A stretch of 49,890 nt of DNA from Bacillota bacterium. Lineage in GTDB: Bacteria > Bacillota > Clostridia > Peptostreptococcales > Acidaminobacteraceae. The stretch spans positions 1 through 49,890 of the forward strand of contig JAGXHV010000114.1 in assembly GCA_024636005.1 (NCBI GenBank). Direction: 5' to 3'. Below the pieces are notes generated by a model. That model was not told where the DNA came from, did no database searches, and saw nothing but the letters and a program-made list of their open reading frames with translations. This document shows, piece after piece, positions 1 through 49,890 of this stretch. A program made the position numbers and the translations under genes. Position 1 is the stretch's first letter; every line of letters starts with the position of its first letter.

Positions 1-168
1 ATGGCGTACCATAATCCAAATAATTCAAATGATTCAAATGTCGACCTTGAATACAACCCCAAATACCATAAATGGCATCCGAACAATCTTGGAATGAAAT
101 TAGTCTATGGCATACTACTTCTAGTCAATGTTGTGGGGTATATCATCATTGTCAGGATGATCTATTAA
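1..168 (+). CDS. Small single-pass membrane protein (start may lie upstream)
   Basis: An open frame of 55 codons runs from an ATG at base 1 to a TAA at 166-168. The first 30 residues are hydrophilic and rich in Asn, Asp, Tyr and His. The last 20 residues form one hydrophobic segment followed by a short R-M-I-Y tail, so this is probably a membrane protein with the N-terminus outside the bilayer. Because the frame begins at the window edge, the ribosome binding site cannot be seen and the true start may be further upstream. I do not recognise a family. Confidence 0.5.
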   Translation: MAYHNPNNSNDSNVDLEYNPKYHKWHPNNLGMKLVYGILLLVNVVGYIIIVRMIY

Positions 169-250
169 AAATATTCTGACTATTTTAAAGGATATCTCAA
201 AGTTATGTAGAATTATATATTACAGGATTTAATTTCATAGGAGGTATTTT

Positions 251-655
251 ATGACAAAATTATTGATTGGCAGAACCGGAGTAGGTAAAACGAAGGAAAT
301 AATCGATCATGCAAATGCAGCACTCAGAGATCTGAAGGGCAATATCGTATTTATTAACGAATCCAACGAAAGTCTCCTCGAATTGAATCACGACATTAGA
401 TACATCAATATATCCGAGTTTCCAGTAAACTCCTCAAACGAGTTCATCGCTTTCCTTTATGGCCTCGTGGGCAGCAACTATGACATAGAGAAAATCTATC
501 TCGATGGCATACTCAACCTTTACATCATGACTCCTGAAGAAATTTGTGTATGGCTGGATAAAATCAACATTCTCGCAGAGAAACACAACGTCTACTTCGA
601 GATCACTCTCAGCTACAATGGAGAGATTCCAGAGTGTCTCAATAAGTTTTTGTAA
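251..655 (+). CDS. Small P-loop protein of unknown function
   Basis: The protein has 134 residues and opens with a Walker A motif (GRTGVGKT, residues 7-14) right after a hydrophobic beta strand, so it should bind a nucleotide. Acidic hydrophobic stretches follow (IYLDGI near residue 83 could serve as Walker B), but no family signature is visible. It is far shorter than a normal ATPase. GGAGG lies just upstream of the ATG and a terminator follows at 680-710, so it appears to be a single-gene unit. A role in nucleotide binding is inferred from the P-loop only. Confidence 0.7.
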   Translation: MTKLLIGRTGVGKTKEIIDHANAALRDLKGNIVFINESNESLLELNHDIRYINISEFPVNSSNEFIAFLYGLVGSNYDIEKIYLDGILNLYIMTPEEICVWLDKINILAEKHNVYFEITLSYNGEIPECLNKFL

Positions 656-679
656 AAGAGAAGGCACCGTTTGTCGCTT

Positions 680-710
680 AAGATCAAATCCATAGGATTT
701 GATCTTTTTT
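680..710 (+). terminator. Rho-independent terminator after the P-loop gene
   Basis: A perfect 12-bp stem (AAGATCAAATCC / GGATTTGATCTT) with a 3-nt ATA loop is followed by a T run. It lies 25 bases after the stop codon of the 134-residue P-loop gene. Confidence 0.85.
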
Positions 711-792
711 CTGTGTGACCCCTGACGAATCAGGGTACTCAGGTGGGAGTAATTTTGTTAAGATGGAACCATAACAATTAAAGGAGAATTCA

Positions 793-1359
793 ATGATGCT
801 ATTGTTGTCATATATTGCAGATCCGGTAAAAAAAGACCGACTTGAAACCCTTTACACCCTCTACCACAGAGACATGTACATCACCGCCTATGCTATTTTA
901 AAAAATCATCATGAGGCAGAGGATGTCGTACAAAGCGCCATAATCAAGCTCACTCGTAATCTCGATAAAATTTCCGACATTTACTGTAACAAATCGAGGG
1001 CTTACATCGTTATAACAGTAAGGAACCTCAGTTTGGATGCCATTAAACTCAAGAAAAAAACGGTTCATCTTACGCATGACCATTTGGAAGATGTCACCTC
1101 TGGAGCACTAGATATGGACGGTCTGGATGATTACATACTGAAACTTGAACTGGGAAAGACACTCGCTACAGCCCTGGACAGCCTTCACAGACCCTATGCT
1201 GACGTGCTCACCCTGAAGTATTATCATCAACTCTCAGCAGCTGAAATCTCTGAAGTGCTTGGCATGACATCGGGGCATGTGAATGTGACATTGCATCGCG
1301 CACTGAAGGCCATCAAAAGGATACTGGAAAAAATGGAAACTGAAACCGTAGGAGAGTGA
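793..1359 (+). CDS. RNA polymerase sigma factor, sigma-70 family (ECF-like)
   Basis: This 188-residue protein has the two-domain plan of ECF sigma factors. Region 2 lies at about residues 25-60 (AYAILKNHHEAEDVVQ) and region 4 helix-turn-helix at about 135-185 (LSAAEISEVLGMTSGHVNV), with no region 3 between. AAGGAG is placed correctly before the ATG at 793; a second ATG follows immediately. The stop codon overlaps the start of the next gene, which encodes a membrane protein with a short cytoplasmic N-terminus. This is the usual arrangement of an ECF sigma factor and its membrane-bound anti-sigma partner. The activating signal cannot be told from sequence. Confidence 0.9.
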   Translation: MMLLLSYIADPVKKDRLETLYTLYHRDMYITAYAILKNHHEAEDVVQSAIIKLTRNLDKISDIYCNKSRAYIVITVRNLSLDAIKLKKKTVHLTHDHLEDVTSGALDMDGLDDYILKLELGKTLATALDSLHRPYADVLTLKYYHQLSAAEISEVLGMTSGHVNVTLHRALKAIKRILEKMETETVGE

Positions 1360-2111
1360 TGGAGTTGTCAAACCATACAAATACAAAAACGGAACATGAA
1401 AACAAACTCAAGGACATATTCCTTTACAATATCGCTTATGAGCATGCTGAGAACATTTGTGAAGAGACAGACCGCTTAATTGAAGAGAATCAAGGGATTG
1501 AAATTCCGGAAACCTTAAACAAATGGTTCGAGAATTTTCACAACAATTTTGTGAGCAATCAACTCAGGTTCTCACGAAAATCGCAAATTGCGGTGCTAAT
1601 GAAACGTGTCTTGGTGGCATCAGTTGTCATCGGTCTCATCACAGTCACTGCGACCATGAGTTCTGACGCATTTCGTGTCCGTTTATTGAATCTGGTTATC
1701 GAAACCAAAGGACGTTTCACCGCGGTATCGGTTGATAGCGACCCACCCACTATGGGGATTACGGCTGTCCCTGAAGATTGGCAAAACGAGCAATACCCTA
1801 CTTACATCCCGAAAGGATATACAATCAATGATGTTCGTGAATTTGGAGCGATGAAAGTCATAGAATTCATGAATTTAGAAGGCAAAACCATAGTCTTCAG
1901 CAGATCAAGCGTTGACGCAGAGTATCAACTGAACTCAGAGGGTGGAACTGTCGAGGACATCACCATAAACGGCAACGAGGGCATTCTGATCGACAATCAA
2001 GGACTTGTCATCGTCTATTGGCATGATGAACAGTTCAGTTATGTTGTACATGGTGAAGAGGATGTCGATACAATGGTGAAAGTCGCCGAGAGTATAAGAA
2101 CGGATCAATGA
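1359..2111 (+). CDS. DUF4367-type membrane protein, probable anti-sigma partner
   Basis: The protein has about 250 residues. Residues 1-75 are hydrophilic and probably cytoplasmic, one membrane helix lies near 84-104 (VASVVIGLITVTATM), and an outer domain follows that has the DUF4367 pattern (YIPKGYTIND early, then QFSYVVHGEEDVDTMVKVAESI at the end, split here only for description). The ATG at 1359 overlaps the sigma factor stop as TGATG, so the two are translationally coupled; a GTG at 1356 is an alternative start. The topology and coupling suggest that the N-terminal part holds the sigma factor while the DUF4367 domain senses something outside. No zinc-binding anti-sigma (ZAS) motif is visible, so the anti-sigma role rests on context. 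Confidence 0.8.
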   Translation: MELSNHTNTKTEHENKLKDIFLYNIAYEHAENICEETDRLIEENQGIEIPETLNKWFENFHNNFVSNQLRFSRKSQIAVLMKRVLVASVVIGLITVTATMSSDAFRVRLLNLVIETKGRFTAVSVDSDPPTMGITAVPEDWQNEQYPTYIPKGYTINDVREFGAMKVIEFMNLEGKTIVFSRSSVDAEYQLNSEGGTVEDITINGNEGILIDNQGLVIVYWHDEQFSYVVHGEEDVDTMVKVAESIRTDQ

Positions 2112-2130
2112 TAAATTTCAAATATGAAAA

Positions 2131-2161
2131 GGGACGATTCAAATCCGAATCGTCCCTTTAT
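2131..2161 (+). terminator. Terminator after the sigma/DUF4367 operon
   Basis: A perfect 10-bp stem (GGGACGATTC / GAATCGTCCC) with a 6-nt loop lies 20 bases after the stop codon. The trailing T run is short (TTTATTAT), so termination may be partial. Confidence 0.7.
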
Positions 2162-2173
2162 TATGTTAACCTC

Positions 2174-2203
2174 TTGAAGATGGACAACATAAAATGTTAT
2201 AAT
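2174..2203 (+). promoter_or_regulatory. Putative sigma-A promoter of the diguanylate cyclase gene
   Basis: TTGAAG at 2174-2179 and TATAAT at 2198-2203 are separated by 18 bases. A TGT directly before the -10 box makes it an extended -10. The gene starts 38 bases downstream with GGGAGG as ribosome binding site. Confidence 0.6.
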
Positions 2204-2240
2204 AAAAGATAAACTAATATTTATAAATGGGAGGCTACAA

Positions 2241-4013
2241 ATGAGATTTTTACGAAAATTAGAAATCTGGCAAGCTTTAGTTATTCCAATTTCAATAATT
2301 CTCATTTTCACTTCAATTTCTGTGTATTCAATATCTACTGACTACGGGAATAAAATCCTTGAAAGCACAGTCAATGAACTTCAACAGAATAACAAAATTG
2401 AATTGTTCAATGTACTGGACAAGTATTTGGATGAGGCAGTAAGTGTCAATAAATTCAATGCGGGTCTGGCCGAAAACGGACTTATAGATTTAAGTGCTCC
2501 ATTAGAATTGGGGCAATATTTTTTGGAACAAGCCAAAACGAATTCAAACATAGATTTTGCTTATTACGCCAATGAGGCCGGTGGAATCACTTCTTCAGGA
2601 TTAAGCGGAAATGAAACCAGGTTGTCTTTTACTCCAGAAATGCAAAAGGGTCCTTTTCTTGTGCATACAACCAGTGATGAGGGAGAGCTTATTCTTTTGA
2701 GAGAAGTTGAAGATTTTGATGTGCATTCTAAAGATTGGTATAATGAGGCGGATCAAAAGGACGAAATCTACTGGACGGATGTTTATGGAGGGGCTCAAGA
2801 TCCTGTACTCGCAGTCAGTACATCATATCCTTATTTTGATGAGTCGGGCAACAAAATTGGTGTTTTTGGTGCGGATATTTTACTTGATGAAATCACCAAT
2901 ACCTTCAAAACTTTGCCAGTAAGTGAAAACACACGTCTCTATTTGTTTGAGTCCGATGGAAATCTTATTGTAGACACTAACGCAGAACATCCTTTTTTAT
3001 TGGACGATGGTATTCAAATAAGAAAAACGCCATTCAATTCAAATGACGCCTTGTTCAGCATTATTTTTGAAAACATCCAATCCGACGAATGGCTGGGTCA
3101 ACAGACTTTAAATAACGAGGAATATTATCTTGGAGTCTACAAATACCCAATTAATGAGGAAAAATCATGGTATCTTGGAATTGCTATTCCTGAAAGTGAT
3201 TATACAGCGGGGCTCAATCTTTTGTCTGTTAATCTCCAAGAAATATTTGTGATTTCTTTGATTCTTCTGATCGTGGTATTGTTCCTATTTGTTAGATGGA
3301 TCAGCAAACCCCTTAGAAGAATTGCAAGTGAAATAGATGTACTATCAAAAGGAACTTTTGGACAACAGATATCTATAAAAAGAACCGATGCCATCGGCAA
3401 ATTAATCCACTCGTTCAACGACATGTCAACCACTCTATCAACGATGGTACAGACAATCCATCAAAAAAATGAGGAATTGGCTAGTTTGAATAAAAATTTG
3501 GAATTGAAAGTGAAAGAAAGAACAATAGAACTCGAACAGATGGCGTCAACAGATTTGCTTACGAGTTTGATCAACAGAAGGGAACTTTTAAGGCTATTTG
3601 AACATGAGATGTCAGTCTACAAAAGATATAAAAACAATCTCTCAATAGCGATTCTTGATATTGATCATTTTAAAAAAGTCAATGACACATATGGTCATCT
3701 GGAAGGTGACAATGTCTTGATTGGTGTAGCACAAACACTAAAAGCTTGTGTGAGAGAATCGGATATAGTAGGAAGATATGGCGGGGAGGAATTTCTAATC
3801 GTTATGCCTCAAACATCCACCGAGGATGCCCGCCATATCATTGAACGCTGTCGAGCCGGTGTTGAAGATCTAATCACAGGTGAATCCAAAATCAAGGTTA
3901 CGATATCTGCTGGAATCACTGCTGTGAAGGATGACAATGTTGAGTCAACCATAGTGGTTGCAGATGATAATTTATACAAAGCAAAACTTTCTGGTAGAAA
4001 TCTCATCGTATGA
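2241..4013 (+). CDS. Membrane diguanylate cyclase (Cache-HAMP-GGDEF)
   Basis: The 590-residue protein should make cyclic di-GMP from two GTP in answer to an extracellular ligand. A first membrane helix (residues about 12-30) is followed by a roughly 300-residue outer domain of the double-Cache type (it contains KDWYNEADQ and VFGADILLDEI). A second helix lies near 332-352, then a HAMP linker, a coiled coil (residues about 405-430), and a GGDEF domain to the end. The catalytic loop reads GGEEF, an active form, and RESD sits five residues before it, matching the product-inhibition I-site RxxD. It has its own promoter and a bidirectional terminator, so it is monocistronic. Confidence 0.93.
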   Translation: MRFLRKLEIWQALVIPISIILIFTSISVYSISTDYGNKILESTVNELQQNNKIELFNVLDKYLDEAVSVNKFNAGLAENGLIDLSAPLELGQYFLEQAKTNSNIDFAYYANEAGGITSSGLSGNETRLSFTPEMQKGPFLVHTTSDEGELILLREVEDFDVHSKDWYNEADQKDEIYWTDVYGGAQDPVLAVSTSYPYFDESGNKIGVFGADILLDEITNTFKTLPVSENTRLYLFESDGNLIVDTNAEHPFLLDDGIQIRKTPFNSNDALFSIIFENIQSDEWLGQQTLNNEEYYLGVYKYPINEEKSWYLGIAIPESDYTAGLNLLSVNLQEIFVISLILLIVVLFLFVRWISKPLRRIASEIDVLSKGTFGQQISIKRTDAIGKLIHSFNDMSTTLSTMVQTIHQKNEELASLNKNLELKVKERTIELEQMASTDLLTSLINRRELLRLFEHEMSVYKRYKNNLSIAILDIDHFKKVNDTYGHLEGDNVLIGVAQTLKACVRESDIVGRYGGEEFLIVMPQTSTEDARHIIERCRAGVEDLITGESKIKVTISAGITAVKDDNVESTIVVADDNLYKAKLSGRNLIV

Positions 4014-4023
4014 ACATAACGAA

Positions 4024-4057
4024 AAAAGAGCTGTCACAGTTGAGTGACAGCTCTTTT
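4024..4057. terminator. Bidirectional terminator between convergent genes
   Basis: A perfect 10-bp stem (GAGCTGTCAC / GTGACAGCTC) with a 6-nt loop is flanked by an A run on the left and a T run on the right, so it can work for both the diguanylate cyclase gene (plus strand) and the EamA gene (minus strand). Confidence 0.85.
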
Positions 4058-4074
4058 GATATAGTAACCCTTAA

Positions 4075-4977
4075 TTACATGAACATGATTGCAATTCCCG
4101 AAAGCGCCAACACAGTGCCCATGATTTCTTTGAAATACACATGCTCCCTTTTGAAGAAGTAGGCGTATGGAATCAAGAGAATCGGTGTGATTGACGTTAG
4201 TGTCGAAGCCACACCCGGGTTGATTCTTTGCACCGCATAAAGTGATAGTGAAATCCCGAGAAACGGTCCAAAAAACGAGCCGAGACTGAGCGACAAAAGC
4301 GCATCTTTGCGTTTGAAAGCAGACTTGAATTTCGGCCAGTGACCACGGATTGTAAACAGAATCGCAAACCCGATGATGCCGGCGATGAGACGAATCTGTG
4401 TCGATGAAAACGCATCATAATCCGCCATACCAAATTTGCCTATAATGTAACCTGCGGCTTGTCCAAACGCTCCACCGAAAGCAAGCAAAATTCCGGAGAC
4501 CGGATGGGAAAAACCCATTTTTTTGCTGTCCTTGTTCTTTACAAGAATCACCGAAGCGATACCAGTAAGGGTGACCATCATACCAATGATCTGAAGTAGC
4601 GTCATGGCCTCACCCAGGAAAATATATGCCATGATTCCACTAAGTGGTGGCACACTGGCGTAGATCAGCATTGAAATTCTGGAGCCAATCCTTACAAAAG
4701 CTTCAAATAGTAAAAGATCCCCGATAACAATTCCGACGAATCCCGATGTCAAAAGCCAAAACCATCCTGACGGCGATGCATCCACCGGAAACAAATACCC
4801 CCGCGTCAACAATGTGAACACAGACAAAAACACCATCCCCAGCAGGAGACGCATCAAATTTAAATTCATGGAGCCAATCTTTTTACCGGCGTCCTCAAAC
4901 GATGTCGCAGTCACTGCCCAGCATAGAGCTGTCGCCAGTGCCGCTATCTCGCCAACATAATTGCCCAAAATACCCAT
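4075..4977 (-). CDS. EamA/DMT-family membrane transporter
   Basis: The 300-residue protein is almost entirely hydrophobic and shows about ten membrane helices arranged as two EamA repeats (residues about 5-140 and 160-300). Each repeat ends in the family's pattern of a Pro-rich helix and a short loop (LIYASVPPLSGIMAYIFLGE in the first, LTSITPILLIPYAYFF in the second). Members of the drug/metabolite transporter superfamily export or take up small metabolites; the substrate cannot be predicted. It is followed by a bidirectional terminator and preceded by the TspO-like gene on the same strand, 45 bases away. Confidence 0.9.
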   Translation of the reverse strand: MGILGNYVGEIAALATALCWAVTATSFEDAGKKIGSMNLNLMRLLLGMVFLSVFTLLTRGYLFPVDASPSGWFWLLTSGFVGIVIGDLLLFEAFVRIGSRISMLIYASVPPLSGIMAYIFLGEAMTLLQIIGMMVTLTGIASVILVKNKDSKKMGFSHPVSGILLAFGGAFGQAAGYIIGKFGMADYDAFSSTQIRLIAGIIGFAILFTIRGHWPKFKSAFKRKDALLSLSLGSFFGPFLGISLSLYAVQRINPGVASTLTSITPILLIPYAYFFKREHVYFKEIMGTVLALSGIAIMFM

Positions 4978-5022
4978 GGTTGTCCTCTCAAAATATGTGA
5001 CTTATCTCGAGATATTATACCA

Positions 5023-5805
5023 TCATTTCGTGCCACGTAATATACTTTTGTGACGGGTATCATAAATAACTTTGTAAATAAATACCGCCATAATCAAAAG
5101 AGAAAAGAGTGTCACCAGAATCACACGCATGTATTGTCCTGCAAAGCCGTCTTCTGACATATGTTTCAGGAGTATTCCGAGATATGCCCAAACAATCACA
5201 AGACCGTATGGCACATCCTTGAACCAGGTCGTCGCACGTGCTCCGATGGCCAGTCCCACAAGTATTATACCGGCCGCCCAGATGTCTTCCTGGACGCCAA
5301 AGGCGTCCCAGCCGATGCTAACCAAATACGTCGTCACATTGGCAACGGTCGCCACGGTGATCCAACCGAAATAAACCCCAAACGGCACCTTGATCGCGAG
5401 CAAATCTTTTCCTTCAAAATTCGCAGCCCGTATGACAAGCGCAATCCGAATCAGCGATGCCAAAATGAAAACCATGAGTGCGAGCGATACACCGATGAAA
5501 TCGTAGTGCCAAGCCAGAATCCAAAGCGTGTTAGCCACTGATGAAGCTGCAAACCAAAGTCTGATCTGAATCAGTGCTGCTTCTCGACCTACTTCTTTAC
5601 TGTCTTTCTTAAACTGATAAACCGTAAAAGCTCCCAAAAGTAGATAAATCACACCCCATATTGCAAATGTGATCCCCGCTGGTGCAAACAAATTGCCATA
5701 GGCATCTGAGACTTGACCGGTACCGATCCCGTTAATCGGTAAGATATTCGCAAGTGCATTCATCACAATCATTAATATAAATGTTATTGCCACAATTATT
5801 TTCAT
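5023..5805 (-). CDS. TspO/MBR-related membrane protein
   Basis: The protein has 260 residues and about seven membrane helices. The segment AGITFAIWGVIYLLLGAFTV near residue 43 is typical of a longer clostridial family related to TspO/MBR (tryptophan-rich sensory protein); classical TspO proteins are only about 160 residues. Those relatives bind porphyrins or similar ligands, but the ligand of this longer group is not established. GGAGG precedes the ATG. The EamA gene follows 45 bases downstream on the same strand, so both may share a transcript. Confidence 0.75.
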   Translation of the reverse strand: MKIIVAITFILMIVMNALANILPINGIGTGQVSDAYGNLFAPAGITFAIWGVIYLLLGAFTVYQFKKDSKEVGREAALIQIRLWFAASSVANTLWILAWHYDFIGVSLALMVFILASLIRIALVIRAANFEGKDLLAIKVPFGVYFGWITVATVANVTTYLVSIGWDAFGVQEDIWAAGIILVGLAIGARATTWFKDVPYGLVIVWAYLGILLKHMSEDGFAGQYMRVILVTLFSLLIMAVFIYKVIYDTRHKSILRGTK

Positions 5806-5876
5806 TAGACCGCCTCCTGTATATGTTATTAATTGCTAGATACCCGGAAATGCAAAGGGAAAGCAATAAAATCCAA

Positions 5877-5890
5877 TTGGGGACAGGTGC
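5877..5890 (+). repeat. Half-copy of the GGGGACAGG repeat
   Basis: TTGGGGACAGGTGC matches one arm of the palindromic repeat that is complete at 11224-11282. Here no inverted partner follows directly, so it is a solitary arm. It lies upstream of a purine-rich tract. Confidence 0.6.
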
Positions 5891-5908
5891 TTTTTGGTAT
5901 CTGAAATG

Positions 5909-5985
5909 TAGGGGAGCAGGGAGAAGCAGGAGAGAAACAGGGAGGGCGGGGAAAGCAGGAAGTGCAGGGAAAAAAGGAAAAATGG
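5909..5985 (+). repeat. Purine-rich, G-rich low-complexity tract
   Basis: About 77 bases consist nearly only of G and A, built from loose repeats of AGCAGG and GGGAG units. Runs of three or four G recur (5911, 5919, 5940-5951, 5967). The stretch between two GGGGACAGG repeat arms contains no gene that I would call; the frames read through it in low-complexity Arg/Gly/Lys. Confidence 0.6.
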
Positions 5986-6011
5986 GTACAATGTCGAATA
6001 GTATAAAGTAG

Positions 6012-6147
6012 ATGGGGACAGGTGCAAGTTGGTACCAATATACTGAAAATTTCAGAGATACAAAGACGCTAATAAGTTTCCGAAGGAAACTTAACTACGC
6101 GATTTTTTACTCTGCAAAAAATTACCGATTTGTACCTGTCCCCAATC
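6012..6147. repeat. Composite MITE-like element: GGGGACAGG ends around a stem-loop repeat
   Basis: The left end (GGGGACAGGTGC at about 6014) and the right end (inverse, ACCTGTCCCC at about 6134-6143) are inverted copies of the same arm with a few mismatches. Between them, 6061-6102 is a reverse-strand copy of the stem-loop repeat found at 13013, 13097, 14647 and 17895: read on the minus strand it gives CGCGTAG, a stem AAGTTTCC/GGAAACTT, then AGCGTCTTTG. The element ends 25 bases before the EFR1 gene and so lies in its 5' region. Confidence 0.65.
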
Positions 6148-6171
6148 AGCACTCACTTAAGGAGCCCATAA

Positions 6172-6939
6172 ATGACAAAGGCATACTACTTCAGCCCAAC
6201 AGGCACAACAAAAACCATTGTCGAAACCATTGCAAGAACCATTGACATCAATACGGAATTTCATAACATCACCAGGCCAGAAAACCGGACCGTCGAACCA
6301 GAGTTCACGCCAGATGATCTTGTAATTTTCGGTGTACCGGTCTATGCAGGGCGAGTTCCAAATGTGCTTAAAACATACTTGAGTAAAATCAGAGGTGGTG
6401 GAGCCAGAGGCGTCGCCATAGTCGTATATGGCAATCGACATTACGATGATGCGCTTCTAGAGCTGACTGATATCCTCACCTCATGTGACATCACAGTAAT
6501 CGCCGCTGGTGCATTCATTGGACAACATTCGTTTTCAGAGATTCTTGCGAAGGGTAGACCCGATCAAGAGGATATAGCAATTGCTAAAGCATTTGCAGAA
6601 GGCATTAAAAACACGACCTTAAAAACACCTGTGATTCCATCTGGCAACAGACCCTACAGATCTTATTATAGGCCAAAGGATGAAAACGGCGAACCAGTGA
6701 ATTTCAAGGACATCAAACCCACAAAAGCAGTGAACTGTATCCAGTGCGGACACTGCGAAACACTGTGTCCAGTGGAGGGCATCTGCATCAAATGCTGCAC
6801 ATGTGTGAAAGAGTGCCCTGTTGGAGCCAGAATATTTATTGATCCACAATTCGTCGCACATAAAATAGAACTTGAAGAGCAATTCTCATTGCGTAAGGAA
6901 CCCGAGCTTTGGAAGGCAGGTAAGACAGATGAAAACTAG
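6172..6939 (+). CDS. EFR1-family flavodoxin/ferredoxin protein
   Basis: The 255-residue protein joins a flavodoxin-like N-terminal domain (FMN-binding loop SPTGTTKTI at residues 8-16, YAGRVPN near 60) to a C-terminal two-[4Fe-4S] ferredoxin domain, as in the EFR1 family of anaerobes. Both cluster motifs are intact: CIQCGHCETLCP and CIKCCTCVKECP, near residues 188-217. The stretch between them is only four residues (V-E-G-I), whereas relatives usually have about 15, so an in-frame deletion is likely. It probably carries low-potential electrons; no partner oxidoreductase is encoded nearby. AAGGAG precedes the ATG. It overlaps the protease gene by 11 bases. Confidence 0.88.
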   Translation: MTKAYYFSPTGTTKTIVETIARTIDINTEFHNITRPENRTVEPEFTPDDLVIFGVPVYAGRVPNVLKTYLSKIRGGGARGVAIVVYGNRHYDDALLELTDILTSCDITVIAAGAFIGQHSFSEILAKGRPDQEDIAIAKAFAEGIKNTTLKTPVIPSGNRPYRSYYRPKDENGEPVNFKDIKPTKAVNCIQCGHCETLCPVEGICIKCCTCVKECPVGARIFIDPQFVAHKIELEEQFSLRKEPELWKAGKTDEN

Positions 6940-7744
6940 AATCAAGAAAAGCTCCATTGTGTTTCTTATAGCGACAATAATCATAATCATTTTACTACCT
7001 ACAATAAAACTCAGATATAATCAAACGATGAATCAAGACTTCATATCCAATGTTGAGCATAAAGCACTTTCTGCGAATATCAAGATTATTCAGTTTACCT
7101 ATGAATCAGGATATAACTCGACATCGACTGGGGTGTCGGCCGGAGCCAGTGGCGTGATATTCCATAGAGAAGGCAACAAGTACTTTGCACTGACGGCCAA
7201 TCATGTGATTGCGGAACGTGAAGGTGTGGATCGAACTGAAATCATTGCAATGGGATTTGATGACATGGATTTTGATATAGACAACTTTGGGAGTGGGGTA
7301 ACGGACCATTATAAACAATTCCCTGTGTGTATGATTGAGTATGCCAGAGAAAAATACGATTTGGCCGTAATCAGTTTTGTCAGCGATGAAGATTATGCTG
7401 TTCTTCCACTAGCTAAAAAAGCTCCTGAATATGGGGATCAGGTGGCAACAATGAGCAATCCCTATGGCGAAAGGAATTCTGTCACCGCCGGTAAAATCAG
7501 AAGTAGAAAAAATTGGAACTATGAGGACCAATCAGGAAAATTCACATATTCAGTGATCAACCATACCGCCCTTACATCCGGTGGAAGCAGCGGTAGTGCA
7601 CTGATCAATGAAGACCTTGAGATTGTGGGTATAAACTTGGGCGGCAATGAGAACTTATTTCGTCAATTTGTATCTGGGATGGCAATGCCGATTGACCAAG
7701 TACGAGTTTTTTTACGAGAATGGGATGGCTACGCCTTTCCGTAA
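6929..7744 (+). CDS. Membrane-anchored trypsin-like serine protease
   Basis: The 271-residue protein begins with one membrane helix (residues 9-26) and continues as a chymotrypsin-fold protease facing outward. The catalytic triad is visible: His92 in LTANHV, Asp144 in KYDLAVISF and Ser221 in GGSSGSAL. There is no PDZ domain, so it is shorter than HtrA/DegP proteins. I chose the ATG at 6929, preceded by GGCAGG and directly followed by Lys-Thr-Arg and the membrane helix, rather than the in-frame ATG at 6872 that would overlap the ferredoxin gene by 68 bases. The coupling to the EFR1 gene may mean shared transcription only. Confidence 0.85.
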   Translation: MKTRIKKSSIVFLIATIIIIILLPTIKLRYNQTMNQDFISNVEHKALSANIKIIQFTYESGYNSTSTGVSAGASGVIFHREGNKYFALTANHVIAEREGVDRTEIIAMGFDDMDFDIDNFGSGVTDHYKQFPVCMIEYAREKYDLAVISFVSDEDYAVLPLAKKAPEYGDQVATMSNPYGERNSVTAGKIRSRKNWNYEDQSGKFTYSVINHTALTSGGSSGSALINEDLEIVGINLGGNENLFRQFVSGMAMPIDQVRVFLREWDGYAFP

Positions 7745-7756
7745 ATTATATCAAAC

Positions 7757-7797
7757 AAAAAAGTGTCGACGCAATTTGCTTCGGCACTTTTTTTTTG
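7757..7797 (+). terminator. Terminator after the protease gene
   Basis: AAAAAGTGTCGA pairs with TCGGCACTTTTT (one G-T pair) around an 11-nt loop and runs into nine T residues. It lies 13 bases after the protease stop. Confidence 0.75.
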
Positions 7798-7833
7798 CTC
7801 CGCAAAAAATTACCAATTTGCACCTGTCCCCAA
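7793..7833 (-). repeat. Right half of the composite GGGGACAGG element
   Basis: The stretch TTTTTGCTCCGCAAAAA followed by ACCAATTTGCACC and TGTCCCC matches the right end of the composite element at 6106-6143 nearly base for base. The left end is absent, so this is a truncated copy, fused to the terminator of the protease gene. It ends two bases before the stop of the ABC permease gene on the other strand. Confidence 0.65.
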
Positions 7834-7834
7834 A

Positions 7835-9004
7835 TTACTCTTCTTCCACCGCCATCTGCTTGCGCTTACCAACCACCATAGCGAGAATGAAAAATGCTGC
7901 GGCAAAGCCGATTTGTACGAGGAACGTATTGCCGACGCCATTGAGGTTTGACCAAGACAAATTCGAAATACCGGCGATTTGAGCATTGGCTTTAACGTAC
8001 CAGTAGGTTGGGAAGAAGCTAGCGATTCTAAGGACACCTTCACCGAGGAGCACTTGAGGTACGAAGACACCACTAATGAAGCAGGTACCAAGAGTGAATA
8101 CGTTGGCCACCGCATTGATTGCCTCGCGACCTTTGACCAAATTTCCGATGAAAAAACTGATTCCAGATGCAGTGATCGCAAAAATCAATGAATTTAAAAC
8201 AAAATACAAAGTGTTGGGATTTGAAAGTTCTTTACGACCAAAAACCAAACTTAGAGAAACGAGAATCAACCAGCTCACTAAGGTGAAGAACATATTGGCG
8301 AGGTAGAACTGAAAGTTGATTTTGGAGGCACTGATCGGTGAACAGGCATTTCTACGTTTGATGATCAGGTTGTTGAAAACAAGCATAATTGTAGAGATTC
8401 CGAGGATCAATACGAACATGAAAGTATAAGCGAGATAATTGAAATAATACTGCATCATACCTTGTTCGCCATAAATACGTTCACCAGATAGCATGCTGAC
8501 ATTTGTGTCCTGGGCAAGATCATTGAGTACCTCATCTGTCAGTTCACCTAAATCCATATCAGGCATTGCATTTGCATAAAGCCGTGCGGTGTTTAGGTAT
8601 TGTTCAATGTTCATGTCTATATATATATTGGAGTTAGATCCAGGCACCACCGTTTTTGCAAGAGTAGGGGTGTCACCAGCCAAAAACTCCGCTGTGAATC
8701 CACTTGGAATTCTAAGGATGTAACCCACCCTTCTGAAATATAGGGCGTCTTGAATTTCGCTGCGCTCATCACCGATTTCGATGAAATTGGCGACATCAGA
8801 AAGTGATGTCTTCAGCCCGTCAATCAAAACCGACTCTTCTTCAGCGAGGATTGCGATATCCGTTTTGACATCGCTGTAACCCAATTGAGCGCCTGATGCA
8901 TTGGACATCATGATGAACGAAACCAAAATGAAAACGCCGAAATAGATGGACATCACGGGTATATTTTTCTTGAATATCTTTAGGCAAAGTTTAAATACTG
9001 GCAT
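7835..9004 (-). CDS. ABC-2 type exporter permease, second subunit
   Basis: The 389-residue protein has one N-terminal membrane helix (residues about 15-35), a roughly 150-residue outer domain, and five or six helices in the C-terminal half (residues about 185-380). This is the ABC2_membrane_3 plan used in antibiotic or peptide export. It starts inside the end of the preceding permease gene (14-base overlap) and forms with it and the ATPase gene a three-gene operon. The divergent histidine kinase/response regulator probably controls it. The exported substrate is unknown. Confidence 0.85.
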   Translation of the reverse strand: MPVFKLCLKIFKKNIPVMSIYFGVFILVSFIMMSNASGAQLGYSDVKTDIAILAEEESVLIDGLKTSLSDVANFIEIGDERSEIQDALYFRRVGYILRIPSGFTAEFLAGDTPTLAKTVVPGSNSNIYIDMNIEQYLNTARLYANAMPDMDLGELTDEVLNDLAQDTNVSMLSGERIYGEQGMMQYYFNYLAYTFMFVLILGISTIMLVFNNLIIKRRNACSPISASKINFQFYLANMFFTLVSWLILVSLSLVFGRKELSNPNTLYFVLNSLIFAITASGISFFIGNLVKGREAINAVANVFTLGTCFISGVFVPQVLLGEGVLRIASFFPTYWYVKANAQIAGISNLSWSNLNGVGNTFLVQIGFAAAFFILAMVVGKRKQMAVEEE

Positions 9005-10118
9005 ATTTTCGCCTCCTTATGATCAGATACGTCGCGGTACAGAAAACAAATGAGAAACTCAAAAGAATAGCGATGTTCTGGGTGTACCGGATGTAATCGT
9101 CGTAAAAATAAAGTGCATAAAAAGCATCGGATAAAACATTTACAGGGTTCACTAAGGCAAGAATCGGCATTTTGGTCTGAACAAGGTATTTTATATCTCC
9201 GAACATCAAACCGGACAAAAACGCCCCTGTCATAGTCGTACCAATTAATATACCTGTTTTAACATCCTCACCGCTCTTAAAGAGTGCGGAAACAAATGCG
9301 CCGAGTGAAATCCCAACGAGTGATCCCACAAAAGTGGTCAAAAGAATCAGTCCGATTTGACTTCCGAAATCCACATTCAATATGAATCTTAGATAAGCCA
9401 GAAATACGAGCATTTCACTATATTGGATCACTAATGAAGCTGAAGTGCTGGAAAGGAAGATTTTGAGCTTATGAACCGGAGCCATATTAACACGTGCGGC
9501 ATGAACACTGAGATTTGCCTGTATGTTATTGACTTCCTCCATTCCGAAGAAACTGCCATAAAGAGATGCCATGGCGATTAGCGCATAGAAGTAATTGAGT
9601 GTGATGTCCATCTTTGCATCCGTGATTGGCTGTTCAACCGTATAAGTCACTCTCGAGCGAAGATCCTCTGCGATGCTTTCAAAAGCTGCTGGATTGGTCG
9701 ATAGAATATTCTCCACCGCATTTGCCGTGTTGTTGTACTGATCCAAAACGGATTTGACAATACTTTGACCGAATCCTGACTGGTTTACCGTCATCCCGAT
9801 GGTTTCATTCACAGTGATGATTGCAGTTACCATTTCTTCCTCAAGCATGCCCTTTGCGGTATCCATATCCTCGATAGTCATATTGAAAAGTTGGTCGTCT
9901 CCTGAGGAAAGTGACTCCATGACGCCCATAAATCCTTCTTGACGGGTTTCTTCCACAACCACCACATCGATAGCTCTGAACGTCCCTTGTTCCACCAGTC
10001 CACCAAAAGAGAGCTTGAAGAAAGCTGCCAAGGCAATTGGAAAGATCAGTGTCCAAAAGAGCATGGTTTTGTCCTTCATCAGGACTTTTAATCTATAAAT
10101 AAAAATATGTTTAAACAT
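8991..10118 (-). CDS. ABC-2 type exporter permease, first subunit
   Basis: The 375-residue protein has the same design as its neighbour: a membrane helix at residues 20-38, a large outer domain, then five membrane helices from about residue 175 onwards, ending in a basic RRRKY tail. The two permeases are distinct enough to work as a heterodimer. GGAGG precedes the start, 11 bases downstream of the ATPase stop codon. Confidence 0.85.
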   Translation of the reverse strand: MFKHIFIYRLKVLMKDKTMLFWTLIFPIALAAFFKLSFGGLVEQGTFRAIDVVVVEETRQEGFMGVMESLSSGDDQLFNMTIEDMDTAKGMLEEEMVTAIITVNETIGMTVNQSGFGQSIVKSVLDQYNNTANAVENILSTNPAAFESIAEDLRSRVTYTVEQPITDAKMDITLNYFYALIAMASLYGSFFGMEEVNNIQANLSVHAARVNMAPVHKLKIFLSSTSASLVIQYSEMLVFLAYLRFILNVDFGSQIGLILLTTFVGSLVGISLGAFVSALFKSGEDVKTGILIGTTMTGAFLSGLMFGDIKYLVQTKMPILALVNPVNVLSDAFYALYFYDDYIRYTQNIAILLSFSFVFCTATYLIIRRRKYASI

Positions 10119-10129
10119 TTTATAGCCTC

Positions 10130-11062
10130 CTAATCTCTGAGCTCTTTGCCCGTGATTTCCAGGAAAACATCGTTGAGTGTCGGCATCTCGGAGTAGATTT
10201 TTCCAAAGCTTATGCCTTCGGATTTGACGTACTCTAAAACGCGCTCCAGATTGTTTTTACCTTTGAGTGACCGAATCACCAGAATCCCTTCTGAATAGTC
10301 CACGCTGGTGACATTTCTGAGTTGTCTAAAGCCTTCGATTTGAGCCTCTTCGATGTTGAACACATCCAGTGTGATCTTCTCACCAAGAGTGATCATGCTT
10401 TTCAGTTCATCTTTTGTTCCAGAAGCAATCACTTTGCCCTTATCGATGATCATGATTCTCGAACAGATCTGCTCGACTTCCTCCATATAATGTGAGGTAT
10501 AGATCACTGTCGCGCCAAGCTTATTGAGATCCACAATCCCTTCGAGAATTTTGTTGCGGCTTTGCGGATCGACAGCAACAGTAGGTTCGTCGAGTATGAT
10601 CAGTTTTGGTTTGTGAGCAATACCGCAGGCGATGTTGAGACGTCTGAGTAAACCACCACTGAGTTTTTTAGGACGGAACTTTCTGAAATCATTCAGTCCC
10701 ACGAAGTCGATGGCTTCATCCACAAGGGCTTTTCGTTTCGCTTTGTCGGAAACATAAAGGCCACAGAAATAGTCGATGTTCTCATAGACAGTGAGTTCGT
10801 TGAATACGGCAACCTCCTGCATCACCACACCGATGTCCTTTTTAATGTCGTAAGCATCCGGGCTCATCGGTTTGTCAAATACAGTGATGTCTCCTTTGTC
10901 ATACTTCAGCAGTGACAAAATGCAATTGATGGCTGTGGTCTTACCAGAGCCGTTGGGTCCGAGCAGTCCAAATATTTCTCCGGATCTGACTTCCAGACTG
11001 AGATGATCCAGTGCCAAAAGATCTCCGTAACGTTTTACCAGATTGTTGACTTTAACTACCAT
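10130..11062 (-). CDS. ABC exporter ATP-binding subunit
   Basis: The 310-residue ATPase has Walker A GPNGSGKTT at residues 35-43, a Q-loop near residue 87 (VVMQEV), the signature LSGGLLRR near 140, Walker B LIILDEPTVAVDP near 160, and the H-loop His in YTSHYMEE. The C-terminal 80 residues form the accessory domain common in exporters of the CcmA/NodI/drug type. It is the first gene of the operon and powers the two permeases. GGAGG precedes the ATG. Confidence 0.92.
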   Translation of the reverse strand: MVVKVNNLVKRYGDLLALDHLSLEVRSGEIFGLLGPNGSGKTTAINCILSLLKYDKGDITVFDKPMSPDAYDIKKDIGVVMQEVAVFNELTVYENIDYFCGLYVSDKAKRKALVDEAIDFVGLNDFRKFRPKKLSGGLLRRLNIACGIAHKPKLIILDEPTVAVDPQSRNKILEGIVDLNKLGATVIYTSHYMEEVEQICSRIMIIDKGKVIASGTKDELKSMITLGEKITLDVFNIEEAQIEGFRQLRNVTSVDYSEGILVIRSLKGKNNLERVLEYVKSEGISFGKIYSEMPTLNDVFLEITGKELRD

Positions 11063-11135
11063 AATATTTCCTCCTCAAAATTCTAGGTTTTCCTTTTATG
11101 ATTACATTCTATACCAGATCCAATAAAGTTCTAAG

Positions 11136-11170
11136 TGTCATGAATCAACACTTGTCATGACAAATGTCAC
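11136..11170. promoter_or_regulatory. TGTCATGA repeats, putative response-regulator sites
   Basis: TGTCATGA occurs at 11136-11143 and 11153-11160, with TGTCAC at 11165-11170; the second is the centre of the perfect palindrome TTGTCATGACAA (11152-11163). They lie just upstream of a TATAGAAT-like -10 for the ABC operon (minus strand, 11105-11113) that lacks a good -35 box. A position like this fits an activator site for the NarL-type regulator encoded at 12369. This is inference from position and symmetry. Confidence 0.4.
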
Positions 11171-11223
11171 CTTTTTTCAGATTGTGGAATGCCATCAGTA
11201 ATGATAAACTGAATGTAATACAT

Positions 11224-11282
11224 CGATTGGGGACAGGTGCAAACTGGTACCTCAGGTACCGGTTTGCACCTGTCCCCAATCG
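11224..11282. repeat. Complete GGGGACAGG palindromic repeat
   Basis: Two 28-base arms are inverse copies with one mismatch (which remains a G-U pair in RNA) around a 3-nt TCA loop; each arm contains GGGGACAGGTGC and GGTACC. The palindrome lies in the 5' region of the histidine kinase gene, ending 22 bases before its start codon. Related arms occur at 5877, 6012-6147 and 7793-7833. Confidence 0.85.
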
Positions 11283-11304
11283 GTATCCACTTAAGGAGAT
11301 GCGT

Positions 11305-12372
11305 ATGAGACACATAGATGCCTTAGATAAAATCATATTGTTTATTGGGGCGAGTATGCTACACGCCATGCTCATTCCAGGGCCAGTGGATGTCGTACCA
11401 TTCATCGTGGCCATCATTGCAATAGGATTGATCACATACATAGATGAAAGCAGAAATATTCAGATTGCCATAATGGTTGTATTTACAGGGCTGTGTGCTT
11501 ACTGGCCCAACCTCACGTATTTCTTGCCCGTGATCCTATATGGCGCTTATGCGCGGCATACTTACTCGTGGATCATCATCGCCGTCTATCCCATCCTATG
11601 TCTCTACCTGCTCCCGGTGAGTCAAGGTATCGTCACCAGTGTGTTTGTAATCGTTGCCATACTGCTTAAGATTCGGACACTTGATCAGGCGGCTTTAAGA
11701 GAACGATTCCTAAAATTGTCCGATGAGACCAGAGAACTGTCACACGATCTGAAAAAGCAAAACCAAGCGCTTATTGAGAAGCAGGACAGTGAGATTCATT
11801 CGGCCACACTGGATGAACGCAACCGAATCGCAAGGGAAATCCACGACAATGTCGGGCACCAACTGTCCAGTGCCCTGATCCAAGTCGGCGCTCTCATGGT
11901 CACAGACCCGTCTAATAAAGGGCTCACCACAATCAAAGACACGCTTAACCTTGCCATGGACAATATCAGAAGCAGTGTTCACAATCTGTACGATGAATCC
12001 ATCGAACTCGATGTGCAGATTAATAAACTTACTGAAGGATTTACATTTTGTAAGTCAAGTATCAACCTTCACATGGAAACCGCACCGGAACCACGTGTGA
12101 AGTATGCAATCCTCGCCATTATAAAAGAAGCACTATCAAACGTAGCAAAGCATTCAAACGCAAGCCATGTGGATATATCACTCGTCGAACACCCCGGGTT
12201 TTACCAATTGATTGTATCGGACAACGGTTCCACAGTCAGCTACAATCCAGACGATGGCATTGGATTGAAGAACATCGCACATAGGATAGAAGCCCTAAAA
12301 GGATACTTTCTCATCCGAACCACCAAAGGATTTGAACTCTTTATCACCATACCAAAGGAGCATACACTATGA
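11305..12372 (+). CDS. Sensor histidine kinase, NarL/DegS type (HisKA_3)
   Basis: The 355-residue kinase has about five or six membrane helices in residues 8-123, a coiled coil (128-168), and a HisKA_3 dimerisation domain with the phosphorylated His180 in REIHDNVGHQL. The ATPase domain follows (N-box EALSNVAKHSNA, then GIGLKNIAHRIEALKG). There is no separate sensor domain, so it probably senses within the membrane, as in bacitracin- or lantibiotic-type systems. I chose the ATG at 11305 (AAGGAG six bases before) because a longer frame would have to translate the palindrome at 11224-11282. Its stop overlaps the regulator gene by four bases. Confidence 0.9.
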   Translation: MRHIDALDKIILFIGASMLHAMLIPGPVDVVPFIVAIIAIGLITYIDESRNIQIAIMVVFTGLCAYWPNLTYFLPVILYGAYARHTYSWIIIAVYPILCLYLLPVSQGIVTSVFVIVAILLKIRTLDQAALRERFLKLSDETRELSHDLKKQNQALIEKQDSEIHSATLDERNRIAREIHDNVGHQLSSALIQVGALMVTDPSNKGLTTIKDTLNLAMDNIRSSVHNLYDESIELDVQINKLTEGFTFCKSSINLHMETAPEPRVKYAILAIIKEALSNVAKHSNASHVDISLVEHPGFYQLIVSDNGSTVSYNPDDGIGLKNIAHRIEALKGYFLIRTTKGFELFITIPKEHTL

Positions 12373-13007
12373 GAGTACTTGTAATTGATGACGACGCACT
12401 GGTCAGTTCGTCGCTGAAAACCATTCTTGAAGCCGACCTGGACATACATGTTGTCGCCATTGGAAATAGTGGCCTTGATGCCATAGATCTTTATAAATCA
12501 CACAGACCCGACATTATTTTAATGGATATCCGAATGGATGGCATGACCGGAATCGAAGCGGCGGAATATATCATCGCATTTGATCCGGATGCCAAAATAC
12601 TGTTTCTCACCACTTTTTCAGATGATGAGTACATCATCAAAGCGTTACGCCTGGGTTCAAAAGGCTACATACTCAAGCAACGGTTCGACTCCATCATCCC
12701 TTCGCTGAAGACCGCCTTACTTGGGCAAAACGTTTATGGGGAGGAAATCATTGGCAAACTGCCCGCGCTCCTCAAGGAGGATGGTAAAATTGGACTTGAA
12801 AGTTACGGACTGACCGAGCGTGAACTCGAGACCATCAGTCATGTGGCGGAGGGACTTTCCAACAAAGAAATTTCGGAGATCATGTATCTCAGCGAAGGCA
12901 CCGTCCGAAATTACATCAGCACCATACTTGATAAACTGGAACTTAGGGACCGGACACAGTTGGCGATTTTTTATTATAAAGGTATTACACCGACGAAGTC
13001 GGTGTAA
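12369..13007 (+). CDS. Response regulator, NarL/LuxR family
   Basis: The 212-residue protein has a receiver domain with the phosphorylated Asp53 in LMDIRMDG and the acidic pocket at residues 7-9, followed by a LuxR-type helix-turn-helix (LSNKEISEIMYLSEGTVRNY, near residues 160-180). It is cotranslated with the kinase. The last eight residues are read from a stem-loop repeat: the perfect hairpin 12981-13011 contains the stop codon, so the natural C-terminus has probably been replaced. The likely target is the divergent ABC exporter operon. Confidence 0.92.
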   Translation: MRVLVIDDDALVSSSLKTILEADLDIHVVAIGNSGLDAIDLYKSHRPDIILMDIRMDGMTGIEAAEYIIAFDPDAKILFLTTFSDDEYIIKALRLGSKGYILKQRFDSIIPSLKTALLGQNVYGEEIIGKLPALLKEDGKIGLESYGLTERELETISHVAEGLSNKEISEIMYLSEGTVRNYISTILDKLELRDRTQLAIFYYKGITPTKSV

Positions 13008-13090
13008 TACCTCGCGTAGTTGAGCTTTTGCGAAGCAAAAGCTCATTAGCGTCTATGCTACAATCAACATAATTTAACTAGAACTCAACC
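12981..13090 (+). repeat. Stem-loop repeat, copy A
   Basis: A perfect 14-bp hairpin (12981-13011, loop GAA) is followed by CGCGTAG (13013-13019), a second 11-bp hairpin (TGAGCTTTTGC / GCAAAAGCTCA, loop GAA), and then TTAGCGTCTATG and a tail ending in TAGAACTCAA. The same order of tags recurs at 13097, 14647 and 17856, and in related form at 29313 and 29982. The first hairpin overlaps the end of the response regulator gene and may also act as a weak terminator. Confidence 0.75.
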
Positions 13091-13096
13091 TTTCAA

Positions 13097-13170
13097 CGCT
13101 AGTAAGATTTTGCGAAGCAAAAACTTACTAGCGTCTATGTAATGGCTAACAGAGAGTCTATAGAACTCAA
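13097..13170 (+). repeat. Stem-loop repeat, copy B
   Basis: This copy follows copy A directly. It has CGCTAG, a stem GTAAGATTTTGC / GCAAAAACTTAC with one A-A mismatch and loop GAA, then AGCGTCTATG and a tail ending in TATAGAACTCAA. The same stem, with the same mismatch, is found at 17901, so these two copies are recent relatives. Confidence 0.75.
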
Positions 13171-13246
13171 AGTTACCTTGCATCAATGTAACTACTCAAT
13201 ACATGATCACAGAAACTCATATCATTTTGGAAAAGAGGATAATCAT

Positions 13247-13603
13247 ATGAAACTATCTGAGAGAACAGATTTACCAACTGATCTTCAAAATGTTATAAGA
13301 GATTTAGAAGAACTTCAAAAAGATCCAACAAAAGAAATGGAGGCTTTAAGCAAGGAAATCTTTGTTCTAGACTTAGTTCAAATTCATGATGAAATCAAGG
13401 AACGAGGATATGAAAAATATTTTGAATATTATTCAGAGGAAGAGCTAGAGTATCTCAAAGAAAGGTTTTTCGAAATCAATTTTGAAATAGGAAAGAGAAG
13501 CGCTAGATTAGAAATAGCCAAAAATATGAAACTAAGTGAAGTTGATCCATCAGTAATTCAATCGACTACAGGACTGGATATTGAAGTCATCAATTCGTTG
13601 TAA
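13247..13603 (+). CDS. C-terminal fragment of an Rpn/YhgA-like transposase-nuclease
   Basis: The protein has 118 residues. Its end (EIAKNMKLSEVDPSVIQSTT, then GLDIEVINSL) has the pattern of the C-terminus of Rpn-family proteins (PD-(D/E)XK 'transposase', recombination-promoting), where a tail of this kind follows the nuclease domain. The nuclease domain itself is missing, so this is probably a remnant or a truncated form. I prefer the ATG at 13247 (AGAGG before it) over an in-frame ATG at 13142, which lies in the repeat. Repeat copies bracket it on both sides, and the TAA is followed within six bases by a repeat tail. Confidence 0.5.
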   Translation: MKLSERTDLPTDLQNVIRDLEELQKDPTKEMEALSKEIFVLDLVQIHDEIKERGYEKYFEYYSEEELEYLKERFFEINFEIGKRSARLEIAKNMKLSEVDPSVIQSTTGLDIEVINSL

Positions 13604-13606
13604 TAA

Positions 13607-13650
13607 CTAGCTTCTATGTATTGGTTTACAGAAAGTATATAGAACTCAAA
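13607..13650 (+). repeat. Stem-loop repeat, tail-only copy
   Basis: CTAGCTTCTATG followed by a tail ending in TATAGAACTCAA matches the right part of copies A, B and those at 14647 and 17895, but no hairpin precedes it. It begins four bases after the stop codon of the Rpn-like fragment. Confidence 0.55.
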
Positions 13651-13700
13651 TTTTCTTAAGTTTATGGTACTGCTGAATCTTCAATCAAATAAACCCAAAC

Positions 13701-13745
13701 AGACTCATTATCGAAGTTCACCCCTTCGAAATGAGTCTTCTTTTT
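13701..13745 (+). terminator. Rho-independent terminator
   Basis: GACTCATTATCGAAG pairs with CTTCGAAATGAGTC (one or two mismatches) around TTCACCCC and is followed by TTCTTTTT. It lies about 100 bases after the Rpn-like fragment. Confidence 0.7.
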
Positions 13746-13808
13746 ACACTTAACATTGCATTTAAAGAATGTTATGTGCATAATTGAGAATTAAAATTCC
13801 TGTTATTG

Positions 13809-13840
13809 CATAAAACATTTGAAAAATAGAATGTTTTATG
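13809..13840. promoter_or_regulatory. Inverted-repeat operator before the orphan AbiEi gene
   Basis: CATAAAACATT (13809-13819) and AATGTTTTATG (13830-13840) are perfect inverse copies separated by 10 bases, 28 bases before the start of the AbiEi-like gene. AbiEi antitoxins are known to bind inverted repeats and repress their own promoters, so this is a likely self-operator. Confidence 0.55.
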
Positions 13841-13867
13841 AGAAAATAGGAATAGGGAGGTGAGATT

Positions 13868-14653
13868 ATGAAATATATTGAAAGATTATTGGAATTGGGA
13901 TGCTTCTCCCGCCAAGACGTTGTTAAATTAACAGGAAATGCTCAAGCAGCACATTCGTTACTTCATAATTATCTTAAAGCGGGTTATATTGAACGAATTC
14001 GAAGAGACTTATATTCCGCAATCAGTTTTGAAACGAAGCAACCAATTGCGAACAGGTTTATGATTGCAACTCATATTGCTGATGATGCGTATGTTTCATA
14101 TCACAGTGCCTTTGAGTATTATGGTTATGCCAATCAAGTTTTTTATGTGGTCTTTGTGACCACCAACAGTAGGTTTTCAGATTTCACCTATGATGGAATA
14201 GAATATAAACGAGTGTCTCCACGAGTTAATTCCGGAGTAATTACAACCAATACAGGTGTAAGAGTTACAGATGTTGAAAAGACAGTCATCGATAGCATTT
14301 ATGAGTTTGAAAAAATTGGCGGATTAGAGGAGTTGCTTAGGTGTCTGATGTTGGTGCCTTCGCTACGAAGTGACAAACTCATGACTTATCTCAATGAATA
14401 TGGATTGGCAAGTCTGTATCAAAAAACCGGTTATATTCTGACGGAATTCTCAGAACAACTCAGTTTACCAAAATCGTTCTTTGATTTTTGTATGGATAAA
14501 ATTCCTAAGTCAAAAAAATATTTGTATTCAGAAAAAGATACTCTTTCTAAGAATTTTGTCTTACATGAGGAATGGATGCTTTATGCACCTGAGAAAATCA
14601 AGGCTGTTATAAATAAAGGTGGACTGTTTTTCGATCAGAAAAACAGCGCGTAG
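13868..14653 (+). CDS. AbiEi-like antitoxin / transcriptional regulator (no toxin partner)
   Basis: The 261-residue protein has an N-terminal winged helix (residues 1-65; CFSRQDVVKLTGNAQAAHSL and RRDLYSA) and the AbiEi core (YVSYHSAFEYYG near 80, then TDVEKTVIDSI near 140). In AbiE type IV toxin-antitoxin operons this protein represses the operon and counters an AbiEii nucleotidyltransferase. Here no AbiEii gene follows: the frame runs straight into a stem-loop repeat, which supplies the last two residues and the TAG stop. Either the toxin was lost or the gene works as a regulator. GGGAGG precedes the ATG. Confidence 0.78.
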   Translation: MKYIERLLELGCFSRQDVVKLTGNAQAAHSLLHNYLKAGYIERIRRDLYSAISFETKQPIANRFMIATHIADDAYVSYHSAFEYYGYANQVFYVVFVTTNSRFSDFTYDGIEYKRVSPRVNSGVITTNTGVRVTDVEKTVIDSIYEFEKIGGLEELLRCLMLVPSLRSDKLMTYLNEYGLASLYQKTGYILTEFSEQLSLPKSFFDFCMDKIPKSKKYLYSEKDTLSKNFVLHEEWMLYAPEKIKAVINKGGLFFDQKNSA

Positions 14654-14721
14654 TTGAGCTTTTGCTACGCAAAAGCTCATTAGCGTCTATGCAATGGCTC
14701 ACAGAATCTACATAGAACTCA
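14647..14721 (+). repeat. Stem-loop repeat, copy C
   Basis: CGCGTAG is followed by a perfect 11-bp stem (TGAGCTTTTGC / GCAAAAGCTCA) with loop TAC, then TTAGCGTCTATG and a tail ending in CATAGAACTCA. The stem equals that of copy A but the loop differs. The TAG of CGCGTAG is the stop codon of the AbiEi-like gene. Confidence 0.75.
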
Positions 14722-14730
14722 TATAAATCC

Positions 14731-14782
14731 AAAAAGACTCATTTCGCAGTCCCACCCCCTTGCGAAAGGGTCTTTTTTTTTT
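14731..14782 (+). terminator. Rho-independent terminator
   Basis: AAAAAGACTCATTTCGCA pairs with TGCGAAAGGGTCTTTTT with two internal mismatches, around a 12-nt loop, and ends in a run of ten T. It terminates transcription before the DUF4358 operon. Confidence 0.8.
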
Positions 14783-14882
14783 GCCCATTACAAACACTTA
14801 ACAATTAATCTGGAACCAACCTGAACCCACATCCGTCTTAACCTAGGAAAACAAAAACAAAACACAATAGGAGAGAGACAAA

Positions 14883-15365
14883 ATGAAAAAAATGATTTTA
14901 CTTACGGTATTTAGCGTCATGTTGGTTTTAGGAGTAGGCTGTAGTGGGGCTGGAGCAGAGACGGCTCAAGAAAACCCATTATTGAAAGAAGACCTCAGTG
15001 TCATCATGGAAACCCTTTATGAAAATTCTGGAATGGAGCTTCCAAATCTCGCAAACACTGAACTCACAGAAGAAAATGAATCGTACTACATTGGAACGAA
15101 CGATGTGGATTACATCGAAGCACTGGCATCAGAGCCAATGATGAGCTCTATAGCACATTCTGTGGTACTGCTCAGAGTGGAAGACGGTGCCGACATCGAA
15201 GCCATCAAAGAAACCATCAAGACCAAAGTAGATCCGAGAAAATGGATTTGCGTCGGCGTCGAAGAAGATGACATCATCGTGGACAACATTGGCAATTTGG
15301 TAATCCTCATCATGATCAACGACTCAGCTGCACTACACGACGCATTCACGTCACTCGCAGAGTAG
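14883..15365 (+). CDS. DUF4358 lipoprotein
   Basis: The 160-residue protein starts with a lipoprotein signal peptide (residues 1-20) with the lipobox LGVGC, Cys20 being the lipidated residue. The rest fits DUF4358: a conserved DVDYIEALASEP segment and a DIEAIKETIKTKVDP stretch. DUF4358 proteins are commonly encoded with an MBOAT acyltransferase and a DHHW protein in Clostridia, as here. The set probably acetylates or otherwise acylates a surface polymer; the part played by DUF4358 is unknown. GGAGAG precedes the ATG; the MBOAT gene starts 36 bases after the stop. Confidence 0.85.
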   Translation: MKKMILLTVFSVMLVLGVGCSGAGAETAQENPLLKEDLSVIMETLYENSGMELPNLANTELTEENESYYIGTNDVDYIEALASEPMMSSIAHSVVLLRVEDGADIEAIKETIKTKVDPRKWICVGVEEDDIIVDNIGNLVILIMINDSAALHDAFTSLAE

Positions 15366-15401
15366 CAACCCTCACCCCACTGAGGACAGGAGGAAAAGAA
15401 T

Positions 15402-16790
15402 ATGGTTTTTTCTAGCATAACGTTCATCTATTATTTTTTACCTCTCGTGCTCGTGGGGTATTTTTTAACGCCTGACAGGCTTAAAAATGTCACGCTTTTA
15501 ATGGCAAGTCTGGTCTTCTATTTTGTAGGAGAACCAGTGTACATAATATTGCTGCTCGGCAGCGTGGCCTTGAATTACATCGCGGGTCTCGGCATAGAAA
15601 AGCACCGAGGAAGTCTCAGGGCAAAACAGATCCTGGCTTCAGCCATCGCCTTTGACATCCTCATGCTCGCCATATTCAAATACTTCAATTTTTTCGCGGA
15701 AAATATGACCGCGGCACTGAGTCTCGACATCAGATGGGTGAAAATCGCACTGCCCATCGGCATCAGTTTTTACACCTTCCAGATCATGAGCTACGTCATC
15801 GATGTGTTCAGGGGAGAAGCGAAAGCACAAAAAAACATCGCCAACCTTGCACTGTACGTCTCACTGTTTCCGCAGCTCATTGCAGGGCCAATAGTCCGCT
15901 ACAAGACCATAGAAGAAGAACTGTCAAACCGCGTGCATTCCACTGAAAATTTCGCATACGGCGTCAGACGATTCGTTATAGGACTCCTTAAGAAAGTGAT
16001 CATCGCCAATCCACTTGGAGCGCTCTGGGGGCTTGCAAAATTTGCAGAGCAGCCATCGGTACTTTTCTACTGGCTCGGTGCAGTGGGCTTCATGCTGCAA
16101 ATCTATTTCGACTTCTCAGCGTACAGCGACATGGGCATCGGGCTAGGACGGATGTTCGGTTTTCACTTCCTTGAGAACTTCAACTACCCATACATCGCAA
16201 GAAGTATCACCGAGTTTTGGCAAAGGTGGCACATGTCCCTTGGCCGTTGGTTCAGAGATTACCTATACATCCCGCTCGGCGGCAACAGAACCAGCAAATT
16301 GAAATGGTATCGCAACATCGGCATCGTCTGGCTCGCCACGGGCATATGGCACGGGGCGGCGTGGAACTTCATCCTATGGGGCGCGATGTTTGGCATCATA
16401 CTCATCCTCGAGAAACTCTTTTTGCTCCAAATGCTGAAAAAGGTACCCGGTTGGATTGGGCACCTTTACACACTTATTGTGGTCCTCTTTGGGTTTGTGC
16501 TGTTCAACAGCTCAAGTTTCACTGAGGCAGCGGACGTGATCCAAGGCATGCTGGGACTCCTCGAGATCCCTCTGGTTTCAGATGAGTCGATCTACCATCT
16601 GATGAGCAACAAAGTTTTGCTGATCATAGCGATTGTGTTCTCGACACCCATCGTGAATTTCAAACTCCGTCATTCAGCAATCGATAAGCTCTCGCGCTTT
16701 GAGCCCGTAGCCATCGTGCTGATACTGGCCGCCGTCACAGGATTCCTAATCGATTCCTCCTTCAACCCGTTCTTATATTTTAGATTCTGA
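15402..16790 (+). CDS. MBOAT-family membrane O-acyltransferase
   Basis: The 462-residue protein has about eleven membrane helices and the MBOAT motifs: FPQLIAGPIVRY near residue 157, YFDFSAYSDMGIGLGRMFGF near 230-250, FWQRWHMSLGRWFRDY near 272, and the catalytic His in GIWHGAAWNF near 318. It resembles AlgI/DltB proteins, which pass acyl groups across the membrane to polysaccharide or teichoic acid. Its partners here are the DUF4358 lipoprotein upstream and the DHHW protein 12 bases downstream. GGAGG precedes the ATG. The polymer that is modified is not known. Confidence 0.93.
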   Translation: MVFSSITFIYYFLPLVLVGYFLTPDRLKNVTLLMASLVFYFVGEPVYIILLLGSVALNYIAGLGIEKHRGSLRAKQILASAIAFDILMLAIFKYFNFFAENMTAALSLDIRWVKIALPIGISFYTFQIMSYVIDVFRGEAKAQKNIANLALYVSLFPQLIAGPIVRYKTIEEELSNRVHSTENFAYGVRRFVIGLLKKVIIANPLGALWGLAKFAEQPSVLFYWLGAVGFMLQIYFDFSAYSDMGIGLGRMFGFHFLENFNYPYIARSITEFWQRWHMSLGRWFRDYLYIPLGGNRTSKLKWYRNIGIVWLATGIWHGAAWNFILWGAMFGIILILEKLFLLQMLKKVPGWIGHLYTLIVVLFGFVLFNSSSFTEAADVIQGMLGLLEIPLVSDESIYHLMSNKVLLIIAIVFSTPIVNFKLRHSAIDKLSRFEPVAIVLILAAVTGFLIDSSFNPFLYFRF

Positions 16791-16802
16791 AAGGCAATTA
16801 TA

Positions 16803-17873
16803 ATGAATAAAAAATGGACCACCCTGGCATTTGCATCGACACTGATTCTGGTCATGCTGCTCAATTTCATCACCTCCGACATAGCGATTTCCATGACGGA
16901 GCGCCGTAAATTAAAGACATTTCCAGAACTCACCACCGAAACATTAATCAGTGGCGACTTCTTTGAAGACTTCGAAAAATACGCCATGGATCAGATGGTG
17001 TACCGTAACCCCCTTAGAAATCTAAAAGCCCTGATCGAGTATGGTGTGTTCCAGAAATATGACAACAACTCATATTTCATCACTGGTGGACATGCCTTCA
17101 AAATGGATTACGATAAAAAGCTTCAGGAGTATAAAAACGCCGCTGCACAAATCGAGAAGGTATACGACCGTTACCTCACCGGTCTGAAGGTTTACCACGC
17201 CATCATACCCGACAAAAATTACTTCATCCGCAATGACAACAAGTATCTCTTCAATGATTACGACGCCATGATCGACACCTTGAACGCTGGCATTATCCAT
17301 TCGACCTACATTGATCTCTTTGGCGCTCTGACACTCGATGACTATTACAGGAGCGACCTGCACTGGAAACAGGACCATCTTGGCGGTGTGATGCAGGCGC
17401 TGGAATCAGCCATGGGGTTTGAGACCTCATTTGACGCATCACGCTACACGCATGAAACCCTCTCGCCATTTTACGGCGCGTACCATGGGGGACTCAGTGG
17501 CCTCGTCGGTGCGGACAGCATCACCTATTTAACAAACGATTGGGTTAAAGGTGCTATCGCACTGCATTACACTGAAAATGGTGAAATCACAGCAAAAGAC
17601 GTCTACGACATTGATGCCTTTGGCGGTATCGACGGATACGACTTGTTCCTCTCAGGACCAACTCCAATCGTTGAAATCCAGAACCCAGCGAACACCTCGG
17701 GTAAATCCCTTGTGATTTTCAGAGATTCCTTCGCCAGCAGTATTGCACCCCTTTTGCTTGAGGAATACAGTACAGTCACTTTAGTGGATCTCAGGTATGT
17801 GAGCATGGACCTTATAGGGGAGTATGTTGATTTTGATTGTACTGTAACTGCACTGTTTATCACTACCGCATAG
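16803..17873 (+). CDS. DHHW-family surface protein (AlgX/AlgJ-like)
   Basis: The 356-residue protein has a membrane anchor at residues 5-25 and an outer domain related to the SGNH-type AlgJ/AlgX acetyltransferases. The family motif appears as DLHW at 181-184 (usually DHHW, one residue different), and the SGNH nucleophile region is IFRDSFASS near residue 303. It probably takes the acyl group from the MBOAT protein and transfers it to the polymer. The TAG stop lies in a hairpin (17856-17886) that belongs to a stem-loop repeat, so the original C-terminus may be altered. Confidence 0.88.
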   Translation: MNKKWTTLAFASTLILVMLLNFITSDIAISMTERRKLKTFPELTTETLISGDFFEDFEKYAMDQMVYRNPLRNLKALIEYGVFQKYDNNSYFITGGHAFKMDYDKKLQEYKNAAAQIEKVYDRYLTGLKVYHAIIPDKNYFIRNDNKYLFNDYDAMIDTLNAGIIHSTYIDLFGALTLDDYYRSDLHWKQDHLGGVMQALESAMGFETSFDASRYTHETLSPFYGAYHGGLSGLVGADSITYLTNDWVKGAIALHYTENGEITAKDVYDIDAFGGIDGYDLFLSGPTPIVEIQNPANTSGKSLVIFRDSFASSIAPLLLEEYSTVTLVDLRYVSMDLIGEYVDFDCTVTALFITTA

Positions 17874-17970
17874 CAGTAGTGATAAATAATGCAGCGCGTA
17901 GGTAAGATTTTGCGAAGCAAAAACTTACTAGCGTCTATGTAAGGGCCAGCATAATGTCTATAGAACTCAA
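17856..17970 (+). repeat. Stem-loop repeat, copy D
   Basis: A 14-bp hairpin with one mismatch (TTTATCACTACCGC / GCAGTAGTGATAAA, loop ATA) is followed by GCGCGTAG, a second hairpin identical to that of copy B, then AGCGTCTATG and a tail ending in TATAGAACTCAA. As in copy A, the first hairpin covers the stop codon of the upstream gene, here the DHHW gene. Confidence 0.75.
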
Positions 17971-17985
17971 GCTTACTGGCGTCGA

Positions 17986-18030
17986 TTCAAACAAACCGGA
18001 AAAATGTGAATAAATTCCGGTTTGTTTGAA
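17986..18030. promoter_or_regulatory. AbiE operator 1 (upstream inverted repeat)
   Basis: TTCAAACAAACCGGAA (17986-18001) and its exact inverse (18015-18030) are separated by 13 bases. The same arms recur at operator 2, on the other side of the promoter. Confidence 0.75.
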
Positions 18031-18072
18031 ATTCAAATATATATTTTTACTTTTTTAATAGTATAGATATAC

Positions 18073-18101
18073 TTGTTGTGAATAAACGGTTGTGTTATAA
18101 T
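18073..18101 (+). promoter_or_regulatory. Promoter of the AbiE toxin-antitoxin operon
   Basis: TTGTTG (18073-18078) and TATAAT (18096-18101) are separated by 17 bases. The promoter lies between the two operators; operator 2 begins 9 bases after the -10 box, where transcription should begin. Confidence 0.7.
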
Positions 18102-18110
18102 TTAGTGTAC

Positions 18111-18151
18111 CAAACAAACCGGATAATTTAATATAAATTCCGGTTTGTTTG
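18111..18151. promoter_or_regulatory. AbiE operator 2 (downstream inverted repeat)
   Basis: CAAACAAACCGGA (18111-18123) and TCCGGTTTGTTTG (18139-18151) are perfect inverse arms separated by 15 bases. They overlap the expected transcription start and lie directly before the ribosome binding site (AGGAG) of the antitoxin gene. Confidence 0.75.
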
Positions 18152-18168
18152 AAATTAGGAGATGAGTT

Positions 18169-18912
18169 ATGAGCGACACGAAAATGAAGACGGATGATAT
18201 AATAAAGCATTTTGGATATGGAAATACTTTTACATCAAAAAAACTCTTTGAATTTTACAGAACGCATGAGGCTGATCTAAATGAAAATACATTTAGATGG
18301 CGCATTTATGCACTTAAAAAAGAGGGTTTATTAAGCAGCGTCAAAAGAGGGGTGTATGTTTTAGACCATAGAAAGAAATATCACCCTGAGCTAACACGAA
18401 GTACAAAAATGCAATATAACATAATTAACAATAGATTTCCATATATAGAAATGAGTGTTTGGCAAACATCGTGGTTAGATAACTTTATGAATCATCAAAT
18501 TTACAACGCATTTACTATATTTGAAGTAGATAAAGACGTGGTGAATTCAGTCTATAACGTACTGAAAGAAAAGAAATATAATGTCTTCATGAATCCAACG
18601 GAGAAAGATGTAGAAAATTATATTTTGGGTGAAAACGCAATTATCATCAGGTCGATGGTAAAAGAAGCACCAGTACAAGAAATAGGAAAATTCAAAGTAT
18701 CAAAATTGGAGAAAATACTTGTGGATCTCTTTTTTGACAAAATATTATTAACAGCCTATCAAGGGCATGAAATGAAGACTATCTTTAAACAAGTCTTTAA
18801 TAACTATGAAATTAATCTTACAACACTTTATAGGTATGCACGTAATCGAGGTATAAAAGACAAAATTGAAAAGTATATTCAAGATGAGATAGGCATACGC
18901 CACGACGCATAA
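18169..18912 (+). CDS. AbiEi-type antitoxin/repressor (DUF6577-like)
   Basis: The 247-residue protein has an N-terminal winged helix (FTSKKLFEFYRTHE, then NTFRWRIYALKKEGLLSSV and RGVYVL, residues 20-65) and an AbiEi-like C-terminal part (KVSKLEKILVDLFFDK, near 170-185, matching the position of the 'EKTVIDL' element). It directly precedes the AbiEii-type gene by 9 bases, so it is the antitoxin and probable self-repressor of a type IV system. The two inverted repeats around the promoter are its likely binding sites. It is only distantly similar to the AbiEi-like protein at 13868. Confidence 0.82.
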   Translation: MSDTKMKTDDIIKHFGYGNTFTSKKLFEFYRTHEADLNENTFRWRIYALKKEGLLSSVKRGVYVLDHRKKYHPELTRSTKMQYNIINNRFPYIEMSVWQTSWLDNFMNHQIYNAFTIFEVDKDVVNSVYNVLKEKKYNVFMNPTEKDVENYILGENAIIIRSMVKEAPVQEIGKFKVSKLEKILVDLFFDKILLTAYQGHEMKTIFKQVFNNYEINLTTLYRYARNRGIKDKIEKYIQDEIGIRHDA

Positions 18913-18921
18913 GGAGAGGTC

Positions 18922-19995
18922 ATGATTGATAAAAAAACATTTACACGAGAATGGATTGAAGATAGGAGCAATCATTTCAAAAAAGGCAAGTCAAAAGGCA
19001 ATAGTGAATTGATTGAAAAAATGATCAATGCGTTATATCTATTGGAAAAACTCGTTTTTAGTGGGATTGATCTGATATTCAAAGGTGGAACTTCACTGGT
19101 CCTTCTATTAGATGAAGTACATAGGTTTTCTATTGATATAGACATAATTCTTCAAAATGATAAAGGTTTGGATGCATTGATGGATGCAATCACAAAAGAT
19201 AATTTTATATTTAAAAGATACGAAAAAAACGAACGAAAGAATACAAAGGGCATACCTAAGGCCCATTACAAATTTTACTTTACATCCATTCTAGACAATA
19301 CTGAAAAATATATTCTTTTAGATATTCTTTTTGAAGAAAATCCATACGAAGTGTTAGTGACTCAGCCAATTGAAAGTGCATTTTTAATATCAAGTGGTGA
19401 AGCTGTGAACGTTGTGATGCCATCGATTAACTGTATCTTAGGCGATAAACTAACGGCATTTGCACCCAAAACGACAGGGATTCCATACGGAACAGATAAA
19501 GAACTTGAAATTATAAAGCAATTATTTGATGTTAGCAATTTATTTGATCGAATTTCAAATTTAGGTCATGTTAGAGAAACTTTTAATCGAATAGCACAAA
19601 ATGAGTTGAATTATCGTGGTTTGATAGATGTTACAATCCAAGATGTACTGAAAGATATCTACGAGACCTCTTTTGTCATTGCGATGAGAGGTGCACACAT
19701 GGAAGAAGAATTTAAGCAATTAGAAATTGGCGTTAAGCGGGTGAAAAGTCATATTTTTTCTAAAAATTTTATTATTGAAGAAGCACTACTATGTGCATCG
19801 AAAGCAGCTTATTGCGCTGTACTTTTGACAAGGGAAGGTCTTGCCATCGAAAAGTTTGACGTCTCAATTGATTTAAGTAAAGATAAAATTGAAATAGATG
19901 GGTTTGCAAAATATTTTACTACCATTAAAAAAATTACCCCGGAAGGATTCTTCTATTGGAAAAAAGCAGTTGAACTGAGAAACAAAAATAACTAA
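18922..19995 (+). CDS. AbiEii-type nucleotidyltransferase toxin
   Basis: The 357-residue protein has the nucleotidyltransferase signature of AbiEii/AbiGii toxins: FKGGTSL at residues 53-59 followed by SIDIDI, with Asp72 and Asp74 as the metal-binding pair. A third conserved acidic/basic region is seen near LGDKLTAFAPKTTGIPYG (residues 174-191). Proteins of this family are thought to transfer nucleotides to RNA, for example tRNA acceptor ends, and stop growth during phage infection. AGGAGAGG precedes the ATG. No clear terminator follows. Confidence 0.88.
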   Translation: MIDKKTFTREWIEDRSNHFKKGKSKGNSELIEKMINALYLLEKLVFSGIDLIFKGGTSLVLLLDEVHRFSIDIDIILQNDKGLDALMDAITKDNFIFKRYEKNERKNTKGIPKAHYKFYFTSILDNTEKYILLDILFEENPYEVLVTQPIESAFLISSGEAVNVVMPSINCILGDKLTAFAPKTTGIPYGTDKELEIIKQLFDVSNLFDRISNLGHVRETFNRIAQNELNYRGLIDVTIQDVLKDIYETSFVIAMRGAHMEEEFKQLEIGVKRVKSHIFSKNFIIEEALLCASKAAYCAVLLTREGLAIEKFDVSIDLSKDKIEIDGFAKYFTTIKKITPEGFFYWKKAVELRNKNN

Positions 19996-20079
19996 ATATT
20001 TACTGTAGTTAAGCATTTGATTGTTGTTTTACCACGATTGGGATTAGATAACTAAAAAATATCAGAATTCCAATGGATA

Positions 20080-20088
20080 TGTTATAAT
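20080..20088 (+). promoter_or_regulatory. Extended -10 promoter of the PocR/AraC gene
   Basis: TGTTATAAT is an extended -10 box, with the TG at 20080-20081. No good -35 is visible 17 bases upstream. The TTG start codon is 45 bases downstream. Confidence 0.45.
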
Positions 20089-20133
20089 CCAAGTATAAAT
20101 GAATCCGTTGACATACATAAGGGGGAGAGTTTA

Positions 20134-21048
20134 TTGAATGAAACATGGATTAATCTTTATGATACAGTTAAAACTGCTGAATTTCAGCACATTCAGGATA
20201 ATTTAGCTAAATCGACTGACCTTGCAATCATTACTGTGGACTACAAAGGGAGACCACTTAATTCGCACAGTGAGTGCAGTGAATTTTGCAGTCACATCAG
20301 AATTTTACCTGAATATGCAGAACTTTGCGAGAAATGTGATTCACACGGTGGCCTTGAAGCTGCCAGATCAAAGAAACCCTTTATTTACATGTGTCATGCG
20401 AATATTGTTGACATCGCAGTCCCTATTATCATAAATGATATGTATCTTGGTGCCATTATGGCAGGACAAATCAAACTGGATCAAAATGAACCATCACCGG
20501 CAATTGAAGCAATCTACAGATTGAGTGATTTGAAGAAGCTTTTTGATGAAAAACCGATTCTTAAAACTTTATATGAGAAATTACCAACGATTTCCTATTC
20601 GAAAATTGAAGCATCCTCGAAAATACTCCAAACCATATGCCAGTATATGGTTCAAAATCCCGGAGAAAGATTACTGAATGAATTGACTATTGCGTCAGAA
20701 CCGGTAGTGGATACAAGGCAAAGAAACAGTTCAGAACTATTGTTGCCTGCTATGAAATATTTAGAGGAACACTTTTCCGAGAAACAAACTTTAAAGCATT
20801 TGGCACAAATTTGTAATGTATCAGACAGCTATTTTAGCAGACTATTTTCGAAGACATACGGCATTAGTATAATGAAATATGTTGAATCCCTTCGTTTAAA
20901 TCACGCGAAGCAGCTGCTACTGAATCCAGACATAACAGTAAAGTATGTGGCGTTGTCCTGTGGGTATGAAGATGCAAGTTATTTTATAAAGCTATTTAAA
21001 AAAGCAACAGGAATCACACCTCAAAATTATAGAAGAACTATAGGATAA
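20134..21048 (+). CDS. PocR-domain AraC-family transcriptional regulator
   Basis: The 304-residue protein has a PocR ligand-binding domain (residues about 15-175) with its Cys-rich face (CSEFCSHIR, then LCEKCDSHG) and the GAIMAGQIKL strand. A C-terminal AraC double helix-turn-helix (residues 205-304) follows, ending in YFIKLFKKATGITPQNYR. PocR domains bind small diols or related molecules and control glycerol and propanediol pathways. It faces the gldA/dhaK operon, so that is its likely target. The start is a TTG at 20134, with GGGGGAG six bases upstream; no ATG fits. Confidence 0.9.
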   Translation: MNETWINLYDTVKTAEFQHIQDNLAKSTDLAIITVDYKGRPLNSHSECSEFCSHIRILPEYAELCEKCDSHGGLEAARSKKPFIYMCHANIVDIAVPIIINDMYLGAIMAGQIKLDQNEPSPAIEAIYRLSDLKKLFDEKPILKTLYEKLPTISYSKIEASSKILQTICQYMVQNPGERLLNELTIASEPVVDTRQRNSSELLLPAMKYLEEHFSEKQTLKHLAQICNVSDSYFSRLFSKTYGISIMKYVESLRLNHAKQLLLNPDITVKYVALSCGYEDASYFIKLFKKATGITPQNYRRTIG

Positions 21049-21101
21049 AAAAACCTTCTGCAAAAGATTCATTTAATGAACTCTTAGGCAGAAGGTTTTT
21101 T
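21048..21101. terminator. Bidirectional terminator between the regulator and the DhaK gene
   Basis: AAAAAACCTTCTGC pairs exactly with GCAGAAGGTTTTTT across a 25-nt loop, with A and T runs on the two sides, so it can serve both convergent genes. Confidence 0.8.
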
Positions 21102-22856
21102 TTATTGGATCAGATTCGCTAATTCAGTAAAGATGATGCCTAAAGCCTGCGCACCTGCATCTGGATGACCAATGCTTCTATCACCAACGGTTCCAGCTCT
21201 TCCCATTTTAGCAGCTATGAGTTTTGTACTATTCGCCCCTTCAACAGCACTCGCTGAAGCCAACTTAAAAGCTTCTTTGAAAGTGAGTTGATCAATAGCG
21301 CTTGCTTTTAAGGAGTCCGCAAAAGGAACCAGTGCGTCAATTAGCGTTTTGTCACCGACGACTGCACCGCGACCAAAGGTTCTTTCGCCTGTCTTTTGGA
21401 TCGCTATAATGGAAGACTGAATCATATCAGCAAATTGCATTAAAGACATATCAGAAGCATTTCCCGCGAACTTACTTGCACCTCTGAATGCGGATCCCCA
21501 AATCGGTCCTGAAGCTCCACCGCAATGCTCCATAATAATCAGTGAACAGCTTTCCAAAAATTCGCCTATTGAACTGGAAGTAGTGATGATCTCAGGCCAC
21601 TCAGATTTCAATCTCTTGAATCCCTTGGCAATACTCATCCCGAAATCTCCATCCCCAGCAATGGCGTCAAGCTCGCAAAAAGGCACTTCATTTCTTATGA
21701 TGCATTCAGACATTGCGTCAAGCAAATAATGTAAATTGTTAAGTGATAGTCGTTCGTTGTCAATGATTGCATGGACTTCATCCGTTTGAATCTCGTACGA
21801 AATGTCGTTGGGCTTTGAACTAACATTTTCAATTGACAAGGGGACATATTCTACCTGTGATTCTGGACCATAAATATTGAGACTAGGTGATTTGCATGGC
21901 GTGTTGAGAAGCGACTTCAGTTCATCGTCAAGCTTCAAAAGTGATACAGAAGCCCCAATCATGTCGATGCTTGTCATATAGTTTCCAACAAATATTCTAT
22001 GGACTGTAATCCCTGCGCCCAAAAGCTCCTTATATACAGCGTGATTTAGAACATAGAGTTCCTGGAGTGGAGTGCTTCCGAAGCCATTGATCATGAGGGC
22101 CACTTCTCCCTGTGTCATATCCAAAGAGCTTAAGAGCGAAGCGACCATTCTAGAGGCAAGTTCGTTGGCTGAGATGATTTTTTCACGTTTAATACCGGGC
22201 TCGCCATGAATTCCAACACCATATTCCATTTCATCATCTGCGATGTCGAAAGTAGGAGACCCTTTTGCGGGAACAGTACAGGAGCTAAAAGCAAAACCAA
22301 TACTCTTGACGTTTCGAGCCGCTTTTTCAGCCACAGCTTTAACTTCCTGCAAACTCTTTCCAGCTTCAGCAAGTGCACCAGCAATCTTGTGAACAAAGAG
22401 CGTACCAGCTACTCCTCTTCGGCCAACAGTATATAGAGAATCCTTTACGGCGATATCGTCATCGACTTTTACATAATCAACGGCGATTCCATCTTCCTTG
22501 GCAAGATGAGCAGCGTTTTTAAAGTTCATCATGTCACCGCTGTAGTTTTTGATGATGAGCAGAGTACCCTTATTGCTGGCTGTCTCTCGGATCGCTTGAT
22601 AGACCTGTATTTGTGAAGGTGATGCAAAAACATCACCGCAGACAGCCGCATCCAACATGCCTTCTCCAACATATCCGGCATGTGCGGGCTCATGTCCGCT
22701 TCCACCGCCACTGATCAGAGTAACCTTCTCTTTATTGATGTTTCTTTTCTTTATGATTTTGAATTTTTCAATGAATTGAAGCTCGGGATGAGCGAGTTCG
22801 ATCCCTTTGCACATTTCATAGACCAGATGGTTGGGGGTGTTGATTATTTTATTCAT
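21102..22856 (-). CDS. dhaK: Dihydroxyacetone kinase, DhaK-DhaL fusion (ATP type)
   Basis: The 584-residue enzyme phosphorylates dihydroxyacetone to dihydroxyacetone phosphate, feeding glycolysis. Residues 1-335 are the DhaK domain: SGGGSGHEPAHAGYVG at 49-64 and the substrate-binding His217 in GVGIHGEPG. Residues about 370-584 are the DhaL domain, with the Mg-ATP-binding LDAIAGDGDFG and GGASGPIWGSAFRG. Having both on one chain shows the ATP-dependent type rather than the phosphotransferase-system type. It follows gldA with an 8-base overlap, so the pair converts glycerol to dihydroxyacetone phosphate by oxidation and then phosphorylation. Confidence 0.95.
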   Translation of the reverse strand: MNKIINTPNHLVYEMCKGIELAHPELQFIEKFKIIKKRNINKEKVTLISGGGSGHEPAHAGYVGEGMLDAAVCGDVFASPSQIQVYQAIRETASNKGTLLIIKNYSGDMMNFKNAAHLAKEDGIAVDYVKVDDDIAVKDSLYTVGRRGVAGTLFVHKIAGALAEAGKSLQEVKAVAEKAARNVKSIGFAFSSCTVPAKGSPTFDIADDEMEYGVGIHGEPGIKREKIISANELASRMVASLLSSLDMTQGEVALMINGFGSTPLQELYVLNHAVYKELLGAGITVHRIFVGNYMTSIDMIGASVSLLKLDDELKSLLNTPCKSPSLNIYGPESQVEYVPLSIENVSSKPNDISYEIQTDEVHAIIDNERLSLNNLHYLLDAMSECIIRNEVPFCELDAIAGDGDFGMSIAKGFKRLKSEWPEIITTSSSIGEFLESCSLIIMEHCGGASGPIWGSAFRGASKFAGNASDMSLMQFADMIQSSIIAIQKTGERTFGRGAVVGDKTLIDALVPFADSLKASAIDQLTFKEAFKLASASAVEGANSTKLIAAKMGRAGTVGDRSIGHPDAGAQALGIIFTELANLIQ

Positions 22857-23997
22857 GTGAATTCCTTTCGAATTTCATTTTGTAAGCTTTTCCGATGATA
22901 TCGGCTGTTTTGATGGCAGCTGCCACAGTAGAGCTTGTTACTGGGAAAGGCATAGAATGAATGGATTCTTCAGGAATACACGCTTTTGCAGCCACCGCAT
23001 TAAGCTCTTCGTCAGAAAGCGAATCAACACCTATGTCTTTAAGACAAACTGGAAGTCCTACGCTCAAGCAGAAAGCTAAAACCTCTTCAATTTCTTCCGT
23101 TGGTGCATTTTCCAGTACCAATTGGACCAATGTTCCAAAAGCCACTTTCTCACCATGGAAATACTTGTGTGTTCCTTCCAGTATGGTCAATCCATCGTGG
23201 ATGGCATGAGCTGCGGCAAGTCCGCCACTTTCAAATCCAAGACCTGAAAGGAGTGAATTCGCTTCAATTATATTTTCAAGCGCTGGGGTCACTTGGTCAA
23301 CATCACAAGAATGTTTCGCTTTTAGACCGTCTGAGAGGAGTGTTTCGTAACAGAGTTTTGCAAGTGCAAACGCAGTGTTTGTTCCTTTTGCTCCTCCACA
23401 ATGGCCTTCTCTGAAACCGCAAGGGAGTCCAGCGTTGACATTTGAAAATGATCTTCTAGTTGCTCGCGCTTCGAAGTATGTTGATAGGGCATCTCCCATA
23501 CCAGATACAAGAAATCGGGTAGGTGCTTTTGCAATGACAGTTGTATCCACCAGTACCACACTTGGATTTTGACTAAAATAGGCATAATCATCAAAAGCGC
23601 CTTCAGGAGTATAAAGTACTGCGGAGTGGCTTGTAGGCGCATCCGTTGCCGCAATGGTCGGGCAAATGATTAGAGCATGACCTTTTGCAACACACTTTGC
23701 CGTATCAATAGCTTTTCCTCCACCGAGTCCTATGGTGCAGTCACAATTATTTTTTAAGGCAACTTCTTCTAATCGCTTGATCTCATCTCTAGAGCACTCA
23801 CCGCCAAAATTGCTCTCTATAAATTTAATTCCAAACCTTTTTTCTGTTTCGTCGAGTTTGGTTTTTACCCTTTTGACATCCTCTGCATGAGCAATCAAAA
23901 GTGCCGACTCTCCAAATGTTTTGACAAAGTAACCGAGATTTAAGAGTTCATCTTCGCCCTGCACATACTTTGATGGTGATATAAATGCCTTTCTCAT
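22849..23997 (-). CDS. gldA: Glycerol dehydrogenase (NAD-dependent)
   Basis: The 382-residue enzyme oxidises glycerol to dihydroxyacetone. It has the NAD-binding motif GLGGGKAIDTAKC (near residue 92), the conserved PTIAATDAPTSHSAVLYT, and zinc ligands in GMGDALSTYFEA (Asp), HAIHDGLT (His) and KYFHGEKVAFG (His), all typical of the iron/zinc alcohol dehydrogenase family GldA branch. GGAGG precedes the start. It is the first gene of an operon with the dihydroxyacetone kinase. A TATAAT box lies on the minus strand about 35 bases upstream of the start. Confidence 0.95.
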   Translation of the reverse strand: MRKAFISPSKYVQGEDELLNLGYFVKTFGESALLIAHAEDVKRVKTKLDETEKRFGIKFIESNFGGECSRDEIKRLEEVALKNNCDCTIGLGGGKAIDTAKCVAKGHALIICPTIAATDAPTSHSAVLYTPEGAFDDYAYFSQNPSVVLVDTTVIAKAPTRFLVSGMGDALSTYFEARATRRSFSNVNAGLPCGFREGHCGGAKGTNTAFALAKLCYETLLSDGLKAKHSCDVDQVTPALENIIEANSLLSGLGFESGGLAAAHAIHDGLTILEGTHKYFHGEKVAFGTLVQLVLENAPTEEIEEVLAFCLSVGLPVCLKDIGVDSLSDEELNAVAAKACIPEESIHSMPFPVTSSTVAAAIKTADIIGKAYKMKFERNSHE

Positions 23998-24224
23998 AAA
24001 AAACCTCCTAATTTGATTTCATTCGTTATATATAATTATAGGATAGTTTTTATTTTAGTACATTAGATAGAAATAGACAGTCATAGGACGCTTTGATAGA
24101 AAAATTATGTCGTGATACAGCAAATGATTCTTATCATCACAAAATTATCATACATCACCCCCTAAATAAAAAAGAAGCCAAAAGTAACTATGTTCCATCC
24201 GTGATAAGCCATGAAGCATTCCAG

Positions 24225-24312
24225 CCTATCAAATCAAGTCAAGTCAACCTTCTGATCAATAGAGTTAGCGTGTCAATATATTGGTCCAAATTGCTGATGT
24301 TCTCAGAAATTA
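24225..24312 (-). pseudogene. Decayed duplicate of a chemoreceptor 3' end
   Basis: Bases 24265-24311 match 25734-25781, inside the chemoreceptor gene, with about four differences in 47 positions. Bases 24225-24264 resemble 25519-25558, its last codons and stop. The about 175 bases between these two parts in the intact gene are absent. This is therefore the deleted remnant of a second receptor copy, 1.2 kb downstream of the intact one. The remaining gap between gldA and the lipoprotein gene (23998-24224) holds only the gldA promoter area and a repeat-like tag (AGTAACTATGTTC, 24183-24195). Confidence 0.65.
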
Positions 24313-24358
24313 AAAAGTACTCTTTTCGCAAGTCTTACCTGCGAAAGAGTACTTTTTT
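24312..24358. terminator. Strong terminator after the DUF4932 lipoprotein gene
   Basis: AAAAAGTACTCTTTTCGCA pairs with TGCGAAAGAGTACTTTTT with one bulged T, around a 10-nt loop. The A and T runs on the two sides make it usable from both strands. It touches the stop codon of the minus-strand lipoprotein gene. Confidence 0.8.
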
Positions 24359-25470
24359 TAATCATTATACACATCTAATTCAGAAATACTGGTCATCAAC
24401 TTTTCATAATATGTGTCGATATTAGAATATTGATCACGGGCATTACGATAGTCCTCCAAAAAGCTTATGACGGATTCAATATACACAAAATTTCGATCCA
24501 GTTCATAATCCAATATTTTCGAATTATATTCACCATTATAAAGTTGTTCCATAACTAAATAGGTACATGCTCTTACAATATGTTCATTAAGGGAATTATC
24601 CCACTTAGTATAAGCTTGTTTTTCCATATCACGTTTGATCGGTTCAAACAAATATTTGCTGTTCGTTACAAGCTCAGGGTACAAATCTGTTTGTGGATTG
24701 ATATATGGGTGGGATAATTCATGAACCAAAAATGAAATAAAGCTATATTCATTGTCATAAACAGGTAAAGTGGGGATGGCGTCCACACGATCTTGATAGG
24801 TGTTGCTGATTCCAAACCCACCCATTGAATCGGGGATGATGCAGACGCTTATGTTCTCGAGGGCATATCCATAAAAGTTTAAAAGTTCTTCTGAGAGTTC
24901 AACTGAAGTAATATGTTTTTTCGCAAGCTCCAGTTCCCGAATATAAAAGTCTTTGTTTTCTTGGAAGTAGCTATCGTAATCTGAGTACACTCTAAAATCA
25001 TTGAGTGTTTCTACAAACAATTTAAGCTGTTCTGCTCCTCCAGCCCGTTTTACTCGATTTTCATCAATTAAGAGTCCTTCCAAAAGATCTCCGTTTTTGT
25101 CAACACTATGTAAATTCCCGGAAATGGCATCGTAAGAAAAACCATTCTCGTACATTTTACGTGTCATATCAAATATTGGATGATCAAGGTAAGCGGTAAA
25201 ATGTCTGACTTGCTGATCCATGTAGTTCGATTGCCTATACATCGTATATCCTGTATCATCTTTAATCAGCTCCATAACCAGATTTGCAGCTTCCATACTA
25301 GGATCAACAAAAACTGTGATTTCTGGACTTACTTCAAGTTGTATCGGGTCTGAAAACTCATAGTTAGTGAGTTCAGCTTGAGATGAAGTTTTCTGAACTT
25401 TCGTTATATTATTACTTGTACACCCCGTAAGGAGTAGGATTGCTAAAAAAATTAGGATCAGCTTCTTCAT
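24358..25470 (-). CDS. DUF4932 putative zinc-metalloprotease lipoprotein
   Basis: The 370-residue protein starts with a lipoprotein signal (LIFLAILLLTGC, lipidated Cys near residue 17). The body follows DUF4932: PEITVFVDPSMEAANLVMEL in the first part and the zinc-binding HELSH within FLVHELSHPYINP near residue 240. The HExxH motif suggests a metallopeptidase acting outside the membrane, but no activity is known to me. I chose the ATG at 25470, preceded by AAAGGAG, over an ATG at 25491. The stop codon touches a strong terminator. Confidence 0.8.
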   Translation of the reverse strand: MKKLILIFLAILLLTGCTSNNITKVQKTSSQAELTNYEFSDPIQLEVSPEITVFVDPSMEAANLVMELIKDDTGYTMYRQSNYMDQQVRHFTAYLDHPIFDMTRKMYENGFSYDAISGNLHSVDKNGDLLEGLLIDENRVKRAGGAEQLKLFVETLNDFRVYSDYDSYFQENKDFYIRELELAKKHITSVELSEELLNFYGYALENISVCIIPDSMGGFGISNTYQDRVDAIPTLPVYDNEYSFISFLVHELSHPYINPQTDLYPELVTNSKYLFEPIKRDMEKQAYTKWDNSLNEHIVRACTYLVMEQLYNGEYNSKILDYELDRNFVYIESVISFLEDYRNARDQYSNIDTYYEKLMTSISELDVYND

Positions 25471-25522
25471 GATGTCTCCTTTCATCAACAATTTTCTCGT
25501 AAAGCGAAACTATACCTACCTA

Positions 25523-26998
25523 TCAAATCAAAGCAATAGTCTGATCGATAGAATTAGAAATATTTTTAATCTCATCCATATCCCTGTCAATACTATCAGT
25601 CGTAGCTTTGACTTCTTCGATAATCGCCATGCTCTCCTCGAGCGTAGCGCTGATGGTCTCAGTGTTTTGAGTCAGTTCAGAATTTGCAGTGACAATCTCT
25701 TTGATTCCTGAATTCATCGTCATTGATTTTGCTTTTAGCGTGTCAATACCCTGGTCCAAATTGCTGATGTTCTCTGAAATTTGATTCAGCGATTCCACAG
25801 TACTTCCATTGGCCTCAACCAAACCGCCAAAACCGGTCAGCAAGTGATCAAACGATTTCGTTACAGACTCGATTTCAACATCAATTTTACTCGATAAAGC
25901 GTCTGTATCTTCTGCGAGCTTTCGGATTTCTTGTGCGACCACAGCAAATCCCTTGCCGCTTTCCCCAGCTCTAGCCGCTTCAATAGAAGCGTTGAGTGCG
26001 AGCAAGTTGGTCTGGTTGGAAACCGATTTTACAAGTTGGAGAACCTCTTTGATGGTGCCCAGCTGAGCGGCATTGCCTTTGACCTGAATATTGAGCCTGT
26101 CAATGGTTTCAGTATTGGAGGAAGCGTGTATGCCAATCTGCTTATTGGACGCATTCAGCGCACTACTCAGTGTCGCTATTTGGCTTGATAGTTCGCTTAC
26201 ATCCGTGACATTTTCTCTGAAGGTGTTGATTTGATTCAATATTTGTTTGCTCTTTTGACTGATTGTCTCCGTTGCAGTCGTTTGATCGTATGAGCCTTTA
26301 CTGATTTCATCCATAGCCTGAACGAGTGAATTCATAGCATCTGACGACTGCTCGATTCTTAAGTACATATTGCCGATGCTTTGCTTGACTTCATCAATCG
26401 TCAATTGTCGTTTTGAAAATGCTTCAAGTTCCGCCTCAGCTTTGACCTTAATTTCCTCTGCCGCATCTGAAGCTTGCTTCAGAACACCGGCAAAGCCATT
26501 TGAAACCACCATAACCACTGCAAAAATCTGGATTTCAATCACAAAAAGCATTGCCTTCTCGGTAGTTTCAAGAAGTCCACTGACGAGGGTCCAATAACCG
26601 AGCGTCACAAGACCCAGAGCACCAAAACCAATCGTATATCGGCGCTTGGAATTGAGCGCAAGTGGAATCAAGAACATCACAAGGGTCAAAAATGACAGCC
26701 TATTGGATTGAACCATCAACACACTAAAGAACCCCAGTGGCAAATAACCCGTCATCAAAGTAAGAAAAGTCGAGAAATGATTGATTTTCTTTCTAAGATA
26801 CAATGCATTGAATGTTGCCAAAAGCGCAAAAAATGTGATGATGCCGAGCGAGATGGCAGTGAGATCACCAGAATAACCCGGTGCGAGAAAAACGGCGTAT
26901 CCACCGATCAATGAGATAATGCCAATGACGGAGTAGGTGATTGCGATAACTCTTAGTATTTGATGATTGCGGTCGATATCAATTTTTTCTGTTGACAT
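25523..26998 (-). CDS. Methyl-accepting chemotaxis protein without HAMP domain
   Basis: The 491-residue protein has about six membrane helices in residues 15-185 with no extracellular sensor domain, a short linker ([15 protein letters not shown]), and an MCP signalling domain from about residue 230. The highly conserved hairpin tip ([19 protein letters not shown]) and the following [16 protein letters not shown] are intact, so it should couple to CheW/CheA. The signal is probably sensed in the membrane. It is followed by the lipoprotein gene on the same strand. A deleted second copy of its 3' end lies at 24225-24312. Confidence 0.92.
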
Positions 26999-27165
26999 AA
27001 ATCCTCCGATTATTTAATTGTATAGGTATGAAGTTTTATTAACATTCAGCTTTTTATATTTTAGCATTATAGATATCCATAATCCATAAAATTTTGGGTA
27101 AATATAATATTCAATGCAATAAAATGAGACTTTCATCCGTTATCTATATATAAAGGAGACAGATC

Positions 27166-27762
27166 ATGCTTACTTTAGCGACGCTGGTTGACGAATCAGC
27201 CATCTTAAAAAAACGACTCAATATAAAAATAAACGACAATCTGTTTGAGCAAATTGCCCAGGGCAACATGGATGCACTTGAGACACTTTATAGCTCAACA
27301 GAAAGAGCACTTTATGCATACTTACTTTCACTGACGAGAGATCATAATCTGGCAGTGGACCTGCTGCAGGAGACCTACATCAAAGTCATGGGAGCTGCAC
27401 ATTTGTACCAACCTCAGGGAAAACCAATGGCCTGGATATTTTCAATCGCCAAAAACCTGTTTCTCGACGAACTCAGAAAGAGAAGCCGCGAAGTGGTGGT
27501 TGGAGAAACCGAAGTCTTTGACAAGATTAATTTGTCATACGAAATGCACCCTGAAAACAGATTGGTACTCGAAGCGGCACTTTCAGAGCTCAGCGAAACT
27601 GAGCGTTCCATTATTTTGCTGTTTTCCGTATCAGGAATGAAGCATAGAGAAATCGCAGGTTTACTTAATCTAAACTTATCAACAGTATTATCCAAGTATC
27701 ATAGAGGACTCAAGAAATTGAGAACATTTCTTGAAGAAGGAGGAAAGACTTATGAACAATGA
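27166..27762 (+). CDS. RNA polymerase sigma factor, sigma-70 family (ECF-like)
   Basis: The 198-residue protein has region 2 at about residues 40-95 (LTRDHNLAVDLLQETYIKVM) and region 4 at about 140-190 (MKHREIAGLLNLNLSTVLSK). AAAGGAG precedes the ATG. It overlaps the next gene, which encodes an RsgI-like membrane protein, so the pair is a sigma/anti-sigma unit. The sequence is of ordinary ECF type, unlike SigI, although its partner looks RsgI-like. Confidence 0.9.
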   Translation: MLTLATLVDESAILKKRLNIKINDNLFEQIAQGNMDALETLYSSTERALYAYLLSLTRDHNLAVDLLQETYIKVMGAAHLYQPQGKPMAWIFSIAKNLFLDELRKRSREVVVGETEVFDKINLSYEMHPENRLVLEAALSELSETERSIILLFSVSGMKHREIAGLLNLNLSTVLSKYHRGLKKLRTFLEEGGKTYEQ

Positions 27763-29314
27763 TCAAATCATAAAGAAAATCGAGCGCGCAGTAGATGAGG
27801 CGCCAATAGACAAGATGGACCAGATTAAAACCGCAAAAGTGGAAAAGATGGCAATGCATGATCACATCACAAAGCAGTCAGCCAAAAAACTCCCGATATA
27901 CAAAGTGGCCGCTATAGCGGCGATATTCCTATTCGCATTTTTCGGATACAGATATCAGTACGTAACTCCTGACACCATGGTTTACCTGGACGTCAATCCA
28001 AGTTTTGAAATTGGAATCAACCGTGCAGGCAAAGTGGTAGAAGTAGAAGGTGTCAACGACGATGCAAAAGCAGTCATTGAATCCCTTTCCCTTGAAAAAA
28101 TGAGTATTGAAGAAGCGGTGGAAACCATTACACACAAACTTGTTGAGATGAACTACCTCAGGTCGGACCAAAACATGATTTTGGTTTCAGTCTATAACAA
28201 AGATGAAAGCAAACGCATAGCACAAAGCGACACCATAGAAAAAGTCATAAAAATCGAACTTGAAAAAGATCTTATTGAATCAGTGGTACTTTCACAATCC
28301 ATCAGCTTGAAATCTGATGACGACGATGATGATGACAATCTAGACGTATCAAGAGGTAAACTGCACTTCATCAACACACTGCTCAGCATGGATTCTACTT
28401 TGAACAAGCAAGACTTGGCTTCCATGTCCATACAGGAACTTGTGGTTGTAGCCAATCGCTCAGACTTCTCACTGAATGATTACTTTACTGAGAAAGAAGT
28501 AAAAGCGATCAAGCAAATATTGTTCTCTGACGATGACGATGATGACGATATTGACTCTGATGACGACAAAGGTACTCGAATCACACTTGAAGCTGCAAAA
28601 GTAATCGCATTAACCCGTGTCAATGGAACAATCGTTGATATGGATCAAGATGATGACGAATACAAATTTGAAATCACACTTGATGGCACAAAATATGAAA
28701 TCGAAATCGATGCTTACACTGGCAAAATCCTCAAAGTTGAAATGGACGATGATGATGACGACTCAGATGACGATGTTGATACCAGTACTAGTGCGTCTCA
28801 AAGTGATGACGACTCAGTTAATGGTCAACAAGGCCCACGCATCACAGCGGAAGCAGCAAGAGCAAGCGCACTTAAAAGTGTCAATGGTACCATCGTAAAA
28901 ATGGAAGAAGAAGACTATGAATTTGAATTTGAAATTCAGTTGGAAGGCACACTATATAAAGTCAAAGTCCATGCTTACACTGGATTGGTCACTAAAGTTG
29001 AAATGGAAGACGATGATGATTCAGACGACGATGACGACTCTGACGACGACAGTGATGATCAAGGCACACGCATCACACTTGAAGCTGCAAAAGCAAACGC
29101 ACTGAATCGTGTCAAAGGCACAATAGTAGATATGGAACAAGAAGATGACAAATATGAATTTGAAATCGAACTTGAAGGTACAATATACAAAATCGAAGTC
29201 CACGCCTACACTGGTGAAATTATAAAAGTTGAGATGGAAGAATCTGAAGATGATGACTCAGACGACGATTCAGTTGAAGACGACGACTCCGATGATTCAG
29301 AGGATGATGATTGA
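27752..29314 (+). CDS. RsgI-like anti-sigma protein with three PepSY repeats and Asp-rich linkers
   Basis: The 520-residue protein has a cytoplasmic N-terminus (1-50), a membrane helix (about 53-73, VAAIAAIFLFAFFGY), and an RsgI-type outer domain (YLDVNPSFEIGINRAGKVVE, near 80-100). Then come three PepSY-like repeats of about 55 residues at roughly 277-330, 365-418 and 440-493, each starting ITLEAAK or ITAEAAR and ending DAYTGKI or HAYTGLV. The linkers are nearly pure Asp and Ser. The three units are also similar at DNA level (28577, 28840, 29068), so they arose by tandem duplication. The Asp blocks suggest calcium or other cation binding. The start at 27752 has GAAGGAGG; the stop overlaps a repeat hairpin. 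Confidence 0.85.
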   Translation: MNNDQIIKKIERAVDEAPIDKMDQIKTAKVEKMAMHDHITKQSAKKLPIYKVAAIAAIFLFAFFGYRYQYVTPDTMVYLDVNPSFEIGINRAGKVVEVEGVNDDAKAVIESLSLEKMSIEEAVETITHKLVEMNYLRSDQNMILVSVYNKDESKRIAQSDTIEKVIKIELEKDLIESVVLSQSISLKSDDDDDDDNLDVSRGKLHFINTLLSMDSTLNKQDLASMSIQELVVVANRSDFSLNDYFTEKEVKAIKQILFSDDDDDDDIDSDDDKGTRITLEAAKVIALTRVNGTIVDMDQDDDEYKFEITLDGTKYEIEIDAYTGKILKVEMDDDDDDSDDDVDTSTSASQSDDDSVNGQQGPRITAEAARASALKSVNGTIVKMEEEDYEFEFEIQLEGTLYKVKVHAYTGLVTKVEMEDDDDSDDDDDSDDDSDDQGTRITLEAAKANALNRVKGTIVDMEQEDDKYEFEIELEGTIYKIEVHAYTGEIIKVEMEESEDDDSDDDSVEDDDSDDSEDDD

Positions 29315-29385
29315 TTTTCAGCGTAGCTGAAAATCACGCGAACGTAGCATTTTGAAGAAATGCAGGAGCGAAAGTAACTATGTTC
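29313..29385 (+). repeat. Stem-loop repeat, second subtype, copy E
   Basis: A perfect 10-bp hairpin (GATTTTCAGC / GCTGAAAATC, loop GTA) is followed by ACGCGAA, a small hairpin (GCATTT / AAATGC), GGAGCG and the tag AGTAACTATGTTC. It has the same order of parts as copies A-D, with a different tail. The first hairpin begins inside the stop codon of the anti-sigma gene. Confidence 0.65.
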
Positions 29386-29524
29386 AACTCGTACAAGGTT
29401 ACTCAAACCATATTAGCTATCTGCACCTATGTTCCAACTCTCAATAAGCTCACCCGAACTAAAATAATAATAGATCAAAAAGCGCCTCAATCAACAAACG
29501 AATGGCGCTAATCCTATCCTCTTA

Positions 29525-29555
29525 GCCTGCACCCGTCATAGTGCAGGCTTTTTTT
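29525..29555 (+). terminator. Rho-independent terminator
   Basis: A perfect 8-bp GC-rich stem (GCCTGCAC / GTGCAGGC) with an 8-nt loop is followed by seven T. It probably ends transcripts of the sigma/anti-sigma operon. A further hairpin at about 29480-29510 (AGCGCC / GGCGCT) lies just upstream. Confidence 0.8.
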
Positions 29556-29570
29556 CGTCTTATAAAAGGA

Positions 29571-29599
29571 AAACCCTGAGCAAATTTGCTCAGGATTTT
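29571..29599 (-). terminator. Terminator after the broken 4Fe-4S gene
   Basis: CCTGAGCAAATTTGCTCAGG is a perfect 20-base palindrome followed, on the minus strand, by GTTTTCC and preceded by a matching A run. It lies 23 bases past the stop codon of the minus-strand pseudogene. Confidence 0.6.
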
Positions 29600-29621
29600 C
29601 AGTCTTATCTATACTTTATTT

Positions 29622-29990
29622 TCAATTATCCCTAGCAGTCACCTGTCTCGAAGCAGTAGAAACCTGAGGCTTCACCACCTGTATCTCCTTAATCACTTGA
29701 GTGGCATGTCCCCATCGGACAGACCACACACCAGCTTCTCGGCTTGTATGTGATGCCCATGAGGATACCGACGATAAACGAGATCCCCATAAATCTATAA
29801 AATGCACTGGCAAGCTTCGTAAAATCACCACCAGAGTGGAAGATGGCAAACGTAAAAACAGTTCCCATAAGTATTAAAAGTCCATTTTTAAAATTTCTAG
29901 TGCCCATAAATTTCGGAAGGGCAACCCCTAAACTGATCTTAGCCAGAAACTTACCGAGAAACGAGCCCCTCGGACAATATTGATTTTCAG
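29622..29990 (-). pseudogene. Broken 4Fe-4S membrane protein gene
   Basis: The minus-strand frame beginning near 29990 reads YCPRGSFLGKFLAKISLG, a membrane segment (LLILMGTVFTFAIF), and YKPRSWCVVCPMGT, which fits the C-terminal part of a membrane-bound 4Fe-4S protein. After CPMG the frame shifts: the expected continuation (QVIKEIQVVKPQ and onward to 29622) lies in another frame. The N-terminal part is also missing, replaced by the stem-loop repeat at 29982-30052. The gene is thus disrupted at both ends. Calling only one of the two frames would miss this. Confidence 0.65.
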
Positions 29991-30052
29991 CACAGCTGAA
30001 AATCACGCTAATAAGTTTTCCGGAGGAAAACTTATTAGCGATAGCAACTATG
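29982..30052 (+). repeat. Stem-loop repeat, second subtype, copy F
   Basis: GATTTTCAGC / GCTGAAAATC (loop ACA) is followed by AC and a perfect 15-bp hairpin (GCTAATAAGTTTTCC / its inverse, loop GGA), then GATAGCAACTATG. The first hairpin is identical in stem to copy E, 670 bases away, while the second has a different and longer stem. Confidence 0.65.
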
Positions 30053-30211
30053 TTTTAATAATCAAATAGAAACGTTACGACACCTCAGTGACCTCGCATA
30101 ACCAGAGGGGGAATAACTTGATAGAACCACCAGAGTCAAGCAATGTGAACACATTTTAAAAGTTTGAAATATTCATACAATTCCCATTTCTGGAAAGGAC
30201 AATCCATTCCC

Positions 30212-30253
30212 ATGTCGAATAGTTATATAAAGACCAGGCATTATCACATATAG
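30212..30253 (+). CDS. Possible 13-residue leader peptide before the ABC-F gene
   Basis: An ATG at 30212 opens a 13-residue frame (MSNSYIKTRHYHI) ending 17 bases before the ABC-F start. AAAGGA lies 12 bases upstream of the ATG, a somewhat long spacing. Several ABC-F resistance genes are controlled by ribosome stalling on short leader frames, which makes this worth noting, but I see no convincing alternative hairpins. Confidence 0.25.
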   Translation: MSNSYIKTRHYHI

Positions 30254-30269
30254 ACACAGGAGGAGACCC

Positions 30270-31844
30270 ATGTCAGCCATAACCCTCACAAAACTCAGCT
30301 TCACCTATGGTACATATTACAAACCCGTTTTCAAAGACGTCACCGCCACCATTGACACCGATTGGAAACTCGGACTCATCGGCAGGAACGGCAGAGGAAA
30401 GACCACGCTACTGAAATTGATCCACGGCTCGCTTTTGCCAGATAGCGGTAGTATCTCAAAATCAGTAAAGACCGAAATCTTCCCATACGATTACACCTGC
30501 GCATACACAAACACTCTGGATATCCTGAGTGAGAATATCGGTGGATTCAGGTCCATGGAGAGCGCCATGGAGACACTTCTATCAAGTGACGACGAGGAAT
30601 CCATGATGAAATACTCTCGCCTTCAGGGGGAGTATGAAGCGCTTGGTGGCTATACCGTGGAAACCGACATACATAAGGAAATTGCAATGCTGGGGCTGGA
30701 TGCCTCATTACTTAAGCGCGACTTCGACACCCTATCGGGAGGCGAGCAGACCAAACTGCTGATCCTCGCCTTGTTCTTGCGTCCCAATCATTTCATATTA
30801 CTCGATGAACCCACCAACCATCTCGACATCGAGGGCAAAAGAATTCTTGCGGAATACCTCGCAAAGAAGAAAGGCTTCATAGTCATCACACACGACCGTA
30901 AGTTTCTCGATACTACCGTGGACCATATCATAGCCATAAATAAATCGAACATCACCATAGAAAAAGGCAATTACACCTCGTGGCATCATAACAAGACCCT
31001 CTACGAGGCATTTGAACTGCGCACCAAAACCAATCTCGAGAAAGAGACCGAAAAACTCGAAGACTCCTCAAATGCCAAACGCCATTGGTCCGGAAAAATT
31101 GAAGGCGTCAAGAATCCATACAAAACGCACAACAGGGGAACCGGTGCAAGATCCGCCAGACTCATGAAAAGTGCCAAAATGCTCGAACGCCGAATGGAAA
31201 AGCATATTGAAGCCAAACGAAGGCTACTTCAAAATTTTGAAATGGTGCAGGATTTCGACATTGACCAGGATGACATGGATGCCCAAAATCTCATCACACT
31301 GAAAAACATCACCTATGGGTATGACGAGAAAATGATCCTCATGGACATCCATATGAAAATCAACACAGGTGATGCCATTTGGCTTAAAGGTAAAAACGGT
31401 TCTGGCAAAACGACACTGATCAAAATCATTACCGGAGAAATTCAGAATTTCAAAGGGGAACGCACCATTACAGATGATCTGATTCTTGCAGAAAGCAAAC
31501 AATTGCCAATTTGGCAATTCGGACACATAAAGGAACATTTGAGGGAAAGCGACATCGACACGGACCGGTTCAAAGAACTCCTAAAACGCTTCGATCTGCC
31601 CGACGAACTGTATGAACGCCCCATAGAATCCTTCAGCAGTGGCGAACAAAAGAAGATCGACATCGCAAGGGCACTCTCCACCAAGAACCATTTGCTCATA
31701 CTGGATGAACCGCTCAATTACATGGACATCCAGTTTAGAGGACAACTTGAAAAGGCAATGATCGATTACAAACCCACGGTGGTTTTTGTAGAGCATGATG
31801 AATGGTTTGGAGAGGCTGTGGGGAGTAAGGTAGTTGAGGTGTAA
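30270..31844 (+). CDS. ABC-F ATPase, ribosomal protection type (Lsa/Vga-like)
   Basis: The 524-residue soluble protein has two ABC ATPase domains and no membrane segments. The first has Walker A GRNGRGKTT near residue 38, signature LSGGEQTK near 157, and Walker B ILLDEPTNHLD near 177; the second has GKNGSGKTT near 375, FSSGEQKK near 456 and ILDEPLNYMD near 478. The opening TDWKLGLIGRNGRGKTT is characteristic of the Lsa/Vga/CplR group. The linker (residues about 240-320) is the interdomain arm that reaches toward the peptidyl-transferase centre in resistance proteins. It probably protects ribosomes from lincosamide, pleuromutilin or streptogramin A type drugs. GGAGGA precedes the ATG. Confidence 0.88.
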   Translation: MSAITLTKLSFTYGTYYKPVFKDVTATIDTDWKLGLIGRNGRGKTTLLKLIHGSLLPDSGSISKSVKTEIFPYDYTCAYTNTLDILSENIGGFRSMESAMETLLSSDDEESMMKYSRLQGEYEALGGYTVETDIHKEIAMLGLDASLLKRDFDTLSGGEQTKLLILALFLRPNHFILLDEPTNHLDIEGKRILAEYLAKKKGFIVITHDRKFLDTTVDHIIAINKSNITIEKGNYTSWHHNKTLYEAFELRTKTNLEKETEKLEDSSNAKRHWSGKIEGVKNPYKTHNRGTGARSARLMKSAKMLERRMEKHIEAKRRLLQNFEMVQDFDIDQDDMDAQNLITLKNITYGYDEKMILMDIHMKINTGDAIWLKGKNGSGKTTLIKIITGEIQNFKGERTITDDLILAESKQLPIWQFGHIKEHLRESDIDTDRFKELLKRFDLPDELYERPIESFSSGEQKKIDIARALSTKNHLLILDEPLNYMDIQFRGQLEKAMIDYKPTVVFVEHDEWFGEAVGSKVVEV

Positions 31845-32223
31845 AGGGGTGTTGTTAGACGAGTACATCAGATTATACAGGACCATAGTATCAATATTCA
31901 CTTCAAAGGAAAGATATACAAAGAGAAACTTAAGTGGTGTGTTAAACTTGAGGGGAATGGAAGAATTGGGAAAAATGGAAAAAAGATTGTTTTCAGAATA
32001 ATTGTTCAATTTGCATAATGTTATTTCATCATATTATGTTACAATGAGCCCAACTGGTAAATATGGAAGTCAGAACACTTTGGGGGAACTGATGAATAAT
32101 AGATTTACTGGAAATAGGATTCAAATTAATATGCAGATACAATTTCGCCTTCTCACAGGAATCATGTGTTAAGGTGATTTGTCGTGCCTGAATTAGAATT
32201 GATGATGTTCGAAGGAGCTTTTT
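31845..32223 (+). other. Gap before the defence island; promoter and 26-codon frame
   Basis: No clear gene fills this 379-base gap. Bases 31842-32018 form an open stretch without start, reading HFKGKIYKEKLKWCVKLEG, which I cannot assign. An extended -10 (TGTTACAAT) lies at 32037-32045. A 26-residue frame at 32092-32172 starts with an ideal GGGGG-AACTG-ATG site. The sequence turns AT-rich from about 31.9 kb. Confidence 0.4.
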
Positions 32224-33093
32224 ATGGATAGGAAAGCGTTACTTGATGCAGTTGAAAACATAAACATATGGAAAAAGCATTCTCAAAGGGCACCACATAA
32301 ACCTTTGTTGATTTTATACGCATTGGGTCGATTTCAAACCGAACGATCAGAGCGATTCGAGTATGAAGAAATCAAAGATTCGCTAAAAGGTTTATTAATA
32401 GACTTTGGTCCTAATAGAAAATCCTATGACACAAAAGATCCTTTCGTGAGATTACAGAGAGATGGAATATGGCAGCTCAGTATGGAGAGAGAAAGTATCG
32501 AACTTAATGATCGTTGGTTACTCAACAATCATGTGACAGGTGGTTTCAATTCAGACGTTCTGAATCTGATCAAGCAAGATGATAATTTGATCAGAAAGAT
32601 TGCAGAAAATATACTGGACAGTCATTTTCCTGAGTCCATCCATGAAGACATTCTTAGTGCAGTGGGACTCGATTTGAGTCATACCACTAGACGAGTGAGG
32701 ATACGTGATCCGAAATTCAGAGACAAAATTCTTAGGGCTTATGGTTACAGTTGTGCAGTGTGTGGTTTCAATGTACGGATGGCACATCAATTGGTTGGTG
32801 TGGAAGCTGCACATATCAAATGGCATCAAGCGGGTGGACCAGATATAGAAAGCAATGGTTTGGCACTCTGTTCAATGCATCATAAACTGTTTGATCATGG
32901 CGTGTTTACAATAAACAATGATCTTCGTTTTATCGTTTCTCAAAATGCTAATGGTTCAAATGGACTGAATGAATGGTTGATGCAATTTCATGGTAAAGAA
33001 GTTCGAGGTCCAATTCAGGAAATATATGTGCCTAATGAAGATTTCTTACATTGGCATGTTAAAGAGGTTTTTAAGGGTGATGGTAGGTATTAA
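32224..33093 (+). CDS. SBD-HNH endonuclease, phosphorothioate-DNA-dependent type IV restriction family
   Basis: The 289-residue protein has an N-terminal sulfur-binding-type domain (residues 10-110) with the conserved SQRAPHKPLLILYALGRF at 20-37. The C-terminal HNH domain (about 165-235) has zinc cysteines Cys177 and Cys180, EAAHI with His197, and NGLALCSMHHKLFD with Asn211, Cys216 and the His pair 219-220. Enzymes of this family cut foreign DNA bearing phosphorothioate links made by Dnd systems. No dnd genes lie in the window, as expected for a host that attacks modified DNA. GAAGGAG precedes the ATG. The NurA-like gene follows 33 bases later. Confidence 0.88.
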   Translation: MDRKALLDAVENINIWKKHSQRAPHKPLLILYALGRFQTERSERFEYEEIKDSLKGLLIDFGPNRKSYDTKDPFVRLQRDGIWQLSMERESIELNDRWLLNNHVTGGFNSDVLNLIKQDDNLIRKIAENILDSHFPESIHEDILSAVGLDLSHTTRRVRIRDPKFRDKILRAYGYSCAVCGFNVRMAHQLVGVEAAHIKWHQAGGPDIESNGLALCSMHHKLFDHGVFTINNDLRFIVSQNANGSNGLNEWLMQFHGKEVRGPIQEIYVPNEDFLHWHVKEVFKGDGRY

Positions 33094-33126
33094 TTTTACT
33101 CTTACTGTATAATAAAGGAGTTTTTT

Positions 33127-34137
33127 ATGGAAAATTCGCTTAACAATGTATTAATAATTCAAGACAATTATTATGAAATAGTAAAAGATATAAGTAAAAT
33201 GAAAAAATCATTACCAACGATATCTAACGTTGATAACGCAAATTTTCCAGGTTTTGTATACCCTATAAATGGGAAAACAATAAATACATTAGATAGTGTT
33301 CATAAAGTGAAACTAAACCCATATGATAGTGAGTCTTTTGAGAGACCTGTATTTGCTTATGATGAGTCAATTAGAAAATTTAGTTGTTTAGAAGGAGATG
33401 GATATCTTACAGGACATTCCTTGGTTCATATTGAAAAAAATGATTATATTCCTGTTGGATTGATTTCATTCTATTTTTACACTAGATCGAAAATTATTCA
33501 GGAGAGTTCAAGCTTTATACGTTTCAGCACGGATATTGAGATGGATTCAAAAAGAGACTACATAAGAGACAGAATTAAATTCCTAAGTGATCATACACCT
33601 GAAAATTCTATATTATTAATTGATGGACCTTTAATAGCTGGTGATGTGTACACATATATGATTCAATCAATGAAATTATTTTTAGACAAAAACATTATCC
33701 CCGTTTTTTTTGTTAAAAACAGTAACAGTAATATGGTTAGTGATGCTATTGAAACAATAAGAAATCAATATAATTCTGATTTGCATTGGGCATATGAATA
33801 TTTATCACAAGGCGAAAGATCAAATTATTTTTACTATCAGGATAAGATTAATTCTAAAAATGCTAAGGTATTTTGCTATATAAAGGCATTTAATAAGAGC
33901 CCACAAAGAATTGAATTTTATGTTAGTACTTTCGAGAAACATAAAAACGAGATAGATAAGATAATTGAACAAGTATACTATTATCTCTTGGTTCAAGGAC
34001 CTAAAAACCCACAAGTTAGACCCATTGCAATTGCAGAGTTGTACGCGAGAGAATACTTGAGCATAGTTAATTTTGAGAGTGTATTCATGAATAGTGGTTT
34101 GATTCCAACTATGAATCAAGAAAGATTTGGAGGTTAA
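33127..34137 (+). CDS. NurA-like nuclease
   Basis: The 336-residue protein fits the NurA domain in its second half: the metal-binding Asp166 in ILLIDGPLIAG, the IIPVFFVKNS strand near 200, and the C-terminal RPIAIAELYAREYL near 298-311, all typical of NurA. The usual N-terminal DGS motif is not obvious; Asp79 in FAYDES may replace it. NurA is a 5'-end nuclease that acts in a complex with the HerA hexamer. The next gene encodes HerA, separated by a few bases, so the two surely form a complex. AAAGGAG precedes the ATG. A TATAAT just before it suggests an internal promoter. Confidence 0.82.
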   Translation: MENSLNNVLIIQDNYYEIVKDISKMKKSLPTISNVDNANFPGFVYPINGKTINTLDSVHKVKLNPYDSESFERPVFAYDESIRKFSCLEGDGYLTGHSLVHIEKNDYIPVGLISFYFYTRSKIIQESSSFIRFSTDIEMDSKRDYIRDRIKFLSDHTPENSILLIDGPLIAGDVYTYMIQSMKLFLDKNIIPVFFVKNSNSNMVSDAIETIRNQYNSDLHWAYEYLSQGERSNYFYYQDKINSKNAKVFCYIKAFNKSPQRIEFYVSTFEKHKNEIDKIIEQVYYYLLVQGPKNPQVRPIAIAELYAREYLSIVNFESVFMNSGLIPTMNQERFGG

Positions 34138-34140
34138 TTG

Positions 34141-35715
34141 ATGAAGTGGATAGTTCTTGGTGAAGAAAAAGGGCTGATAAAAATGGTTTCTAAAAGTGGT
34201 ACTGATGGATTGATTCCAAAAGGTGCATACTTGACAATTGAAAAAGCTGATAACAAGTTCATTCTAAGAGTAGATGATAGTAAGCAAGATGAACCTTATA
34301 GTCCATCTCCTTTGGTAATTGATATGAATTTAAAACCAATGCTACAGGATCAAAAATGCCAAAACATTATTTATGCTAGAAGAGTAAAGGATTTAGTGGA
34401 ACGAGTTGATGGATTAATTGATTTTATTCCAGCACTTTCCATTGCTAGAAGATCAAATCAAGAAGAGATTGAATTGGCACTAGGTGGTGGTTCAAAAAAT
34501 AATGGACCAACAGTTATGTTATCAACAATACACTCGAGTAGAAGCCAACTCTTAACGGATGAAAACAATAACCCAATAATTATTAATATTCCCGAGAATT
34601 TTTTCTATCATCAAATTATGATCTGTGGTAGAACTGGAAGTGGGAAGACAGTAGCTTCTAAATATCTGGCTGAATACTTTACAGAAGTACTTCAAGGTGC
34701 AGTTATTGCAATAAATGTGAAGGATGATGATTTTTTACACATGGATAAGCCTTCAAGAACATCAAAGAAAGATGTTTTAAAAGAATGGGAAGTGTTAGGA
34801 TTATCACCAGTAGGTTTGGAAAATTATACTATCTATTTCCCAGCAAATATTGATTTTAAAACTGTCAAAAATATAAATGAAAAGAAATGCAAAAAAATTA
34901 CATTAGATGTGAAATCAATAGATCCTGAAGCTCTGTCTGGTTTAATTCGTGGAATATCTGATATTGGAGCACAAAGTTTACCAAGTATTTTTAGATATTG
35001 GCAACAGTTGGAATCTAAGAAAAACGCTAATTACAGATTTGTTGATTTTGTAAACTATTTCTCTTTGGCTCAAAATGATGGAAAGAGTTTTAGAACTATG
35101 AATATTAGATACGAGGAATCATCAGAAATCACACTACATTCAGGAACATATAATAACATTCTAAGAAATTTAAATAATGCTGTAGATTTTTTTGATAATC
35201 CAAACTCTGAAACAATCGGTGCAGACGATATCTTACAAAATGGAAAAATGTCAGTGATAAACGTAGCTGGTCAAAAGGGTGTTGAGTTTGGAGCTATTCT
35301 GTTAAGGCACCTTCTTCACCAGATTGTTGAAACAAAATCTCAGAGAAGAAGCGATGTACCAGTTTTGATAATAATTGACGAAGTCCATCAGTTTTACAAT
35401 AATGAAAGCTCTAAAGAAACCTTGGGTGATATTGATACAATTTGTAGGACGGGAAGAAGCCAAGAAATTGGTGTGATTTTCTCTTCTCAAAATCCTTCAG
35501 ATATTCCGAGGGGGCTTTCTAGCGTTATAAACACAAAGATTATTTTTAAGTCTGATTCATCTACTGTTAAAGCTCAAGGAATTAACTTCAATACAGAAGA
35601 ATTAGAGAATTTAAGGACAGGTTATGCAGCTGTATCTATTCATAATTTATCACAGGTTAAGTCAGTAAAGTTTCCAATGGCATCGTCAGGAGTTTTTGAA
35701 AAGGAGGAAAAATAA
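34141..35715 (+). CDS. HerA-like hexameric ATPase/translocase
   Basis: The roughly 524-residue protein is a HerA/FtsK-superfamily ATPase. An N-terminal beta-rich HAS-barrel-like domain (1-110) precedes Walker A GRTGSGKT (163-170), Walker B VLIIIDEVHQF (near 415), an arginine-finger region RTGRSQEIG and the sensor strand VIFSSQNP. It should move along double-stranded DNA and drive the NurA nuclease. I chose the ATG at 34141, seven bases after GGAGG; a TTG at 34138 is in frame. Its stop codon overlaps the start of the 48-residue gene as TAATG. Confidence 0.88.
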   Translation: MKWIVLGEEKGLIKMVSKSGTDGLIPKGAYLTIEKADNKFILRVDDSKQDEPYSPSPLVIDMNLKPMLQDQKCQNIIYARRVKDLVERVDGLIDFIPALSIARRSNQEEIELALGGGSKNNGPTVMLSTIHSSRSQLLTDENNNPIIINIPENFFYHQIMICGRTGSGKTVASKYLAEYFTEVLQGAVIAINVKDDDFLHMDKPSRTSKKDVLKEWEVLGLSPVGLENYTIYFPANIDFKTVKNINEKKCKKITLDVKSIDPEALSGLIRGISDIGAQSLPSIFRYWQQLESKKNANYRFVDFVNYFSLAQNDGKSFRTMNIRYEESSEITLHSGTYNNILRNLNNAVDFFDNPNSETIGADDILQNGKMSVINVAGQKGVEFGAILLRHLLHQIVETKSQRRSDVPVLIIIDEVHQFYNNESSKETLGDIDTICRTGRSQEIGVIFSSQNPSDIPRGLSSVINTKIIFKSDSSTVKAQGINFNTEELENLRTGYAAVSIHNLSQVKSVKFPMASSGVFEKEEK

Positions 35716-35861
35716 TGGATAATCTACTTTTAGAGTTTTTTGATGAAATTCTTGGAGATGATCTGATATTGATGATTGATAAACTGTATGAGCAAGGATT
35801 ATCTTCAGAAGAAGTATTAGAAAAAATCCTGTTGAAAGGAGATGATCTTAAAAATGATTGA
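35715..35861 (+). CDS. 48-residue acidic protein within the NurA-HerA operon
   Basis: This short gene is overlapped at both ends: its ATG shares a base with the HerA stop, and its TGA overlaps the start of the SMC-like gene by eight bases. AAGGAGG precedes the ATG, a strong ribosome binding site. The protein (MDNLLLEFFDEILGDDLILM and onward) is acidic and predicted almost wholly helical. I do not recognise a family. The tight coupling argues that it is a real subunit or adaptor rather than a chance frame; it would be missed by a length cut-off. Confidence 0.7.
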   Translation: MDNLLLEFFDEILGDDLILMIDKLYEQGLSSEEVLEKILLKGDDLKND

Positions 35862-37962
35862 ATATAATTATTTAATTGATCGTAATGAAGGAAACGAGTG
35901 GGTGAGATATACCCCGAAAGGAATTCCCCAAAAGTTGCCGCCTCTTGTTTATATTGAAGGGCCAAACTCTTCTGGAAAAAGCACACTATTAAACTTGATA
36001 GCACTTTCATTTAATGGGCATAAGAGGAATGATATAAATCCAAATTTACGAAAAAAAGTTGAAGCTTTACTTGATACTACTTATCAAAATTTAGATTTCA
36101 ACCTAGAAATCGCATATGGACAAAGTAAGCTTAAGATTTCTAAAAGTAATAATAGTGATAAAATTATTCGAGAATTGGTTGACGATACTAATCAAAAGAG
36201 ATTATTAATGACTACCGATCTGATGGAAGAAAAATATAATTTGATTTATGATATCCCAGAAAATCCAATTACAAGACTTAATGATATGAGTAAAAATTTA
36301 CATCTTGCACAGACAAAGCAATTAGAAAAAATCACTCACTACATTGAGCAATATAGGGATATTTTGAACGATGTGAAAAATTCTAGAGATGAGAATAGAG
36401 TTAATAGTTTACAAATTGAAATAAGAAACCAGAAAACAATTTATGATGAACTTCAAGCTGAAATTGATAAAGAAAGAGAAGTATTAGAAATTGTTCAAAA
36501 GTATGCATACACAAGAGCATATAGAAAAACCACATTGGAATTACAAGAAGTTGAAGAAAAAATTGCAGATGAGAAGTGGTTTGAAAACAAGTCTAAAATT
36601 AAAAGGAATAAAGATTTAGATAAATTGCTTTCAGAATTTGATAAATTCAAAATTAGTGTTAAGAGTGATTTAAATAATTTAATAAGTAATCTTGGGTTGA
36701 TTAAATATGATAAAAAAAAGATAAATGAGTTTAGTAAATTTCAAAAAGAACCTGTCTATAAATTGACATTTATTCAAAAGAAGTACTATAACTTGATTGA
36801 TAGTACTCTTGACGACTTGAAAAAAATTGATAGAACACAGGCACAAAAGGCATATTCTAAGATTTCTGCATATAATGAATTGATTAATGTTCTTGAGAAA
36901 TATAAAAATGATGACTTGGAATTACCAGGTGAAAAGGGAAAATTCTATGATTTGTTAATAACTTTGAAGACAGAAGTGTACAAAGACTATGAATTAACAA
37001 CAAGTTTTCAAGCAATTGATGATTCAATTGATTTATTAAAGTCTCTAAGAGATTCAGTAAAACATATTGACACTCAACTTGTACCAAAATACCAAAAAAT
37101 TAAATCAAACGATAATGATGATGGTTTTTCAAATAATATTGATGTTGAAAAACTGGAAGAAAGAAAAAAATATTTGAAGAATCTGCAAAGTGAATATTCT
37201 AATTATTGTACTTTGTATAATGTAAATTTAATTGATGATGACAATATTCATAGTGCAATTCAAAACATTAAGAATATTCAAGGTAATGAAGTTTATCGCA
37301 ATAACAAGGATGATGACAATTTCAAATTAATTGAGTCAATGGAAATCATGCTCAATAAAAAAATAATGAAAGCAAATATGATTGATGGAATGATAAGTCG
37401 AGAAGTTGAGAATTTAGAAAAAATAAAGAAAATGAGTCCTCATGGTTTACACGGGAAATCAGTGCAAATTGAAGAGGTTATCAAACGATTGCAAAAAAGC
37501 CAAACTCAATTAAAAAAATATAATGAGTATTTAGACTCTCTGATTCATCACGCTGAATCAGAACTCAAAAATATTGATCCTGACAAAAAAAGCTACTTTG
37601 AAAAAGTATCAATATATTTGGGAAAGCATCTAGGTATTGTTAGGCACGTAGATCAAAATTATAGAGTTGAAAAGGTAGATTTAATTACTAAACAACTGAT
37701 TACTGAGGGCCATAAAGTCATTAGGTTTAATGATATGGGTACCGGTCAAAGTCAAGCCGCTTACTTGTTAAGTAAACTCAGCTCAATAGATGAAAGAAAA
37801 GTTGTTGTTTTATTTGATGAGATTGCAATGATGGATAAGGTTTCTTTAAAACCGGTCTTTGATAAACTACATGAATTATACGAAAAAAAAATATTAGTTT
37901 GTGCTGTAGTTGTACAAAAATCAGATGTTATAAATGTAAAATCACTTGGAGAATTTTTATGA
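35854..37962 (+). CDS. SMC/Rad50-like ATPase
   Basis: The 702-residue protein has Walker A GPNSSGKST at residues 36-44, long coiled coils (about 140-250 and 390-590), and a C-terminal ATPase half with the signature-like DMGTGQSQAAYLLSKL and Walker B VVVLFDEIAMMD near 650. That is the SMC/Rad50 plan with a short arm. The family signature is TGQSQ rather than LSGGQ. I chose the ATG at 35854; the in-frame ATG at 35842 touches the GGAG site. Together with NurA and HerA it recalls the archaeal HerA-NurA-Mre11-Rad50 group, though no Mre11 is encoded. The ORF ends in an ATGA overlap with the next gene. Confidence 0.85.
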   Translation: MIEYNYLIDRNEGNEWVRYTPKGIPQKLPPLVYIEGPNSSGKSTLLNLIALSFNGHKRNDINPNLRKKVEALLDTTYQNLDFNLEIAYGQSKLKISKSNNSDKIIRELVDDTNQKRLLMTTDLMEEKYNLIYDIPENPITRLNDMSKNLHLAQTKQLEKITHYIEQYRDILNDVKNSRDENRVNSLQIEIRNQKTIYDELQAEIDKEREVLEIVQKYAYTRAYRKTTLELQEVEEKIADEKWFENKSKIKRNKDLDKLLSEFDKFKISVKSDLNNLISNLGLIKYDKKKINEFSKFQKEPVYKLTFIQKKYYNLIDSTLDDLKKIDRTQAQKAYSKISAYNELINVLEKYKNDDLELPGEKGKFYDLLITLKTEVYKDYELTTSFQAIDDSIDLLKSLRDSVKHIDTQLVPKYQKIKSNDNDDGFSNNIDVEKLEERKKYLKNLQSEYSNYCTLYNVNLIDDDNIHSAIQNIKNIQGNEVYRNNKDDDNFKLIESMEIMLNKKIMKANMIDGMISREVENLEKIKKMSPHGLHGKSVQIEEVIKRLQKSQTQLKKYNEYLDSLIHHAESELKNIDPDKKSYFEKVSIYLGKHLGIVRHVDQNYRVEKVDLITKQLITEGHKVIRFNDMGTGQSQAAYLLSKLSSIDERKVVVLFDEIAMMDKVSLKPVFDKLHELYEKKILVCAVVVQKSDVINVKSLGEFL

Positions 37963-38840
37963 ATCCTAAAATTGATCTGTTGAAAGTATTACATGATAAC
38001 TTAATGACGTTATTAGCATTAGATAATAAACTTGTTCAAAATTCTGTACTATTGTCATTTTTTAATTTCAAATCAAATATTCGTTTTAACTATCTATTAA
38101 AAGCAGCTCAAAATGCAGACAATATTCCAGATATAATAATTAAAGATCTATTGGAAAGTGGTGATATCCGAGAAATAGGAGATATGAATAATTATACAAT
38201 TACTGGTAAAGGAATTTGGGAAATCGAAAGGGATTACAAATTAACAGAAAATCAGTTAATTAACTTTATTGATACGAAATATTTCGTAGTAGAGTCTGAA
38301 AATAAAGATTTAAGTGATAAGGAAAAGGTAATTCTACTTTCGTTGATTGCAATTAGAGCATTCTCAGGTGAATTTTGCATTGATCTTAAAAGGAGTGAAT
38401 ATTTATTAGAATCTATGAAACGAATTATTGATGCTTCGCATGAAATATTGTTCGATTTAGGTGTAATCACAATGCAATATTCAAAGTTATATGGCAAAAA
38501 AGGTAATGAGCACATGGTAAGTAATTTGATTAGACATACAGACAGTTTACCCAAGAAGACAAAATCATTCTTTTATGCTCCAGGTGATCAAAAATATTAT
38601 TTAAATATCATTGAGGGTGGTACTATAGGTAAAAAAGATTTATTGTGGTTGTTGAAAAGAATACTTGGAAAGAATGTGATAACGGATTTAGAACAGTATG
38701 ACAGATTAAAAACATTTTTCAACACTATACCGTATAAAGAGGGATACTTTGTCTTTGAGAATATTGATAAATCGTTTGTCAACCATGAGATCGATGATCT
38801 TATTGAGGTGATTTTAAAGGAAATGATTTTTGAGTTCTAG
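37959..38840 (+). CDS. Last protein of the NurA-HerA-SMC operon, unknown function
   Basis: The 293-residue protein starts at an ATGA overlap with the SMC-like gene, so it is translationally coupled. Residues about 40-100 look like a winged helix (NIPDIIIKDLLESGDIREIG then YTITGKGIWEIE, with the usual helix-helix-wing order). The rest is a mix of helices with no motif I recognise and no membrane segment. A DNA-binding or clamp-associated role is inferred from the context only. The longer frame from 37899 would overlap the SMC-like gene heavily and is unlikely. Confidence 0.75.
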   Translation: MNPKIDLLKVLHDNLMTLLALDNKLVQNSVLLSFFNFKSNIRFNYLLKAAQNADNIPDIIIKDLLESGDIREIGDMNNYTITGKGIWEIERDYKLTENQLINFIDTKYFVVESENKDLSDKEKVILLSLIAIRAFSGEFCIDLKRSEYLLESMKRIIDASHEILFDLGVITMQYSKLYGKKGNEHMVSNLIRHTDSLPKKTKSFFYAPGDQKYYLNIIEGGTIGKKDLLWLLKRILGKNVITDLEQYDRLKTFFNTIPYKEGYFVFENIDKSFVNHEIDDLIEVILKEMIFEF

Positions 38841-38905
38841 GGTGATTAAAATTGATCAATTTAGGTGTTAATTTCAGTTATTTAATAAAATTATGGAGTA
38901 AGTAA

Positions 38906-39286
38906 ATGAAAACAATAGAAGTAGTTGCAGCAATCATATTGGTCGAGGGAAAAGTCCTTTGCATGCAAAGAAATCACTCGAAGTATGAATCAGGTGAAAA
39001 TAATTCTATAGATTAAAAGATTGAGATTAGTGAAGTCATGGATTTGAAATTGACAATATGTGACCAATATTTTTTTATGACAGTTGATATGACTATACTG
39101 ATTGATAATGTTTTTTTATGTCTATCTTTGTATAACTAAAAGTATTTAATTCAAAATGAATGGAAATATAGCATCAACTTGATCAATGCAGCAAATTGAT
39201 CAAGCAGATATACCACAAAGGATCTTGACTTGACAGGGGCTGATGTTCTAAATTTTGAGAAATTAGTATCAGAGGATATTATATGA
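38906..39286 (+). pseudogene. Decayed MutT-type NUDIX hydrolase gene
   Basis: An ATG at 38906 behind GGAG opens MKTIEVVAAIILVEGKVLCM, the typical start of an 8-oxo-dGTP diphosphatase (MutT). The frame stops after 36 codons, before the NUDIX box. Further on, YFFMTVDMTILIDNVFLC (near 39070) matches the later strand of MutT proteins and LTGADVLNFEKLVSEDII (up to 39286) its last helix, in other frames. The NUDIX box itself is not visible. The gene is therefore deleted internally and frameshifted. Confidence 0.65.
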
Positions 39287-39307
39287 GTTCTTCTTAAGAT
39301 TTAAGAC

Positions 39308-39720
39308 GACATTTTTAATAGATACATTGATGATGAGATAAAGTATTGTGATGAGTCTTGGCTCTCAATTGCTGTTGTCACAACTGCTGGAATGACAACA
39401 TTAAAAGAATTTGAGAAGAGAAATGTCAAAGATGTGATTATCGCTTCTCAGGATTTGAATTTTTCTCGGCCAAATGATCAACTCAATGTATCAATGGCAA
39501 CTTCGAGAGTAATTTCGCAATAGCAATATTTTAAAGGATTCAAATGAGATAATTATTGAAAGTGGTACTGAGTTTCTGACACTCACTAAACTGTGTGGCA
39601 ATGAGAAAAATCTTGTGGTATTTGACGATAATCTAATTTGTAAAAAAGTTTTGATGATTTATAGTATTCACAAAACAATTTATATAAGCTACTACAATTC
39701 TATAGCTTAACCAATTTTAC
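39308..39720 (+). pseudogene. Second decayed gene, family uncertain
   Basis: An open stretch at 39308-39523 reads DIFNRYIDDEIKYCDESWLS and continues with VVTTAGMTTLKEFEKRNVKD before a stop. The order of elements is reminiscent of the PLD-like domain found at the front of some restriction-type helicases, but this is a weak guess. After 39523 coding potential continues in another frame (NEIIIESGTEFLTLTKLCGN, near 39545-39620). No start codon is visible, so I regard it as debris. From 39720 to 39923 I see nothing. Confidence 0.4.
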
Positions 39721-39923
39721 AAGATTTGAATACTCTGGAAATTACTTCAGATATATAGTTATGATACACATTTAATTAATATAGGATATACTAGTATTAT
39801 ATATAATACTGAAAAGTTTTATACATTAAGTTATGATGATATAAAGTCAAAGAACTACTAAAAATATGACGTTTATGAATTCTTATTATTAAATCAAATG
39901 ACAATAATAAAAGCGGGGGTAAT

Positions 39924-40661
39924 ATGAGTACGAAAACAATAAAATCAGTTAGTAAGTTTATTGATATTTTAAAATCAGAAAATGCTAAAGATACAAATGC
40001 TATAAACTGGTATAGAGGTCAAGTCAATAAAGAATGGGGGTTAATACCATCATTGCTTCGTACGAATTTTTGCGAGGAAGATCTAATCAGCAAATTTAAG
40101 CAAAATGCAAAGTTACTTATTTCATCTCCTCCTGTACATGAATTAGAATGGCTACTTATAATGCAACATTATGCGATGCCCACTAGACTACTTGATTGGT
40201 CTGATAATCCCCTTGTAGCATTATACTTTGCTGTTGTTGATGAAGAGCAGTCAAACAATGAAAAAGACGGTGCGTTCTGGATATTATCACCAACAAAGCT
40301 TAACGAACTTGCAAATATAAAACTTGACGAAGTTAGGATCCCCTCAACTGATGATAAGCATATTGAAAATTACTTCCCATCAACACTAAAGTATGAAAAA
40401 ACTACAAGTATGAAGCCCATTGCTATAATTCCTCCTCGTAATACTCAAAGAATGCAGGCCCAATCAGGTGTGTTTACCATCTGGCATCGTGATATTACCC
40501 CGATTGAAAAGTTAGAAAAAGGTTCTTGTGTGTCAAAATACATAATTCCAGCGGATTCTAAACTGCTCATTCTAAACGAGTTAAATTTCCTTGGATTCAA
40601 TAGATTTAGGTTGTTTCCTGAATTAAGTAGCATAGCAGCATTGATTAAGGAGGGCAGATAA
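39924..40661 (+). CDS. FRG-domain protein
   Basis: The 245-residue protein has the FRG domain over nearly its full length: the naming motif appears as INWYRGQ near residues 27-33, followed by the conserved LIMQHYAMPTRLLDWSDNPLVALYFA (split here: QHYAMPTRLLDWS and NPLVALYFA) near 78-103. FRG-domain proteins occur in many bacterial defence and toxin loci; their activity is not settled. The next gene, DUF262, starts two bases after the stop, so both form one unit. A GGGGG site precedes the ATG. Confidence 0.88.
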   Translation: MSTKTIKSVSKFIDILKSENAKDTNAINWYRGQVNKEWGLIPSLLRTNFCEEDLISKFKQNAKLLISSPPVHELEWLLIMQHYAMPTRLLDWSDNPLVALYFAVVDEEQSNNEKDGAFWILSPTKLNELANIKLDEVRIPSTDDKHIENYFPSTLKYEKTTSMKPIAIIPPRNTQRMQAQSGVFTIWHRDITPIEKLEKGSCVSKYIIPADSKLLILNELNFLGFNRFRLFPELSSIAALIKEGR

Positions 40662-40663
40662 TT

Positions 40664-41734
40664 ATGAAATCATATCCTTTAGTTAATAATAATATTTTGA
40701 GAATAAATTTTGAGAAAAAAAAGGTATTTGTAAACCCAGAATATCAAAGAGAAGGTGATATTTGGACATTAGACAAAAAACAATTGTTAATTGATTCTTT
40801 GTTAAATGATTATGATATACCAAAATTATATTTTCATGTATTATCTGAAAAATTTAAGAAGGAGAAAAATATAAACTCTGTATACGAATATGCAATTGTT
40901 GATGGAAGACAAAGAATGGAAACTATTTGGGGATTCATTAATGGTGATTTCAACTTATCTCCAGATTTTGAATATTTTGAAGATAAAATAGTTCGTGCTG
41001 GAAACTTATCTTATAGTGAATTAGGGATAAAATACCCTGAGTTAAAAGTGAAATTTGATTCAGTTCAGCTACCAATTGTATGTGTAGAAACAGATGAGAT
41101 CGATGTAATTGAAGACATGTTTTTAAGACTTAATGAAGCAGTCTCTCTTAATGCAGCAGAGCGCAGAAATGCAATTGGCGGCTTCTTAATTCGTACAGTT
41201 AGCAATTTGTCTCTGCATGAATTTTTTAAAACTAATGTTAAGTTTTCCAATAAAAGGTATCAACATCGAGAAGTAGCTATTAAACTATTGTATTTTGAGC
41301 ATACAATAGATGAGGATAATAAAATCATGGATACGAAAAAAGTATATTTAGATGAGTTTGCTAAAAAGAATAAAGTCAAAAATAAGAGTAAAATTGAACA
41401 ATATGAAAAAAACGCTAAAGAAACTCTTGATTCTTTCAATAAAATATTCAATGAAAAAGACATTTTACTTCGATCTCAATCAATTGTCCCTATATACTAT
41501 TTAGTTTTTAACAATTTAAAGAAGAAAAATTCAAATTCTCTTTTCACTAGAGATATGATTGAAGAATTTAGGATCGAATTGAGTGAGAATTCTAAAGTTG
41601 CAGCTCAAAATATTGAAAAAGCCGATTACGATCTACTTGAATTTTCACGTTTATCATTGCAAGGTACTAATGATGCTAATTCAATAAAGGAAAGAGTCAG
41701 AATATTACAAGAATATTTGACTAATAATAAATAG
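40664..41734 (+). CDS. DUF262 protein (ParB/Srx-fold, GmrS-like N-terminal domain)
   Basis: The 356-residue protein has the DUF262 features: the entry motif VNPEYQREGDIWTLDKKQLL near residues 22-41 and the catalytic-type DGRQRM near 84-89, the equivalent of DGQQR in GmrSD type IV restriction enzymes and in ParB/Srx proteins. No GmrD-like HNH domain (DUF1524) follows. DUF262 domains use nucleotide hydrolysis in restriction. Being coupled to an FRG protein, the pair may be a two-gene defence module. A long helical C-terminal half has no motif that I recognise. Confidence 0.85.
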   Translation: MKSYPLVNNNILRINFEKKKVFVNPEYQREGDIWTLDKKQLLIDSLLNDYDIPKLYFHVLSEKFKKEKNINSVYEYAIVDGRQRMETIWGFINGDFNLSPDFEYFEDKIVRAGNLSYSELGIKYPELKVKFDSVQLPIVCVETDEIDVIEDMFLRLNEAVSLNAAERRNAIGGFLIRTVSNLSLHEFFKTNVKFSNKRYQHREVAIKLLYFEHTIDEDNKIMDTKKVYLDEFAKKNKVKNKSKIEQYEKNAKETLDSFNKIFNEKDILLRSQSIVPIYYLVFNNLKKKNSNSLFTRDMIEEFRIELSENSKVAAQNIEKADYDLLEFSRLSLQGTNDANSIKERVRILQEYLTNNK

Positions 41735-41889
41735 AATATATTCAAATAAAATGAGGTTATGTTAAGTTTGGAATAATGTTTTTTGACACAGTAGCAGACT
41801 TGGTTCAAAGCGTTCAAAATGAACGTTACTATACACTAGAACTCCTGTGCACCCAAATTTAAAACACCAACGTTAGTATATAATGTTAA

Positions 41890-41928
41890 CAAGAACATAT
41901 ATTCCCTAAGAACGAATATATGTTCTTG
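41890..41928. promoter_or_regulatory. Large palindrome over the -35 box of the RHH-methyltransferase gene
   Basis: CAAGAACATATATTC (41890-41904) and its exact inverse (41914-41928) are separated by nine bases. The right arm overlaps the -35 box (41926-41931). It is probably the operator of the methyltransferase's own RHH domain. It might also end transcripts of the DUF262 gene upstream, as TTTT follows. Each arm also resembles an imperfect LexA/DinR box (GAAC-N4-RTTC). Confidence 0.7.
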
Positions 41929-41954
41929 TTTTGTATTGGAAAAAGGGTTATAAT
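41926..41954 (+). promoter_or_regulatory. Promoter of the EcoRII-like restriction-modification operon
   Basis: TTGTTT (41926-41931) and TATAAT (41949-41954) are 17 bases apart. The start codon is 29 bases past the -10 box with GGAGG between, so the leader is short. Confidence 0.7.
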
Positions 41955-41982
41955 TGATACAACAATAGACCCGGAGGACCAT

Positions 41983-43113
41983 ATGAGCAAAAAAAAATTA
42001 CATGTTAGTTTAGATGAGACCATATACGAGACTTTACATGAAACAGCAAACACTAGCAACACATCCATGAATGCAATTGTAAAGGAGTCGATTATCAGTT
42101 ATCTTCATCAACTACAACATAAGCAGAAATTGGGAGACAGGTTGTTTACATTTATCGATCTTTTTGCAGGAGTAGGTGGTATGAGGTTGGGGTTTGAGAG
42201 CGTTGGTGGTGAATGCATTTTTTCAAGCGAATGGGACAAATACTCTCAAGAGACATACTTAGCAAATTTTGGTGAACGGCCAGCAGGTGATATTACTAAG
42301 ATTGATGAATATGAAATTCCTAATCACGACGTTCTGGTTGCAGGTTTTCCATGTCAACCATTTTCACTAGCAGGTGTTTCCAAAAAAAATAGTCTCGGAC
42401 GAGAGCACGGTTTTAAAGATAAAACTCAGGGAACTTTATTCTTTGACATAGCGAGAATTTTAGAGGTGAAGCGGCCTAAAGCGTTTTTATTGGAAAATGT
42501 TAAAAACTTAAGATCTCATGACAAAGGAAAAACATATAAGATTATTATTGATACACTGAAGGAATTGAATTATCACATATTTGAACAAGTAATCGATGGT
42601 AGTGGCTATGTACCTCAACATAGAGAGCGAATTTTTATAGTAGGTTTTGATGCAAATATTTATGAACAAGCACCTAAATTTATATTTCCGACTTCCAATG
42701 TCAAATATAGGGTAAGTGATATCTTAGAAAAAGATGTTGAGGATAAATATACATTATCGGACAACCTTTGGTCTTATCTTCAATCACATGCAGAAAAACA
42801 CAAAAAGCTTGGAAATGGTTTTGGTTTTGGAATTGCTGATTTGAATGGCTCAACCAGAACTTTAAGTGCTAGATATCACAAAGATGGATCTGAAATACTT
42901 ATACCTCAAGATCAAAAAAACCCAAGAAGATTAACACCTAGGGAATGCGCTCGGTTGCAAGGATATCCAGAGGAATATAGAATTGTTGTTTCAAATACAC
43001 AAGCATATAAGCAGTTCGGAAATTCAGTTGTAGTCCCTTTGATTTCTGCTATTGCCAATGAAATGGTGAAAGTGATCGAAACAGATGAAAGGATAGTACA
43101 AAATGTCGTATGA
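41983..43113 (+). CDS. Cytosine-5 DNA methyltransferase with N-terminal RHH domain (EcoRII/Dcm-like)
   Basis: The 376-residue protein has a ribbon-helix-helix-like domain in residues 5-44 (KLHVSLDETIYETLHETAN, then SMNAIVKESIISYLHQ). The methyltransferase starts at residue 56: motif I FIDLFAGVGGMRLGFE, motif IV GFPCQPFSLAG with catalytic Cys124, motif VI LLENVKNL, motif VIII PQHRERIFIVGF, and motif X GNSVVVPLI. The REHGFKDKTQGTLFFDI and TLSARYHKDGSEILI segments are typical of the Dcm/EcoRII group, so the target is likely of CCWGG or CCNGG type. I chose the ATG at 41983 after GGAGG. The endonuclease gene overlaps by 11 bases. The RHH domain and the palindrome over the promoter suggest self-repression. 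Confidence 0.9.
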   Translation: MSKKKLHVSLDETIYETLHETANTSNTSMNAIVKESIISYLHQLQHKQKLGDRLFTFIDLFAGVGGMRLGFESVGGECIFSSEWDKYSQETYLANFGERPAGDITKIDEYEIPNHDVLVAGFPCQPFSLAGVSKKNSLGREHGFKDKTQGTLFFDIARILEVKRPKAFLLENVKNLRSHDKGKTYKIIIDTLKELNYHIFEQVIDGSGYVPQHRERIFIVGFDANIYEQAPKFIFPTSNVKYRVSDILEKDVEDKYTLSDNLWSYLQSHAEKHKKLGNGFGFGIADLNGSTRTLSARYHKDGSEILIPQDQKNPRRLTPRECARLQGYPEEYRIVVSNTQAYKQFGNSVVVPLISAIANEMVKVIETDERIVQNVV

Positions 43114-44260
43114 TATTCATTTAAGTATATCTGATGCCCAACTTGTATATTGCAAATTTTTGTCTGCAAATGATGTTGGTTTAACTGGAGGACATCAGAG
43201 TGGTCCGTATGTTGCAAAATCAGCAGTATCAATTCTTTTTGAAGAACCTTGTGTCAGAGGAAGAAATAAAACTAAAACAGTGAATATTCATTGGCATGAT
43301 GATAGTATCACTGAAAGTAATTTTAAATATTATGGTTCGGGAACTCGAAATGAATACAGAATTACGACCTTTGGACGAGGATTTCCATACTTTAAACCAT
43401 CAAATATTGGTTCTTTGTTTATTTTATGTAAGATAGATACTGAAACATTTAGAGGATACGTGATTGAAGATGAACTTGAAATTGATTCTTTTTTGGATTA
43501 TTACGGTTTATCACCTGCAGAAACCAATGCTTTACTTGATGTCAATGATTCAGCACATGAAGATGCACAACTCAAAAGATTTGTTGATCAGATAAGTGGT
43601 GATTTTCCCTCTACTTCTGAAATTGCTTTGCAAGCTAGAAGTGTTCTTACTGGAATTCTGTTGAGAAAGCACATGAATGCGATATCACAACCAGACCAAA
43701 CATTGGTTAATTGGTTGAAGTATGAGTACTTGTTGTTCAAAGAAATTGAAAAAAAATTCAATCAAGATATTCTAGAAGTACCATTTACATCAATTGATGA
43801 TTTTGTGAATAGAGCAAATAGCGTGTTGAATAGAAGAAAGAGCAGAGCTGGAAGATCACTTGAAAATCATCTATCAGAAGTCTTTAGAATAAATTCATTA
43901 AGATTTGTGGAACAAGGAACTACTGAGCAAAATAAGAAACCGGATTTTCTTTTTCCAGACGAGAGAACATATTTGGATTCACTAACTACCTTTGAATATG
44001 ATAAGCTAGCAATGCTCGCAGCAAAGACAACCTGCAAAGATCGTTGGCGACAAATTCTTACAGAGGCAGATAAAATTGAAACAAAGCATCTTTTTACTCT
44101 ACAACAAGGAATTTCGTCCAATCAATTGAATGAGATGAAAACTCAAAAAGTCCAGTTGGTCGTACCGAAACAATATATTTCAACATATCCGTTAGAGCAT
44201 AGAGAATGGATATGGGATCTTAGTAAGTTTGTTCGGTTTATTAAGGAAAAGCAATCGTAA
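43103..44260 (+). CDS. EcoRII-like type II restriction endonuclease
   Basis: The 385-residue protein follows EcoRII throughout. The N-terminal effector-binding domain spans about 1-170, and the C-terminal catalytic domain about 205-385 with GRSLENHLSEVFR (250-262), KKPDFLFP (278-285, metal-binding Asp281) and LAAKTTCKDRWRQIL (305-319, Lys308), then TLQQGISSNQLNEM. EcoRII cuts CCWGG and needs a second copy of the site bound at the N-terminal domain. It overlaps the methyltransferase gene by 11 bases, so the methyltransferase is always translated first. A terminator lies 386 bases downstream. Confidence 0.92.
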   Translation: MSYDIHLSISDAQLVYCKFLSANDVGLTGGHQSGPYVAKSAVSILFEEPCVRGRNKTKTVNIHWHDDSITESNFKYYGSGTRNEYRITTFGRGFPYFKPSNIGSLFILCKIDTETFRGYVIEDELEIDSFLDYYGLSPAETNALLDVNDSAHEDAQLKRFVDQISGDFPSTSEIALQARSVLTGILLRKHMNAISQPDQTLVNWLKYEYLLFKEIEKKFNQDILEVPFTSIDDFVNRANSVLNRRKSRAGRSLENHLSEVFRINSLRFVEQGTTEQNKKPDFLFPDERTYLDSLTTFEYDKLAMLAAKTTCKDRWRQILTEADKIETKHLFTLQQGISSNQLNEMKTQKVQLVVPKQYISTYPLEHREWIWDLSKFVRFIKEKQS

Positions 44261-44547
44261 TATCATTTTCAAATGCAAAGCACTTAGAAAGAGCAAGATT
44301 TATTTAGTCAATAAAATGAGATGTCAATATTAGCAATTAAAAAAGTTTCTACCAACAATTATACCTTATAGATTATGAGTGGTGAATCTTATCAATTAAG
44401 TAATTCCTATTCTAATTGGCTCAAAAATTATTAAGCCGAGTGGTTCATTTTTTGCATTCATTGTGATATAAGAATTCGTGATCAAGTGGTTCAATTTTTC
44501 ATTAACGAGCACAAGGTGGTCAGATTTAATCAAAAATCAATAACATT

Positions 44548-44940
44548 ACTTTGATTCAGAATGTGGTTTTTTTACTTTCGAATTGTAGCCATAGAAGTTG
44601 AGTTCTAGAAACGATTCTGCGAATGAAGAAGATGATTATATTACAAAAATCACCAAGACCTTAATAAGAGCTTGGTGATTTTAATATTCAACTCCAAATT
44701 TTTGCGTTTCTTCTATATCTTTTCTTAGGTAGTTCAGATTATTTTGTTGCTATGTGCGGTGATATCGCTTTGATTCAAACTGTAATTTTAACTTCCGAAT
44801 TGTTTCCTGAGAAGTTAAGTCGAATTTATGGGTTTTCTTGATGCTTTTGGAAAGCACATAATAATTTGTAGCTATATATGTTGGTATCACTACAATTCAG
44901 AACTTGTTATTTTGCACAAATTGTTTCTAGGGAAGGTAAG
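44548..44940. repeat. Three degenerate repeats in the gap between two restriction loci
   Basis: Segments at about 44548-44605, 44744-44820 and 44865-44940 share an order of short matches: a GATTCA-like start, a T-rich middle, GAATTGT or AAATTGT, then AGAAGTTGAG, AGAAGTTAAG or GGAAGGTAAG. The second and third also share TTGTTGCTATGTG / TTTGTAGCTATAT upstream. The remaining sequence from 44261 to 44944 has no gene that I can support and is probably old, decayed DNA. Confidence 0.4.
44646..44681. terminator. Terminator after the EcoRII-like operon
   Basis: AAAATCACCAAG and CTTGGTGATTTT are perfect 12-base inverse arms around a 12-nt loop. The A and T runs allow use from either strand, so it can serve both the EcoRII-like operon and the minus-strand ATPase operon. 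Confidence 0.75.
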
Positions 44941-44944
44941 TGCA

Positions 44945-46993
44945 TTAAGTAGTTGCAATTTCTGATCTTAATCGCCATTCATCACGTTCTAAAAATCCCA
45001 ACTTGGTGTTGATCTTTCTCGATTCTTCGATAAAATCTTTGTACATTATATTCACATTATTTAGGATTCTTGAATATTTCAATATTTCAATATTGTTTTG
45101 GTCAAGAAATCTATCAAGTTCTTCACTATCTAATTTATCAATCTTATCATTCTCTTGCCATATTAGGATACATTTAATATCCAATCCTCGGATAGACCTT
45201 CCTTCCGCATCGCTATAATGACGAGCAGCTGATTCTCTATAATTATCAATTTGCTCATTGATTTGATATTTAGTAGGTGTGTAACTCAATGGATCTGGTC
45301 TTTTTAACTCAATTAAGACTGGATTTGAAGATCGGTTGGGTTGTCTCAACAAGATATCAAATCTTTTATTTCTTATTTTGGGATCCTTCTCATTAAACTC
45401 ATCCTGTAACTTTTTCTCCATAGTTTTATAATCGTGAATATCATCCCAATGTGGATCTATTAACCATAAATGTTCAAATAACAATTGATGAAGTATTTTT
45501 TCTTTAGCGTTCGCCTGAACATGTGCTTCAAGCTTAGTTATAATACTTAATCGGTCATCAATAATCTTTCGATATTTAATAGCTTCTAGATGAGCTAGTT
45601 GTCTAAATTTCAAAATGATATGTTCAATCTGTTGATCTTCTTCTTCCAAAGCTTCGTGAAAATCAAGTAGCGTATCCATAGTGAACGCATCTTCAAAAGC
45701 AAAGATCGCATTTTTTATAATTAATCGTTCTTGAGTTTGATCATGAAATTCAATTTTGGCAATTGATTGAAACATTTTCTGTAAAATTTTTTGAGCAGTA
45801 CTGTTATCTTTATAAGACCTTACCCACTCAGTAACATCCGGATACTTATCTTCAATAATTTTGATATTTGCTAATGGTCGTTCTCTTGCCCAAATATTAA
45901 TTACTTCTTTAAGTTTCTTGTCAATAAAATCAATAAAACAAATCACTTCGGGAATTGAATCGTCCAATCCTTGACGACTACTAGTTATCGGATCATCTAA
46001 AAGATTTATAAAATCGGCGTCAATTCTACCTACTAGGTAAGAACGTGACATTTCATTACCTGAAATCTTCCTCATTAAATCTTCATCTGCTACTTTATGA
46101 TTATGAAGTACTTGAATTGTATTGAGGTTGTCTCCTTCTTCAGTCTTATTATACCCACTTTTAAAATATGTTCCAATCCAACCACTGAAGTTCAGTTCAT
46201 CTCCTTCATCTGTTTTCAATATACCGCTTTCTCTAGTAATTCTACTAAGATCAACAGTTACTTGACCCTTAGTATCAGTAAAGGTCTGCATAATTTGATT
46301 ATATTCATCTTCTGAGTTTGAAAATACCCACAAGAACTGAATTTTCCCAGCAAAATATTTTTCTTCAAAGTCCATAGAATTTGAATCAATAGTTACTTTA
46401 AAGTCATCATTGATATTAAGGAGTGAAAATCTTCTTCCTAATTTTTTGACAAGAGCACTCTTAGTTTGCCCAGCTATTGGTTTTCTCAAATTAAAGATTT
46501 CAATTACTGTTCCGGTTTCAACACTACTGAAGTATTCATTAACTTCTGGAAGAATAGTCACCTCTACATTAAATTCGCCCTCTACTTCTTTCATTTCATC
46601 ATAATTCAACGTAAATTTTCTTGAGATATTGTCAGTATCTGACTTAGTAATTACATTATAGTCGTCTCCTAAAGAAAAAGCAGCTAGTTTACCAATCCCC
46701 TTTTTTCCCATTGGAGACCTTTCGCTCATATCTGTTGGGATTCTTATACCCCTCAAGCTTTTCTCCGCACCAATTGGGCAATATCTTTCTTGTAATTCGG
46801 TGTATGACATCCCAATCCCGCTGTCCCGAATAATAATACGATCTCCTTCGAATGTAATTGATACACTTTTAGCATATGCGTCCCATGAATTTGCTACAAG
46901 CTCTGCTAATGCTGCAGATAAATTATCGTATAGTTTTCTTCCTAAATGAGTTATAGAACGCAGTCTTACATTAAATAGTAATTGTTCACTCAT
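44945..46993 (-). CDS. GHKL (MORC/Hsp90-like) ATPase fused to a PD-(D/E)XK-like nuclease
   Basis: The 682-residue protein begins with a GHKL ATPase: N-box ALAELVANSWDAYA (28-41), G1 RDSGIGMS (56-63) and G2 GKKGIGKLAAFSLGD (96-110). A middle helical part follows, and the C-terminal part (about 535-640) has RFDILLRQP and VLIELKRPDP, then IKCILIWQEND, which gives the D-x(n)-ExK order of a PD-(D/E)XK nuclease. MORC-like ATPases with such domains are known from bacterial restriction systems. It starts at 46993 with GGGAGAAG before it, overlapping the end of the methyltransferase gene by eight bases. It should be the restriction half of that pair. Confidence 0.85.
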   Translation of the reverse strand: MSEQLLFNVRLRSITHLGRKLYDNLSAALAELVANSWDAYAKSVSITFEGDRIIIRDSGIGMSYTELQERYCPIGAEKSLRGIRIPTDMSERSPMGKKGIGKLAAFSLGDDYNVITKSDTDNISRKFTLNYDEMKEVEGEFNVEVTILPEVNEYFSSVETGTVIEIFNLRKPIAGQTKSALVKKLGRRFSLLNINDDFKVTIDSNSMDFEEKYFAGKIQFLWVFSNSEDEYNQIMQTFTDTKGQVTVDLSRITRESGILKTDEGDELNFSGWIGTYFKSGYNKTEEGDNLNTIQVLHNHKVADEDLMRKISGNEMSRSYLVGRIDADFINLLDDPITSSRQGLDDSIPEVICFIDFIDKKLKEVINIWARERPLANIKIIEDKYPDVTEWVRSYKDNSTAQKILQKMFQSIAKIEFHDQTQERLIIKNAIFAFEDAFTMDTLLDFHEALEEEDQQIEHIILKFRQLAHLEAIKYRKIIDDRLSIITKLEAHVQANAKEKILHQLLFEHLWLIDPHWDDIHDYKTMEKKLQDEFNEKDPKIRNKRFDILLRQPNRSSNPVLIELKRPDPLSYTPTKYQINEQIDNYRESAARHYSDAEGRSIRGLDIKCILIWQENDKIDKLDSEELDRFLDQNNIEILKYSRILNNVNIMYKDFIEESRKINTKLGFLERDEWRLRSEIATT

Positions 46994-48035
46994 GAAATTC
47001 TTCTCCCTGCCTAATATGATTAATGATTTGCTCTCCAACTATTTCACCTAGCCTTACTGGAACAGCGTTTCCTATATGTCTTGTTACTGCACCTTTTTTG
47101 AATTCTTGGCCTTCTTCATAGAAAATATAGTCCATTGGAAACGATTGTAGTATTGCTCCTTCTCTAATAGATAACGCTCGATCTTGTTCCGGATGTCCAA
47201 AACGTCCGTTTCCAAAACCATTAAACTGCGTCGTAATAGTAGGCGAAACTTTATCCCACATCATCCTTCCGTAGACGCTACTATACGTTCTACCGGATTC
47301 TTTTAAATGACACTCAGCAACTAACTCTTTGTCCCAATCTCTCCAACTACCACCTGGAACTGATTGCCTAATTCTTCTCATGTTTAAATCTGAAAGCGAT
47401 GAACATTGATGAATAATATCCTCTTGATTTATTTCTCCAGATATAAGTGGTGGAAGATGTCCAATTGCTTCTCTCACTGTCACATAATTTTCAGGTGTAT
47501 GTGTCGCATCAGGCATTCTTATTTCGCCATGTCTTGTTGCAATAAGTACCAATCGAGTTCTATTTTGAGGAATTCCATAATCAGGGCAGTATATCAGATC
47601 ATAGACAACAGAATATCCTAACTCTTTTAGTCCTGTAACAAAACCTGTAAATACTTCCTGTCTTATGAGATTAGGAACATTCTCCATAGAAACATAATCC
47701 GGCATAACTTCTCGAACAAGTCTTGCAAATTCATCTAGCAAGTACCACTTATCAAGTTTCCTTTCCATGCTAACACTGTTTGAATAATTTGAGAAAGGTT
47801 GACAAGGTGCACATCCAACCAAAACTGTATAATCAGCACCTTCGAAGTACTCATTTATCATTTGACTTGTAACAGATCTGATGTCTGTGGGAATAAACTG
47901 AGCATCATTATTCACTTCATATGCAAATCGGCAGGTTTCATCAACATCAATCCCAGCTACTACATTAATTCCTGCTCTTTGTATCCCATGGGTTAAGCCT
48001 CCAACCCCGCAGAATAAGTCAACTGCTACTGGCAT
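46986..48035 (-). CDS. Cytosine-5 DNA methyltransferase
   Basis: The 349-residue protein has motif I VDLFCGVGGLTHGIQRAG (5-22), motif IV GCAPCQPFS with catalytic Cys78, motif VI SMENVPNL, motif VIII IPQNRTRLVLIA, and motif X HIGNAVPVRLGE. The target-recognition region is between about 195 and 290. GGAGG precedes the ATG at 48035; a longer frame to 48059 is less likely. It is cotranslated with the MORC-like ATPase-nuclease downstream and is not closely similar to the EcoRII-like enzyme, so the target site differs. Confidence 0.92.
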   Translation of the reverse strand: MPVAVDLFCGVGGLTHGIQRAGINVVAGIDVDETCRFAYEVNNDAQFIPTDIRSVTSQMINEYFEGADYTVLVGCAPCQPFSNYSNSVSMERKLDKWYLLDEFARLVREVMPDYVSMENVPNLIRQEVFTGFVTGLKELGYSVVYDLIYCPDYGIPQNRTRLVLIATRHGEIRMPDATHTPENYVTVREAIGHLPPLISGEINQEDIIHQCSSLSDLNMRRIRQSVPGGSWRDWDKELVAECHLKESGRTYSSVYGRMMWDKVSPTITTQFNGFGNGRFGHPEQDRALSIREGAILQSFPMDYIFYEEGQEFKKGAVTRHIGNAVPVRLGEIVGEQIINHIRQGEEFHE

Positions 48036-48062
48036 AATTACCTCCATAGATTTTCTCACTCT

Positions 48063-48071
48063 ATTATAGCA
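48063..48071 (-). promoter_or_regulatory. Extended -10 promoter of the methyltransferase-ATPase operon
   Basis: Read on the minus strand, TGCTATAAT is an extended -10 box 28 bases before the methyltransferase start. No clear -35 box is visible. Confidence 0.5.
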
Positions 48072-48488
48072 TATTCAATCGTCATTCTTGATAAGCATAA
48101 TTAAAATGATAGGTTATTTTTTAATGCTCAGCGTACTATGTAGAACGTTAGATGGACAACGAAATAGCTACCATCTCAGTATCGGTGATTACTCAAAAGA
48201 AGAAGCTGAGTTTTTGACTATTGTAAACACTTTCGAAGAGAAATGAAAGAAAAGCATACTTGGTACAGAGAGAAGGTTCCGGCAATAACTCACTTTTCAC
48301 AGTGTCATGACCAGCCTGTTACTCAGATAATCAGCGAAAGTAGAAATTGCATTGAATGCCTTGGGGGTTCATTTATCAAATAAAGCCTAATGGAATACAT
48401 CAAAAAAACGGAGATATCATATGGAAAAGTAAGGATATAGACAAAATTCAGTAGATAATAATCCAGAAATAGTAACCATGCTGAGTGG
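48072..48488. other. Gap with decayed reading frames
   Basis: A 40-residue frame at 48124-48246 (ending LSIGDYSKEEAEFLTIVNTF) has no ribosome binding site. A second open stretch ends near 48390 (THFSQCHDQPVTQIISESRN) with no start. I assign neither; both look like remnants of broken genes at the island edge. Confidence 0.35.
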
Positions 48489-48689
48489 TTGATTGCAGTG
48501 TTGATTTTGTTGATCCCGATTGTGTACTTAGTGATGCCATTTGTATGGAGATTTGAAAGATTTGCCAATCTAGGAAAAGCTAATTTTTTCAAAGCTCAGT
48601 TGGTCTTTATGGTTATTGGAATCATATTTTTGTTCATTTTCGCTGGTGTACTAATGGGATGTTTTATGAATTTTAGGTATAGTGGGTGA
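48489..48689 (+). CDS. Small two-helix membrane protein (uncertain)
   Basis: The frame gives 66 residues with two strongly hydrophobic segments (IAVLILLIPIVYLVMPFV and VFMVIGIIFLFIFAGVLM) joined by a basic loop (RFERFANLGKANFF). The codon usage is reasonable for a membrane protein, but the only start codons are TTG or GTG without a good ribosome binding site. It may be the end of a broken gene. Confidence 0.35.
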   Translation: MIAVLILLIPIVYLVMPFVWRFERFANLGKANFFKAQLVFMVIGIIFLFIFAGVLMGCFMNFRYSG

Positions 48690-48745
48690 GTGTCAAATGA
48701 TAAGAGAAATCACCTCTGCATCATAACGGTATAATACTGAAAATG

Positions 48746-48781
48746 GTCACCATTTAAGAATAACAATTCTTTTGTGGTGAC
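48746..48781. promoter_or_regulatory. Interrupted inverted repeat before the Phd-HARE gene
   Basis: GTCACCA (48746-48752) and TGGTGAC (48775-48781) are perfect inverse arms; inside them AGAAT and ATTCT also pair. The hairpin lies 80 bases before the start codon and could be an operator or a weak terminator. A shorter pair, TAGATAA / TTATCTA, surrounds the likely promoter at 48811-48845. Confidence 0.4.
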
Positions 48782-48860
48782 TTTCCCACACGAACTCATA
48801 TACAAAAGTATAGATAAAAGTACATTTTGGGTGTATGCTTATCTAAGGAGGTGAGTTAAA

Positions 48861-49268
48861 ATGAATATAAAACTTGATAGTTTAATTCCATTTGATGATT
48901 TACAGAGTGATTTACAGCATGTATTCTCTATTGTTGAGAAAAATGGGAAAGTTATACTACTTAAAAATAATAAACCTGCCTATGTGATCTTAAAGCATGA
49001 TTCCTATTTTGATGATGCAAGCTTTCGAATTAGTTCGAACAACTTAAAACTTCATGAAGCAATGAAAATAGTGTTATCTGAGACCGGAAATCATACTCTG
49101 CATGCATCTAAACTAGCAGATGAAATATTTGAACGCAGACTTTATTTAAAGAAAAACGGAGAAAAAGCACATTATACGCAAATTAGAGCAAGATGTGGGC
49201 ATTATCCAGAGTTATTCCAAGCGCTTCCCGGTAATTATATAAAATTGATAGAGGCGAATGAAGAATGA
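48861..49268 (+). CDS. Phd/YefM-like domain fused to a HARE-HTH domain
   Basis: The 135-residue protein has an N-terminal part (1-50) like a Phd/YefM antitoxin: LIPFDDLQSDLQHVFSIVEK and VILLKNNKPAYVILKHDSY. The C-terminal part (about 60-130) fits the HARE-HTH domain (LHEAMKIVLSETG, LHASKLADEIFERRLY, and YTQIRARCGHYPELFQALPG). HARE-HTH domains occur in restriction endonucleases and in eukaryotic chromatin proteins. No toxin gene follows. AAGGAGG precedes the ATG. Its place beside restriction genes suggests a regulator of the island; this is inference. Confidence 0.7.
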   Translation: MNIKLDSLIPFDDLQSDLQHVFSIVEKNGKVILLKNNKPAYVILKHDSYFDDASFRISSNNLKLHEAMKIVLSETGNHTLHASKLADEIFERRLYLKKNGEKAHYTQIRARCGHYPELFQALPGNYIKLIEANEE

Positions 49269-49458
49269 GAATACTGAGTGCCAGCTACCAACACGGCTGT
49301 AATGGCAACAACTCATTACTTCCAAAGCCCTGACAACCCCAATGCATTGACCAACGATCACAGTCAAATTAGCACAGAATGCCTCCGGCATTCCTCCAAC
49401 CATAAATCAATTTCTCACAGAGGTGATCTGACTTATATAATAACGAAAGGACTATGCT

Positions 49459-49890
49459 ATGAAAAAAGTATTGCTAAGTTTGGTTTTTATATTGTGTTTT
49501 TCACTGACAGCATCATTCGCTGCGCCTTCGAATTGGGCAGAAGCTGATGTCAAGCTGGCTCAGGAGCTAAATTTATCAACAGACAAATTGATGACCGACT
49601 ATCAGAAAAATATCACAAGAGAAGAATTCTCAGAGATGATTGTCCTACTGTATGAATCACTTTCAGGCAAAAAGGCTGAGCTGGCTGGAGTTAGTCCGTT
49701 TTCTGATACTCAGAACACAGAGATTTTAAAAGCATACAATTTAGGAATTGTAAGCGGAATGGGTGGTGGATTGTTTGCTCCGAATGATACGATTACAAGA
49801 GAACAAATAGCAGTCATGTATTATCGTACATTGCAGACAATTGATCCGAATTTAGTGTTAGGGATTTATCCTGTTGGATTTGATGATAAA
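49459..49890 (+). CDS. SLH-domain exported protein (3' end outside the window)
   Basis: The frame runs from an ATG at 49459, preceded by AAAGGA, to the window edge without a stop. The first 144 residues include a signal peptide (residues 1-21, LVFILCFSLTASFAA) and S-layer homology motifs: ITREEFSEMIVLLYE near 51-65, FSDTQNTEILKAYNLGIVSG near 80-99, and FAPNDTITREQIAVMYYRTL near 105-124. SLH domains hold proteins to pyruvylated secondary cell wall polymer. The remainder is not visible. Confidence 0.85.
   Translation, partial: MKKVLLSLVFILCFSLTASFAAPSNWAEADVKLAQELNLSTDKLMTDYQKNITREEFSEMIVLLYESLSGKKAELAGVSPFSDTQNTEILKAYNLGIVSGMGGGLFAPNDTITREQIAVMYYRTLQTIDPNLVLGIYPVGFDDK

Follow-up and report, generated by a model that had tools for sequence, protein, structure and literature searches.

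A patchily distributed operon of NurA, HerA, a small acidic protein, an SMC/Rad50-like ATPase and a winged-helix protein is a candidate undescribed defence system

Organisation of the operon

Within the window (the whole 49,890-nucleotide stretch of DNA that was analysed), five genes form a single plus-strand operon in a low-GC defence island that also carries restriction genes:

33127 to 34137, plus strand: NurA-family nuclease (336 aa); PF09376, E = 1.3e-11, exceeding the Pfam cut-off
34141 to 35715, plus strand: HerA hexameric pumping ATPase; HerA_C, E = 6e-10, and DUF87, E = 7e-7
35715 to 35861, plus strand: p48, a small protein of 48 residues with a net charge of -10; open reading frame and leave-one-out HMM
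35854 to 37962, plus strand: SMC/Rad50-like coiled-coil ABC ATPase (703 aa); AAA_23, E = 1.7e-6
37959 to 38840, plus strand: last gene (293 aa), product with an N-terminal winged helix; AlphaFold2 (AF2) fold matches

The genes are closely packed, with a spacing of 3 nt between NurA and HerA followed by overlaps of 1 nt between HerA and p48, 8 nt between p48 and the SMC-like gene (20 nt if an alternative ATG at 35842 is used; relatives align from the later start at 35854) and 4 nt between the SMC-like gene and the last gene. An alternative TTG start for HerA lies at 34138, and a longer open reading frame beginning at a TTG at 37899 was listed for the last gene. Open reading frames, domain matches and junctions all bear out the close-packed, one-strand arrangement of five genes described in the initial annotation. 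Promoter and terminator signals were no more abundant than in shuffled sequence, and the window contained no tRNA.

Distribution and evolution

The neighbour search around homologues that had been proposed in the initial annotation recovered the five-gene set at 18 further loci, giving 19 with the window, in both bacteria (Bacilli, Bacteroidota, Chloroflexota and Neomarinimicrobiota) and archaea (methanogens and relatives, plus one Thermoplasmata archaeon), with one further locus on an IMG/VR contig; weak NurA matches in genomes G589 and G1010 were excluded from the locus set. A constant housekeeping locus in related genomes was also looked for, but among 391 genomes from the window's class, and likewise among 299 from its phylum, the cassette had a single carrier, the window's own genome. 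HerA had no match in plasmid or phage records, nor NurA in plasmid records. The four larger proteins coevolve, with core distance correlations of rho = 0.69 to 0.91 (0 of 2000 permutations as high), and in the tree archaea and bacteria interleave, supported branches forcing at least three changes. In whole-genome searches of the 18 hosts, PF09376 itself detected the NurA of the cassette in 11, and a second NurA-family match lay outside the cassette in 9; catalytic residues could be mapped only poorly onto these second copies, with nothing conspicuous beyond a DGP block and three single positions, and the wrong open reading frame had been taken at some loci. On the grounds of patchy distribution and the second NurA, a housekeeping repair locus was rejected. 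Because the cassette is rare, its core coevolves, the two domains interleave and half of the hosts carry another NurA, the sequence comparisons indicate that it is a horizontally moving accessory unit.

Conservation of the component proteins

NurA was present at all 19 loci, and the cassette sequences share invariant acidic and DG positions; a search of solved structures with the NurA profile returned a single match, an implausible chain. NurA and HerA stand in tandem, with matches to PF09376 and to PF05872/PF01935 that all lie above cut-off. Window HerA was matched by a solved HerA structure at 2e-8, and the mean identity among 18 HerA sequences was 55%. The absence of Mre11 from the operon, noted previously, held for the ten window proteins scanned (32224 to 44260), none of which was Mre11-like.

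The gap between the HerA and SMC-like genes holds an open reading frame of 46 to 63 aa in all 18 loci with a readable gap, and its product is net negative in 17, in keeping with the acidic small frame originally described there. When a leave-one-out HMM was run over all six frames of each locus, p48 ranked first in 16 of 18 (E < 0.01 in 15 loci, E = 0.021 in L034), and a chance open reading frame was rejected for those 16. By that test p48 is unproven at L011, where it ranked fourth (E = 0.35), and at L031, where it ranked third (E = 1.6). The conservation of p48 and the last gene, on which the initial annotation had depended, therefore holds for both across the loci, save that p48 is unsupported at L011 and L031.

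The AF2 model of the SMC-like protein (pLDDT 82.4, pTM 0.45) has a fold near those of Rad50, Smc5/6, MukB and the Lamassu LmuACB and Wadjet JetABC chains. Foldseek matched it to Rad50 at E = 2.1e-12, the TM-score being low owing to the coiled coil, and comparison with Rad50 3qku_A gave Z = 12.7 with an rmsd of 4.9 over 300. The Walker A Lys and Walker B Asp-Glu are intact in 16 of 16 members. The signature at the LSGGQ position does depart from the consensus, although the TGQSQ first reported there was off register by two residues: the correct reading is MGTGQ in the window, and L008 has LSTGQ. The SMC-like protein and the last gene product are the most divergent core proteins (mean identity 25% each).

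The last gene was found in all 17 readable loci. Residues 1-110 of its AF2 model (pLDDT 89.1, pTM 0.73) matched winged helices with a best Z of 6.1, residues past 110 being barely covered, which upholds the winged-helix-like description given earlier; the product is likely, judging from this model, a DNA-binding or SMC-partner subunit. MukF, MukE and JetABC chains recur in its best 50 Foldseek rows, none of which reached E 0.001. Since this similarity to SMC partners was not significant and general winged helices scored as high or higher, an identity as a kleisin or KITE protein, like JetA and JetB of Wadjet, was not adopted and is a lead only. Neither a viral structure library (no row at E 0.001) nor a sequence-profile search of solved structures yielded a relative; stray matches, each in one of 16 members, were to PbeC (7.7e-5), DUF4364 (2e-4) and HTH_45 (0.003), and no member matched LmuA or LmuC.

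Neighbouring genes and the D12 methyltransferase

Defence genes also lie near other copies of the cassette: type I restriction-modification genes, including a type I methylase, at L002 of Neobacillus piezotolerans; PD-Lambda-5 A and B at L006 of Mucilaginibacter straminoryzae; a C5-methyltransferase and a Sau3AI/MutH-like gene at L011 and L034; and an LmuB-like gene (E = 5.3e-30) 3.6 kb from L030. A C5-methyltransferase is likewise near the window's cassette. Such neighbours were not found at every locus, several flanks being ordinary or too short. The initial reading of the operon is supported, except that an association with methyltransferases had been overlooked. A D12 adenine methyltransferase adjoins the cassette in 11 of the 17 loci with readable flanks, the adjoining enzymes belonging to two subfamilies, one per locus. 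It is missing at the other six (the window, L002, L004/L057, L010, L011 and L034), and genome-wide searches gave no D12 match in G000 (only 77% complete), G430 or G439. Across the 18 host genomes there were ten D12 matches of at least 77 bits, nine of them cassette copies.

Distances among the D12 enzymes showed no correspondence with core distances (rho = -0.18 to 0.15, n = 10, the L009 fragment being omitted), and D12 as a coevolving sixth core gene was rejected. Since its sequence relationships do not mirror those of the core, D12 looks like an exchangeable partner of the cassette. A GATC specificity shared among the D12 enzymes, as in Dam and Sau3AI, is not claimed, the Dam recognition motif not being evident in the D12 alignment. 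With D12 missing at six of 17 loci, the window's included, self-marking can be no general rule unless another enzyme supplies the marking.

The frequent adjacency of D12, the near restriction of its strong matches to cassette copies and the recruitment of two subfamilies would all fit a true restriction-modification system, in which D12 is an obligatory self-marker and the SMC-like, winged-helix, HerA and NurA proteins make up an unconventional ATP-driven restriction enzyme directed at unmethylated sites. A different methyltransferase would then substitute where D12 is lacking, and the C5 enzymes near L011, L034 and the window and the type I methylase near L002 are candidates; these, however, may serve their own systems, and the loci and genomes without D12, together with the independence of D12 and core distances, make this alternative unlikely.

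Comparison with known systems

PADLOC, NCBIfam and Pfam matched single domains only, and the gene set was not described among the literature matches listed, an earlier mention in an ABC-ATPase classification or FtsK-HerA survey being possible; no already named system emerged from either source. The designation as a candidate undescribed defence system is therefore supported by the distribution and by the library and literature searches, its defence part being drawn from context.

The HerA-NurA pair of archaea and Deinococcus, found with Mre11-Rad50, shares with the cassette the same two enzyme families in tandem and a Rad50-like ATPase. The cassette, in contrast, has no Mre11 gene in its operon, adds p48 and the winged-helix gene, and is patchy and island-borne; nine of its 18 hosts have another NurA besides. 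Its SMC-like protein resembles Rad50 in having ABC heads and a coiled coil but lacks the CxxC zinc hook in 15 of 16 members, the single exception being a CIEC in L007. It is improbable, although repair has been a setting for work on HerA-NurA (PMC9960219, in excerpt) and NurA, HerA and a Rad50-like ATPase share one operon here, that the cassette is a horizontally moving accessory cluster for DNA repair or end resection, analogous to archaeal HerA-NurA-Mre11-Rad50; the missing Mre11, the patchy distribution beside a second NurA, the defence-island setting and the D12 partner all argue otherwise.

Lamassu (LmuA/B/C) and Wadjet (JetABCD) resemble the cassette in combining a short SMC/Rad50-like sensor, a helper subunit and a nuclease, whereas the effector of the cassette would be HerA-NurA. 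The Walker B Glu is generally replaced by Gln in LmuB (PMC10586767, in excerpt) yet kept in 16 of 16 cassette members, only four of which match the LmuB profile (best 4.7e-12), and a scan of ten window genes gave no match to LmuA, LmuC or the nuclease JetD. For these reasons it is more doubtful still that the cassette is akin to Wadjet or Lamassu and, with HerA-NurA as its effector, either acts mainly on plasmids or kills the infected cell, even though the SMC model matches LmuACB and JetABC chains as well as Rad50 and MukF, MukE and JetABC recur among the weak matches of the last gene.

In HerA-SIR2 and HerA-DUF4297, too, a HerA ring is coupled to a second enzyme in the context of defence (excerpts of PMC12977600 and PMC11291478); in the cassette the partner is NurA, SMC, p48 and winged-helix genes are added, and neither SIR2 nor DUF4297 was matched in the scanned window genes. 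HerA/FtsK capture and BREX-related capture join HerA to a nuclease and rapidly evolving winged helices (excerpts of PMC10853773 and PMC12839542), but their partners are other ATPases and nucleases, and NurA is absent from the main text of both sources. The methyltransferase subunit family of PD-lambda-5 is that of the D12 at L006, L008 and L009, whereas L006, in a search that covered part of the loci, was the sole locus to yield its A subunit, which adjoins the cassette there. MADS consists of eight mad genes. PADLOC mad8 matches window HerA at 3.4e-15 and 10 of 16 SMC members (best 9.9e-9), and mad3 matches 2 of 16; only these two appeared among the matches listed for ten window genes (for the C5-methyltransferase, the best 25 of 61).

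Proposed mechanism

The reading that we favour, by a narrow balance of probability, is that the cassette spreads horizontally and defends its host by destroying invading DNA. It is supported by the retention of the gene set at 19 loci, the coevolution of the core, the interleaving of archaea and bacteria, the rare and patchy occurrence, the defence genes in the island and beside other copies, the second NurA of half the hosts, the nearness of the SMC fold to Rad50, Smc5/6, MukB, Lamassu and Wadjet and the divergence of the SMC-like and last proteins. Against it stand the lack of HerA matches in plasmid and phage records and of NurA matches in plasmids, the copies without defence neighbours, the unsupported p48 at L011 and L031, the insignificant resemblance of the last protein to SMC partners and the loci that lack D12. 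For Thermococcus HerA-NurA, a 2026 study considered a direct part in end resection unlikely and pointed to a role in defence (PMC12977600, in excerpt). In such a cassette, the SMC/Rad50-like ATPase and the winged-helix protein would act as sensor and loader for incoming or replicating foreign DNA, recognising a DNA end, a hairpin, some other odd structure or a missing modification; ATP-dependent engagement would pass the DNA to the HerA ring, which would pump the duplex for degradation by NurA. Encoded between the two modules, p48 may link them or restrain the nuclease until the sensor fires. The attached, exchangeable D12 probably marks self DNA, and the window's copy would operate either without a methyltransferase or with a different one.

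More tentatively, the cassette could represent a new class of DNA-sensing immunity, in which an SMC/winged-helix sensor, HerA-NurA and a small acidic coupler are combined with interchangeable methyltransferases that set self against non-self and are gained and lost as the cassette passes between bacteria and archaea. If so, a single machine would unite HerA-based with SMC-based immunity, possibly coupled through a tiny protein, and methyltransferases would serve it as exchangeable marks of self. By tying a distinct NurA-HerA pair to a putative SMC sensor in a mobile, island-borne unit common to bacteria and archaea, the cassette brings the choice between repair and antiviral roles of HerA-NurA within direct reach of a test.

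The five-gene cassette and its surroundings

The initial annotation had proposed a five-gene operon with overlapping or nearly touching genes at this site, and the reading frames proved to be real and to make up a single operon, with junctions in gene order of +3, -1, -8 (or -20) and -4 nt. The NurA-like and HerA identities given to the first two genes also held in domain searches. Neither p48, the 48-residue protein, nor the product of the last gene had any match in Pfam or PADLOC, and in NCBIfam the two together returned a single match at chance level (E 0.23, last gene).

Features of the cassette and its surroundings (coordinates, strand where noted, identity)
32224-33093, strand of NurA, phosphorothioate-DNA restriction endonuclease gene (HNH; NF045808, 376 bits), ending 33 nt before NurA
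33127-34137, +, NurA (above Pfam cut-off, E 1.3e-11)
34141-35715, +, HerA (HerA_C and DUF87 matches)
35715-35861, +, p48, the reading frame between HerA and SMC
35854-37962, +, SMC/Rad50-like ATPase
37959-38840, +, last gene, 293-aa protein
39924-41734, FRG-domain gene, then a GmrSD_N gene resembling NsnA (PADLOC PDC-S15 3.7e-54; NsnA 3.6e-26)
41920-44260, C5-methyltransferase gene overlapping an EcoRII-type restriction endonuclease gene, 3 kb downstream of the cassette
44945-48059, -, gene for an HATPase_c_3 protein and, overlapping it, a second C5-methyltransferase gene

The window is a complete contig (49,890 bases) of a 2.5-Mb genome that is 77% complete. GC content left of 32 kb was 37-47% per 2-kb window, except for 31% at 18-20 kb, and fell to 27-36% across 32-48 kb. 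The defence-island setting was likewise upheld, in that restriction endonuclease, FRG, GmrSD_N, C5-methyltransferase and EcoRII genes, and the HATPase gene with its adjoining C5-methyltransferase, surround the cassette within this low-GC region. The phosphorothioate-DNA restriction endonuclease gene is possibly co-transcribed with the cassette, which is followed by a broken frame (38905-39290) that we take to resemble a NUDIX (MutT-like) remnant. An AbiEii-type nucleotidyltransferase (18922-19995; 5.5e-19) was found within the other low-GC stretch (31%).

Conservation and distribution of the cassette

Searching genome contigs with HerA as the query recovered 11 loci, from bacteria (Neobacillus, Mucilaginibacter, Chitinophagales, Flavobacterium, Leptolinea and Neomarinimicrobiota) and from archaea (labelled Methanosarcinales, Methanoperedens, Methanococcoides, Thermoplasmata and Methanofastidiosum). 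One putatively viral IMG/VR contig and six further genomes also carried the cassette, for a total of 19 loci including the window. NurA and HerA were present in 19/19 loci (L029 stops within HerA), SMC in all 18 readable loci (L005 is cut at the contig end) and the last gene in 17/17 readable loci. Gene order and direction were constant, as far as each contig shows, outside L011 and L034, where NurA is inverted and placed behind the other cassette genes. In L004, from a Methanoperedens MAG (6937-8446), SMC is interrupted after ~50 residues and continues on a separate contig, L057, which may reflect an insertion or an assembly fault.

A reading frame of 46-63 aa occupied the HerA-SMC gap in 18 of 18 readable loci and was net negative in 17 (+1 in L009; just -1 in L012 and L031). 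When an HMM built from the remaining loci was run against the six frames of each omitted locus, the p48 frame ranked first in 16/18 loci, with E < 0.01 in 15 of these; the HMM failed at L011, where the frame ranked fourth (E 0.35), and at L031, where it came third (E 1.6).

In the genomes sampled, the cassette did not prove to be a constant housekeeping locus of related genomes, one of the cases that the initial annotation had set against its own reading. Searches with A4, the alignment of cassette NurA proteins, in genome samples mostly taken from larger groups, matched 1/391 genomes of the window's class and 1/299 of its phylum, in each case only the window's own; an SMC-only search of its family gave 1/41. 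The genomes sampled around Leptolinea (1/249), Neomarinimicrobiota (1/149) and Neobacillus (1/220) likewise yielded only the centre genome itself, and matches were found in 9/237 genomes of the Methanococcoides genome's class (eight strong, one a broken fragment at 1.1e-5) and 3/345 of the Mucilaginibacter genome's class (two strong, one at 6e-4). HerA had no match among 72,556 plasmid and 50,697 phage records, nor did NurA among the plasmid records. Of the 18 host genomes, nine (G431, G432, G433, G435, G436, G438, G534, G574 and G617) carried a second NurA-family match outside the cassette; the Pfam NurA model itself detected the cassette copy in 11.

Pairwise distances of HerA, NurA, SMC and the last gene were correlated (rho 0.69-0.91, n = 16-18; 0 of 2000 permutations as high), most strongly for HerA-SMC. 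Archaea and bacteria were interleaved in the joint tree, in which five inner branches lack resolution and L031 is a long branch; supported branches force three changes, and L007 (Methanofastidiosum) and L008 (Leptolinea) are sisters (100/100). SMC and the last gene were the most divergent (mean identity 25% each) and HerA (55%) and NurA (43%) the least, as expected if SMC and the last gene face a variable target.

Methyltransferase partners

D12, an adenine methyltransferase family, lay against the cassette in 11 of 17 loci with flanks readable at least in part, a count that omits L005 and L029 because they are cut off and includes a fragment at the contig edge of L009.

Loci in which D12 adjoins the cassette (METHYLTRANSFERASE)
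L003, L006, L007, L008, L009, L012, L013, L030, L031, L032, L033

D12 and the last gene share 4 nt in L032 and L033, and D12 is convergent to the cassette in L013 and L030; none was found nearby in the readable flanks of the window, L002, L004/L057, L010, L011 or L034. The 18 host genomes (~55 Mb summed) held ten D12 matches of at least 77 bits, nine of them the cassette copies. By PADLOC family, eight D12 proteins fell into PDLC03247 and three (L006, L008, L009) into PD-Lambda-5_B. D12 distances did not track those of the core genes (rho -0.18 to 0.15, n = 10), and the sisters L007 and L008 carry D12 of different subfamilies on opposite cassette sides. C5-methyltransferases and Sau3AI/MutH-like proteins were present in L011 and L034, and type I restriction genes lie ~1 kb downstream of the cassette in L002 (Neobacillus).

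Other neighbours were also observed. A ~250-aa gene stands beside the inverted NurA in L011 (13774-14514; product matching the Sau3AI C-terminal part, 9e-19) and L034 (10621-11373). PD-Lambda-5 A and B genes are immediately upstream of NurA in L006 (1310-3509), and an LmuB-like SMC gene (PADLOC 5.3e-30) lies 3.6 kb from the cassette in L030 (13875-16286). IS21-type transposase genes (IstB, rve), a possible means of cassette transfer, directly follow the cassette and D12 gene in L012 (7151-9615).

Predicted structures and proposed mechanism

The SMC/Rad50-like identity of the fourth gene was corroborated by its predicted model (pLDDT 82.4, pTM 0.45), which matched Rad50 (E 2.1e-12), MukB, Smc5/6, a Lamassu LmuACB chain (4.7e-7) and Wadjet JetABC, with low TM-scores (at most 0.3), since the coiled coils are dissimilar; Z was 13.0 against Smc5/6 (rmsd 7.2 over 294) and 12.7 against Rad50 3qku_A (rmsd 4.9 over 300). 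All 16 members retained the Lys of Walker A and the Asp-Glu of Walker B and share a YDxP block, and their signature varies within the pattern [MLFIV][GS][TA]G[QLH]; CxxC occurred in one of the 16. Weak PADLOC profile matches among these members were to mad8 (10), PtuA (5), LmuB (4) and mad3 (2). The last gene's model (pLDDT 89.1) contains a winged helix at residues 1-110, with a best Z of 6.1, a level possible by chance.

HerA forms rings that feed duplex DNA to NurA. In the cassette, SMC and the winged-helix protein would form a sensor/loader acting on HerA-NurA as a pump-nuclease, and p48 may couple or restrain the two. The portion of PMC10586767 consulted describes recognition of DNA ends or structures by SMC/Rad50-like ATPases and mentions neither NurA nor HerA; the word NurA occurs 0 times in the portions consulted of PMC10853773 and PMC12839542. 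These three sources and PMC9519451, PMC12977600, PMC9960219 and PMC11291478, each in the part consulted, do not describe the five-gene set, in agreement with the initial annotation, which knew of no system containing it. Within the literature searched, the way these genes are combined, the small protein and an exchangeable methyltransferase partner appear undescribed, while the parts and logic of the cassette belong to HerA-based immunity and to SMC-based immunity too.
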